Under the pieces are notes generated by a model that saw only the letters and a program-made list of their open reading frames with translations, did no database searches and was not told the DNA's origin. Positions 1-47,483 of a stretch of DNA of 47,483 bases are shown one piece after another. Positions within the stretch are counted from its first letter, which is position 1; every line of letters begins with the position of its first letter. The DNA is from Dehalococcoidales bacterium. GTDB taxonomy: Bacteria; Chloroflexota; Dehalococcoidia; Dehalococcoidales; CSSed11-197. The translations under genes and the position numbers were made by a program. The stretch is from contig JAQUNW010000007.1 of the NCBI GenBank assembly GCA_028717385.1, positions 1 through 47,483 of the forward strand. Reading direction: 5' to 3'.

Positions 1-155
1 ACTGCTTTTCGGTCACGAATCTGAATTTCGTAAGATTGGTACAGGATAAGACGAACCATAGAGAGAAGGCTGTTCGCGTCCAAATTGAGTTCAGGGTTAT
101 CCTTCAACATCTGTTTCGCGGTTGCTTCATCTATTGCCAATACCTTCAAATCCAA
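1..155 (-). CDS. Unidentified partial reading frame overlapping the broken end of fabF
   Basis: This frame is open from about position 161 to the window edge on the minus strand. It is offset by one base from fabF and overlaps its last ~30 bases. Possible starts are TTG codons at 155, 149 and 140, none with a convincing ribosome binding site. The readable residues include LAIDEATAKQMLKDNPEL and then an amphipathic, charged stretch. The first part loosely resembles the C-terminal tail of RecG-type helicases (an alanine-rich helix followed by a DPEL-like turn), but this is weak and I do not assign it. It occupies the place where the last ~115 residues of FabF should be, so it is probably foreign sequence joined to fabF by a rearrangement or an assembly join. 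Confidence 0.3.
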   Translation of the reverse strand, partial: MDLKVLAIDEATAKQMLKDNPELNLDANSLLSMVRLILYQSYEIQIRDRKA

Positions 156-1020
156 CGTCTTTCAAGGCGATTTGTATTGCGCGCACTGCTGATTCTCCAG
201 AAGCAAGGGGTTGGGTGATATGAAAGGCATCTGAAGTGGCTCCATAACCAACAATCTCGGCAAGAATTGGAGCACCTCGCTCCAGTGCATATTCAAGACT
301 TTCCAACACAAGTACTCCCGAACCTTCACCAATTACAAAACCATCCCGCTGAGAATCAAATGGACGTGAAGCAGTTGCAGGGTCAGGGTTGCGGGTAAGA
401 GCTCCCGCCTGGGCAAAGCCGGCCACCCCAAGGGGGGTTATAGCGGCATCAGTACCGCCGGCTAGGGCTGCCTTGAGTTCTCCATGCTTTACCATTTTAT
501 AAGCGATTCCGAGTGCGTCGGTACCGGTTGAACAGGCAGATACCAGGCTCAGGTTAAAACCGCGTATTCCTGTTTCAATTGATACCCGGCCGGTAGCATT
601 ATCGGCAATCATCATTGGTACGATAAAGGGGCTGACCCGCATTGGTCCGCGAGAATTTAACACTGAAACCTGTTCTTCCATGGAGTGGGTACCGCCGATG
701 CCGGTACCAATAAGAATGCCTATTTCGTAACGGTTTTCATCATCTATCACCAGGCCGGCTTGTTCTATTGCCTGTCTGGAAGCAGTGATAGCGAACTGTG
801 CAAAGCGATCGGTGTATCTGGCGGTTTTAGGATCCATATAATTTACTGGATCAAAGTTTTTAACTTCTCCGGCAACTTTTACCGGGAAAGTAGAGGTATC
901 AAAGCATTGAATAGTATCAATCCCGTTGACGGAGGAAATGAGGTTGTGCCAGGTTTGGTCGGCGGTGATACCAAGAGGGCTGACTGCCCCGTATCCGGTT
1001 ACAACAACTCTGTTAGTCAT
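127..1020 (-). pseudogene. fabF: 3-oxoacyl-ACP synthase II (FabF), C-terminally truncated
   Basis: Condensing enzyme of fatty acid elongation, which joins malonyl-ACP to acyl-ACP. The N-terminal 290 residues are clearly FabF: the start VVVTGYGAVSPLG, the active-site cysteine in SACSTG at residue 163 (the position used in E. coli FabF) and the GEGSGVLVLE motif. The family is usually ~410 residues. This frame stops at 297, just after ALKDVGFEG. The part carrying both catalytic histidines (NAHGTSTP and the later GH motif) and the GFGG loop is missing, and it is not in another frame down to position 1. As written the product could not condense. The start is one base after the acpP stop, so the two genes are co-transcribed. 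The loss may be genuine, or a contig-edge or assembly artefact. Confidence 0.8.
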
Positions 1021-1021
1021 G

Positions 1022-1261
1022 CTAAGTGCTCATTTTAGATTGTATGAGTTCGGCAACTTCGCCGACTTTGGTCAGTTTGGCCAGTTCCTCGTCCGGCAGG
1101 GTTATACCGAAACTGTCTTCCATGGCCAGGCTGAGTTCAACCATACTGAGAGAATCCATTTCGAGGTCACCAATAAAAGTGGAATCAGGGGTAATTTTAG
1201 CTTCATCGATTCCGGGGTTTACCTTGCAGATAGCCTTTTTGAGTTCTGCGTGAATGTCCAT
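1022..1261 (-). CDS. acpP: Acyl carrier protein
   Basis: Small acidic carrier (79 residues) that holds growing acyl chains on a 4'-phosphopantetheine arm. The attachment site is the DSL motif, with serine 37 in EMDSLSMVEL. Length and the helical acidic composition are normal for AcpP. A ribosome binding site AAGGACGG lies just upstream of the ATG. It is transcribed away from plsX, with 165-180 bp between the divergent genes, and its stop is followed after one base by the fabF ATG. The arrangement acpP-fabF next to plsX is a standard fatty acid/phospholipid locus. Confidence 0.95.
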   Translation of the reverse strand: MDIHAELKKAICKVNPGIDEAKITPDSTFIGDLEMDSLSMVELSLAMEDSFGITLPDEELAKLTKVGEVAELIQSKMST

Positions 1262-1441
1262 TGCACCGTCCTTAATAATAGATTACATAAATCAAGGAGT
1301 GCCAAAAAGCTGTATAGAAGTTTGTTAAATATATAAGAGGCTCGGGATTAGATCCAGCCTTTGCAAATCCTTGTTAAGCGGTGCTAGTATAAGGATCCTA
1401 AAAAAAGTTGTCAAATACTAATATAAATGGAGCCTGCCCTG

Positions 1442-2461
1442 ATGATAATCGCTGTCGACGCCAGTGGAGGTGATTATGCCCCGCATGAAATTGTAAAAGG
1501 AGCCGCTTCGGCTGCTAATGAATATAACGTACCCATAGCTTTGCTTGGTAATAAAAATATTCTTAGCAGGCTGGTACAAAAGTACGAGAAAAAAACCAAC
1601 CTCCTTGTAATAGATGCTCCACAGATAATAACTTGTAACGAACAGCCGGTACAGGCATTAAAAACAAAGCCGCATTCTTCAATCGTGGTAGGAATGCATA
1701 TGGTTAAAGAAGGAAAAGCTTCTGCATTTGTTTCTGCCGGTTCCACCGGAGCAGTCCTGGCTGCAAGCTATATGATGCTTGGCAGGCTGCCAAATATACA
1801 GAGACCTACATTGGCTACGGTGATTGCGGTTAATCCAGAGCATCCTTTTTTATTGATAGATGCTGGCGCTAATGCTGATTGCATACCGGCATATCTTGCC
1901 CAGTTTGCTGTCATGGGCTCTATATTTGCCGTCGAGCATTTGGGGATAGAAAAACCCAGGGTTGCTCTGCTTAACAACGGTACCGAAGAGGGGAAAGGAA
2001 ACCGTTTGGCAAAAGAGAGCCATCAATTACTCAAGACGACTCCGGATATTAATTTCAGTGGCAATATTGAACCTCAGGAACTTTTGGCTAACCGTGCAGA
2101 TGTAGTGGTGACAGATGGTTTTACTGGCAATATAGTACTGAAGACCCTTGAGGGTTTCGGAGAAAACTTCGGTAAAAGTATTGGATGGCAGCAGACCCAT
2201 AAAGTCCCACGTGAATTGCAAGGCTCAGCGCTGGTTAACTATGCGAAGGTCGTGTTTCTAACTAAGCGGGCTGATTACAAGGAATTTGGCGGCGCCTGTT
2301 TGCTTGGGCTGGAAGGCAATGTGGTAGTAGCTCACGGGCGCAGCAAATCCAAGGCCATCAAGAGTGCTATTCATCTTGCCATTCGCACAGTTGAACTTGA
2401 AATTATTGGTTCAATCAAAAAAGCAGTAACAGAAATCAGCCATAGCACTATTACTGAATAA
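1442..2461 (+). CDS. plsX: Phosphate acyltransferase PlsX
   Basis: Makes acyl-phosphate from acyl-ACP, the donor for glycerol-3-phosphate acylation by PlsY; a peripheral membrane enzyme. The sequence has the PlsX N-terminus IIAVDASGGDYAPHEIVKGA, the glycine-rich FVSAGSTGAVLA, LIDAGANADC and VVTDGFTGNIVLKT blocks, and the usual length (339 residues). An ATG at 1427 would add five residues (MEPAL), but the ATG at 1442 has GGAG nine bases upstream and begins right at the conserved IIAVD core, so I prefer it. It heads a plus-strand group with fxsA and smr. Confidence 0.95.
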   Translation: MIIAVDASGGDYAPHEIVKGAASAANEYNVPIALLGNKNILSRLVQKYEKKTNLLVIDAPQIITCNEQPVQALKTKPHSSIVVGMHMVKEGKASAFVSAGSTGAVLAASYMMLGRLPNIQRPTLATVIAVNPEHPFLLIDAGANADCIPAYLAQFAVMGSIFAVEHLGIEKPRVALLNNGTEEGKGNRLAKESHQLLKTTPDINFSGNIEPQELLANRADVVVTDGFTGNIVLKTLEGFGENFGKSIGWQQTHKVPRELQGSALVNYAKVVFLTKRADYKEFGGACLLGLEGNVVVAHGRSKSKAIKSAIHLAIRTVELEIIGSIKKAVTEISHSTITE

Positions 2462-2522
2462 AACAGCGGTGTATTTTCAGCTGTAATGGCACTTCAAATT
2501 TGGGGAGTGTTATACTTTTCAT

Positions 2523-2939
2523 ATGTTGTTAAAAATAATACTTGTTATTGGTTCTCTGCTGATTGCCGAGGTTGTTATTTTGGCATTGATCATCCGGTTT
2601 TGCGGCGTGGTTGTCGGGGCAGCCATCATAATTGGCACCGCTTTGTTAGGAGCGGTGATTCTGGCACCTATGAGGGTATCAGCAGTCCTCAGGCTTAAAG
2701 GAATCCTAACCAGATCCACCCCTTTGGAAGAAGGCGTTCTGCATACTTTATTATTGTATTTGTCTGGTGTGCTGTTAATATCCCCGGGAATAATAGGAGA
2801 TTTACTTGGCTTACTTTTACTATTGCCGTGTTTTCGTACAAAGATTACCAGAAAAGCACGGAAAATAGCCGAGGAGTTTATAGAAAGAAGGCGTTATAGA
2901 GTTAATCGTATTGGATGTGACAATACATGGCAAAAATAA
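2523..2939 (+). CDS. fxsA: FxsA family membrane protein
   Basis: Small inner-membrane protein (138 residues) of the FxsA family. In E. coli FxsA is linked to exclusion of phage T7; its wider role is unclear. Two hydrophobic helices occupy residues 1-50. They are followed by the family signature PGIIGDLLGLLLLLP near residues 88-102 and a basic cytoplasmic tail. The gene starts 61 bp after plsX and overlaps the start of the next gene by 13 bp. No strong ribosome binding site is near the ATG; the nearest purine run (GGGGAG) is ~16 bases away. Confidence 0.85.
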   Translation: MLLKIILVIGSLLIAEVVILALIIRFCGVVVGAAIIIGTALLGAVILAPMRVSAVLRLKGILTRSTPLEEGVLHTLLLYLSGVLLISPGIIGDLLGLLLLLPCFRTKITRKARKIAEEFIERRRYRVNRIGCDNTWQK

Positions 2940-3181
2940 CACTAGATTTGCATGATATATATAACAAAGGCGCCGCTATCGATAGCGAACTGAACCGTGT
3001 TATACAAGAGGCTTTAGAAAAACGCATCACTCCGGTGGAGATAATACCGGGTAAAGGATCAGGGCAGCTGAAAAAACGGGTATTGAGATTTCTTGCCCAG
3101 CCGGAGATTAAAAAACTATATCATCGCCTGGAAAAGGACGATAAAAACTTCGGACGAATATTCGTGCACTTCAAGCATTAG
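2927..3181 (+). CDS. Smr-domain protein (MutS2 C-terminal-like)
   Basis: Single-domain protein of 84 residues matching the Smr domain: LDLH near the N-terminus, then EIIPGKGSGQLKKRV, corresponding to the conserved glycine-rich IxGKGxGxLR motif, and a terminal strand. Smr domains are nucleases or RNA/DNA-binding modules, usually at the end of MutS2. Stand-alone copies exist, but their targets are mostly unknown. The LDLHD in place of the usual LDLHG is a small departure. It overlaps fxsA by 13 bp, so translational coupling is likely. It is the last gene of this operon. Confidence 0.8.
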   Translation: MAKITLDLHDIYNKGAAIDSELNRVIQEALEKRITPVEIIPGKGSGQLKKRVLRFLAQPEIKKLYHRLEKDDKNFGRIFVHFKH

Positions 3182-3238
3182 TTGAACATTTGGACTGAAA
3201 AATGAAACATGGTTTACTAACTAGTGGCACCCGCATTT

Positions 3239-3367
3239 TTAAAATTCTGCCACGATAGCAACTGCTATAGCTCTTTCCTCCATGGTAGTTTCGTTAAGAA
3301 TCCCCAGCTTATTAATAAAGCGTGAATTTATATCCACACCTCTTAATTGATACCACTCACGCGGGAT
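3239..3367 (-). pseudogene. Decayed C-terminal coding fragment
   Basis: A 42-codon minus-strand frame that ends in TAA at 3239-3241. It has no start codon at its N-terminus and an in-frame TAG immediately before it (3368-3370). The residues look protein-like (REWYQLRGVDINSRFINKLG, then a helix ending MEERAIAVAIVAEF). The first part faintly recalls the RGWD...LxxLG tail of aldehyde:ferredoxin oxidoreductase family enzymes. That identification is only a suggestion. It has no promoter or partner genes. Confidence 0.3.
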
Positions 3368-3516
3368 CTATTATAATATTTACTTATCAATACCATAAGA
3401 ATTATTGACAATTCATAACTAGATGTGTTATACCTTCTGCATAGAATTAGAGTTAATCCCCTGGAAAGAATAAGAAAAATCGAGATAACGCTGAATGTAA
3501 AAATATAAACAGGAGA

Positions 3517-3604
3517 AATAAAAAGGGAACAGCCCTTGCAGGGGCTGTTCCGACGGAATAACGAACAAATACCCGCCGACTAAGACAGTTACTGCCGTTT
3601 TCCT
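3517..3604 (-). ncRNA. Predicted orphan small RNA, ~88 nt
   Basis: On the minus strand a near-consensus promoter (3611-3639) is followed about 90 nt later by a perfect intrinsic terminator. The terminator has a 10-bp stem GGAACAGCCC/GGGCTGTTCC (3526-3535 with 3542-3551), a 6-nt loop, then CCTTTTTATTT. The stretch between has no start codon with a ribosome binding site and no meaningful reading frame. I looked for the conserved cores of SRP, 6S, tmRNA and RNase P RNA and did not find them. It runs divergently from the molybdenum hydroxylase operon. The promoter and terminator are directly visible; the existence and role of the transcript are inferred. Confidence 0.6.
3526..3551 (-). terminator. 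Intrinsic terminator of the predicted small RNA
   Basis: Perfect 10-bp GC-rich stem with a 6-nt loop. On the minus strand it is followed by CTTTTTATTT; on the plus strand no T-run follows. It therefore acts on minus-strand transcription and not as the smr terminator. Confidence 0.75.
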
Positions 3605-3610
3605 TTTCGC

Positions 3611-3639
3611 ATTATATAGGAAAGAATACTCTTAGTCAA
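3611..3639 (-). promoter_or_regulatory. Sigma-70 type promoter for the predicted small RNA
   Basis: Minus strand TTGACT, 17-bp spacer, TATAAT: a nearly consensus housekeeping promoter. The expected start is near 3604. An 8-bp inverted match (GACTAAGA here, TCTTAGTC in the early transcript) may be an operator or coincidence. Confidence 0.7.
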
Positions 3640-3671
3640 TCAACTTAAACAGCATTTTGATACAAGTTGAT
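3639..3671 (+). repeat. Inverted repeat upstream of the molybdenum hydroxylase operon
   Basis: Arms ATCAACTT (3639-3646) and AAGTTGAT (3664-3671) are perfectly complementary with a 17-nt spacer. It sits ~90 bp before the first gene and overlaps the edge of the divergent small-RNA promoter, so it could be an operator shared by both or an mRNA leader hairpin. Confidence 0.4.
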
Positions 3672-3756
3672 GCGGCAACTGAAAGGAGGAAGATCCAGAT
3701 ATTTTAATTCTCGCAAATCGAAATAATTAAACATTAATGATAAGGAGTTTATTTCA

Positions 3757-4437
3757 ATGGCTGATAACAAAGAAGAGTTGGATATTGGTAGACTTTCACG
3801 AAGGAAGTTTCTGAAAGACGCAAGCATCGCTGTTAGTGGAATTACTCTGGGCACGATGTCCATTACAGCTTGCACTAATGCCCAAGCAGAGACGCCGACC
3901 AAAACTGTGACAGTTACATCTCCTCCTGTGACAGTTACATCTCCTCCGGATACTCTGCTTGTTGAGAAAGTTTCCGAAGCCAATTATATCGAGATAACTG
4001 TAAATGGATATAAATCTAAGGTCCTGGTAACTCCCGAAGAGACTCTGGCTGAAATGCTAAGAGATAAAATGAACCTTACAGGTACAAAAGTTGGATGCGA
4101 CCGTGGTACCTGTGGGGCATGCGTGGTACATGTAAATGGCAAGCCTGTACTATCTTGCATGATGTTGGCCATCGAGGCCAATGGGGCTTCCGTCACAACC
4201 ATTGAGGGGCTTGAAGAAAAAGGCAAGCTCCATCCCCTTCAGCAGGCTGTCTACGACCACACCGGCTATCAATGCGGCTTTTGCACTCCGGGACTAATCA
4301 TGGAAGCTAAAGCCTTGCTAGATGAGAATCCGCATCCGACACAGGAGGAGATAAAAGAGGCGTTGGGTGGCCATATTTGCAGATGTGGCGCTTTCTACTC
4401 TTTCATTGAATCCGTTCAGATGGTGGGAGGTAATTAA
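3757..4437 (+). CDS. Tat-exported 2Fe-2S small subunit of a molybdenum hydroxylase
   Basis: Electron-transfer subunit of a xanthine dehydrogenase family enzyme. A twin-arginine signal SRRKFLK lies at residues 14-20, with a hydrophobic stretch and a possible lipobox ending at Cys39 (SITAC). A Thr/Val/Pro linker contains a tandem repeat. Then comes a plant-type ferredoxin domain (C114, C119, C122, C134) and a helical [2Fe-2S] domain (C173, C176, C208, C210). At 226 residues it is close to E. coli PaoA, the exported small subunit of periplasmic aldehyde oxidoreductase. The large and FAD subunits have no signal, so they would travel with this one through Tat. The next gene starts 2 bp after the stop. 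The ribosome binding site AAGGAG lies before the ATG. Confidence 0.9.
   Translation: MADNKEELDIGRLSRRKFLKDASIAVSGITLGTMSITACTNAQAETPTKTVTVTSPPVTVTSPPDTLLVEKVSEANYIEITVNGYKSKVLVTPEETLAEMLRDKMNLTGTKVGCDRGTCGACVVHVNGKPVLSCMMLAIEANGASVTTIEGLEEKGKLHPLQQAVYDHTGYQCGFCTPGLIMEAKALLDENPHPTQEEIKEALGGHICRCGAFYSFIESVQMVGGN
3907..3948 (+). repeat. 21-bp tandem duplication in the exported linker
   Basis: Two adjacent 21-bp copies (3907-3927 and 3928-3948) differ at one base and encode VTVTSPP twice at residues 51-64. They lie just after the signal/lipobox in a flexible linker, so copy number could change without breaking the frame. Confidence 0.85.
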
Positions 4438-4439
4438 TT

Positions 4440-6662
4440 ATGACTACTAAATATAATGTAGTGGGAAAATCTCTTCCTCGACCCGATGCTCGTCCCATCG
4501 TCACTGGGGCGGCGATGTACCACCGGGATATCAAAATTCCCAATATGCTGCATACGTGCATCCTCCGTAGCCCGCACGCCCATGCGAATATCAAGAGTAT
4601 CGATGCTTCTGAGGCGGAAGCATTTCCCGGTGTGGCAGCGGTGCTGACTTACAAAAACATTCCGGCAGAATGGCCTAAGGGTTATGGAAAAAATCAACAC
4701 CTGCGCATCTTGAGTGACAAGGTGCGTTTTGTAGGTGACCCGGTAGCGGTTGTCGCTGCTGAAACCAAGGCTATTGCCGATCACGCAGTGGAACTTATCA
4801 ACGTCGAATATGAAAAGTTGCCCGCTGTATTCACTACCGCTGATGCTTTAAAACCCGGAGCACCAATAATTCACGAAGAATATCCTGACAATTCTATCCC
4901 AGAAAGCGCGTACGAGTATGGTGATGTGGAGGAGGCTTTTGCTCAGCCTGACGTTGTTATCGTTGAGACTTCTTCCAATCTTATTGCCGAACTCCCTGTA
5001 GTGAACCTTCTCGAAGATTCCGGCACCATAGCATGGTTTGAAGGTGAAAAAGTATTTGCCCTGAGACCCACCCAAAACAGTCCATCTACTCTGGGTAAAA
5101 TAGCTGATTTTACCGGGATTGATGTAACGAACATGCGGGTGATGTCACCACGTTTTGTTGGCGGCTCCATGAATGTAAAAGAAAATGGACTCAAGGATTT
5201 GGAGTTTGCCGTTACTCTTGCCAAACTTACCGGCAGACCAGTTGGCGTTTTTTTGAATAAAGAAGAAATGTTCCATCAATACCACAAGGAACGCATGGGG
5301 GCACAATATAAGATAGGTGTGAAACAGGATGGTACGCTGATGGCAGTAGAAGGTTCGGCTACGGGCGACGGCACAGCGTACAACTTCACAGCCGCAGCAA
5401 ATTATTGCGCATCCCAAATCAATTATGTGGCGAACATACCAAACCTTAAGTTCGAGAAACTGAACACTGCCTTTACCAATGTCCCGCCTGGTGGCGGGTG
5501 CCGGGGTTGGATATACATGGAAGCTGAATGGACATTTCAGCCAGCGCTGGCACAAGCTATTGAAGCCATCGACATGGACCCTTTTGATTTCTTTATGAAG
5601 AACACCCTTAAAAAGGGCACTCGTTTTTATCATGACGGGTATCATGAGTGTGCCTGTGACCCCGTAACCGCCGCAGCGACGCTTGCTGCTGAGGAATTTG
5701 GCTGGAAAGCGAAGTGGAAGGGATGGAAGAAACCAACTTCAATTAGCAATGGCAAAATTACGGCGGTAGGCATAGGTTGGGGCGGTTGCGGCAACGGCAG
5801 TTCGACTTCGCACTTTGCGACGGTCACCCTGAGTAGCAACGGTAATGTCTATGTTACCCCGTCTGAGGATGATTTTGGGAATGGTCAACGGCAAACCCCG
5901 AGGCGTCACGCCGCTGAAGTGCTGAAAATTCCCCTGGATGCGATAAAAGGCCCATCTGGTGACACAGACTCCCAGGCGTTTTATGCATGGCCAGTTGCCT
6001 GTGGAACTTATTCTATCGGAAGAGCGGTAAAATATGCTGCCGAGGAGGTTAGGCGCCAGCTCTTTGAATTGGCGGCACCCCAACTTGGAGTATCTGTTGA
6101 AGACCTGTACCTTGAAGATAGAGCAGTTAAAGTAATCAACAATCCCGACAAGCGGATATCATGGAATGTTCTTATCCCCAAAAATATGTCAATAATTGGC
6201 AGTGGTTCATCCCTTGCAGCGGGTAAAATGCCAATGATGTACTGTTGCCTTGTCGAGGTAGAGGTAGACTCCGAGACTGGTGGATTTGAAGTGAAAAATA
6301 TCGTTTACGGCTCGGATATTGGGCAGATAATGTCACCGAATGATGCTTATCAGCAGCCGATATGGAGCCTGGTGATGGACGGAACGCGAGAAGCTTACAC
6401 GCTTGATAAGACGACGGGCCGGGTACTCAATCCCAACTATCTTGATATAAAGTCACGCTGTTTTAACGATTTACCGGATTTTAAGGTCATATTTACGGAA
6501 ACTCCAGAAGAAACTGCCCCGCATGGCGCACGATCATTCGCTGAAGCGGTTCCAGTACCTGTAACGCCAGCTATTGTCATGGCAATCTACAACGCTACTG
6601 GTACAATGTTTGAACTGCCTATCACCCCTGATAAAATTCTCGCCGCACTGGGCAAGGCATAG
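4440..6662 (+). CDS. Molybdopterin-binding large subunit of a molybdenum hydroxylase (PaoC/XdhA-like)
   Basis: Catalytic subunit (740 residues) that would hydroxylate an aldehyde or N-heterocycle at a Mo centre. The N-terminal domain has the family start VGKSLPRPDARPIVTGAAMY and LRSPHAHA. The Moco-binding segments include PPGGGCRGW and GTYSIGRAV. The C-terminal block GARSFAEA places a glutamate at about residue 702, where the family has its catalytic base (38 residues from the end, against 40 in PaoC). The usual GxGE is replaced by SFAE. The CO-dehydrogenase loop AYxCSFR is absent, so it is not a CoxL. Substrate cannot be read from sequence. It lies between the Fe-S gene (2 bp) and the FAD gene (9 bp) in one operon. 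Periplasmic location is inferred from the Tat signal on its partner. Confidence 0.88.
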   Translation: MTTKYNVVGKSLPRPDARPIVTGAAMYHRDIKIPNMLHTCILRSPHAHANIKSIDASEAEAFPGVAAVLTYKNIPAEWPKGYGKNQHLRILSDKVRFVGDPVAVVAAETKAIADHAVELINVEYEKLPAVFTTADALKPGAPIIHEEYPDNSIPESAYEYGDVEEAFAQPDVVIVETSSNLIAELPVVNLLEDSGTIAWFEGEKVFALRPTQNSPSTLGKIADFTGIDVTNMRVMSPRFVGGSMNVKENGLKDLEFAVTLAKLTGRPVGVFLNKEEMFHQYHKERMGAQYKIGVKQDGTLMAVEGSATGDGTAYNFTAAANYCASQINYVANIPNLKFEKLNTAFTNVPPGGGCRGWIYMEAEWTFQPALAQAIEAIDMDPFDFFMKNTLKKGTRFYHDGYHECACDPVTAAATLAAEEFGWKAKWKGWKKPTSISNGKITAVGIGWGGCGNGSSTSHFATVTLSSNGNVYVTPSEDDFGNGQRQTPRRHAAEVLKIPLDAIKGPSGDTDSQAFYAWPVACGTYSIGRAVKYAAEEVRRQLFELAAPQLGVSVEDLYLEDRAVKVINNPDKRISWNVLIPKNMSIIGSGSSLAAGKMPMMYCCLVEVEVDSETGGFEVKNIVYGSDIGQIMSPNDAYQQPIWSLVMDGTREAYTLDKTTGRVLNPNYLDIKSRCFNDLPDFKVIFTETPEETAPHGARSFAEAVPVPVTPAIVMAIYNATGTMFELPITPDKILAALGKA

Positions 6663-6671
6663 GAGGATAAG

Positions 6672-7643
6672 ATGAAGACATTTACTCATGTTGAAGCTAA
6701 AACTATCGAAGAGGCCGTTTCATCTCTTGGGCATTATGGTGATAAAGCTAAACTCATCTCAGGGGGAACAGACCTTTTAGGTCTGTTGAAAGATGCAGTT
6801 CTTCCGGCCTATCCTGAAGCTCTTGTGAATATCAAGACCATACCTGATATGGCGTATATTAGGGAAGAAGGCGGTACTCTTAAAATAGGCGTAATGACAA
6901 CGCTGAATGATTTGGCTCAAAATCCTACGGTGCAGTCTAAGTATTCTGCACTGGCTCAAGCAGCCAGAGCAGTAGGGTCAACCGGCATTCGTAATATGGG
7001 AACGATTGGGGGTAATATCTGTCAGCAGGTAAGGTGCTGGTACTTTCGATCGTCAGGCAACTATTTCGACTGTTTGAGAAAAACCACTGGTGGTGCCTGT
7101 TATGCTCTTACCGGTGATCACCGCTACCATTCAATATTTGGGGCTGTTGATGGCTGCGTTGCAGTTAATCCCTCAGATACAGCACCTGCACTGGTTGCTT
7201 TGGGGGCCAAGATTAAGACAAACAAGCGCACCTTCGAAGCCAAAGACTTCTTTGTGCCCAACGGTGGTAATACTCACGCGCTCGAAGGCGATGAAGTAGC
7301 AACCGAAATCCAGATACCAGCTTTGATTGCGGGATCAAAAAGTGCCTTCGTAAAATTTGCCATACGAAAATCTATTGACTTTCCCATCGTGAATTGCGCT
7401 GCTGTAGTCACTACATCAGGTGGCGTTGTCAGCTCAGCACGTATTGTTCTTAACGCTGTTGCTGGAGCGCCATACCAGGCCACTGAAGCAGAAACCTCAT
7501 TAACAGGCAAAGCTATAGATGAGGTTTCTGCTCAGGCAGCCGGGGATGCTGCAGTTACAGCTGCCGTACCTTTGACAGGCAATAAATACCTGGTACAAAT
7601 TGCCCGTACTATGGTGAAGAGGGCTATACTAGCCTGCAGATAA
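6672..7643 (+). CDS. FAD-binding subunit with extra 4Fe-4S site (PaoB/HcrB-like)
   Basis: Accepts electrons from the Fe-S subunit through FAD (323 residues; PaoB is 318). FAD contacts are SGGTDLLGLL (about residues 30-39) and TIGGNICQ (111-118). An insert carries cysteines 117, 122, 134 and 143 in a CWYFR...C...GGAC pattern. This is the arrangement that holds an added [4Fe-4S] cluster in 4-hydroxybenzoyl-CoA reductase beta subunits and PaoB, and which ordinary xanthine dehydrogenases lack. The C-terminal CO-dehydrogenase flavoprotein domain follows. An AGGAGG ribosome binding site sits between the large-subunit stop and this ATG. The order small-large-FAD differs from paoABC. Confidence 0.88.
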   Translation: MKTFTHVEAKTIEEAVSSLGHYGDKAKLISGGTDLLGLLKDAVLPAYPEALVNIKTIPDMAYIREEGGTLKIGVMTTLNDLAQNPTVQSKYSALAQAARAVGSTGIRNMGTIGGNICQQVRCWYFRSSGNYFDCLRKTTGGACYALTGDHRYHSIFGAVDGCVAVNPSDTAPALVALGAKIKTNKRTFEAKDFFVPNGGNTHALEGDEVATEIQIPALIAGSKSAFVKFAIRKSIDFPIVNCAAVVTTSGGVVSSARIVLNAVAGAPYQATEAETSLTGKAIDEVSAQAAGDAAVTAAVPLTGNKYLVQIARTMVKRAILACR

Positions 7644-7659
7644 CAAAAAGGCTGAGATG

Positions 7660-7728
7660 CCACTTTGAAGGGTCCTGCCAGGTAAGCGATGGTAACAATC
7701 TGGGAAAGTGGCGGGACCCTTCCCTTTT
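7660..7728 (+). promoter_or_regulatory. Two mutually exclusive hairpins before yqeB (attenuator-like)
   Basis: In the 114-bp gap between the FAD subunit and yqeB, a 14-bp stem with one G-T pair forms between 7667-7680 and 7709-7722 and is followed by CCTTTT, which is terminator-like. An alternative stem pairs CCACTTT (7660-7666) with AAAGTGG (7705-7711) and shares bases 7709-7711 with the first, so both cannot form at once. A CTGAGA motif at 7652 recalls the TPP riboswitch, but the rest of that consensus is absent. This could adjust the level of the maturation gene relative to the structural genes. Confidence 0.5.
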
Positions 7729-7757
7729 AGCAATAGAGGTATAAAAAAGGGGGAATA

Positions 7758-8600
7758 ATGCGAAGTCTGCCTGAAATAATTGTTCTTATCAGGGGCGGTG
7801 GAGAAATGGCCAGCGCCGTAGCACACAGGTTACATCGCAGTCATTTTAAAGTGTGTCTGACTGAGGTTGCTGCACCAATCGCGGTTAGTCGAGGTACTAC
7901 ATTCTCTGAAGCCATCTTCGACGGTACCAAATCAGTCGAAGGTACGACCGCGGAATTGACACTCTCTTCGACCGCTGCTATTGAAGAAGTGTGGTCTCGT
8001 AATAATATACCAATTCTCGTAGATCCCGAATGTGAAGCCAGGCATTTACTCCATCCTGACATTTTGGTAGATGCCAGGTCGATTAAAGAAATAACCGATA
8101 CCCGCATAACCGATGTCCCGCTGGTGATAGGACTAGGTCCTGGCTATCACGCTGGAGAAAACTGTGATGCTGTGGTGGAGACACTTCATGATAACGACCT
8201 CGGGAGAGTAATTCTTAATGGAAAAACCAAAAAGGATACAAAACAACCAGTCATCATTGGCGGCCTTTCCTCCGGTCGGGTAATTTGGGCTGAGCAGGAA
8301 GGTGTATTCAGCACCTGCCACCAGATAGGAGAATATGTAAAAAACGGGCAAGTCATTGGTCAGCTTGAAACTTTAGATATAAAAGCCCCCGTTGATGGGA
8401 TGATTCGCGGCTTGCTCAGGAACGGCGTTAGAATTCCTTCAGGTGCTAAGCTTATCGAGATAGACCCGGTAAATGATTGCTCTGTCTGCTATGTCATAAG
8501 GGATAAATGGCGGGCGGTCGCAGGTGGTGTTTTAGAGGCTATTATGTTGTTGTGCAACACCCCGGAGGTGTGGATAAGCGTTCAGGCAGCAAAAAAATAG
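7758..8600 (+). CDS. yqeB: Selenium-dependent molybdenum hydroxylase maturation protein (YqeB/EF2563 family)
   Basis: Matches the EF2563 family of selenium-dependent molybdenum hydroxylase system proteins: a Rossmann-like start IVLIRGGGEMASAVAHRLHR, then CLTEVAAPIAVSR with FSEAIFDG, and LVIGLGPGYHAGENCD in the middle. The C-terminal half has a short biotinyl/lipoyl-like barrel (GQVIGQLETLDIKAPVDG, then LRNGVRIPSGAKLIEIDP). These genes are found with hydroxylases that carry a labile selenium ligand on molybdenum. The biochemical step of YqeB itself is not established. Position directly behind the hydroxylase genes, same strand, supports a role in its maturation. Length is 280 residues. The usual partner yqeC and selD are not in the window. 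Confidence 0.8.
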   Translation: MRSLPEIIVLIRGGGEMASAVAHRLHRSHFKVCLTEVAAPIAVSRGTTFSEAIFDGTKSVEGTTAELTLSSTAAIEEVWSRNNIPILVDPECEARHLLHPDILVDARSIKEITDTRITDVPLVIGLGPGYHAGENCDAVVETLHDNDLGRVILNGKTKKDTKQPVIIGGLSSGRVIWAEQEGVFSTCHQIGEYVKNGQVIGQLETLDIKAPVDGMIRGLLRNGVRIPSGAKLIEIDPVNDCSVCYVIRDKWRAVAGGVLEAIMLLCNTPEVWISVQAAKK

Positions 8601-8922
8601 CGAAAAACTCATCAAATGTCCAGCCAGGCAGCAAAAAATTGCCTGTTATAAGTAATAGGCTTGATCTGGTGTGTAAGCAACCCTACTAGCTTAATAAATA
8701 ATTAAGCACCCTATAACGGAGAAACCGCGCTCTAAATAGAGGGCTTTTATGACGCATTGGCGCATCACTCACTATCCAAACTTTCATTTAGCAAAAATCT
8801 ACCCTTAATTCGTTTATAAACAAAATTAGGGTAGGTGCATCTAGTGTGATGAGAAGTTATACAATGCCCATTCTGCTTAACGGATTAACCACTGAAGAGG
8901 AAGTTCTGTGTATTGACAAACT
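8601..8922. other. Intergenic region with several imperfect hairpins
   Basis: 322 bp between yqeB and the tRNA cluster, convergent. AGGCA/TGCCT flanks an A-run at about 8627-8645. GCGCTCT/AGAGGGC with one mismatch, followed by TTTTA near 8728-8748, could be a weak terminator for yqeB. A larger nested structure follows near 8763-8853: CATCAC...GTGATG outside, and CTACCCTTAATT/AATTAGGGTAG (one bulge) inside. No reading frame or known RNA family is evident. Confidence 0.4.
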
Positions 8923-8997
8923 TGGCTCCCCGAGTAGGATTCGAACCTACAACCTAGCGGTTAACAGCCGCCCGCTCTACCATTGAGCTATCGGGGA
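8923..8997 (-). tRNA. tRNA-Asn (GTT)
   Basis: Cloverleaf of 75 nt on the minus strand: acceptor TCCCCGA/TCGGGGA, anticodon loop CTGTTAA giving GTT (plus-strand 8963-8965), T-arm GGTTCGAATCC, and an encoded CCA end (8923-8925). Last gene of the four-tRNA cluster and separated from tRNA-Gln by 225 bp. Confidence 0.95.
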
Positions 8998-9222
8998 CCG
9001 AGGTTTCTTAAAGATCCGCCCTGGCGAGCGAACCAGCCCATATTATCCAACTTTTAGCTTTAGTAAGTCAAATGACTTGCCGGAAGCTCTTTTAGGGGTC
9101 ACGTTTTGTATATCGAACATGTGCGGAAGCTTTACTCAACGATTGGAATCACTGAGGAATAATTGTAAGGTTTAGAATTTCGTGTATGCAGTCCCTTACC
9201 GGAGATGATGGAAGTTGGGATA

Positions 9223-9293
9223 CTGCCGAGCCTGGATTCGAACCAGGACTAGAGGATTCAAAGTCCACTGTGCTACCCTTACACAACTCGGCA
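9223..9293 (-). tRNA. tRNA-Gln (TTG)
   Basis: 71 nt without CCA. Acceptor TGCCGAG/CTCGGCA with U1-A72, as usual for Gln; anticodon loop CTTTGAA giving TTG; T-loop GGTTCGAATCC. It is the only tRNA of the four here without an encoded CCA (G is followed by TAT), so it needs CCA-adding enzyme. Confidence 0.93.
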
Positions 9294-9312
9294 ACGTGGT
9301 ACCCTCTGTTGG

Positions 9313-9401
9313 TGGTGCCGAAGGTCGGGATCGAACCGACACGAGAGTTGCCTCTCAACAGTTTTTGAGACTGTCGCGTCTGCCTGTTCCGCCACTTCGG
9401 C
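9313..9401 (-). tRNA. tRNA-Leu (CAA)
   Basis: 89 nt with the long variable arm of class II tRNAs. Acceptor GCCGAAG/CTTCGGC, discriminator A, encoded CCA, anticodon loop CTCAAAA giving CAA (reads UUG). Separated from tRNA-Gln by ~20 bp. Confidence 0.94.
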
Positions 9402-9425
9402 TTGTTCGTTAAGAGGCAGCAGGAT

Positions 9426-9501
<76 letters not shown>

Positions 9502-9511
9502 ACAAGTAGTA

Positions 9512-9541
9512 ATTGTAGCCTTTTAAGCGCGAAGGCGTCAA
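9512..9541 (-). promoter_or_regulatory. Promoter of the tRNA cluster
   Basis: Minus strand TTGACG, 18-bp spacer, TACAAT, ending 11 bp before the tRNA-Phe 5' end. This fits a stable-RNA promoter serving Phe-Leu-Gln(-Asn). Confidence 0.65.
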
Positions 9542-9574
9542 GGCTAACGCGGGTCAAAAGAAAACCAGTACTTG

Positions 9575-10414
9575 CTAAAGCGTACAACTTAGCAGAGTAT
9601 TGTCAATCAAACGCGTGGAACCTATGTAAGCTGCAAGTGATACCAGTGCACCCTGACTAATGGTTTCGAGTTCTTTTAGGGTATCCGGTGCAGCAATACT
9701 GATGTAATCAATTGTTAAGCTGGCGTCGTTTAACAATTTTTTCATCCGTTCTTTAATGATGCCGGCATCTCGTACGCCATCTGCATGGAGCTTTTCTGCA
9801 AGCTTTAAAGAGGCGCTTATTGCCAACGCTGCCGTTTTTTGCTCCGGCGAGAGGTATTTATTACGGCTGCTTAACGCAAGCCCATCGAATGATCTGACAA
9901 TAGGAATTGTTACAATATTAATATCCAGGTTCAGATCCCGTACCATTTTTTTAATTACAAGTGCCTGCTGGGCATCCTTCTGGCCGAAATAGGCTGTTTG
10001 AGGAGCAATAATATTAAACAGTTTTAAAACAATTGTAGCTACTCCCCTGAAATGGCCAGGTCTTGCAGCACCTTCAAGACGTTCGGTAATTGTGCCCACT
10101 TCTACCCAGGTATCATAGCCTGGTGCATACATCTCAGCTGCATTAGGCGCAAACAGTATATCGACACCTTCTTTTTCAAGCAGGGCAGAATCCCTTTCGA
10201 TATCTCTGGGATAACGTTCATAATCTTCGTCAGGGCTAAACTGGGTGGGATTAACGAATACACTGACTACAACTATATGGTTGCTTGCCTTAGCAGCTTT
10301 CACCAGGGAGAGGTGTCCTTCATGCAGGCTGCCCATGGTTGGCACAAGACCAATTGGCCGTTCAAGCTCGCCAAGCAGCTTCTTATACTCTTCAATTGTG
10401 CGTACAGTAATCAA
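9575..10414 (-). CDS. panC: Pantothenate synthetase (pantoate--beta-alanine ligase)
   Basis: Joins pantoate and beta-alanine with ATP, the last step to pantothenate, in the cytoplasm. VPTMGSLHEGHLSL carries the HxGH nucleotide-binding motif (residues 31-34). FVNPTQF, FGQKDAQQ and the SSRNKYLS motif follow in the family order. The length of 279 is typical. The start overlaps the end of panB by 4 bp (ATGA), so it is translationally coupled. It is the last gene of the four-gene pantothenate operon. Confidence 0.96.
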   Translation of the reverse strand: MITVRTIEEYKKLLGELERPIGLVPTMGSLHEGHLSLVKAAKASNHIVVVSVFVNPTQFSPDEDYERYPRDIERDSALLEKEGVDILFAPNAAEMYAPGYDTWVEVGTITERLEGAARPGHFRGVATIVLKLFNIIAPQTAYFGQKDAQQALVIKKMVRDLNLDINIVTIPIVRSFDGLALSSRNKYLSPEQKTAALAISASLKLAEKLHADGVRDAGIIKERMKKLLNDASLTIDYISIAAPDTLKELETISQGALVSLAAYIGSTRLIDNTLLSCTL

Positions 10415-11250
10415 CTTATTCTTCTTTTAAACTCTTCGTAAACTTCGCTATCAATAGTAAAACTTTCTTCATCCCCAGGGAAATTATGAGAGATAACATC
10501 ATCTCGGTAAGTTGTAACCGCTTCAGTTATCGTTTTAGCGAGGTTGGCATAACGCCTTGCATGTTTGGGTTTAAAGTCCAAAAAACTACCCAATATGTCG
10601 TGTACAACCTGTACCTGCCCATCGCAACCTGCCCCGGCTCCAATGCCTATGGTGGGGATTTTTATAGCTTTTGATATATGAGCAGCAACCAGCGTTGGCA
10701 CAGTTTCAAGTACCAGTGCAAATGCTCCAGCTTGTTCTACTGCCAGAGCATCCTGGTACAATCTAACCGCTGAATCAACGCTCTTACCCTGGATACGATA
10801 TCCACCCAGAGCGTGAATATATTGCGGCGTGAGGCCAAGGTGCGCCATCACTGGTATACCTGCACTGGTTATGCTCTTTATAATGGAAGCAATGTTTTCA
10901 CCGCCTTCCATTTTTACTGCGCCTGCTCCTCCTTCCTGGATAAACCGGCCGGCGTTATACAGTGCTTCCTCACGGTTGACCTGGTAGGACAAAAACGGCA
11001 TGTCTGCAACTACCATTGCTTTTTTACTGCCTCTCACGACAGCCTTGGTATGATGGACTATATCATCCATGGTAACCGGTATGGTGGATTCATAGCCGAG
11101 CATTACTGTGCCAAGCGAATCACCTACTAGCAGGAGTTCAATGCCGGCGTCATCCAGAATGCGGGCAGTGGAATAATCGTAGCAGGTAAGCATTACCAGC
11201 GGTTCGCTTTTAGTTTTTTTCTCCCTGATTTGGTTAACGCTGATGCGCAT
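10411..11250 (-). CDS. panB: 3-methyl-2-oxobutanoate hydroxymethyltransferase
   Basis: Transfers a hydroxymethyl group from methylene-THF to ketoisovalerate to give ketopantoate. Motifs include MLTCYDYSTARILDDAG, LLVGDSLGTVMLGY, VKMEGG, MAHLGLTPQ and IGIGAGAGCDGQVQVVHD. Length is 279. The start overlaps panD by 17 bp. It sits between panD and panC in the same operon. Confidence 0.96.
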   Translation of the reverse strand: MRISVNQIREKKTKSEPLVMLTCYDYSTARILDDAGIELLLVGDSLGTVMLGYESTIPVTMDDIVHHTKAVVRGSKKAMVVADMPFLSYQVNREEALYNAGRFIQEGGAGAVKMEGGENIASIIKSITSAGIPVMAHLGLTPQYIHALGGYRIQGKSVDSAVRLYQDALAVEQAGAFALVLETVPTLVAAHISKAIKIPTIGIGAGAGCDGQVQVVHDILGSFLDFKPKHARRYANLAKTITEAVTTYRDDVISHNFPGDEESFTIDSEVYEEFKRRIS

Positions 11251-11644
11251 ACATACCCTCCTCTAAAATCGGAATATCCGAACCGGTTGTGGCGGCATTT
11301 TTAGGGTGGTTATTTTGGTCCACACAAACTATGGCAGGTTTAAATCCAGCCAATTCATGCTCAGCTATCTGGCAATAACTGACGATTATTACAACATCTC
11401 CCTTAGAGGCAAGCCTTGACGCTGCTCCATTTAGTTCGATTACTCCGCTAGCTTCCTCTCCGGCTATGCAATAGGTGGTAAAACGAGCAGCGTTGTTGAT
11501 ATTTAAAACCTCTACCTGTTCGTATTCACGTATATTGGCACCTCGCATCAACGCTTTATCAATTGTGATGCTACCTTCGTAATCCAGGTTGACTCCGGTA
11601 ACGCGAGCACGGTGGATTTTACTTTTTAACATAGTTCTAATCAT
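11234..11644 (-). CDS. panD: Aspartate 1-decarboxylase proenzyme
   Basis: Makes beta-alanine from aspartate. It self-cleaves between Gly24 and Ser25 (YEGSITID) to make the pyruvoyl group. The rest of the family pattern is present (IARFTTY-like NNAARFTTYCIAGEE, GVIELNGAASRL, GDVVIIVSY). At 136 residues it has a short extra C-terminal tail. It overlaps the upstream DUF2520 gene by 8 bp and panB by 17 bp. Confidence 0.95.
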   Translation of the reverse strand: MIRTMLKSKIHRARVTGVNLDYEGSITIDKALMRGANIREYEQVEVLNINNAARFTTYCIAGEEASGVIELNGAASRLASKGDVVIIVSYCQIAEHELAGFKPAIVCVDQNNHPKNAATTGSDIPILEEGMYAHQR

Positions 11645-12530
11645 ACGAACTCTCCTTGTTGTTAAGAATAGAGGTCATTTCCTTGGCTTGTTCGGGAGAT
11701 ATGCTGCCTTTTCTTTTGGCAATATCAACAGTGTACGAGCCGAGCATGCGGTACGTTAAAGCAAGAGGTGGCTCCAGCTTTTCAAGAGAGGTGAGATGCT
11801 TTTTAATCGTCCCTGTATCTCCGCGACTGACAGGGCCGGTGAGGCAGCCAGGAAGTCCAACAGTTTGGAGGTTATTAACGGCGCCTTTGAGTAGCGGCAT
11901 AAGGGCTTTTTCTGAACGAGTTCTATCAAACCCCATTTCTTGCCACAGTTTGGCAGCAATATCTGCTAAAGCCATTACATAATTGGATACAAACACTGCG
12001 GAAGCGTGGTAAAGTGCACGGTTCTCTTCTTGCAGGAGCAGGGTATCAGCTTCCAAATCGTGTGCTAGCCCCTCCAGTGTTTCTCGCAGTGGAGGCTCAG
12101 CTTCTATGGTTATAGTTATATTCATAAACGGATCTGGTGCGTTAGCGTTAGAAACAATAGTTGCCAACGGGTGAAATACTCCAGTTAAAGCTCCCATGTT
12201 ATTGGCGGTCTTCAATACCGATCGGGAATCGGCACCACTAGTGTGCACTACCATTTGTCCGGTTTGCCAGTTAACGCTTGCGCTAACAGTCGCTATGGAG
12301 GAGTCTGGGGTGGTGATAAAGACCAGGCTAGAGACTCGAGCAGTTTCATCTGGCGTATGATACGCTTTACAGCCAGGTATTAGGCTGGCCATGGTTAAGG
12401 CACTTTCGTAACTGCGGCTAGAAACGGCGCTTACTGAGTATCCGCGTTTACATAATGCGCATCCCAGCGCTCGCGCAACTTTTCCTGCTCCGATAAAACC
12501 AATTTCCAACCCATTTTTCTCGATTGTCAT
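11637..12530 (-). CDS. Rossmann-fold/DUF2520 protein, probable ketopantoate reductase
   Basis: 297 residues. The N-terminal NAD(P)-binding fold IGFIGAGKVARALGCALC is followed by VFITTPDSSIA and GVFHPLATI, and then a helical C-terminal domain typical of DUF2520 proteins. The operon otherwise contains panD, panB and panC, so the one missing step is ketopantoate to pantoate. Proteins of this type (PanG-like) serve as alternative ketopantoate reductases in some bacteria that lack panE. The family assignment comes from sequence; the reaction is inferred from operon position. The ATG follows directly on a terminator T-run and its ribosome binding site (GGAGAAGG) is the terminator's 3' arm. Confidence 0.8.
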   Translation of the reverse strand: MTIEKNGLEIGFIGAGKVARALGCALCKRGYSVSAVSSRSYESALTMASLIPGCKAYHTPDETARVSSLVFITTPDSSIATVSASVNWQTGQMVVHTSGADSRSVLKTANNMGALTGVFHPLATIVSNANAPDPFMNITITIEAEPPLRETLEGLAHDLEADTLLLQEENRALYHASAVFVSNYVMALADIAAKLWQEMGFDRTRSEKALMPLLKGAVNNLQTVGLPGCLTGPVSRGDTGTIKKHLTSLEKLEPPLALTYRMLGSYTVDIAKRKGSISPEQAKEMTSILNNKESSYD

Positions 12531-12565
12531 AAAAAAACCTTCTCCGGCAAGGCCAATAGAGAAGG
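12531..12565 (-). terminator. Leader terminator with embedded ribosome binding site
   Basis: Minus strand CCTTCTC, 14-nt loop, GAGAAGG, then seven T directly before the ATG of the DUF2520 gene. GGAGAAGG is also the only ribosome binding site for that ATG. Formation of this stem would therefore stop transcription and hide the binding site. Confidence 0.75.
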
Positions 12566-12676
12566 CAGTTCAGCCAATCCTCCGTCTCGGTCGCACCGGA
12601 TCCAAGCGGTTATTTTATCCGTGTAAGACAAACACCCTATGGCTCAACGCCTCTTTCGGGGTCGCTGGCACTGGGG
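12566..12676 (-). promoter_or_regulatory. Structured leader of the pantothenate operon (putative riboswitch, class unknown)
   Basis: About 110 nt of GC-rich leader between the promoter start and the terminator. GAGACGG (plus-strand 12582-12588) can pair with the terminator's 5' arm CCTTCTC at six of seven positions, a ready antiterminator. The 5' CAGC/GCCA near 12664 can pair with GGCTG/TGGC near 12571, closing an aptamer-like domain. I compared it with remembered SAM, TPP, T-box, c-di-GMP, ZTP, fluoride and SAH consensus cores; none fits. The published pan motif (upstream of pantothenate genes) remains possible but I cannot confirm it. Confidence 0.55.
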
Positions 12677-12681
12677 AGTTA

Positions 12682-12710
12682 ATTGTAGGCGCTTGAAGAA
12701 CAAGTGTCAA
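12682..12710 (-). promoter_or_regulatory. Promoter of the pantothenate operon
   Basis: Minus strand TTGACA, exactly 17 bp, TACAAT. It lies just downstream of the surE stop, so the pantothenate operon has its own start and a leader of about 145 nt. Confidence 0.75.
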
Positions 12711-12723
12711 ACATGGGCATACC

Positions 12724-13503
12724 TTAAGGCTGTTTAAATTTATTAAAAATGCCTGCACAAAGCGAATCACTCAGTTCGCCATTAGAACGGTGAAACAACT
12801 CAGCATGCAGCGGTGTTATTGAAATGTACCCATTTTCAACTGCCCAGATATCGGTTTCGGATGATACATCCTGGCTGAGTTGCTGGCGTACCAGCCAATA
12901 ATATTCCCGGCGTCCATCATATCCTTGTTCAACAGTGTCAATGTGAGTTTTATGCGCCAGGCGGGTAACTCTAATGCCCTTAATTGAAGAAACAGGAATA
13001 TCTGGGAAATTAATATTAAAAAAGCCGTTTACACCAAGCGAGCCTGCTTTTATGGCGTCAGCTACCATCAATGCCAGGCGGGCGGCATTATGCCAGGTTT
13101 CGCGTTTGGATTCTGGCGATACCGAGATTGCAATGGCGGGTAATCCTCGCAGATAACCCTGCATGGCAGCTCCAACTGTGCCGGATATCAGTACGTCATC
13201 CCCAAGATTAAGCCCCAGATTGATGCCCGAAACAACTACATCTACATCTTGCACCAGCTTGCCTATGGCAAGGATAACCGAATCCGAAGGAGACCCTTCA
13301 ATAGAATAGACATCAATCCCCTGGGTAAAACAGTTATGCTGCCTGACCCTGAGTGGCAGCCTGAGGGTAACCATGGTGCCCGTAGCACTTTGCTCTCTGT
13401 CTGGAGCTGCCACACTGACGCTGTGTTTAGTGTTTAGAGTATCTGCCAGAATCCAGAGGGTATCAGCGAAAATCCCGTCATCATTGGTTACAAGTATTTT
13501 CAT
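12724..13503 (-). CDS. surE: 5'/3'-nucleotidase SurE
   Basis: Survival protein E, a metal-dependent nucleoside monophosphate phosphatase. It begins MKILVTNDDGI with the metal-binding Asp pair (residues 8-9), followed by APDREQSATG, SGINLGLNLGDDVLISGTVGAAMQG and a C-terminal domain, 259 residues in all. The open frame extends ~108 codons further upstream into the opposite-strand metF region, but that part has no family similarity; the ATG at 13503 begins exactly at the conserved N-terminus, so I choose it. Divergent from metF. Confidence 0.93.
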   Translation of the reverse strand: MKILVTNDDGIFADTLWILADTLNTKHSVSVAAPDREQSATGTMVTLRLPLRVRQHNCFTQGIDVYSIEGSPSDSVILAIGKLVQDVDVVVSGINLGLNLGDDVLISGTVGAAMQGYLRGLPAIAISVSPESKRETWHNAARLALMVADAIKAGSLGVNGFFNINFPDIPVSSIKGIRVTRLAHKTHIDTVEQGYDGRREYYWLVRQQLSQDVSSETDIWAVENGYISITPLHAELFHRSNGELSDSLCAGIFNKFKQP

Positions 13504-13636
13504 ACCAACAAGTTTACCATTAATGCAATAACGCCTCAAAAACATGGCTTGCATATAGAAACCAGATAATAATTGTGTTTGATTGCCTGAAAAGTTATAT
13601 GATAAGCTAACAAACTTATTAAGTAGGGTGGGCAGG

Positions 13637-15208
13637 ATGGAAAATGTATCGGTAAATAAGTATAGAGATTCCCTCAACAATCCGGAAAGGTTTACCGTTA
13701 CCTGGGAGCAAATTCCTGGGAGGATAAACACCCGCCAACAGCTTAATTCTATTCTTACCAATACCGCTGAAGCGGCAGCCGGCGGAATTGTAACTACTAT
13801 CAGTATCACAGATTCACCTGGAGGCACCCCTGCATTGCCATCCGAGGTTGTTGCACTAGAAGTTCAAAAACTGGGGATAGAACCTCTGGTTCATATTGCC
13901 CTTAGGGATAAAAACCGAACCCAGGTAGAGAGTATTTTATATAACCTTAATCTAAACAATATACGAAATGTGTTGGTGATCAGCGGAGATTATCCAGAAG
14001 TCACCTCGTATATGGGCAGGGCGCTGCCGGCGTATGACCTTGATCCGGCGCATGTAATGGATTTGATCCGGTGTTTGAATTCCGGGCGTGAATATGAAGC
14101 TTTAGGCAAACCCCGACAGATGGAACCAACTGATTTCTTTGGTGGAGTCGGAGTATCCCATTTTAAGCAATCAGAAGCAGAAACCGTATGCCAATACTTT
14201 AAACTCGAAAAGAAGATTAAAAGCGGTGCCGGTTTTATCATCAGCCAGATTGGCTACGATGCCCGCAAGATGCACGAACTGGTAACGTGGTTGAAGTATA
14301 TGGATTACAAGGTGCCAGTACTGGCAAATATTTATTTGCTTAGTTATCCAGCTGCCAAGGCAATGCATGTTAACCGCATACCTGGAGCTGTTGTTACAAA
14401 AGAACTGCTTGAGGAAGTGGAACTTGAGCGACAGGCGCCTGATAAAGGCAGAGAAAAACGCATGATTCGAGCCGCCAAGATGTATGCCATGGCAAAAGGA
14501 ATGGGTTATGCTGGTGTGCATATTGGTGGTTATCATCTGACGCACAAGGATATGGAATACATTGTAAATTTGGGAAATGAATTGGAACCACGATGGCAGG
14601 AATTGGTACCGGAATTTAGCTACCCTCAGCCGGATGGTTACTATTTGTTCGAAAAAGATGAGCAGACAGGTTTAAATACTATGGAAGAAACCGGATTACT
14701 CGGAAAAGGCAAAGCGCCCTTTTCATATCGTATAGCTCGCATAATTCATGAAGGGTTTTTTGATCCGCGCCATCCCTTCTTTTCCTTATATCAAAAAATG
14801 GCAGCTCGGATTGATGAATCTGATTTATCCCGTAGAGCGTTTGGCAAGCTCACCCATATAGCCAAGACCATGTTGTACAATTGCCTCGATTGCGGTGATT
14901 GTGCACTATTTGATACTGCTTACCTTTGCCCGGTTTCACAATGTCCAAAAGAAAGACGGCTTGGTCCCTGCGGTGGAAGTCATGAAGGGTGGTGTGAAGT
15001 GTACCCTGGTAAGAAACAATGTATTTGGGTGCGCGCATATGAACGCTTTAAACATTATAACGAAGAAGATATTATTGGTTCTTATATTGTACCCCCGCGT
15101 GACTGGACGCTTTGGCAGACGCCCTCTCAACTGAACTTCTACTTGGGGAGAGACCACACTTCCAAGCGGCTGGGTCTAGAGCCGCCCCAACCAAAAAGCA
15201 AAGAATGA
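13637..15208 (+). CDS. metF: Methylenetetrahydrofolate reductase fused to MTHFR C-terminal zinc domain
   Basis: The N-terminal ~300 residues are a MetF-type TIM barrel (VTWEQIPGRINTRQQL, VLVISGDYP, GFIISQIGYDARKMHELVTWL, PVLANIYLL). The C-terminal ~200 carry a cysteine-rich block CLDCGDC...CPVSQCPKE...GPCGG...WCEV...CIW, which matches the MTHFR_C (MetV-like) domain. MetV is a separate subunit in acetogens; here both are one 523-residue chain. It would interconvert methylene-THF and methyl-THF for methionine synthesis or the methyl branch of the Wood-Ljungdahl pathway. The ATG at 13637, with AGGGTGGG upstream, is preferred over an ATG 18 codons earlier. The stop overlaps the queA start (ATGA). 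Confidence 0.88.
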   Translation: MENVSVNKYRDSLNNPERFTVTWEQIPGRINTRQQLNSILTNTAEAAAGGIVTTISITDSPGGTPALPSEVVALEVQKLGIEPLVHIALRDKNRTQVESILYNLNLNNIRNVLVISGDYPEVTSYMGRALPAYDLDPAHVMDLIRCLNSGREYEALGKPRQMEPTDFFGGVGVSHFKQSEAETVCQYFKLEKKIKSGAGFIISQIGYDARKMHELVTWLKYMDYKVPVLANIYLLSYPAAKAMHVNRIPGAVVTKELLEEVELERQAPDKGREKRMIRAAKMYAMAKGMGYAGVHIGGYHLTHKDMEYIVNLGNELEPRWQELVPEFSYPQPDGYYLFEKDEQTGLNTMEETGLLGKGKAPFSYRIARIIHEGFFDPRHPFFSLYQKMAARIDESDLSRRAFGKLTHIAKTMLYNCLDCGDCALFDTAYLCPVSQCPKERRLGPCGGSHEGWCEVYPGKKQCIWVRAYERFKHYNEEDIIGSYIVPPRDWTLWQTPSQLNFYLGRDHTSKRLGLEPPQPKSKE

Positions 15209-16206
15209 AAACCAGCGACTTCGAATATATCCTGCCCCAGGAGCTGATTGCCCAGGAGCCGATAGAGCCACGTGATTCTTCACGTTTGATGGTACTCAAC
15301 CGAACAGATAAGAGTATTACCCATCGCGTGTTTAATCAACTGGCGGATATGCTTATCAGCGGGGACGTTCTGGTGTTTAACAATAGCCGCGTTCTGCCGG
15401 CTCGCATTTACGGTAAACGGGCACTTACTGGCGGGAATGTGGAAATTCTACTGCTTAAAAGGCTTACGTTAAATACTTGGGAAGTGATGACCAAACCGGC
15501 AAAAAAACTTAAAACTGGCGAAGGGGTGGAAATACCGAAGGTTGAGGTAAGTGCAACTATTATACAGGAAAAGGAAGGGGGCATTCGGGTAATGCGCTTT
15601 TCCTCTGAAGAACAGCTGTTTAAGGCAGGGGAAGTGCCGCTTCCGCCTTATATTCACCACCCTCTTATAAACGGAGAACGTTACCAAACAGTGTATTCCA
15701 AAATATTGGGTAGCGCAGCTGCGCCCACTTCAGGTCTTCACTTTACACCCGATTTAATACAAACAATCAGTAACAAGGGAATTGAAACCAATTATGTGAC
15801 CCTTCATATTGGACTGGATACCTTCCGCCCTGTAAACACGGAAAATCCCCTTGAGCATGCTATCCATACTGAATATGGGCAGATCGATGCTGCTACCGCT
15901 GATCGGATTAACACAGCCAAAAGGGAGGGCCGCAGGATTATAGCAGTTGGTACCAGTACAGCACGTTTGCTCGAACAAGCTGCTGGCGAGCCGGAATATA
16001 GCGATTGGGTGAGCCTATATATACTGCCCGGTTACCAATATCGGGTGGTGGATGCGCTGATTACTAATTTTCATCTCCCTCGCTCCACCCTTCTTATGCT
16101 GGTGAGTGCATTTGCCGGCAAGGATTTTATTTTTTCTGCCTACCGGGAAGCGATTAACAACCATTATCGTTTCTATAGCTTTGGCGATGCTATGCTTATT
16201 GTATAA
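15205..16206 (+). CDS. queA: S-adenosylmethionine:tRNA ribosyltransferase-isomerase
   Basis: Adds the epoxycyclopentane ring of queuosine to preQ1-tRNA using AdoMet. It starts [28 protein letters not shown], as in the family, with [51 protein letters not shown] and [17 protein letters not shown] in order; 333 residues. The ATG at 15205 overlaps the metF stop by 4 bp and begins at the conserved N-terminus; an upstream in-frame start lies within metF and is rejected. Confidence 0.95.
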   Translation: [333 protein letters not shown]

Positions 16207-16492
16207 GAGGATGAGTGTATCCTTTTTGTCTTCCTTGAAAAGGGCTTATACACGATGAAGGATCTTCCCCATAATAGTGCCCGTTGTAACAGGGGAGCTT
16301 TTCCGTATGTACGGGCTCAACTTGTGTGAGACCCTTCGCTGCGCTCCAGGGTGACACTTTGTTGTTGTTTGCTGTGTCATCATATTTTAATTGGCATAAT
16401 TTTCCACGCTTTAGTTTTAACAATACTTCTCCATCTGTCCTATCTTGCGCTTTCGATAGAATGAAATCGCATATTGTGCAAACCGTAAAAAA
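16207..16492. other. Intergenic region with weak terminators and a REP-like repeat
   Basis: 286 bp between convergent queA and the CPBP gene. AGGAT/ATCCT followed by a T-run starts just after the queA stop, and TCCCC...GGGGA followed by GCTTTT lies near 16266-16307. Both are weak terminator candidates. A REP-like element is listed separately. I see no coding signal. Confidence 0.45.
16328..16356 (-). repeat. REP-like dispersed repeat unit
   Basis: On the minus strand it reads TGTCACCCTGGAGCGCAGCG followed by AAGGGTCTC. This belongs to the style of short TGTCA..CTGAGCG.AGCGAAGG intergenic repeats scattered in many Chloroflexota and deltaproteobacterial genomes. Only one copy lies in this window, so repeat status rests on resemblance. 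Confidence 0.45.
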
Positions 16493-17236
16493 TCAAGCAA
16501 CAGTTAAAGCTGTAAACAGATAACCGGTCCCAACCATGATGACGTTGCTAAAACTGTGCATGAGCGCAGGATATACAATACTCTCGGTTTTTTGGTATAC
16601 AATCCCTTGTATAGTTCCAAGTATAACCGCATACACTAATTGAAAACTATCAACCTCAAAGCTAAATGGCGCCAATGACCAATTTAAATGGGCAAAAGAA
16701 AACAGGATCGAAGCCATGATGACTTCTACGGTAAAGCTTTTCCTGATTTGTATGCTTCGTCCAAATGTATAGACTAAAATGGTTATAGGCAATGCTCGAA
16801 ATATCACCTCTTCAGAAGGACCGCTTAAAAATAACTGGAATCCTATAGTTCCCAAGATGTTCCGGCAGTCTAACGGAAAGGCATAAGTTGGTAGCTGATT
16901 ATTAAGACTCAAAAACAAGTGGAGCATAATAGCAGCAAATGCAAAGACTCCAGTAAATATAGCAACATATTTTGTACCTTTTCTTATATTGCCTAGCTTC
17001 AGGTAGAAATCGATTTTTAACAACTTGCCCAGCGCGATGATTATTATTAAAGCGAAGACCATTTGGGCAAAATGATGGACGGAAATACTCGCAAAAGCAT
17101 CGTGCGGATCAATTTGTGCATACGAAAACTGATTTGCAACAAAATGCCCCGCTTTTCCTAATAATACTTGTGTCGCGAGTAAAGCAATAAAAGTAGCACC
17201 GGTATACAAAATCCTGTTAAGGGGGAGCTTTTCCAT
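16493..17236 (-). CDS. CPBP family intramembrane glutamic endopeptidase
   Basis: Membrane protein of 247 residues with about seven hydrophobic segments. The CPBP (Abi/CAAX protease-like) motifs are all present: GPSEEVIFR with Glu142-Glu143 and Arg147, FSFAHLNW with His183, and HSFSN with His227. These form the active site in Rce1-like proteases. Bacterial members act in prenyl-protein-like processing, bacteriocin self-immunity or unknown roles, and the target here cannot be told. The ATG has GAGG nine bases upstream. It is a single-gene unit, convergent with queA. Confidence 0.85.
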   Translation of the reverse strand: MEKLPLNRILYTGATFIALLATQVLLGKAGHFVANQFSYAQIDPHDAFASISVHHFAQMVFALIIIIALGKLLKIDFYLKLGNIRKGTKYVAIFTGVFAFAAIMLHLFLSLNNQLPTYAFPLDCRNILGTIGFQLFLSGPSEEVIFRALPITILVYTFGRSIQIRKSFTVEVIMASILFSFAHLNWSLAPFSFEVDSFQLVYAVILGTIQGIVYQKTESIVYPALMHSFSNVIMVGTGYLFTALTVA

Positions 17237-17549
17237 ATGACTAATACCTCATTTTCTATACTATTTTTGGCAAGCTTATTAACATAATTCGTATTTATAC
17301 TCATAATTGAGAATTTCCGGTGCTTAATACAAATTGTGATATTGTACTCCTTGATGAAGCATTAATGCTAGATAGAAATCCACTTAATTAAAAATAAAGG
17401 CCAATTAGTAATAAAAAATTTTCACACACAAGCGCGGTGACTCAAGAACGATAAACCTTATCTATAATACTTAATGTATGAATAATAATGTTTTAGGCAT
17501 TGGCGGAATGGAATTTGTTATTATATTAGCCGGGGTTTATTAAAACATA
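17237..17549. promoter_or_regulatory. AT-rich divergent intergenic region with candidate GNAT promoter
   Basis: 313 bp, strongly AT-rich, between the divergent CPBP and GNAT genes. For the plus strand TTGGCG (17500-17505), a 16-bp spacer and TATATT (17522-17527) form a plausible promoter 22 bp before the GNAT ATG. No other structure or reading frame stands out. Confidence 0.4.
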
Positions 17550-18041
17550 ATGAATGTAATTGTTCGGTCGTTCACGCGCGAAGACATCCCTGCGATGATT
17601 CAAATCTGGAATAAGGTTGTTGAAGAAGGAAACGCATTCCCGCAGGATGAATGTTTAACTCCAGAAACAGGTTATGCCTTTTTTTACCAGCAATCCTATT
17701 GCGGTGTTGCCCAAGATCTGGAAAGTGGAATACTCTACGGCTTGTACATCCTTCATCCCAATAATGTTGGCAGGTGTGGTCATATATGCAATGCTAGTTA
17801 TGGAGTATATCCTGAAAGCAGAGGAAAGCACATCGGCGAAAAACTGGTAAGCGATAGCCTTATTCAAGCCAGACGGCACCAGTTTAAAATACTCCAGTTT
17901 AATGCTGTAGTTGCAAACAACGCCTCGGCGAGGCGATTATACGAGAAGCTTGGTTTTAAGCAACTTGGCACGATCCCCGGCGGCTTTCGCATGAAAGATG
18001 GACATTATGAAGATATCTGCCCATATTACATTGTTCTTTGA
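17550..18041 (+). CDS. GNAT family N-acetyltransferase
   Basis: 163 residues with the GNAT fold. The acetyl-CoA loop is ESRGKHIGEKL (R-G-x-x-I-G type) and the C-terminal NNASARRLYEKLGFKQLGTIP is the usual motif B. Relatives with the GRCGHICNASYGVYP pattern are annotated as phosphinothricin- or amino-acid-type acetyltransferases, but substrate is not predictable. It ends 84 bp before the GntR-type regulator on the same strand. The ribosome binding site is weak. Confidence 0.82.
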   Translation: MNVIVRSFTREDIPAMIQIWNKVVEEGNAFPQDECLTPETGYAFFYQQSYCGVAQDLESGILYGLYILHPNNVGRCGHICNASYGVYPESRGKHIGEKLVSDSLIQARRHQFKILQFNAVVANNASARRLYEKLGFKQLGTIPGGFRMKDGHYEDICPYYIVL

Positions 18042-18125
18042 TTTTCTTGTCAGCGGATTGGAGTGCCTGACAACTCTCTTTAAGACCATTTACATAAATT
18101 ACTCAAACCTGATACACTTTTCATA

Positions 18126-19289
18126 ATGACAATGGATGCTTTCATAAAAAAGATATATATAAATTTTCGTTCTTCTAAACCGATATATCGGCAATTAGTC
18201 GAGCAAATACAAAAGCTTGTTATAACAGAACAAATAGAACAAGGCGACCACCTTCCCTCCATTCGACACTTGGGGAATAAGTTAAATATTAGCCCTAATA
18301 CTGTCGCAAGAGCTTACCTGGAACTGGAACGCGAACAAATAGTGGTTACAAAAAGAGGAGGCGGAACCATAGTATCCGCAAGCAGGGATGAGCAGCTTTT
18401 ACGGGAAATACGTGCAAAACACCTGCAAAGCAATGTATCCAAGGATATTGTTCGGATGCTTGGCCAGGGGTACAAGCTCGATGAATTGGAAGCAGCTTAC
18501 TTGTTAGGAATTAACCGGTGGAAGGAAGAATTTGAGTCAGCTTCCACTACGCCATCTATTACGAATATTGAAGGCGATAGTGGCGAAACATTGCGTATAA
18601 CAGGCAGCCATGATATCGCTTTAAATATCTTGATAACTTTGTTCAAACAGTATTCATCCAACATTAAAGTTGAAGCCAGCCATGTAGGAAGCCTGCGGGG
18701 CTTGATAGCTTTAGAAGAGGATACTGCCGACATAGCAGGAATCCATTTGTTAGACGAAGAAACAGGTGAATACAACATTCCTTTTATTAAACGCATATTA
18801 CCAGGGCAAAAAATGGTAGTTATTAATTTGGTATATCGCAAACAAGGTTTGTTGTTTGCACCAGGAAATCCTAAAAACATTGGCGGCTTGGGTGATCTTG
18901 CCAAATCTGACATAAGGTTTGTAAACAGGCAAAAAGGCTCCGGTACCAGGGTATTATTGGATTTGGAGTTGAAAAGAACGGGAATTGATGAGAGAGACAT
19001 TTGTGGATTTGATATAGAGATGGACAATCATCTCGCAGTTGGGCTTGCGATAGCTCAAGGAAGAGCTGATACAGGTTTGGGTATTGCTGCAGCTGCTCAT
19101 AGTTGTGGATTGGGTTTTTTACCATTATTTAAGGAGCGGTATGATATCGTAATGCCCGCAAAAACGTTTGATAGCAAGAAAACAGACCTTCTTATGAGCA
19201 TCATCTCCGGATCCGAGTTTAAAAAGATTGTGAGTGAAGTTGAAGGCTACGACACGTCCAAGACCGGCTCGGTGATGGAAGTTTCATAG
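18126..19289 (+). CDS. GntR-HTH regulator with PBP-like (molybdate-sensor-type) domain
   Basis: Two-domain transcription factor of 387 residues. Residues ~15-90 form a GntR winged helix (PIYRQLVEQIQKLVI, LPSIRHLGNKLNISPNTVAR, then the wing). From ~150 on is a periplasmic-binding-protein-like domain of the type Pfam calls PBP_like (LRITGSHDIALNILITLF, HVGSLRGLIALEEDTADIAGIHLLDEETGEYN, RQKGSGTRVLLD). Similar domains sense molybdate, tungstate or small organic anions in cytosolic regulators. It lies 260 bp upstream of the formate dehydrogenase operon on the same strand, so control of that Mo/W enzyme is the natural guess. Ligand and target are inferred. Confidence 0.82.
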   Translation: MTMDAFIKKIYINFRSSKPIYRQLVEQIQKLVITEQIEQGDHLPSIRHLGNKLNISPNTVARAYLELEREQIVVTKRGGGTIVSASRDEQLLREIRAKHLQSNVSKDIVRMLGQGYKLDELEAAYLLGINRWKEEFESASTTPSITNIEGDSGETLRITGSHDIALNILITLFKQYSSNIKVEASHVGSLRGLIALEEDTADIAGIHLLDEETGEYNIPFIKRILPGQKMVVINLVYRKQGLLFAPGNPKNIGGLGDLAKSDIRFVNRQKGSGTRVLLDLELKRTGIDERDICGFDIEMDNHLAVGLAIAQGRADTGLGIAAAAHSCGLGFLPLFKERYDIVMPAKTFDSKKTDLLMSIISGSEFKKIVSEVEGYDTSKTGSVMEVS

Positions 19290-19430
19290 GTTTACAGCAA
19301 ATTATTTATTAGAACAGCTTTTTGTTACGCTAATCCTTGTATTCTCTTCGGTTAATATAAATTCTTCCCCTGCATATTTTAAGAATAATAATCATCGTGC
19401 AAAACACCTGAAACATCTATCTGAATTTCT

Positions 19431-19475
19431 TTGACATCACCCTTTTCTTTAATGTAGTATTTGTACAATTACAAA
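19431..19475 (+). promoter_or_regulatory. Candidate promoter and dyad of the formate dehydrogenase operon
   Basis: TTGACA (19431-19436), 18-bp spacer, TAGTAT (19455-19460). A small dyad TTTGT-6-ACAAA (19460-19475) covers the expected start and may be an operator. The first gene starts at 19549 behind AGGAGG, leaving a leader of ~80 nt. Confidence 0.5.
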
Positions 19476-19548
19476 GAGACAGTTTGGTATTATTTCTATT
19501 CTGCCACCTGGCTTGATCGAATAAAAATATATTATACAGGAGGTATAG

Positions 19549-20346
19549 GTGCCGGATAAAGCTATATTGTACGATATGTCTCGGTGTACTGCCTGTCGCG
19601 GTTGCCAAGTATCTTGCAAGCAATGGAATGATAAAGCGGCAGAGGAAACCAATAACTGGGGTTCTTACGAAAATCCGAAAGAACTCTCATCAGCAACTTG
19701 GCTGAAAATGCGCTTTTTCGAGATCGAAAGAGAAGGCAAATTCGATTGGCAGTTTATTAGAAGGTCTTGTATGCATTGCACCGATGCTGGTTGTGCGGAA
19801 GTGTGCCCTGTTGGTGCTATCTTCCATACAGACGAAGGCTTTGTAAACATTGACCAAGAATGGTGTATAGGTTGTGGAACTTGTACGCAGGCTTGCCCCT
19901 TCCATGTACCTCATCTCGATCATCACGAAGGCATCGTCAGCAAATGTAGCGCATGCACAACTTTAGGTTTTGATCGAGTATCACAAGGCTTGAGTCCAGC
20001 TTGCGCGAAATCCTGCCCCACAGGTGCTTTAGAGTATGGAGAAAGGGATGTTTTGTTAGAAAAAGGCCGCAGCCAAGTACAAAAACTCAAGGCTACAGGT
20101 CACGTAAACGCCATGTTGTACGGAGAACATGAACTAAGCGGCTTGCATGTTTTGTATGTACTTGACGATAAACCGGAAGTATATGGGCTGCCTGAGAATC
20201 CACAGATGCCAACCAGTGACATGATCAGTAAATGGCTTGCTGGTCTAGCTACGGCTGGTGTTTTGTCTACATTGCCGCTGATATGGATTTTTAAACGACG
20301 CGAAGAAATGATAACTAAAAACAAAGCCAAGGAGGGCACTGTATGA
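19549..20346 (+). CDS. Formate dehydrogenase iron-sulfur subunit (FdnH-like)
   Basis: Electron-wire subunit of 265 residues with four [4Fe-4S] clusters: C13-x2-C16-x2-C19-x3-C23, C74..C86 (CMHCTDAGCAEVC), C106..C116 (CIGCGTCTQAC), and the CSAC/CAKSC pair at 133-156. One transmembrane helix near 225-245 (WLAGLATAGVLSTLPLIWIF) ends in KRR, as in FdnH, anchoring it on the outer face of the membrane. The start is GTG at 19549 with AGGAGG six bases before. It overlaps the membrane-subunit gene by 4 bp. Electrons would pass from the Sec subunit to the NrfD-like anchor. Its place as first gene of the operon is unusual, since FDH-N operons start with the catalytic gene. Confidence 0.9.
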   Translation: MPDKAILYDMSRCTACRGCQVSCKQWNDKAAEETNNWGSYENPKELSSATWLKMRFFEIEREGKFDWQFIRRSCMHCTDAGCAEVCPVGAIFHTDEGFVNIDQEWCIGCGTCTQACPFHVPHLDHHEGIVSKCSACTTLGFDRVSQGLSPACAKSCPTGALEYGERDVLLEKGRSQVQKLKATGHVNAMLYGEHELSGLHVLYVLDDKPEVYGLPENPQMPTSDMISKWLAGLATAGVLSTLPLIWIFKRREEMITKNKAKEGTV

Positions 20347-21287
20347 GCATTTCTGATATGCCCTGGGGAATTACTCTGTGGCTTGATTTGTGGTGTGTAG
20401 GCATTGCAAGTGGTGCTTTTATGAATGCATTTGTCATTGATAAGCTGAGTTCGGGGACCCAGCGAAATCTTTTCCGTTTTGCGGTTCTATCCGGTCTTGT
20501 TTTTGCCTTCATAGGTGTGATTTTATTGCTATCTCACCTTGGTCACATTTTGTGGTTCTGGCACATGTTTGTAACAATCCGACCGCAATCAGTACTCTCT
20601 CTTGGCGGTTGGATTCTCTCTTTGTGGCTCGCTGTTGCGGGTATTATGGCTGTACTGTGGGTGGTTGAACACTATATTTCGAACAATATTTTGGTTAAAA
20701 AAATAAATGGCGTTTTGTCTTGGGTTGGATTTGCTTTATCAATCCTTCTCATTACCTACGGTGGTGTTTTGATTGCTACCACCAACCAGCCACTGTGGGC
20801 GAATACCCTACTGCTACCTTCTCTATTCATAGGTTCGGCTTTATGCACCAGCGTTGCATGGCTGATCATTTTGTCTTATATAGTTAATTGGCTGGGAAAT
20901 AAAAATATCAAGCCTCTAGATTGGTTAATCACCCGTTTCACTGATTCGAGTGACTATACCATTAATAACAATGTCGTAGCCAAGCTTATAAAAGCGCTAT
21001 TTGTTTATCTGGTAATTGAAATTGTGATTCTGGCAGCTTTCATGGTTTGGTTATGGTTTACAGCTGAATCTGCATTTACTCAACTCGTTTTTGGTGAAAT
21101 GGCAGTCTATTTTTGGGCTGGACTCGTAGCGTTGGGGCTGGTGCTCCCGCTAGCGCTATTAGGTATTAACCGGTGTAGAAATAAACTAATGCAGATCCCT
21201 CCAGCATTAGCAATTTCGTCCGCAGGGTTAGCTTTTATCGGGGGTTTGGTATTAAGGGCGGTCTTGCTTGTTAGCGCTCAGCTTTAG
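20343..21287 (+). CDS. NrfD/PsrC-type membrane subunit
   Basis: 314 residues with eight or nine hydrophobic segments, in the pattern of NrfD/PsrC quinone-interacting anchors (early WGITLWLDLWCVGIASGAFM, HLGHILWFWHMF, PALAISSAGLAFIGGLVLRAV near the end). It replaces the haem b subunit FdnI of E. coli, so no cytochrome b is expected. NrfD anchors exchange electrons with menaquinone or pass them to a partner complex. In Dehalococcoides mccartyi an NrfD anchor (OmeB) pairs with an FdhA-like subunit (OmeA) inside the organohalide-respiration complex. It overlaps the Fe-S gene and lies 32 bp before the catalytic gene. Confidence 0.87.
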   Translation: MSISDMPWGITLWLDLWCVGIASGAFMNAFVIDKLSSGTQRNLFRFAVLSGLVFAFIGVILLLSHLGHILWFWHMFVTIRPQSVLSLGGWILSLWLAVAGIMAVLWVVEHYISNNILVKKINGVLSWVGFALSILLITYGGVLIATTNQPLWANTLLLPSLFIGSALCTSVAWLIILSYIVNWLGNKNIKPLDWLITRFTDSSDYTINNNVVAKLIKALFVYLVIEIVILAAFMVWLWFTAESAFTQLVFGEMAVYFWAGLVALGLVLPLALLGINRCRNKLMQIPPALAISSAGLAFIGGLVLRAVLLVSAQL

Positions 21288-21319
21288 CTCATTAGATCAT
21301 TTAAAAAATTGGAGGAAAT

Positions 21320-24300
21320 ATGTCAATTAATCGTCGAGAATTCTTAAAGGGTTCTGGAAAGGTTTTTGCCGGTGGTTTAGCGTTATCAGCGCTGGGCATC
21401 GACGTTCGCCCGATAAGAGTACATGCCAGCAAACTGGAAAAGCTTGAAAAAATTAAGACAAGTGTTCAGACAACTACTACCTGCTGCTATTGCTCGTGCG
21501 GGTGTGGGTTGATTTGTAGCACTGATTCTAATGGCGAAATCATCAACATTGAAGGCGATCCTGACCATCCTATCAACGAAGGTGCACTATGCCCCAAGGG
21601 TATGAATTTGAAGGAAACCTCGGCTTCCAATCCACATCGCCTGTCAAAGGTGCTCTACCGGGCACCTTACAGTGAAGAATGGGAAGAGAAAGACTGGGAT
21701 TGGGCGCTGGACCGTATGGCTCGGAAAATTAAAGATATCCGAGACGCGGATTTCATGACTACCAACAGCAAGGGGCAGAATGTCAACCGTGTCGAAAGCC
21801 TGGCTTTTCATGGCAGTTCCAATGTTAACAATGAAGAATGCTTCATGATGTACGAATTTGCGAGGTCGCTAGGCCTGGTGTATCTGGATCACCAGGCACG
21901 TGTCTGACACGGCCCAACTGTACCGGCTCTGTCAGAGTCGTTTGGGCGTGGCGCAATGACCAACCACTATATTGATCTCAGAAATAGTGATGTATTCCTG
22001 GTTCAGGGCAGTAATGTTGCTGAACACCATCCCCTGGCTATGAAATGGATCATGAAAGCAAAAGACAGAGGGGCGAAGATGATACATGTTGACCCCAGAT
22101 TCACACGTACTTCGTCCAAAGCGGATATTTATGCCCGGCTGCGTTCCGGCACCGATATAGCTTTTCTGGGTGGCATGATCAAGTATATCCTCGACAACGA
22201 AAAGTACCATAAGGATTATGTGATTAACTATACCAACGTTTCTCAAATAGTTGGTGATGATTTCGATTTCGAGGATGGGCTTTTCGTTGGTTACAATCCG
22301 GAAACCAGGACTTATGACAAATCGAAATGGGCTTATAAATACAATAATGATGGCACCCCGGCAACCGATGCCACCCTACAAAATCCCCGATGTGTTTTCC
22401 AACTGCTAAAGGAGCATTATTCGCGTTATGATCTGGCTACAGTTTCTTCCATTACCGGTACTCCGGAAGAGGATTTGCTGAAAGTTTATGAAACTTACTC
22501 TTCTACCGGGACAGCTAACAGATCTGGAAGTATTCTTTATGCACTCGGACAAACCCAGCACACAACAGGAGTTCAGAACATACGCACAATGTGTATGATT
22601 CAGCTTCTTTTGGGCAATATCGGTATTGCCGGTGGAGGAGTCAATGCCTTGAGAGGAGAGCCAAATGTACAGGGCTCCACTGATTTCGCATTGCTGTATC
22701 ATTATCTGCCTGGATACTTAAAGGCACCAAAAGCATCACAACCTACTACTGCTAAATACCTGGAAGACAATACTCCAACAACCAAGGTGGCTAAATCAGT
22801 CAACTGGTGGCAAAACTACCCCAAGTATTTGATAAGTCTTCTAAAAACCATGTTCGATTCAGCTGCAACTGCAGACAATGATTTTGGCTATGCCTGGTTG
22901 CCTAAAATTGATGATACCCAGAAAGCTGACGCATTAACCATGATAGACCACATGTACAAAGGCGGAATCAAAGGGTATATCACTGCTGGCACCGACCCAT
23001 GTGTGAGCATGCCTAATGCGAATAAGTTGCGCAAAGCTATGGCAAACCTCGATTTATTGATTCATTCAAATATTTTCGATAATGAAACCGCTTCGTTCTG
23101 GAAGGGGCCAGGCATGGATCCCAGTCAGGTTAAAACCGAAGTCTTCCTGCTGCCCGCTTCTGCTTCGGTCGAGAAGGATGGAAGCCAGAGCAACAGCGGC
23201 CGCTGGATACACTGGAACTACGCCGCAGGCAAAGCTCCAGGAGATGCTATTTCGGTTGGCGAAACATTCTGGAAACTGATGGGCAGGATAAAAGAACTGT
23301 ACCAGAATGAAGGAGGAGCTTTACCCGAGCCGATAGTAAACCTTAAATGGGACTATGATGAAAATGGAAAGTGGAACGCTCTGAAGGTCTGCAAAGCTAT
23401 TAATGGTTATTTCCTCAAGGATACCACTGTTAATGGCATTGAGTATAAACAGGGCGACCTTGTGCCCGGGTTCCCCAGTCTGCAGTCTGATGGTTCTACC
23501 TCGTCAGCTTTGTGGGTGATGTGCGGGGCATTTACCAAGGATGGCACCAATTTGATGGCCAGACGTGGCAAGGAGGACAAGACCGGTCTAGGTATGTATC
23601 ATGACTGGGCTTGGTGCTGGCCGATGAATCGCCGCATCATCTACAACCGTGCTTCATGTGATCCGAATGGTAACCCCTGGAACTCTGACAGGGTAGTAGT
23701 AAAATGGGAAAATGGAAATTGGGTCGGCGATGTCGTTGATGGCGGTGGAGCACCACTCAACGATCCTAATGGCAAACTGCCGTTTATTATGCAAGCTAAT
23801 GGTATGGGTTGTTTGTATGGACCTGGACTTGACGATGGTCCGTTCCCCGAACAATACGAGCCTTTGGAAGGGCCTTTTGCCCAGAACATAATGTCAGGCC
23901 AGTTGAATAATCCTGTTATCAAACTCTACACTGGCGAAATGGATCAAGTTGCCAACGCCTCACCGGATTATCCAATTGTACTGACTACCTATTCTTGCAC
24001 GGAACACTGGTGCAGTGGAGCAATTACCAGGTGGCAATCCAACCTGACGGAGCTTATGCCTGAAGCTTATGTGGAAATGAGTGAAGAACTGGCAGCCGAA
24101 AAAGACATCAAGAACGGTGAACGGGTAGTACTTGAATCAGCCAGGGGAAAATTGGAAGTAGTTGCCATGGTTACCAAGCGCATGAAACCTATGCAATGCG
24201 GCGGCAAGACGATCCATCAGGTAGGTTCAACCTTCAATTATGGTTGGCTGTTCCCCAAGGATTGCGGAGACACCATTAACTTGCTTACCACTAATGTGGG

Positions 24301-24361
24301 CGATGCCAATGCCCAAACACCAGAATACAAGGCTTGCATGATCAACCTTAAAAAAGCTTAG
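21320..24361 (+). CDS. fdhA: Selenocysteine-containing formate dehydrogenase catalytic subunit
   Basis: Oxidises formate to CO2 at a Mo or W bis-MGD centre, on the outer side of the membrane. The reading frame has an internal TGA at 21905-21907. The two parts (195 codons before; 817 after, resuming in the same frame) give 1013 residues, against 1015 for E. coli FdnG. The TGA is codon 196, as in FdnG, and is flanked by DHQARV and HGPTV..., then FGRGAMTNH, the FDH-N selenocysteine site. A hairpin follows at once. The N-terminus has a Tat motif NRREFLKG and a [4Fe-4S] site C55, C58, C62, C91. An automated caller would split it into a short truncated gene and one starting at 21956. GGAGG precedes the ATG. 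D. mccartyi's homologue has serine at this site. Confidence 0.93.
21905..21950 (+). promoter_or_regulatory. Selenocysteine codon and bacterial SECIS hairpin
   Basis: TGA (21905-21907) is followed at once by a hairpin. CAC and GCCCAA pair with TTGGGC and GTG (nine pairs, one bulged G). Above them is an internal loop and a six-pair apical stem GGCTCT/AGAGTC with loop GTC. Position, size and the G-U in the apical loop fit SelB-binding bacterial SECIS elements, while the same bases still encode the conserved HGPTV...SFGRG peptide. Confidence 0.88.
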
Positions 24362-24391
24362 CAAATAGTTACTGTTAATTGAATATAAATG

Positions 24392-24432
24392 CGCGTAGCT
24401 CTATTTCGTTGAGATTAAAATAGAGCTACGCG
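24392..24432 (+). repeat. Perfect 15-bp hairpin between fdhA and fdhE
   Basis: Arms 24392-24406 and 24418-24432 are perfectly complementary (CGCGTAGCTCTATTT with its reverse complement) around an 11-nt loop. No T-run follows on either strand, so it is probably an mRNA-processing or stability hairpin that sets the ratio of structural to accessory gene expression. It ends just before the fdhE ribosome binding site. Confidence 0.75.
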
Positions 24433-24449
24433 TCAGCGGAAGGGTAGTA

Positions 24450-25340
24450 GTGAACAATCATAAAGACGATGTTAAGCTAATTGGATTAGCTTTCGACGAC
24501 ATAGAAAAAAATACACCTAGTTTGAAGCCAGTTGTAACGGCTTTTCGTGAATTGTTCGTTAGCCGGGCGATTATGAAAGCCGCCATTACCGATATTCCTG
24601 GTTTATACATCCCTGAGCCTGATAAAAAAAAGCTATCCCAGGGTTACCCTTGGCTGACCGAACAAAATGTTGCTTCATTGGTTGATCCTTGGGGAAATAA
24701 CATAATAAGCGTTTCAAATTCAATAGCAGACGCTTTTCCAAAGATTAAACCAGATATGTTGAACCTCGTGAATTCCATAGAGAATGGAGATACTGAGTGG
24801 GGCGAATATGTTGTTTCTTTCATCGAAGGTGATGAGGACAACCTTGGATTGTTGGCTGATCAAATTAGAATTCAATCATCATTATTAAAATTTATTCTTT
24901 TCAATCTTATTAAACCATTCGTCGAGAAGAGGGTAGAAAACCTCAAAGAAAGTATAAAAGAGATTCCATGGTTTGAGGGATATTGCCCTATATGTGGAGC
25001 ATTTCCGGAACTTAGCATTTTACAGGGTAAAGAGGGCCAACGATGGCTGAAGTGTTCGTTCTGCGGGTACGATTGGCGGTACGACCGGATGACATGCCCT
25101 TTTTGTGGAGAAAAGGATGAGCATAAGGAAGTGCTTTCCATTGACGGAAATGACCATAAATGGGTGGAACTCTGTTCTTTATGCAATAGGTATATCTCAA
25201 ACATTGATCTCAGAGAAAATAAAAACATGAGAGCGGATATTGCTGCAATTGGAATGATACATTTAGACGCGATAGCTCAGAAGAAAGGATTCATTCCTAC
25301 GGCTGACTGCAGCTGGAAAGTGATAACACCTCTTTCGTAA
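24450..25340 (+). CDS. fdhE: Formate dehydrogenase accessory protein FdhE
   Basis: Cytoplasmic maturation factor needed for FDH-N/FDH-O type enzymes. 296 residues: a helical N-terminal half, then four CxxC pairs forming rubredoxin-like metal sites (YCPICGAFPELS, CSFCGYDWRYDRMTCPFCG, ELCSLCNRYI). GTG start at 24450 with GGAAGGG upstream. Presence of a dedicated FdhE argues that the enzyme is a real Tat-exported Sec formate dehydrogenase. It lies 88 bp after fdhA, beyond a strong hairpin. Confidence 0.9.
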   Translation: MNNHKDDVKLIGLAFDDIEKNTPSLKPVVTAFRELFVSRAIMKAAITDIPGLYIPEPDKKKLSQGYPWLTEQNVASLVDPWGNNIISVSNSIADAFPKIKPDMLNLVNSIENGDTEWGEYVVSFIEGDEDNLGLLADQIRIQSSLLKFILFNLIKPFVEKRVENLKESIKEIPWFEGYCPICGAFPELSILQGKEGQRWLKCSFCGYDWRYDRMTCPFCGEKDEHKEVLSIDGNDHKWVELCSLCNRYISNIDLRENKNMRADIAAIGMIHLDAIAQKKGFIPTADCSWKVITPLS

Positions 25341-25409
25341 AGCTGTATTCATTTTCGCTAACACGGTTAGATGTAAATATTAACAATATGAAAGGCTTCG
25401 TAAATAAGA

Positions 25410-26027
25410 ATGATTAATCAGCAAAGCTGCTCTTCGATTAATAGTCAATTAGTAGAAAGATTTGGCTCTTTCACGAGAGAAGAATTTATGGATCGGGCTA
25501 AGTCTTTCCACGGTTGCATTTCCCCCGGGGTGCTGGTTGGCGGAATTATGGTTGATAGTGCTATGGAGCTCTTGCCACAAGGCACCTTATTTGATGTCAT
25601 TTGTGAAACCCGCTCATGTTTGCCTGACGCGGTGCAAATACTGACACCATGCACTATTGGAAATGGATGGCTCCGCATATTGGACTTCGGGCGGTATGCA
25701 GTGAGTTTATATGATAAGCATCAAGGTGATGGATTTCGGGTTTTTTTAGATCCGGCTAAGCTAGATCATTGGGACGAAATAAAAACATGGTTTTTAAAAT
25801 TAAAACTCAAACATGACCAGGACAATGTGCGTTTGAAGGAACAGATTCTAACGGCGGGGAAGGAAATATGCACAATCCAACCGATACACGTTAAAAGTGG
25901 CTTCAGAACCAATCGGTCAAAAGGAATAATCAATGTATGCAGCATTTGTGGTGAAGCATATCCAGCGAAAGACGGTTTAATCTGTTTAGGCTGCCAGCAA
26001 GAGCTGCCGTTTCGTATTAGAAATTAA
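25410..26027 (+). CDS. FmdE-domain protein with C-terminal zinc finger
   Basis: 205 residues. The N-terminal FmdE domain (FHGCISPGVLVGGIMVDSAM, near residues 33-52; ETRSCLPDAVQILTPCTIGNG) is shared with subunit E of formylmethanofuran dehydrogenase. The C-terminal ~30 residues carry CSICGEAYP...CLGC, a treble-clef-like zinc finger. In bacteria such genes commonly sit beside Mo/W formate dehydrogenases, and a role in metal or cofactor insertion has been suggested but not shown. The usual HGH is HGC here. It closes the FDH operon, 69 bp after fdhE. Confidence 0.83.
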   Translation: MINQQSCSSINSQLVERFGSFTREEFMDRAKSFHGCISPGVLVGGIMVDSAMELLPQGTLFDVICETRSCLPDAVQILTPCTIGNGWLRILDFGRYAVSLYDKHQGDGFRVFLDPAKLDHWDEIKTWFLKLKLKHDQDNVRLKEQILTAGKEICTIQPIHVKSGFRTNRSKGIINVCSICGEAYPAKDGLICLGCQQELPFRIRN

Positions 26028-26871
26028 AAAGTCCGCCTAAGACAACAGATGCAATACATGTGCTTTTGCAGCACATCCTGTTCTGACCCGTAACAATATT
26101 TCATCTTTCCCAATAACAGTTGAATGCTAAAAGAGTACTGTTTGTAAAGCAAGCTATTTGATCCAGATCTAGCATCAGGCACAAGTTTTACTTTCGTAAT
26201 ATAATTTATCATAAAAGATATATTATTATTAATAAAAATGACGCTTTGCTGTTCGAGACATTATACTAACCACAATCTTGGGTAGTGTCCCGTCAAGTGG
26301 TGTAAATTGCCACCGGTGATGCATCAGATATCTCAATACGGGAATTCTTTGAGAATCACGAACTGCCTTATATTACCACACCATTCGATATTACGACGCT
26401 TCTTTGCAATATCAACGAAATGTTATCCAGGGACTGACCTTATAAATTGTTGTAACAGCTACACTTCTCACGATACTATTCAGTATCAACCTTATTACGA
26501 TTCCTGTTCTTGAGGAATTCTATATTATCGGATAATAGCCGTATCTCATCTTCGTTTAATTCATCGATCCGGTCAATCCTTGCTCAAGCAGCATCCATGA
26601 ATGATGTAATTTGGGAGCCGGGCATTTCGCTTTACCGGAGGCAGGCGATAAAAGAACATATAAAAACCAGGCTTGCAGTGATACCGACAATCGCAAGTAA
26701 ATTGCTGCGAATTATGAAGCTGCGGGTAGAAGAAAACACCCTTTGAATTCTGCTGGCTACCAGGATAACTCTTAATATTCATAACAATCGTAACTAGCGC
26801 AAGACGACGGGTATTATATGTATTGCCCCCCTGCAAAGTAAAAAACCACTGCCGGGGTAGCAGCCAGTGAA
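26028..26871. other. Gene-poor decayed region
   Basis: 844 bp with no intact gene on either strand; only short frames without ribosome binding sites. It contains a possible insertion-sequence end near 26282-26312. Two broken minus-strand coding fragments follow: one ends near 26346 and reads KRRNIEWCGNIRQFVILKE; the other, 34 codons near 26480-26590, reads ARIDRIDELNEDEIRLLSDN and is preceded by a stop. The composition and broken frames suggest an old mobile-element insertion in decay. Confidence 0.45.
26282..26312 (+). mobile_element. Possible solitary insertion-sequence end
   Basis: TAGTGTCCCGTCAAGTGGTG with the following TAAATTGCCACC resembles the terminal repeats of IS256-type (mutator) elements. 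I see no matching inverted copy or intact transposase in the window, so at most it is a remnant. Confidence 0.3.
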
Positions 26872-26878
26872 TTAAAAA
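26841..26878 (-). terminator. Terminator of the zinc-ribbon protein gene
   Basis: On the minus strand CACTG and CAGTG pair around a GC-rich loop and are followed by GTTTTTTA, right after the gene's stop codon region. The stem is short but the T-run is good. Confidence 0.5.
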
Positions 26879-27402
26879 ACGTAAAGTACCAGCAAGGCGA
26901 CGATAATAATTATAATTATAAGACTTAAACCAACCAGGAGAGCAATTTTAAGGGCACGTTCTTTACGTTTCCAATCATCGCTCATTTCAGTCTGTGCTTC
27001 CAGCGCCTGAATTTCTTCAGGAGAAAGATCGGCATACTCTGCCCACTGCCCATAAAGGCGACGCATTTTACGTTCCGAACTGAATAGATAGGTGAGAAAA
27101 CGGGTTATCTTATCTGCTATTTGCTTGAACCCGGAAGAACCGGCAGGCTGGTCTGAGTAAACCTGGAAATTGTTCGATAACGCTTGTGGGCGTTCCTTTC
27201 GTTTGCTCTTTACAGCCAGTTTTTTGCCGCATTTTGGGCAAAATAGCGCACCCGGAACGAGCTCTTGCCCGCAATACGGGCAATAGGCCAAGTTTATAGA
27301 TGGTTGTATATCATTAAGGTCCTGGCCGCAATAGGGGCAGAACGTTACATCTGAAGCAAACATAGCGCGGTCGATGTGCTCACCGCATTTTGGACATTCC
27401 AT
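26872..27402 (-). CDS. Zinc-ribbon protein with C-terminal membrane anchor
   Basis: 176 residues. The N-terminal 60 residues contain three or four CxxC knuckles (MECPKCGEHID, TFCPYCGQDL, YCPYCGQEL, LFCPKCGKKL), typical of double zinc-ribbon domains. A basic, poorly conserved middle follows. A single transmembrane helix of repeated Ile/Val/Leu closes the chain (about residues 152-174). It is a tail-anchored cytoplasmic zinc-ribbon protein; no specific function is known. It lies downstream of nrdG with an 84-bp gap. Confidence 0.75.
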   Translation of the reverse strand: MECPKCGEHIDRAMFASDVTFCPYCGQDLNDIQPSINLAYCPYCGQELVPGALFCPKCGKKLAVKSKRKERPQALSNNFQVYSDQPAGSSGFKQIADKITRFLTYLFSSERKMRRLYGQWAEYADLSPEEIQALEAQTEMSDDWKRKERALKIALLVGLSLIIIIIIVALLVLYVF

Positions 27403-27486
27403 CCAGACCTCCAGTTGACAGCCAGAATTTGTTCTATTTTAGCACGGACTTGTGAGTAATTGAAGCCGTGTGATAGAACGAGCGGA

Positions 27487-28173
27487 TCAAGTAATTTTAC
27501 CATCCACACCTTGCTCAATTGCAATCGACAATAATTTTTCCATTTCTGCTTCAGAGTAAGGTTGAATTAAAGTGTAGGCTGGATCAATTGTATTTACCGG
27601 TCGATACTGTTGCAAGATTAGTTTTTCGTTTGTGCCCACCAAGCGGCAGATAGAAAGGATTTCATCTGCGCTTACCAGAGAGGGAACACAAGTGGTACGG
27701 AATTCATGGGAGACATTTGAGTTCTGTAATAGAGTAATACTTTTTTGTATAGCAGAAACATCGGCTTTTACGCCAGTGGCCTCACGATAACGATGCAAGG
27801 CGGTTTTTATATCCATCGCAACATAATCAATTAATCCCTGGTGATTCAGCCGTTCCAAAACGTCAGGCAAGCTTCCATTGGTATCCAGTTTTACCTTGAG
27901 ACCAAGTCTTCGGATCTGGCGTATAAAATCTTCAAGTTCCGGCCAGAGCGCAGGCTCTCCGCCGGTAATGACGACACCGTCACAAAGGCTTTTGGCTTTT
28001 TCAATTCGTTTGAGGATGGTATCAATGGAAAATTCCTCAGCAAGGCCGGGGTGTAAAACCAAGTCAGCATTATGACAGAATGGGCAGCGAAAATTGCAGC
28101 CCCCCACAAATACCACCGGGGCAATAAGTCCCGGATAGTCGATCAGCGAGAGGTCTTTATAACCGTTTATCAT
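27487..28173 (-). CDS. nrdG: Anaerobic ribonucleotide reductase activating protein
   Basis: Radical SAM enzyme that makes the glycyl radical on NrdD under anaerobic conditions. The cluster motif CNFRCPFC (Cys26, 30, 33; CxxxCxxC) is near the N-terminus after SLIDYPG. VVITGGEPAL and VKLDTNGS follow, as in the pyruvate formate-lyase activase-like NrdG group; 228 residues. It starts 6 bp after nrdD and would be co-transcribed with it. Confidence 0.92.
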   Translation of the reverse strand: MINGYKDLSLIDYPGLIAPVVFVGGCNFRCPFCHNADLVLHPGLAEEFSIDTILKRIEKAKSLCDGVVITGGEPALWPELEDFIRQIRRLGLKVKLDTNGSLPDVLERLNHQGLIDYVAMDIKTALHRYREATGVKADVSAIQKSITLLQNSNVSHEFRTTCVPSLVSADEILSICRLVGTNEKLILQQYRPVNTIDPAYTLIQPYSEAEMEKLLSIAIEQGVDGKIT

Positions 28174-28179
28174 AAAGGC

Positions 28180-30303
28180 TCATGCAGCAATGCTTTCCAG
28201 CATGTTTTCACTGAAAAGATGTCTTTCTGAAAATTCCTCCTGCTTGCCCTTGTTCCATTGTCGTACCGGGCGAAAATAGCCGACCACTCTGGAGTAGACC
28301 TCAGTTTCATGGTTGCAGGTAGGGCATTTGGGATTTTCCCCGTTTAAATAACCATGATTGGGACAGATTGAGAATGTTGGTGTAAGGGTGAAATATGGCA
28401 GGCGGAAGTTCCTGGCGGTCTTCATTACCATTTGCTTTGCCATTTCAGGATCGTGGATACGCTCTCCCATAAAGCAATGGAATACGGTGCCTCCGGTATA
28501 AATCGTTTGCAATTCATCTTGATGTTTCATAGCGTCCACAAGGTCGATATCGGCATCAACCGGCAACTGGGAAGAATTGGTGTAATAAGGTTCTTTTTCG
28601 CCAGCTGATATGATACGACTAAATCTTTCGCGATCTAATTTTGCCAAACGGTATGTAGCACCTTCACCCGGAGTGGATTCCAGATTGTAGAGATTGCCAG
28701 TGGTTTCCTGAAATTCGGCTAAAATTGCCTTCATATAATTCAATACCTCTTTGGCAAAAGCCGAACCGGATGATGTTGTGATATCTGTTCCCATGAAATT
28801 TAGTATTGCTTCGTTCATGCCTATAAGCCCAATAGTGGAAAAATGGTTAGCCCAATAGCTGCCCAAACGATCTTTTATTGATTGCAAGTAACAGATTGAA
28901 TATGGGAAAAGCCCTTTCTCGGCCAGTTTATCCAGCGCTTTCCTCTTGATTTCCAGAGAATCCCGTGCAATTTCCATATTGGTACGTAGGCGGGAGAAAA
29001 AATCTTCTTTTGTTTTGGATAGATAGCCTATGCGAGGCATGTTGATAGTCACCACGCCCAAGCTGCCGGTAAGCGGATCAGAGCCGAACAGGCCGCCGCC
29101 CCTGCGGCGTATCTCCCGCAAGTCCAGTCTGAGACGGCAACACATCGAACGAGCATCCTCCGGTTTAAGGTCGGAATTAAGGAAATTGGCAAAATAGGGA
29201 ATACCATACTTGGCCGTCATCTGCCAAAGGGCGTCCAAATTGGGATTATCTGGATTAAAACCAGTGGAAATGTTATAGGTTGGAATCGGGAAGGAGAAGA
29301 TACGGCCCTTGGAGTCGCCCTCGTTCATGATCTCACAGAAAGCTCGGTTTATCATATCTATTTCTTGCTGACAATCCCCATATGTATAATCTTGGGGTGT
29401 TCCTCCAACTATGGCAGCTTCGTCCTTAAGATAGTTGGGAGGAGTTAAGTCAAATGAAAGGTTGGTAAAAGGTGTTTGGAAACCAACCCTGGTGGGAACA
29501 TTAAGATTGAATACAAACTCCTGAATTGCCTGGCGCACATCCTTATAGGTAAGGTTGTCGTTTTTAACGAATGGAGCCATAAGAGTATCGAAGTTGGAGA
29601 AAGCCTGCGCTCCGGCGGCTTCGCCCTGAAGAGTGAAGAAAAAGTTCACAATCTGGCCAAGAGCGCTTCTCAGGTGTTTTGCCGGACGACTTTCTATTTT
29701 GCCGGCGACACCAGCAAATCCGCGAATAATCAAGTCTTTCAAATCCCAGCCGCAGCAATATGGACCAAGGACACCGAGATCATGCAAATGGAAGTCACCA
29801 GAAAGATGACTTTCACGAATCTTTTCGTTATAGACGCGGGTAAGCCAATAATAAGCCAGGACATCTGAAGAAAGATATACGTTCAAGCCCTGTAGTGAAT
29901 AAGTCATATTAGAGTTTTCTTTAACACGCCAATCACTCTCTCGTAGATATTCATCTACCATAGAAACCGCTCCGGCGAGCAGTTTTTTACCATCCCGGAT
30001 TCTGGCGCGTTGTTCGCGGTAGAGAATATAAGATTTCGCCGCATCTGCGTACCCGTTTTGAATGAGCATCTTTTCTACCAGGTCCTGGACTTCTTCTACG
30101 TCTGGTACGCGTCCTTGACGGCAGGTAATTTCAAGAATACCGATGACATCGTTAGCCACCCTCTCTGCCTTGGAAAGGTCGTTATCTCCTACTGCGGCGA
30201 GCGCTTTGGTAACGGCTATGTAAATTTTGGATGCATCAAAAGGAACCACGCGTCCGTCACGTTTGGCTATTTTTTCAATCTTGCTTGTCTTAAGGTTGGG
30301 CAT
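28180..30303 (-). CDS. nrdD: Anaerobic ribonucleoside-triphosphate reductase (class III)
   Basis: Reduces ribonucleoside triphosphates to deoxy forms by a glycyl radical. The N-terminal ATP-cone (VVPFDASKIYIAVTKAL) senses dATP/ATP. The catalytic barrel includes SMCCRLRLD, and the C-terminal zinc site is formed by CPNHG...CPTC. The glycyl-radical motif SRVVGYFRPV (glycine near residue 675) stands 32 residues from the end. The start is probably ATG 30303 (707 residues): GTG at 30318 would place the AAGGAG ribosome binding site inside the gene. No aerobic reductase is present in this window, which fits a strict anaerobe. Confidence 0.94.
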   Translation of the reverse strand: MPNLKTSKIEKIAKRDGRVVPFDASKIYIAVTKALAAVGDNDLSKAERVANDVIGILEITCRQGRVPDVEEVQDLVEKMLIQNGYADAAKSYILYREQRARIRDGKKLLAGAVSMVDEYLRESDWRVKENSNMTYSLQGLNVYLSSDVLAYYWLTRVYNEKIRESHLSGDFHLHDLGVLGPYCCGWDLKDLIIRGFAGVAGKIESRPAKHLRSALGQIVNFFFTLQGEAAGAQAFSNFDTLMAPFVKNDNLTYKDVRQAIQEFVFNLNVPTRVGFQTPFTNLSFDLTPPNYLKDEAAIVGGTPQDYTYGDCQQEIDMINRAFCEIMNEGDSKGRIFSFPIPTYNISTGFNPDNPNLDALWQMTAKYGIPYFANFLNSDLKPEDARSMCCRLRLDLREIRRRGGGLFGSDPLTGSLGVVTINMPRIGYLSKTKEDFFSRLRTNMEIARDSLEIKRKALDKLAEKGLFPYSICYLQSIKDRLGSYWANHFSTIGLIGMNEAILNFMGTDITTSSGSAFAKEVLNYMKAILAEFQETTGNLYNLESTPGEGATYRLAKLDRERFSRIISAGEKEPYYTNSSQLPVDADIDLVDAMKHQDELQTIYTGGTVFHCFMGERIHDPEMAKQMVMKTARNFRLPYFTLTPTFSICPNHGYLNGENPKCPTCNHETEVYSRVVGYFRPVRQWNKGKQEEFSERHLFSENMLESIAA

Positions 30304-30344
30304 GCAATTCTCCTTCACTATGAGTTGTTATTGCAACAATATAA

Positions 30345-30361
30345 ACCACAATATATGGGGT
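30345..30361 (-). promoter_or_regulatory. Possible NrdR-box-like operator upstream of nrdD
   Basis: ACCACAATATATGGGGT resembles the ACAC-ATAT-GTGT style of NrdR boxes. A partial second ACAATATA copy begins at 30336. Spacing differs from the classical ~31 bp pair, so this is tentative. Confidence 0.3.
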
Positions 30362-30434
30362 TGTCAATAGAAAAATAACACAACATACAGAAAAATTTAA
30401 GATACATTGTCTACCAAAACATTATAATCAATAT

Positions 30435-30482
30435 TTGACAAATTGAACAAAAAGGGTATAATTGTTAGCTGAAGCTAACAAT
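30435..30482 (+). promoter_or_regulatory. feo promoter with perfect 22-bp operator palindrome
   Basis: TTGACA (30435-30440), 16-bp spacer, TATAAT (30457-30462). The palindrome ATTGTTAGCT-GA-AGCTAACAAT (30461-30482; perfect 10-bp arms, 2-bp centre) starts inside the -10 box and covers the start site. Repressor binding there would block transcription, as expected for an iron-responsive (DtxR/Fur-like) regulator of feoAB. The regulator's identity is inferred from the downstream genes only. Confidence 0.72.
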
Positions 30483-30496
30483 GTTGGGGTATATAA

Positions 30497-30733
30497 ATGG
30501 CGCTCAAAACTTTAAATGAATTGCAACCAGGAGAAAAAGGCAGGGTGATATCAATTGGCCTGAAGGGAAAATTCCGTCTTAAACTTATGGATATGGGATT
30601 GGTAAAGGGTGTCGAGATTGCTGTATTAGGTATTGCGCCGTTGGGGGATCCCATGGAAGTTAAACTAAAAGGCTTTAACTTGAGCATAAGAAAACAGGAA
30701 GCAGCCTTCATTAAAGTAGAAACCTCGGAATAG
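30497..30733 (+). CDS. feoA: Ferrous iron transport protein A
   Basis: Cytoplasmic SH3-like protein of 78 residues that assists FeoB. The pattern LNELQPGEKGRVISI...LKLMDMGLVKGVEIAV...GDPMEVKLKGFNLSIRKQEA is the FeoA domain from end to end. It precedes feoB by 18 bp and has the operator described upstream. Confidence 0.92.
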   Translation: MALKTLNELQPGEKGRVISIGLKGKFRLKLMDMGLVKGVEIAVLGIAPLGDPMEVKLKGFNLSIRKQEAAFIKVETSE

Positions 30734-30751
30734 AAAGGAAAAAACTCAAAT

Positions 30752-32782
30752 TTGGAAGGCTCAGTTTTAAATCAAGAATCGGTAGTAATAGCCCTGCTGG
30801 GCAACCCCAATTCTGGGAAAACCACGTTATTCAATAATCTTACCGGCTCGCATCAATATGTTGGGAACTGGCCGGGAGTTACAGTAGAAAAAAAAGAAGG
30901 AGTGTGCCGCTATGGTAGCCAATCTGTAAAAATCGTGGATCTGCCTGGCGTTTACAGTCTTACTGCCTATTCGCCGGATGAGGTAGTCGCACGTAATTTC
31001 ATCCTCGATGATAATCCGGATATCGTAGTAAACATCGTAGATGGCTCCAACCTCGAGCGACATTTATATTTAACCCTGCAGCTCATGGAAATGGGAGCGC
31101 CGGTTATAATGGCGCTCAATATGATGGATGTGGTGGTTGCTCAAAAACATAAAATCGATATCGGCGCTCTTGAAAAACAGCTGGGTATTAAAGTTGTTCC
31201 CATGGCGGCAAGCCGCAATGAAGGAACTCTTGAGATAAAAAAAATAATCTGCGGAACTGAAGTGTCGGGGGTTGCTTGCCCGACGCTTAAAATAAATTAC
31301 GGTCGGGATGTAGAAGCTGAAATAAAAAATCTGATACCGGTTATTGAAAAAAGCTCACTAAACAAGAAATATGCTTCCCGCTGGATAGCGGTTAAACTAC
31401 TTGAGCATGATAATGAAATAATCGATCGTTTTAAGGAAGCCGATGGGGAAAGCAGCCTCGTTCTACAGACGCTTGAAGAGTCTACCGCTCGTTTAGAAAG
31501 TATATATGGAGACGAGGCAGAGACCATAATTGCCGATGCTCGCTACGGGTTCATTTCTGGTTTAATTAAAGATATATACACCCGGCCTTCACATCAGCCG
31601 ATATCAACCACCGATAAAATAGATCGCGTACTGGTGCATCGTTGGGCGGGTATTCCGATCTTTATTGTATTAATTTTTTTGTTATTCCAATTTGTTTTTA
31701 AAGCTTCTGAGCCGCTTATGGCGGTTATCGAGGCAATTTTTGAATGGCTGGGAGATAAATCTGCTGGATTTTCCCCTGGTTGGCTTGGTTCATTAATCAG
31801 TGATGGAATAATTGGTGGCCTCGGTACCGTACTGGTATTTATACCGCCGATCTTTCTAATGTTTATCGCCATTGCTATATTGGAAGATACTGGTTATATG
31901 GCGCGGGCAGCATTCATAATGGATAGAGCCATGCACAAACTAGGTTTGCATGGGCGAAGCTTTATACCAATGATGCTTGGATTCGGATGTTCGATTCCTG
32001 CTGTAATGGCTTGCCGCACCATAGATAATCCCCATGATCGGCTTACCACTATTCTTATCAGCCCATTTATGTCCTGCGGGGCAAGGCTTCCAATATATGT
32101 GTTATTTGCCGGTGCGTTTTTTCCGCAACACCAGGGCATCGTTCTCTTCTCAATGTATATTATTGGTATCATTATTGCTGTGTTCTTTGCCTTTATATTT
32201 CGTAGGACATTGCTCAAGGGGGAATCAGCTCACTTTGTAATGGAGCTGCCCCCTTATCGGATGCCGTCATTAAAGAGTATCTTTATTCATACATGGGAGC
32301 GAGGTAAACATTTTCTAAGTCGTGCTGCAACTGTAATTCTTGGTGCTGTAATTATCATATGGTTGCTCGGCAGTCTTCCATGGGGTGTAGAATATGCCAG
32401 CCAGGATAGTGTATTAGGTACAATTGGAGGCTGGATAGCACCGCTTCTTGCGCCAGCTGGAATTGGCCACTGGGCAATTGCTGTAAGCCTAATAACCGGT
32501 TTCGTTGCCAAAGAGGTAGTAGTAGCTACACTTGGCGCCATATTACTTACGGGGAGTGGAGTACTTGGGGATGCATTGGTCAGCCAGCTCGGCTGGGGGC
32601 CTCTAAATGCTTATGCTTTTATGGTGTTTTGTTTGTTATACATACCATGTATCGCAACTATATCTGTAATACGCAGTGAAACCGGCACCTGGAGATGGGC
32701 TGCGTTTTCGGCTGGTTACACAATTGCGGTAGCATGGATTGTCTCTACTCTGATATATCAGGTTGGCAATTTGTTCGTGTAA
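30752..32782 (+). CDS. feoB: Ferrous iron transporter FeoB
   Basis: Inner-membrane Fe(II) uptake protein with an N-terminal G domain. G1 is GNPNSGKT (residues 17-24), then GNWPGVTVEKKEG (G2), DLPGVYSLTAYSPDE (G3) and NMMD (G4). A GDI-like helical spacer is followed by the membrane part with two Gate motifs (e.g. GFGCSIPAVMACRT). Length is 676. The start appears to be TTG at 30752 with GAAAGGA ~12 bases upstream; no ATG fits better before the G1 motif. No feoC follows. A bidirectional-looking terminator ends the operon. Confidence 0.94.
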   Translation: MEGSVLNQESVVIALLGNPNSGKTTLFNNLTGSHQYVGNWPGVTVEKKEGVCRYGSQSVKIVDLPGVYSLTAYSPDEVVARNFILDDNPDIVVNIVDGSNLERHLYLTLQLMEMGAPVIMALNMMDVVVAQKHKIDIGALEKQLGIKVVPMAASRNEGTLEIKKIICGTEVSGVACPTLKINYGRDVEAEIKNLIPVIEKSSLNKKYASRWIAVKLLEHDNEIIDRFKEADGESSLVLQTLEESTARLESIYGDEAETIIADARYGFISGLIKDIYTRPSHQPISTTDKIDRVLVHRWAGIPIFIVLIFLLFQFVFKASEPLMAVIEAIFEWLGDKSAGFSPGWLGSLISDGIIGGLGTVLVFIPPIFLMFIAIAILEDTGYMARAAFIMDRAMHKLGLHGRSFIPMMLGFGCSIPAVMACRTIDNPHDRLTTILISPFMSCGARLPIYVLFAGAFFPQHQGIVLFSMYIIGIIIAVFFAFIFRRTLLKGESAHFVMELPPYRMPSLKSIFIHTWERGKHFLSRAATVILGAVIIIWLLGSLPWGVEYASQDSVLGTIGGWIAPLLAPAGIGHWAIAVSLITGFVAKEVVVATLGAILLTGSGVLGDALVSQLGWGPLNAYAFMVFCLLYIPCIATISVIRSETGTWRWAAFSAGYTIAVAWIVSTLIYQVGNLFV

Positions 32783-32801
32783 TAAAGATGGAATGATTGT
32801 T

Positions 32802-32849
32802 GTTAAAACGCCCAGTTTCAGTTTATGATGGACACTTGGGCGTTTTAAC
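32802..32849 (+). terminator. Terminator after feoB
   Basis: Perfect 13-bp stem GTTAAAACGCCCA/TGGGCGTTTTAAC with a 22-nt loop. The 3' arm itself supplies the T-run and is followed by ATTTAT. It separates feoAB from hpt. Confidence 0.75.
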
Positions 32850-32869
32850 ATTTATAATGGCTTATACTA

Positions 32870-33406
32870 ATGAATATAGGTAATATAGAAAAAGACAACG
32901 TATTTGCCGATTCAAGCGAAATTGAAGCAGCAGTCGAAAGGCTGGCAGTCCGTATCAGGCAGGATTATAAAAATAAAAAAATACTTCTTATTGGCGTGTT
33001 AAAAGGAAGTTTTATTTTTCTTGCTGATCTAGCAAGAAAAATGGAAATCGATACAGAAATAGATTTTATTGGACTATCAAGCTATGGAAAGAACCGGATC
33101 AGTTCTGGTTCAGTTAGACTGTATTACGAGCCGAAAATCGAAGTTGCCGGGCGAGATGTGGTTTTGGTAGAAGACATCGTTGATACTGGGCTTTCTACTG
33201 CCTTTGCTATCAATTATCTAAACAATCGAAAAGCAAAAAGTATAAAACTGTGCGCTTTGCTAGATAAAAAATGTCGAAGGGAAGTAGAAGTCAACATAGA
33301 TTACACTGGTTTTATTGCGCCGGACCGGTTTCTGGTGGGATACGGATTGGACTATAACGAAAGTTATCGTAATTTACGTAATATAATAATTTTAGGAGAG
33401 GAATAA
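32870..33406 (+). CDS. hpt: Hypoxanthine phosphoribosyltransferase
   Basis: Salvages hypoxanthine/guanine with PRPP to IMP/GMP. 178 residues with the PRPP-binding motif VVLVEDIVDTGLS, ILLIGVLKGSFIFLADL near the start and the C-terminal DRFLVGYGLDYNESYRNL. The stop overlaps the ade ATG by one base (TAATG), giving a two-gene purine-salvage operon. Confidence 0.94.
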   Translation: MNIGNIEKDNVFADSSEIEAAVERLAVRIRQDYKNKKILLIGVLKGSFIFLADLARKMEIDTEIDFIGLSSYGKNRISSGSVRLYYEPKIEVAGRDVVLVEDIVDTGLSTAFAINYLNNRKAKSIKLCALLDKKCRREVEVNIDYTGFIAPDRFLVGYGLDYNESYRNLRNIIILGEE

Positions 33407-35118
33407 TGGCAGAAAAGAACCTCAAAAGACTGATAAGTGTAGCAAAAGGAGATCAACCAGCAGATTTGGTGATAACCAACGCCAAAATCATAAATGTATT
33501 TAATGGCGAGATAGAAGAAGGCAACATTGCTATTGCAGATGAGTATATTGCCGGAATAGGAGATTACACGCTAGGCAAGGATGTAGCCGATGTACAGGGT
33601 AAATATGTCATCCCCGGATACATCAATGCTCATGTTCATATAGAAAGTTCGATGATCGATATAGCTGAATATTCTTTAACGGTGGTACCGAGAGGGACGC
33701 TGGGAATAGTAACAGATCTGCACGAATTGAGTAATGTGCTCGGAATCGAGGCATTCAACTACGTTATTCAGGTATGCAATAAATTGCCGCTAGATTTTTA
33801 TTTAATGGCGCCAAGCTGCGTGCCATCGACCAATTTAGAGACTGGTGGCGCCATAATCGATACAAGCGCCTTGGAAGAAATTTTAAAAAAACCGGGAGTG
33901 CTTGGGCTGGGTGAAATGATGAATTATCCCGGAGTTATTAATAAAGATGAAAATGTACTTAATAAACTCAGCATGTTCCAGGGGCGACTTATTGATGGCC
34001 ATGCTCCAGGGCTTGGCGGTAAAGATCTTTCTGCATATATATCCGCTGGTATCTATTCCGATCACGAATGTGTGACTGTTGATGAAGCCAAAGAGAAACT
34101 GGCAAGAGGGATGTATATTATGATGCGCGAAGGCTCAAGTGAAAAGAACCTTGAAGCGCTCTTGCCCTTGGTGAATGATAAGAACTTTCACCGTTGTATG
34201 CTGGTCACTGATGACCGCAATGTGTTCTCCCTTAAACAGGAAGGCGATATGGATTGGGTTGTATATCGGGCAGTTTCATTGGGGATGGATCCGGTACGAG
34301 CCATTCAGATGGCGACCATAAATCCTGCGCAATACCTGGGGTTGAGGGATGTAGGTGCAATAGCCCCCGGATATTACGCTAATCTGATAACTTTATCTGA
34401 TCTTGAAATCATGGAAACTGAAGAAGTATTTTATCGAGGATATCTGGTAGGCGTTGGAAAAGAGCCTAACTTCACGCCCCAGGTACCCCGAGTTTCCCAG
34501 CCGATTGATACCATCCATATAAAAGAAATTAAAGCGGATGACCTGGCTTTGAAATCGAGCGGTGGCGAGATGCCGGTTATAAACATTGTACCGGGACAAA
34601 TTATCACAAAAAAGACCATGGAAACACCTAAAATTGAAAACGGTTTGGTGATAGCTGATACAAGCCGAGATATTTTAAAAATCGCTGTGGTTGAAAGGCA
34701 CAAAGCAACAGGAAATATTGGCATTGGGCTTGTGAAAGGATTTGGATTACAAAAAGGTGCGATTGCTTCGTCAGTATCACACGATTCGCATAATATCGTT
34801 GCAATTGGTACTAATGATCAAGACCTTGTTGCAGCCATACGGGAAATCGAGCTTATGCAAGGCGGCCTGGTCATGGTATTAAATGGCGCGGCTATCGGAA
34901 AAATGGAATTGCCACTTGCCGGGATTCTTTCACTTGAGCCGGCAGAGGAAGCCGCCGGGCAGTTAAATGATATAGAAACGTTGGTTAAAGTGATGGGAGT
35001 CAGTATAGAATCTCCCTTCACTGTACTATCTTTTATGGCGCTGCCGGTTATACCTGAAATCAGGATCACTGATAAAGGTATAATAGACGTAGATAAATTT
35101 GAAATTATCTCCGGATAG
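33406..35118 (+). CDS. ade: Adenine deaminase
   Basis: Amidohydrolase that converts adenine to hypoxanthine, feeding hpt just upstream. 570 residues. The metal motif HVHIESS, GLGEMMNYPGV, DGHAPGL, SDHECV and VTDDRN are in family order, followed by the Ade C-terminal domain with SVSHDSHNIVAIG. Two departures: TDLHE where most members have ADPHE, and QEGDMD where EGHxD is usual, so catalytic residues around the metal site should be checked. Its TAG stop abuts the stop of the convergent gene with no space between. Confidence 0.9.
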   Translation: MAEKNLKRLISVAKGDQPADLVITNAKIINVFNGEIEEGNIAIADEYIAGIGDYTLGKDVADVQGKYVIPGYINAHVHIESSMIDIAEYSLTVVPRGTLGIVTDLHELSNVLGIEAFNYVIQVCNKLPLDFYLMAPSCVPSTNLETGGAIIDTSALEEILKKPGVLGLGEMMNYPGVINKDENVLNKLSMFQGRLIDGHAPGLGGKDLSAYISAGIYSDHECVTVDEAKEKLARGMYIMMREGSSEKNLEALLPLVNDKNFHRCMLVTDDRNVFSLKQEGDMDWVVYRAVSLGMDPVRAIQMATINPAQYLGLRDVGAIAPGYYANLITLSDLEIMETEEVFYRGYLVGVGKEPNFTPQVPRVSQPIDTIHIKEIKADDLALKSSGGEMPVINIVPGQIITKKTMETPKIENGLVIADTSRDILKIAVVERHKATGNIGIGLVKGFGLQKGAIASSVSHDSHNIVAIGTNDQDLVAAIREIELMQGGLVMVLNGAAIGKMELPLAGILSLEPAEEAAGQLNDIETLVKVMGVSIESPFTVLSFMALPVIPEIRITDKGIIDVDKFEIISG

Positions 35119-35841
35119 CTAATAACCAGAAGGCGGAACGTGGTGATTGCGACGGTCGGTGTCAATGCTGGTTTGGTACCTGCGGCGGTGCCATTCCTGG
35201 TAGCACTCAAGACCTTCGCGGTCATTTAGAACGTTCCAGTAACGATAATAATCGGATACATAAAACCGGGGTGAATAATCAGTAACTACGGTTATAACCC
35301 TGTCGGCAACCTTTTCTACCTGTTTTACCGCCATGGCAGAAGCTACTGGTACGGCTGCTATTACCATCTTGGGTTTTTTTCTTCTCACTGATTCGATTGC
35401 GGCCATCATCGTATATCCGGAAGCCAGGCCATCATCTACCAGTACTGCAATCTTGGAAGTGAGAACCGAAACCGGCCTCGAAGAGCGGTAGATGATACTT
35501 CTTTGCTGGATGTCATTGCGCACTCGGCTGACCTGGTAATTGATTTGAGACTCGTTCAGATTAATACGCTTTAGAACATCTGGGTTGAGTATCACAGTGC
35601 CGTCATCTGTTACAGCACCAAATCCTCCTTCAGGGGCAAGAGGAATGGGGATCTTGCGGGATATTATCAAATCCAGTGTTGCATTAAGCTCCAGGGCTAC
35701 ATGGTGTGCGACTGGTATCCCTCCATTGGGTATCGCCAGCACGACTACCGGCTGTTTTTTAAACTCACCCAATTTTTCGGAAAGTTTTTTGCCGGCATCA
35801 TAGCGGTTTTCAAAAATTGGCCTGGTACCCGGTAGATGCAT
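35119..35841 (-). CDS. Predicted phosphoribosyltransferase (COG1926-like)
   Basis: 240 residues. FENRYDAGKKLSEKL and VVVLAIPNGGIPVAHHVA open the domain; ISRKIPIPLAPEGGFGAV and the PRPP-loop sequence IAVLVDDGLASGYTM identify the type I PRTase fold. A C-terminal extension of ~45 residues is rich in Arg/His/Tyr. Members of this group have no firmly known substrate. Its stop (plus-strand CTA 35119-35121) touches the ade stop, so the two transcripts must overlap. It lies downstream of sbcD on the same strand. Confidence 0.83.
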   Translation of the reverse strand: MHLPGTRPIFENRYDAGKKLSEKLGEFKKQPVVVLAIPNGGIPVAHHVALELNATLDLIISRKIPIPLAPEGGFGAVTDDGTVILNPDVLKRINLNESQINYQVSRVRNDIQQRSIIYRSSRPVSVLTSKIAVLVDDGLASGYTMMAAIESVRRKKPKMVIAAVPVASAMAVKQVEKVADRVITVVTDYSPRFYVSDYYRYWNVLNDREGLECYQEWHRRRYQTSIDTDRRNHHVPPSGY

Positions 35842-35852
35842 TCAAGACCTCT

Positions 35853-37115
35853 TTATTGTGTAATTTTACCAGAAACCTCTTCAATGAGGCTGGTGCCGTA
35901 ATGAATTAATTGCTCTTTGGTTTCTGCGTCACAGTTTGAAACATCTAGCCATGCTCGTAACGCGTCCACAGGAGTAAGTGCTTCGGCGGAAACATTGGTG
36001 CCCAATCGGGAGCGAACTGAACGGATAACCTTTTTGGCTATGCTTGTATAATGAGCCGGTCTGAGAGCAGTGCGTATTTCTGAATCTCGAAGTAGTCCTT
36101 CTGCATCCTGAGGTATCGTAACTTCAAGGCGGACGATAGCGTCTGCCATGTCTGCAGACGCTTGGGCAATTTGTGCAAGTATTGTTTGTGTGGGATCGAT
36201 ATCATCGGGAGATATATCCGCACTGATAGTTAAAAAACGGCGTCCAGATATCGGTTGGAAATGATATTTGGTGTTTCGGGTCCCGTCATCACGGCGAGAA
36301 ATATCAACTACAAAAAAACCTTTTTCATCGTCGGTATCGCTAAAATCCAGCTTGACCAGCGAGCCAGGATAAACAATCGGGGGCTTTTCGTTCAATATCT
36401 GACGGCGATGAATATGACCCAGGGCAACGTAATCAATTCCCGGTAAGATTAAATTACTGAGCAACAGGTGTGGCTCTCGGCCAATAGTAGAACCTTTTTC
36501 TGAACCGGTTCTTGCGCCTTCCACCCATACATGTGAAGCAAGTACTGCCGGGAGGTTTAAATCCAGTTTGGCATGGTTTTCCAATATTGCATGGGTTAGC
36601 AATAGCTCCATTTTTTGGAACAGAGAAGCCATATCAAGATTCTTTACCTTTTCCATTTTCATAAGATTGGAACGACGCAGCCAGGGAAGCGAAAGAATCT
36701 GCACTGGCCCACCTGTTGTTTCAATGCGATCAAGGCCGGGCTTGCTAACAACATGAACGTTGTCTACTTCGAGTGTATCGAATATTTCGGTAGCGGTGGC
36801 GCGGTTGAGCGCGTTAGGCAAATCGTGATTGCCGGTGAGAATAAACGTGGTTATTTTAGCTTCTGAGAGCCGTTTTATGCGTTTGGCAAATTCTCTTTGC
36901 TGGGTAGGATTTGGTGAGCGGTCTTTGTACGCATCACCGCAAAACAATACCAAATCAACCCCGTTCTCAATCGCAAAGTCTACCAGGCTGTCGAGCGCAC
37001 TCAGAACATCCATCATCCGGGATGAGAAACCTGTTTCCGGATCAACTCGGCCATAGGTTTCAACCCCAAGGTGAAGGTCAGCAAAATGGATAAGTTTTAA
37101 GGTTTTTTCTGCCAT
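35853..37115 (-). CDS. sbcD: DNA repair exonuclease SbcD/Mre11 family
   Basis: Metallophosphoesterase subunit of the SbcCD nuclease that processes hairpins and double-strand ends. The five phosphodiesterase motifs are visible: HFADLHLG, LFCGDAYKD, LTGNHD, ASHVW and GHIHR. A capping and C-terminal domain follow; 420 residues. No sbcC partner is adjacent (a phosphoribosyltransferase gene follows), so SbcC must be elsewhere or this nuclease acts alone. It starts 3 bp after glyS ends, in the same direction. Confidence 0.9.
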   Translation of the reverse strand: MAEKTLKLIHFADLHLGVETYGRVDPETGFSSRMMDVLSALDSLVDFAIENGVDLVLFCGDAYKDRSPNPTQQREFAKRIKRLSEAKITTFILTGNHDLPNALNRATATEIFDTLEVDNVHVVSKPGLDRIETTGGPVQILSLPWLRRSNLMKMEKVKNLDMASLFQKMELLLTHAILENHAKLDLNLPAVLASHVWVEGARTGSEKGSTIGREPHLLLSNLILPGIDYVALGHIHRRQILNEKPPIVYPGSLVKLDFSDTDDEKGFFVVDISRRDDGTRNTKYHFQPISGRRFLTISADISPDDIDPTQTILAQIAQASADMADAIVRLEVTIPQDAEGLLRDSEIRTALRPAHYTSIAKKVIRSVRSRLGTNVSAEALTPVDALRAWLDVSNCDAETKEQLIHYGTSLIEEVSGKITQ

Positions 37116-37118
37116 GGT

Positions 37119-38480
37119 CTAAAAACCCAACCAGTGCTTGCCTCCAGCAGGTAACACCTCGAAAGACTCGCCATTTAGTTTAGCTGCGAGCGTTGAGCAA
37201 AGTTTATCTATCGGTAAACGCAATTGGCGCATGGAATCCCGATCGCGCAGTGTCACCGAATTATCTTCCAGGGAGTCAAAATCTATTGTTACACAATATG
37301 GGGTACCGATTTCGTCTTGGCGGCGGTAACGGCGACCTATACTTTGAGCATCATCATAAGAGGTAGAAAAACTCTTGCGCAGTGCAGAGTAAACTTTGCG
37401 AGCGCAGTCAACTACAGGCTCCTTGCGGCTGAGCGGCAATACAGCTACTTTGTATGGCGCGATGGACGGATGAAGCTTGAGAACGGTGCGGATTTCATCT
37501 TTATCTGGTTCCTCGCAGTAAGCATCACAGAGGAGCGCAAGGACGGTACGATCTACTCCACTTGATGGCTCGATAACATAGGGAACGACATGTGTTTTGG
37601 ATTCTTCATCAAAAAAGGTAAGATCGTTACCGCTGTGAGCGGCGTGTTGCTTGAGGTCAAAATCGGCACGGTTGGCAATGCCCTCAAGTTCGCTCCAACC
37701 CATCGGGAACAGATATTCAATATCGTAACAGTCCTTGGCATAATGAGCCAGTTCATCCTTGCGGTGTTGCCTGAGCTTGAGGTTTTCTTTTCTAATACCA
37801 ATACTGGTAAACCAGTTAAGTCTTTCTTCAAGCCAAAATTTAAACCAGGTTTCATCATCTCCTGGTTTTACAAAAAACTCAATTTCCATCTGCTCGAACT
37901 CACGGGAGCGGAAGATGAAGTTGCCAGTGGTAATCTCATTACGAAAGGATTTACCGATTTGACCTATACCAAAGGGTAGCTTTTTACGCGTAGTATTTAA
38001 AACATTAGCAAAGTTGACGAAAATCCCCTGAGCGGTTTCCGGCCTGAGATAGGCAATGGAAGCCTGGTCTTCAACCGGGCCGATATATGTTTTAAACATC
38101 AAATTAAATTGTCGAGGCTGGGTAAGTTTGCCGCCACAATTAGGACAATTTTCGGTTGTAAGGTGGTCTGCACGAAAGCGTTGTTTGCAGTCCATGCAGT
38201 CAACCAGTGGATCGCTGAAACCGCTAACATGACCGCTAGCTTCCCAAACCTTTGGATGCATGATTATGCTGGTATCAAGGCCAACCATATCATCCCGATT
38301 GTGAATCATTGCTTGCCACCAGGCGTTTTTTACATTACGTTTAACCTCTACACCTAATGGGCCATAATCCCAGCAACTGGAAAGCCCTCCATAAATTTCG
38401 CTCGAGGGAAAAATAAACCCGCGCCTGCGGGCTAGGGAAACAATTTTATCCATGCTTACTTTATTGTTGTTATCTTCCAC
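37119..38480 (-). CDS. glyS: Glycyl-tRNA synthetase (alpha2 type)
   Basis: Single-chain class II synthetase that charges tRNA-Gly. 453 residues: motif 1 region [18 protein letters not shown], a zinc-ribbon-like insert (CMDCKQRF...CPNCGG), [27 protein letters not shown] (motif 2), [14 protein letters not shown] (motif 3), and the C-terminal anticodon-binding domain. This is the eukaryote/Gram-positive-like form and not the alpha2beta2 form. The start is GTG 38480 with AGGAG ~12 bases upstream; ATG 38453 (MDKIVSL) is an alternative. Confidence 0.94.
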
Positions 38481-38505
38481 GTATTTATATGTACTCCTGG
38501 CATAA

Positions 38506-39165
38506 TTATTCGATCTTGCTGTGCATTATATTATAGAACCGCCAGCATAAGAAAATACCTCCAATCACCATGGTCATAATGGCGAATATCCACACTGGCA
38601 GCAAGTGAAAACTGAAAACATCGTAAATGAAAATATCAAAGGATATATAGGCTGCGATCAGCTGGGGAAGGACTATCATATTAGCTGCAACAGAAATAAC
38701 CTTTTGGGACTGGCGCCCAGCTGATTCTGGCATGGCCAAACGATTAATAAAGCTTTTAACGGCGGTACCGACGAACCATCCAATTGTTATGAACAGAAGT
38801 TGTACCAGTAAAGAACCAGCTATTACAAGGGATGCGCCGGCATAATTGGCCGGCTCACCGGCATCACTGAAACGGAAGGCTGGTTCTGCTGATAGCTGGG
38901 GGAGCAACGCCAGGGTGAAAGCAAGGCAGGTGGCGCCAATGGCAAGTAAAGGGACAATCTGCCTGAAACCAAAATAGGCTCGGTAAATAGGTTCCGGAGC
39001 TTTCGGTATATTGAGTTCCGGTTGTTCTGTCTTTGATTGCTCAGGTGGTGCTGCAGCACGGCTTTTGTTAAGAAAATACTGGAAAAGAACGACTGTAGCA
39101 AAAAACCCGCCAAAAACAACTATTGCTCCACCAATGAGTATGATAAGTACAGTGCTGGTATTCAT
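38506..39165 (-). CDS. Uncharacterised four-helix membrane protein
   Basis: 219 residues. A first membrane segment (residues ~6-30) is followed by a charged cytoplasmic Ala/Pro/Glu-rich linker and then three or four further hydrophobic segments. I see no signature motifs or catalytic pattern, and do not recognise the family. It lies just upstream of glyS (25 bp) on the same strand and may be co-transcribed. Confidence 0.65.
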
Positions 39166-39286
39166 AATAATAACAGGTTGTTTAAAGATACCAGCTTTAT
39201 ACAGTCAGTGTCAAAGAAAATTCAATTTGATCCATCGCTGAAACCGGTGTTATCATCAACGGCAAATAGAGCAGGGGAGATGGTAT

Positions 39287-39910
39287 ATGTTCATAGAGAG
39301 TTTGGTTGTTGGTGCATTCGGCGCCAATTGTTATTTACTCAAGTGTGAGTGTTCCGGGAAAGGGATCGTAATTGATCCCGGGGATGAGGTGCAACGTATT
39401 ATTAAAAAGACCCGGCAGATGAATATGCAAGTTGAAAAAATCGTGCTAACACATGGCCATCCGGATCATTGCGCCGGTGTTAAAGAATTAAAAGAAAACA
39501 CCAAAGCTTTAATTGCAATGCACGCGGGTGACTTGGAAATAGTCAATAGTCGATTATTACGTATGATGCTGGGCATAAAAGATAACACAAAAATTGAACC
39601 GGACGAATTACTTGTCGATGGGAACGTTATTAAAGTTGGCAGTATCGAATTTGTAGTTATTCATACACCTGGCCACTCACAGGGAAGCATTTGTTTAAAG
39701 AGTGAAGGAATTTTGTTTACTGGCGATTTGCTTTTTTCTGGAGGTATCGGCAGATGTGATTTACCTGGCGGTGACCAAAATCAGATCACAGAAAGCCTGC
39801 ACAAGGTTATGAAGATGGACCCATCAATAAAAGTTTACCCCGGCCATGGCCCCAGTACTACGATTGAGGCCGAAAGCCGGGGTAATATTTATCTTGATGG
39901 TTGGGTTTAG
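39287..39910 (+). CDS. MBL-fold metallohydrolase (glyoxalase II-like)
   Basis: 207 residues with the complete metal-binding set: THGHPDH, a downstream His in HTPGHSQGS, Asp in FTGDLLFSGGIGR and YPGHGP near the end. It corresponds to the YcbL/GloB-like small hydrolases acting on thioesters such as lactoylglutathione analogues; the substrate is unknown. Its end overlaps the convergent hppA end by 4 bp. Confidence 0.88.
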   Translation: MFIESLVVGAFGANCYLLKCECSGKGIVIDPGDEVQRIIKKTRQMNMQVEKIVLTHGHPDHCAGVKELKENTKALIAMHAGDLEIVNSRLLRMMLGIKDNTKIEPDELLVDGNVIKVGSIEFVVIHTPGHSQGSICLKSEGILFTGDLLFSGGIGRCDLPGGDQNQITESLHKVMKMDPSIKVYPGHGPSTTIEAESRGNIYLDGWV

Positions 39911-41946
39911 AAAAGCCCGCCAAAGCTGGCAATTACCGGAGCAAGAACCACCGAGATTATACTTATCAGCTTGATCATGATGTTGAGAGCTGGGCCAGAA
40001 GTGTCCTTCATTGGGTCACCCACGGTATCTCCAACTACTGCCGCTTTATGAGCTGCTGATCCCTTGCCGCCATAAGCACCAGTCTCAATCCACTTTTTGG
40101 CATTATCCCAGGATCCACCAGCATTGGCAAACGTGATTGCCAGGATAAGACCTGTAGAAATAGCCCCGCCGAGGAACCCTCCCAAGGCTACTGGGCCAAG
40201 AACAATGCCCACCACTACCGGGGAGAGAATGGTTATCAAGCCCGGCATTACCATTTTCTTAATGGAATCTTTGGTGCAAATATCTACACATTTTGCATAT
40301 TCTGGCTTGCCAGTCCCTTCCATGAGGCCGGGAATTTCTTTGAATTGACGTCGAACTTCATTAACGATAGAGAAACTGGTTTTGCCTACTGCATCCATAG
40401 TTAATGCGCAGAATATGGCTGGCAGGAGTGCCCCAAGAAACATACCAACCAACACTTCTGGTTGAAGAAGGTTGATTCCTTCAGCAGTAATGCCGACAGT
40501 TTCTGCATACGCAAACAGTAGCGCCAGAGACGTTAGACCAGCTGCGCCAATAGCAAAACCTTTACCAGTAGCAGCGGTTGTGTTACCAAGGGAATCCAGA
40601 GCATCAGTGCGTTCGCGGATCTCATGAGGAAGCCCGCTCATTTCAACAATGCCGCCTGCATTATCCGCAATTGGTCCATATGCATCGGTGGCATCCTGAA
40701 TACCCAGAGTTGACAGCATACCTACGCCGGCGATAGCTACACCGTATATATCACCAAGCTTGTAGGCCGCTATAACTGCAATCCCAATAATAATTATAGG
40801 CGGCAATACGCTGAGGAGACCATTGCCAAAACCGGCGATGATATTTGTGCCTGCGCCGGTTTGTGAAGCTTCTGCAATCTTAAGAGTCGGTTTGTATACA
40901 TAAGAAGTAAAATAGTTGGTGCTTTCGCCAATCAGAATCCCGGCGACAAGGCCTATGATAATCGCCCAGAATATTCTAATATCGGCATCCAGCAGCCAGA
41001 CTGCCAGGTAAGAAAAGCCGGCAGCCAGGACTGAGCTTACAATAGTACCGCGACGCAATGCGTTTAACAGGGCGGTCATTTCCAGTTTTTCTCCAACACG
41101 AATGAAGAATATACCAATAATGGATGCCAGGATACCGCCGGCCGAAACCAAAAGCGGAAGGAACCAGCCAGCTTCCTGAGTGGGAACAAGCGCTTTTTCA
41201 AGCGCTGGAGACATTACTGCAATACTTGCCAGGGCAGAAGTGGCGATGATTGAGCTGACATACGATTCAAAAAGATCAGCTCCCATACCTGCAACATCAC
41301 CAACGTTATCGCCAACGAAGTCTGCAATAACAGCTGCGTTGCGGGGATCATCCTCTGGTATGTTTGATTCCACTTTACCAACTATATCGGCTCCGGTGTC
41401 AGCTGCCTTGGTATAAATACCACCACCAACACGGGCAAATATAGCTACCGAGGAAGCACCGAAGCCAAAACCGGGAATTATCTGGGTAAAATCGGCATTA
41501 CCGTTGAATGCAAAATAAAGGGCTGTAAGCCCCAGCATGCCAATACCGACAACGCTCATACCCATTACCGCGCCAGCGCGGAAGGATACCTTGAGGCCAT
41601 GGTTTAAACCATGCTGAACGGCAGTGGCGGTGCGCGAATTTGACCGAATGGCGATACTCATGCCGATAAAACCAGCCAAGCCGGAACAAACCGCTCCAAA
41701 AATAAAACTGATGGCAACCCACCATCCAAGCATTGGTACGAAACCCAGGATAAGTGTTACCGCAACCACGAAAACTGCCAGTACTCGGTATTCTCTTCCT
41801 AAAAAGGCGAGAGCGCCTTCTTTAATGGCAGCAGAAATATCGCGGACTGCTTTCGTGCCCTGGGGCTGTTTTAGCACGAACTGAGCCATCAGGCCGGCTA
41901 CAATAACCCCTAATAGACCCGCTGATAATGCAATAACCAGCTCCAA
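39907..41946 (-). CDS. hppA: Membrane pyrophosphatase, K+-dependent type
   Basis: Pumps H+ or Na+ using pyrophosphate hydrolysis. 679 residues and about 16 transmembrane segments. The pyrophosphate-site Asp motifs are present (DVGADIVGK-like DTGADIVGKVE, DNVGDVAGMGADLFESY, GDTVGDPMKDTSGP). GNTTAATGKG has alanine and glycine at the two positions that are Lys and Thr in K+-independent enzymes, so this should be a K+-dependent form; H+ versus Na+ specificity cannot be read reliably. The start is TTG at 41946 behind a strong AAGGAGG. It lets an energy-limited anaerobe recover energy from biosynthetic pyrophosphate. Confidence 0.94.
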   Translation of the reverse strand: MELVIALSAGLLGVIVAGLMAQFVLKQPQGTKAVRDISAAIKEGALAFLGREYRVLAVFVVAVTLILGFVPMLGWWVAISFIFGAVCSGLAGFIGMSIAIRSNSRTATAVQHGLNHGLKVSFRAGAVMGMSVVGIGMLGLTALYFAFNGNADFTQIIPGFGFGASSVAIFARVGGGIYTKAADTGADIVGKVESNIPEDDPRNAAVIADFVGDNVGDVAGMGADLFESYVSSIIATSALASIAVMSPALEKALVPTQEAGWFLPLLVSAGGILASIIGIFFIRVGEKLEMTALLNALRRGTIVSSVLAAGFSYLAVWLLDADIRIFWAIIIGLVAGILIGESTNYFTSYVYKPTLKIAEASQTGAGTNIIAGFGNGLLSVLPPIIIIGIAVIAAYKLGDIYGVAIAGVGMLSTLGIQDATDAYGPIADNAGGIVEMSGLPHEIRERTDALDSLGNTTAATGKGFAIGAAGLTSLALLFAYAETVGITAEGINLLQPEVLVGMFLGALLPAIFCALTMDAVGKTSFSIVNEVRRQFKEIPGLMEGTGKPEYAKCVDICTKDSIKKMVMPGLITILSPVVVGIVLGPVALGGFLGGAISTGLILAITFANAGGSWDNAKKWIETGAYGGKGSAAHKAAVVGDTVGDPMKDTSGPALNIMIKLISIISVVLAPVIASFGGLF

Positions 41947-42014
41947 ATTAATCCTCCTTAAATAATATATATTCTAATAACCCGGAATAGTTAAGGTATT
42001 TTCCAGGTTAATGT

Positions 42015-43085
42015 TTAGCTTATAGTAGACTGGTTGAACCTTTTCGACAACTCCCTGGCTACCTGATCAGGCTCCGGGGAAAGTGTAACCGAAGATATCA
42101 CCGCTACGGCGTCTGTGCCAGCTTCAATAACAAGAGCTATATTATCTATGTTTATGCCACCGATAGCAACTATAGGGATTGAAACAGCGTTGCGAATAGC
42201 CCGGAAGGCGTTGAGCCCGATTGGGGGGCAAGCTTTGCTATGAGTTTCAAATATTGCTTGCGGGGAAATGTAATCGGCACCATTCTGTTCTGCCTTCTTT
42301 GCCTGCTCAACAGAATCCACCGAAACTCCGATAATGGTATCGATTGGCAGGTGTTTCCGAGCTATGGATAATGGAATATCTTCCTGACCTAGGTGCAGCC
42401 CTCCGGCACCGCTTGCCAGAGCAATATCAAGATGATCATTAATAACAAGCATGGCGTTATTGGAATCACATAATTTTACCAGAGAGCAAGCTAGTTTCAG
42501 GAATTTGCCGCCCGGCATATTTTTCTCCCGCAACTGGATGGTTTTTACACCGGCTTCAAGGAGCATTTTAGCCATATCCATATGGCTTCGTCCGCCCAGT
42601 AGGGTAGAATCGAGAATTACATAAAGACCTTTTATCCGACTTTGCTTTTGTCTGCGTAATATACGAGAGACTATGTCTTTCTCAAGGCTGTAGAGCTTAA
42701 AACGCATATTTTCAAAAGTACTGCTTTTCATATTGGAGTCTGGTAGTCTGGCAATTTCTTCTATGGTCCGAAGAGCTTGTTCGCAACGGCGAGCATTGGC
42801 AGTAACGATTGAAAATATATCTCCATGCTCAGCCGAGCCACCACCAGAACTAACCTGACCGACATCGTTTTGTGAATCACGCTTAGACAGCAATACTGGC
42901 CGAAAAGGTATAGACAGCTCAAGTCCGTGACGTATATTTTTAAGCTCATGAGTGAGCTCTGCTTCGTTTAAGACCATCCGAGCGACGTCTTCGAGAACCC
43001 TTAAACCTTCGGCGGCACGGTTTAAGCTGGCATCAAGCATCCTGAATATACCAGAGGGTAAATTTATACCGTATTCTTCATTCAT
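42015..43085 (-). CDS. thiE: Thiamine-phosphate synthase with N-terminal ThiD2-like domain
   Basis: Joins HMP-pyrophosphate and thiazole phosphate. The C-terminal ~210 residues are the ThiE barrel (GLYVILDSTLL, TIQLREKNMPGGKF, INDHLDIALASGAGGLHLGQEDIP, IPIVAIGGIN). The N-terminal ~140 residues (MLDASLNRAAEGLRVLEDVARMVL...ANARRCEQALRTIEE) match the ThiD2-type domain fused to ThiE in some anaerobes. The phosphate loop reads SPQAIFETHSKACPPIG and not the common FGTxTK, a known variant. 356 residues. Single gene between hppA and yraN. Confidence 0.88.
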   Translation of the reverse strand: MNEEYGINLPSGIFRMLDASLNRAAEGLRVLEDVARMVLNEAELTHELKNIRHGLELSIPFRPVLLSKRDSQNDVGQVSSGGGSAEHGDIFSIVTANARRCEQALRTIEEIARLPDSNMKSSTFENMRFKLYSLEKDIVSRILRRQKQSRIKGLYVILDSTLLGGRSHMDMAKMLLEAGVKTIQLREKNMPGGKFLKLACSLVKLCDSNNAMLVINDHLDIALASGAGGLHLGQEDIPLSIARKHLPIDTIIGVSVDSVEQAKKAEQNGADYISPQAIFETHSKACPPIGLNAFRAIRNAVSIPIVAIGGINIDNIALVIEAGTDAVAVISSVTLSPEPDQVARELSKRFNQSTIS

Positions 43086-43126
43086 AGTAGTAAAGTCAAT
43101 TATTTTAACATAAATAGAGTTATAGA

Positions 43127-43501
43127 CTAAAAACCGTCGGGTCGTTCGATGGCACCGGGTATGTGAGTGATGCGGGGATTAGTTTCTTCTTGCGAAAACA
43201 ACACGCCGATTGCGTCTATTCGCCAGTCCTCAGGGGAATTCGGATACTGGTTTATATAGCCTTCAGCTACTTTGATGAGCTTGGATGATTTGGTGCGGGT
43301 TATTGATTCGAGAGGCAATCCGAATCCCTTGCCAGTTTTGCTTCTCACTTCTACAAATACCAGGGTAGAGCCGTGCATAGCAACGATATCAATTTCCCCG
43401 ATACTATTACGGTAATTCGTGTGAAGTATACAATAGCCCTTACGGGAAAGGTACTTCGCAGCAATTTTTTCTGCTAGTGCTCCAGTTTCCTTTGAAGTCA
43501 T
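43127..43501 (-). CDS. yraN: YraN/UPF0102 family endonuclease-like protein
   Basis: 124 residues with the restriction-like nuclease fold of UPF0102: GALAEKIAAKYLSRKGY, GEIDIVAMHG and VFVEVRSKTG give the E-D-ExK active-site set. Function in cells is uncertain. It overlaps the end of rnhB by 4 bp (ATGA), a pairing common in bacteria. Confidence 0.88.
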   Translation of the reverse strand: MTSKETGALAEKIAAKYLSRKGYCILHTNYRNSIGEIDIVAMHGSTLVFVEVRSKTGKGFGLPLESITRTKSSKLIKVAEGYINQYPNSPEDWRIDAIGVLFSQEETNPRITHIPGAIERPDGF

Positions 43502-44133
43502 GACTCCATACCAAGCTGAGGTTTTAACGGACGAAAAGAAATTCGATGAATCGGACAGGGGCCTCGTTTCTTCAAGGCTTCCAAATGCTCGTGTGTCGGA
43601 TAGCCTTTGTTGCGGCAGAAGCCGTAACCGGGATACCGTTCATCCATTTCTTCCATCAAACGGTCGCGAGCAACCTTGGCTAGAATAGACGCACAAGCGA
43701 TTGAATAAGAAAGGCTATCTCCCCGGGTGATGCCTCGCTGAGGGAGATTGACTTCCGGTAGTCTGAAATAATCAACCAGAATCGCCTGGGGTGGCGGTTT
43801 AAGCAGGCTAACGGCTTTTTTCATGGCGAGACGGGCAGCGCGGGCGATGCCGAAACTGTCAATTTCTGCGCTGGAAACCATCCCTACTCCCCAGCTTATG
43901 GCTTCTCGTTGAATAATGCTTTCTAATTTTTGACGCATTCTGGCGCTGACAAGCTTGGAGTCCTGCACATCTGCAAGCCAGGGATGGATAGCAGAAAGAT
44001 CCAGAATCACTGCACCAGCAGCCACAGGGCCTGCAAGGGGAGCACGGCCGGCTTCGTCAATACCAGCTATCAGGCTAAAGCCTTGTTTGGTGAAAAGGTA
44101 TTCGTAATGGTAACTTGGATTGTTTTTTGCCAT
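43498..44133 (-). CDS. rnhB: Ribonuclease HII
   Basis: Cuts RNA in RNA-DNA hybrids and removes single ribonucleotides. 211 residues. The motif IAGIDEAGRAPLAGPVAAGAV supplies the Asp-Glu pair; DSKLVSARMRQKL and the third Asp (ILVDYF) follow; the C-terminal region RNKGYPTHEHLEALKKRGPCPIHR is characteristic. It lies 6 bp after mnmA. Confidence 0.94.
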   Translation of the reverse strand: MAKNNPSYHYEYLFTKQGFSLIAGIDEAGRAPLAGPVAAGAVILDLSAIHPWLADVQDSKLVSARMRQKLESIIQREAISWGVGMVSSAEIDSFGIARAARLAMKKAVSLLKPPPQAILVDYFRLPEVNLPQRGITRGDSLSYSIACASILAKVARDRLMEEMDERYPGYGFCRNKGYPTHEHLEALKKRGPCPIHRISFRPLKPQLGMES

Positions 44134-44139
44134 TGCATC

Positions 44140-45171
44140 TTACGCTCGGATTATACCACCGCCCAGCAGCTCGTCTCCATAGTAAAAAACAATACTCTGG
44201 CCCGGAGTTACTGCCTTGACCGGAGAAGCAAACTCTACCTCGAGGATGTCTGCACTGGGTACAAGATTTACCGGTGTCTCCGTTGAACCGTATCTTATTT
44301 TTGCAGTTATGTCCAATTTATTGTGGGGAAAAGAACCTGAAATCCAATTGATCGAATCAGCAAACAGCCGGGTTTTTCTAAGATAACTCTCGGGGCCGAT
44401 AATAATGCTGTTGGCAGCTTGATCTATTTCAACTACGTAAAGCTTTTCAGCTTGCCCAAAATTGAGGCCCTGGCGTTGGCCGATAGTATAATTGGATATT
44501 CCTGAGTGAACTCCAAGTTCCTGGCCTGAAATGTCGTAAACTTTTCCGGGTAACGTGGAAAGGCGAGAGCTTAGAAATGTACGATAGTTAGCGCCGGACA
44601 TAAAGCAGATATCTTGACTTCCTTCGTTAACCGGTACCGGGAGGGAAAGCTCTTTGGCAAGTATTGCAACTTCTCTTTTATACAGATTGCCAATCGGGAA
44701 GAGCAAACTGGGTAAAATACCTGACTTGAGAGTGTAAAGAAAATAGGTTTGATCCTTAAACGTATCGATAGCTTTACATAAACTTAAACCGGAATCATGT
44801 TTTACGATGCGGGCATAATGGCCAGTGGCAAGAAAGTCGACACCTATCTGCTTAACATAGTCGAGGAGTAAGCCAAATTTCAGGTAATAATTACAGGCAA
44901 CGCAAGGGTTTGGAGTTTTTCCAGATGTGTAATGCTGGCAAAAGGGCGTTACAACCTTTTCTTCGAAAGCCGCCGAAAAATCTATAACATGATGAGGGAT
45001 GTTCAGTGTGCTGGCAACTGAACGGGCATTATCGATGACTGATTTTGCGCTCGAATTAGTGAGGTGCATGGTAACACCCACAACCTGATAACCCTGTTTT
45101 ATTAAAAGAGCTGCGCAAACGGCAGAATCCAATCCTCCGCTGATTGCTACAGCAACTTTTCTGCCGGACAT
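44140..45171 (-). CDS. mnmA: tRNA 2-thiouridylase MnmA
   Basis: Thiolates U34 of Lys/Glu/Gln tRNAs. 343 residues. The ATP pyrophosphatase loop VAISGGLDSAV is near the N-terminus. The two catalytic cysteines sit in NPCVACN and SQDICFM, and the C-terminal domain has TIGQRQGLNFG and the final ATPGQSIVFY-like VTPGQSIVFYYGDELLGGG. ATG overlaps the tmk stop (TAATG). Confidence 0.94.
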   Translation of the reverse strand: MSGRKVAVAISGGLDSAVCAALLIKQGYQVVGVTMHLTNSSAKSVIDNARSVASTLNIPHHVIDFSAAFEEKVVTPFCQHYTSGKTPNPCVACNYYLKFGLLLDYVKQIGVDFLATGHYARIVKHDSGLSLCKAIDTFKDQTYFLYTLKSGILPSLLFPIGNLYKREVAILAKELSLPVPVNEGSQDICFMSGANYRTFLSSRLSTLPGKVYDISGQELGVHSGISNYTIGQRQGLNFGQAEKLYVVEIDQAANSIIIGPESYLRKTRLFADSINWISGSFPHNKLDITAKIRYGSTETPVNLVPSADILEVEFASPVKAVTPGQSIVFYYGDELLGGGIIRA

Positions 45172-45806
45172 TATTCCTCTGTGGTTTCGAGCAGCAAGGT
45201 TACTTTTTCGGTGATAATACTCGTGATAATATCTACCTCAAGGGTGCCATCAATCACCATCCATCGTTCAGGCTCATTTTCTGCCAGTTCCAGATAACCT
45301 GCTCTTAGCTTGCGATGGAAAGCAGATTTTTCCGATTCGAACCGATCGCTTGTTTTTTTCCGCCGGAGGTTGGCTACTTCCAGCGGGATATCGAGTAATA
45401 TTGAAAGATCTGCCTGGCATCCTTGCAAGGCAATGTCGTTTACTTGTCGTATCAATTCAAGATCAAGGCCACGGCCGTAACCCTGATAAACAAGCGTAGA
45501 ATCGGTGAAACGATCTACAATCACAATAGAACCTTCTGCCAATGCCGGTTTTATTGTATCTTGCACCAGTTGAGCGCGTGAGGCGTTGAAAAGAAAAAGT
45601 TCAGTAATTGGGCTCAGATCAGTAGTGTTGTGCCATTTTACCAGACGGCTGATTTCTTCCCCAAGTGGCGTTGAGCCGGGTTCATGTAAAAGAAGTACCT
45701 TTCTATCAGCGCTTTTCAAATATTCGTGCAGACGCTTTGATTGCAGGGTTTTTCCGCAACCATCAAGGCCTTCGAAGGTAATAAAAAAAGAAGCTGGTTT
45801 GTTCAT
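45171..45806 (-). CDS. tmk: Thymidylate kinase
   Basis: Phosphorylates dTMP to dTDP. 211 residues with the P-loop FEGLDGCGKT, the DR(F/Y) motif VDRFTDSTLVYQGYGRGLD, and a lid region RRKKTSDRFE. It overlaps the AAA/R3H gene by 4 bp and mnmA by 1 bp, part of a tight minus-strand run. Confidence 0.94.
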   Translation of the reverse strand: MNKPASFFITFEGLDGCGKTLQSKRLHEYLKSADRKVLLLHEPGSTPLGEEISRLVKWHNTTDLSPITELFLFNASRAQLVQDTIKPALAEGSIVIVDRFTDSTLVYQGYGRGLDLELIRQVNDIALQGCQADLSILLDIPLEVANLRRKKTSDRFESEKSAFHRKLRAGYLELAENEPERWMVIDGTLEVDIITSIITEKVTLLLETTEE

Positions 45807-47338
45807 TGACCTGCCCCTCGGGTAATACGCACCCTTCTCCGTGGTTCGCTTCCCACACTATGGCTCGCAAGATGATTTCTTTCTGCAATCAGATGTTGCA
45901 AACGCCTTATATACGAACTGCGCGGGCTGAGTTCTATTTCATCTTCGCCACTTATTAACCGGGATACTGCTTCTTCAGCTTCACGGATTGCAATTTCTGT
46001 AATCGGTAGCTCCTCTGTAATGTGGCTTCTTTTATCAAGTGTAAGTAAAAACTGCCTAAACTGGGAGCTGGAGTGTTTTCTTAGCACATAGATAGGGATA
46101 TTAGCCGCTTCAGCATCACGTATTTTTTGCGGTTTGCGCTGGTAGTAGCTTTTTGAGGTAACCAGGATATCGGCCTGGGATAGATTGCTCACAATATTCA
46201 TCGGAATGTGAAGCTCTCGAGCGGTTGCTTCGAGTCTTTCACGGTTAACGCCAAACAAATACATTCCCGGAATAGCCTGGTCAGGTACAGGGATTGAGGG
46301 AGTTTTTGAGGTGCCTCTATGAGGAGTCCTGGCTGGCTCGATGTGTTCGATTTTAACCTCATTATTTTCATCTAATGAACGAATTTCCTGGGGGACTTCC
46401 TGTCCAGACAATAAGCCGTCTACCGCTACGGTTACGTCGGGATGGACGGCAACAAGGTCACGATCCTGGATTTCTACAATTATATTGAAAGTTGGAGGGG
46501 CTTTTCTTTCAAGGATTGTCTTTTGCGTACCGCGTCGTTTGGCTTCTTCGTCACTCAGAGTTACTGCCTGGATACCGCCAATAAGATCTGCGAGGGTTGG
46601 ATTTAACATAAGGTTTTGCAGTGTATTGCCATGAGCAGTGCCTACCAGCTGAACGCCTCTTTCAGCAATAGTACGTGCAGCGAGAGCTTCCAGCTCTGTG
46701 CCAATTTCATCTATGACGATTACTTCTGGCATATGGTTTTCAACAGCTTCTATCATTACGGAATGCTGCATGGTAGGTGTCACAACCTGCATTCTTCTCG
46801 CTCTGCCAATTGCGGGATGGGGGATATCCCCATCCCCGGCTATTTCATTCGAGGTGTCAACCACCACTACTCTTTTACCGGCATAATCGGCTAGCACTCG
46901 GGCAACTTCACGCAGCATAGTGGTTTTTCCAACACCGGGGCGGCCAAGAAGCAGCACGCTCTTGCCGCTTTGAACGAGGTCTTCTATTACCCTGATTGTG
47001 CCAAATACTGCTCTTCCTACGCGGCAGGTTAAACCTACAATTTTCCCTGCCCGGTTACGAATAGCAGAAATACGATGCAGGGTACGTTCAATACCAGCAC
47101 GGTTATCATCACCGAACGCTCCAATGCGATTGGTTACATAATCAATATCCTCCTGGATTACCTCACGTGCAGATAAATCAATTTCTCGACCGGGAAATCG
47201 GGCGCTGGGAGGTCTACCCAGATCCATTACTACTTCAAGCAGGGAATTAATATCATCCTGTTCAACCAGTGGCTTGTGTATATGAGGTGGAAGAATATCT
47301 AGCAGGTCAGAAAGATCTTCAGTGGATATTTTATTCAA
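45803..47338 (-). CDS. AAA ATPase with R3H domain (Ycf45/SpoIIIAA-like)
   Basis: 511 residues. The N-terminal half is a RecA/secretion-type ATPase resembling SpoIIIAA and chloroplast Ycf45: Walker A LLLGRPGVGKTTMLRE, Walker B PEVIVIDEIGTELEA, then GVQLVGTAHGNTLQNL. The C-terminal third holds an R3H single-stranded nucleic acid-binding domain near residues 430-490. Found widely in cyanobacteria, clostridia and Chloroflexota; function not settled, perhaps nucleic-acid linked. The organism need not sporulate. It follows pdxS by 24 bp and heads the tmk-mnmA-rnhB-yraN run. Confidence 0.87.
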   Translation of the reverse strand: MNKISTEDLSDLLDILPPHIHKPLVEQDDINSLLEVVMDLGRPPSARFPGREIDLSAREVIQEDIDYVTNRIGAFGDDNRAGIERTLHRISAIRNRAGKIVGLTCRVGRAVFGTIRVIEDLVQSGKSVLLLGRPGVGKTTMLREVARVLADYAGKRVVVVDTSNEIAGDGDIPHPAIGRARRMQVVTPTMQHSVMIEAVENHMPEVIVIDEIGTELEALAARTIAERGVQLVGTAHGNTLQNLMLNPTLADLIGGIQAVTLSDEEAKRRGTQKTILERKAPPTFNIIVEIQDRDLVAVHPDVTVAVDGLLSGQEVPQEIRSLDENNEVKIEHIEPARTPHRGTSKTPSIPVPDQAIPGMYLFGVNRERLEATARELHIPMNIVSNLSQADILVTSKSYYQRKPQKIRDAEAANIPIYVLRKHSSSQFRQFLLTLDKRSHITEELPITEIAIREAEEAVSRLISGEDEIELSPRSSYIRRLQHLIAERNHLASHSVGSEPRRRVRITRGAGQ

Positions 47339-47362
47339 TAATCACATCCTTAAAATATTCTA

Positions 47363-47483
47363 TTACCAACCCCTGTGAGACATACGTTCTTTTTCGTCAA
47401 GCTTGCTGACATCCAGCCCGGGCATAGCAGAACCCAGGTTCTTGCTCACTTCGGCAATTATGGCAGCATCCGTGTAGTGGGTG
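47363..47483 (-). CDS. pdxS: Pyridoxal 5'-phosphate synthase subunit PdxS, C-terminal end
   Basis: The last 39 codons are in the window, too short for automated calls. They read [20 protein letters not shown], then [19 protein letters not shown] and TAA. This is the PdxS tail (HYTDxxxIAExSKxLGxAM...RGW). PdxS makes PLP from ribose 5-phosphate, glyceraldehyde 3-phosphate and ammonia with PdxT. The rest lies beyond the window. Confidence 0.85.

Follow-up and report, generated by a model that had tools for sequence, protein, structure and literature searches.

The gene fdhA, at positions 21320..24361 on the plus strand of the analysed window (a stretch of 47,483 nucleotides from one contig of a Dehalococcoidales genome), is predicted to encode the catalytic alpha subunit of a Tat-exported formate dehydrogenase (FDH) of the FDH-N type. 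Its UGA at 21905 would be decoded as selenocysteine (Sec) via a downstream hairpin, giving a full protein of 1013 residues, and we place the probability of this reading at roughly 96%. A selenocysteine fdhA is a correct but ordinary finding. The less expected part is the operon in which the gene lies, a hybrid that seems to join a native-type fdhB–nrfD pair to a Desulfobacterota-type fdhA–fdhE pair.

Reading frame and probable selenocysteine site of fdhA

The frame of fdhA was observed directly by translation. It starts with the ATG at 21320 and stops with a TAG ending at 24361, and its sole interruption is the TGA at 21905..21907. When this TGA was counted as a residue, the frame was a single protein of 1013 aa. 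Translation with table 11 gave 195 aa and a second ORF from 21956 (801 aa), just as the original prediction had anticipated for a standard annotation; its claim that the frame is intact on both sides of the TGA was also borne out. The protein matched TIGR01553 (formate dehydrogenase-N, alpha subunit) from end to end (residues 3–1012, 1313.4 bits, cut-off 814.2). It contained the Pfam domains Molybdop_Fe4S4, Molybdopterin, and Molydop_binding, and its N-terminus was Tat-type (RREFLKG).

Alignment to the annotated record of Escherichia coli K-12 FdnG placed codon 196 (21905..21907, plus strand) on the in-frame TGA of the E. coli gene, Sec196, confirming the position proposed originally. The two motifs said to flank it were present as DHQARV-U-HGPTV. 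The catalytic residues Lys94, His197, and Arg446 of E. coli FdnG corresponded to Lys93, His197, and Arg445 of FdhA, so that Sec at 196 and the Lys, His, and Arg of E. coli FDH-N (fdnGHI; PDB 1KQF) are all kept. The catalytic role of the residues at these four sites is established knowledge.

The site was conserved among homologues. Of 120 homologous site readings from aligned loci, 104 had TGA, 13 a Cys codon, two Ser, and one Asp; the readings include the window itself and, in a few cases, one gene covered by overlapping loci. Two homologues, L086 and L049, had TGC at the Sec site, the former with the whole SECIS-type hairpin sequence and the latter with nearly all of it, which suggests a recent change from Sec to Cys. 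A full-length FdhA homologue from a genome of the same order (L121), 39% identical and on a long branch, had GAC (Asp) at the site and is possibly a further non-formate derivative.

Substitutions of this kind bear on a different role for FdhA, that of an OmeA-like electron relay in an organohalide-respiring complex with no formate dehydrogenase function, which we regard as unlikely. In same-order FdhA homologues that lack TGA, the site is occupied by Ser, Cys, or Asp; those with Ser fit a Dehalococcoides protein that resembles FDH, carries Ser and lacks formate dehydrogenase activity (PMC5736913). FdnG of Dehalogenimonas has been proposed to do both jobs (PMC13390414), and the genome studied here has one reductive dehalogenase gene above its family cut-off. 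However, OmeA is marked by Ser in place of Sec or Cys, and FdhA has TGA at that position; it also keeps Sec196, Lys93, His197, and Arg445, and its operon includes an fdhE-like gene.

Downstream hairpin and selenocysteine machinery

Bacterial SECIS elements are described as hairpins that follow the TGA and end in a small, G-containing apical loop (PMC1088965). Synonymous codon diversity was computed for 91 Sec homologues and normalized to the codon usage of each amino acid. The gene-wide mean was 0.91 over 496 scored codons. Of 367 six-codon windows along the gene, codons 202–207 had the smallest value (0.19), which points to a constraint on codon choice after the TGA, restricted to these codons, such as a SECIS would require. 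The commonest codons among the homologues at these positions were GCG GCT CTG GCA GAG TCG. The window has CCG GCT CTG TCA GAG TCG, and these codons yield the hairpin CGGCUCU-GUC-AGAGUCG at 21924..21940 (plus strand), 16 nt after the TGA. All seven stem pairs were invariant in 68 distinct relatives, and the hairpin folded at -7.1 kcal/mol. Its GUC loop lies 23 nt after the TGA, in agreement with the small G-containing loop of bacterial SECIS elements, and E. coli fdnG likewise has a GUC triloop in the hairpin after its in-frame TGA. Nine other genes carried the alternative hairpin GCCA-GUU-UGGC, whose triloop also starts with G; this second type occurs in the same order.

The stem shows no covariation, being invariant among relatives of its own type; the hairpin is supported by the constrained codons and by the different hairpin found in the second group. 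Folding energy did not separate the hairpin from recodings: the window sequence alone gave a weak z-score, 25% of synonymous recodings were equally stable, and four Cys homologues were as stable as the Sec genes in the same test. For this reason, the case for a SECIS rests on the comparative codon constraint. A match to Rfam SECIS_3 (RF01989) at 21902..21960 (plus strand) reached 41.5 bits (E 1e-8 over this short interval) and fell short of the gathering score of 63; E. coli fdnG scored 84.3 bits and a Syntrophobacteraceae relative 31.7 bits, the latter also below 63.

The original prediction had a SECIS-type hairpin beginning at the base after the TGA. A hairpin is indeed present, but its start has to be moved. 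A lower stem from 21908 is possible and appears in the minimum-energy fold of 21905–21954, yet several of its pairs were standard in just 13–37% of relatives. On this comparison, the conserved SECIS is the apical hairpin at 21924–21940, not a helix from the base after the TGA. We also considered the minimum-energy fold of 21900–21960, in which the TGA pairs with 21930–21936. It was rejected because it depends on the U found at 21932 in the window, a position occupied by G in most relatives.

The assembly searched for sel genes is that of the same genome (1.37 Mb, 96% complete). The original prediction implied selA, selB, selC, and selD elsewhere in the genome and proposed a search for them and for tRNA-Sec as its check. 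All were found, selB and selC included, clustered on a second contig and each above the cut-off of its family. In order, the cluster comprised tRNA-Sec with anticodon TCA (30016–30105, 70.2 bits), selD (30170–31096, 365.1 bits), selA (31243–32583, 561.2 bits), and selB (32610–34472, 368.7 bits). The selD gene (L023 8150–9214) is itself interrupted in frame by a TGA at residue 17, which fits a selenophosphate synthase that contains Sec. Two further FDH genes of the genome contain one in-frame TGA each. A riboswitch for the molybdenum/tungsten cofactor (RF01055, 57.5 bits) was detected at L152 4524–4666, in the region upstream of the genome's second Sec fdhA; this riboswitch was not found within the window.

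The conserved site, the sel genes, and the codon constraint support the central claim of the original prediction that this TGA encodes selenocysteine. The contrary reading takes the TGA as a true stop in a pseudogene, or as a Cys codon corrupted by an error in sequencing or assembly. It is very improbable: TGA is one base from TGC or TGT, and Cys occupies the site in 13 homologous readings, but TGA is what the family most often has there, the remaining 1013-codon frame is intact, a constrained hairpin lies in the codons after the TGA, and the genome has the full sel set along with other TGA-bearing FDH and selD genes. The UGA is thus very probably read as selenocysteine, as in E. coli and many anaerobes.

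By homology, decoding would proceed at the ribosome upon reaching UGA 21905, where SelB with GTP and Sec-tRNA-Sec would bind the hairpin at 21924–21940 and insert Sec at position 196. FdhA would act as an exported molybdenum or tungsten enzyme, with Sec196 ligating the metal of the bis-pterin cofactor. Homologous enzymes likewise suggest the chemistry and its direction: together with His197 and Arg445, Sec196 would oxidize formate (or reduce CO2). The putative electron path, with an acceptor that the same comparison can at most suggest, would lead by way of the Fe-S clusters in FdhA and in FdhB to a membrane subunit of the NrfD type.

Operon composition and mixed ancestry of the subunits

Six genes were observed in succession on the plus strand. 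The first encodes a GntR–PBP_like fusion (18126..19289; Pfam GntR and PBP_like), probably the regulator of the operon. It is followed by fdhB (19549..20346), encoding an iron-sulfur beta subunit with Fer4 domains (TIGR01582 215.8 bits, below the cut-off of 334.7) and one C-terminal hydrophobic segment at residue 230, and by an nrfD-like gene (20343..21287; Pfam NrfD 66.3 bits) for a membrane subunit with about eight hydrophobic segments by hydropathy. After fdhA come genes for an fdhE-like maturation protein (24450..25340; FdhE_central above the Pfam cut-off, TIGR01562 50.8 bits and below cut-off) and an FmdE-like protein (25410..26027; Pfam FmdE 122.6 bits). The membrane gene beside fdhA belongs to the NrfD family and does not encode a cytochrome b gamma subunit like FdnI. 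An older fdhA remnant was sought upstream of fdhB and not found. In the genome search, menA remained below its cut-off.

The subunits differed in ancestry. The closest sequences to FdhA were from Syntrophobacteraceae (64% identity), whereas identity to the 156 same-order genomes and to its own paralogue was 53% or less. In trees, FdhA was nested in Desulfobacterota beside Syntrophobacteraceae, and constraining it with its own order was rejected (p-AU 2.7e-5). By match score, FdhE reached 205 bits against a Syntrophobacteraceae locus versus 104 bits against its own paralogue region. In contrast, FdhB was up to 69% identical to same-genus copies and mostly 31–46% to Desulfobacterota loci. Its tree nested it in its own genus, and a constraint with Desulfobacterota was rejected (p-AU 0.005). 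In this ancestry analysis, the Desulfobacterota set comprises the best 80 of 255 matches, the window branch is long, and phyla other than those compared are unevenly sampled. NrfD had strong matches in same-order genomes, as expected of a native-type protein, and no NrfD match was found beside Desulfobacterota fdhA genes. The apparently chimeric operon (19549–25340) was compared with the loci L025, L026, L136, and L144. In Syntrophobacteraceae, the FdhB encoded after fdhA is of another type, 34–37% identical to that of the window (L025–L027).

It is the contrast between Syntrophobacteraceae-like FdhA and FdhE and same-genus- or same-order-like FdhB and NrfD that makes the operon read as a hybrid. 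The catalytic subunit looks borrowed from bacteria of the sulfate-reducer type, and its partner subunits look native. We lean towards a working hybrid enzyme in which a Sec FdhA, acquired with fdhE from a Desulfobacterota donor, would sit on a native duplicated FdhB–NrfD membrane module to form a second formate-dependent respiratory complex, one without a counterpart in the sampled genus mates. In a literature search, nothing found appeared, from title and abstract, to concern horizontal transfer of an NrfD-anchored FDH in Chloroflexi.

The operon lies in a 10.7 kb block (16207..26871) between queA, which ends at 16206, and a zinc-ribbon gene (26872–27402). One genome of the same genus (G002; L151 2173–5146) lacks fdh genes at this site: its MTHFR-like gene, queA, and zinc-ribbon gene follow one another directly. 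In two further genomes (G003 and G004), the zinc-ribbon gene is followed by other genes. Judged by gene order, the region is a variable site, and synteny alone is compatible with a gain here or a loss there.

The same flanks bear on whether the contig came from a contaminating Desulfobacterota genome, in which case the sel genes of the assembly would not belong with fdhA. The 64% identity of FdhA to Syntrophobacteraceae, against at most about 53% to same-order genomes, would fit such an origin. The flanking genes effectively rule it out: the contig's ribonucleotide reductase gene is 94–95% identical to its counterparts in two genomes of the same genus, and the right flank is collinear with several such genomes. 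The operon's own FdhB and NrfD are also of same-order type. At 27439–30318 on the minus strand, the TGA stop of the anaerobic ribonucleotide reductase gene is in frame with the radical-SAM gene after it. This is probably a coincidence, with no sign of Sec. Elsewhere in the window, a pan RNA motif (RF01749) was detected at 12578–12670 on the minus strand (40.4 bits, above the gathering score of 36.2).

Relation to known enzymes and significance

Selenocysteine in FdnG is classical in E. coli. The novelty claimed in the original prediction was accordingly overstated, as Sec in fdhA is textbook FdnG biology. The best solved relatives of FdhA were selenocysteine FDH alpha chains (PDB 6SDR and others) and E. 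coli FDH-N. We take 6SDR and the structures related to it to be from Desulfovibrio vulgaris, whose Sec-FDH alpha chain is thus among the closest solved relatives. The E. coli alpha subunit is about 47% identical (464/992 aligned residues). E. coli FDH-N also differs in its gamma subunit, the cytochrome b FdnI, where the window has an NrfD-type protein, and the gene order fdhB–nrfD–fdhA is unlike that of fdnGHI.

A Sec-FDH, together with an in-frame TGA in the selenophosphate synthase gene and a sel cluster, has been published for Dehalogenimonas (PMC4918011, PMC13390414), which probably belongs to the same order as the source genome. Its fdn operon with selCDAB shares with the present genome the Sec FdnG, the selenophosphate synthase TGA, and the sel cluster (PMC4918011, PMC13390414). 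It differs in the alpha subunit, which is about 44–48% identical to that of the window (based on genus g51, presumed to be Dehalogenimonas).

Annotation with TGA as a stop would lose the catalytic subunit and cut at least three further genes of this genome, namely the second fdhA, the third FDH gene, and selD. If functional, the hybrid operon would be a natural swap of a respiratory catalytic subunit across phyla, with the in-gene recoding signal intact and a recipient that has its own sel genes.
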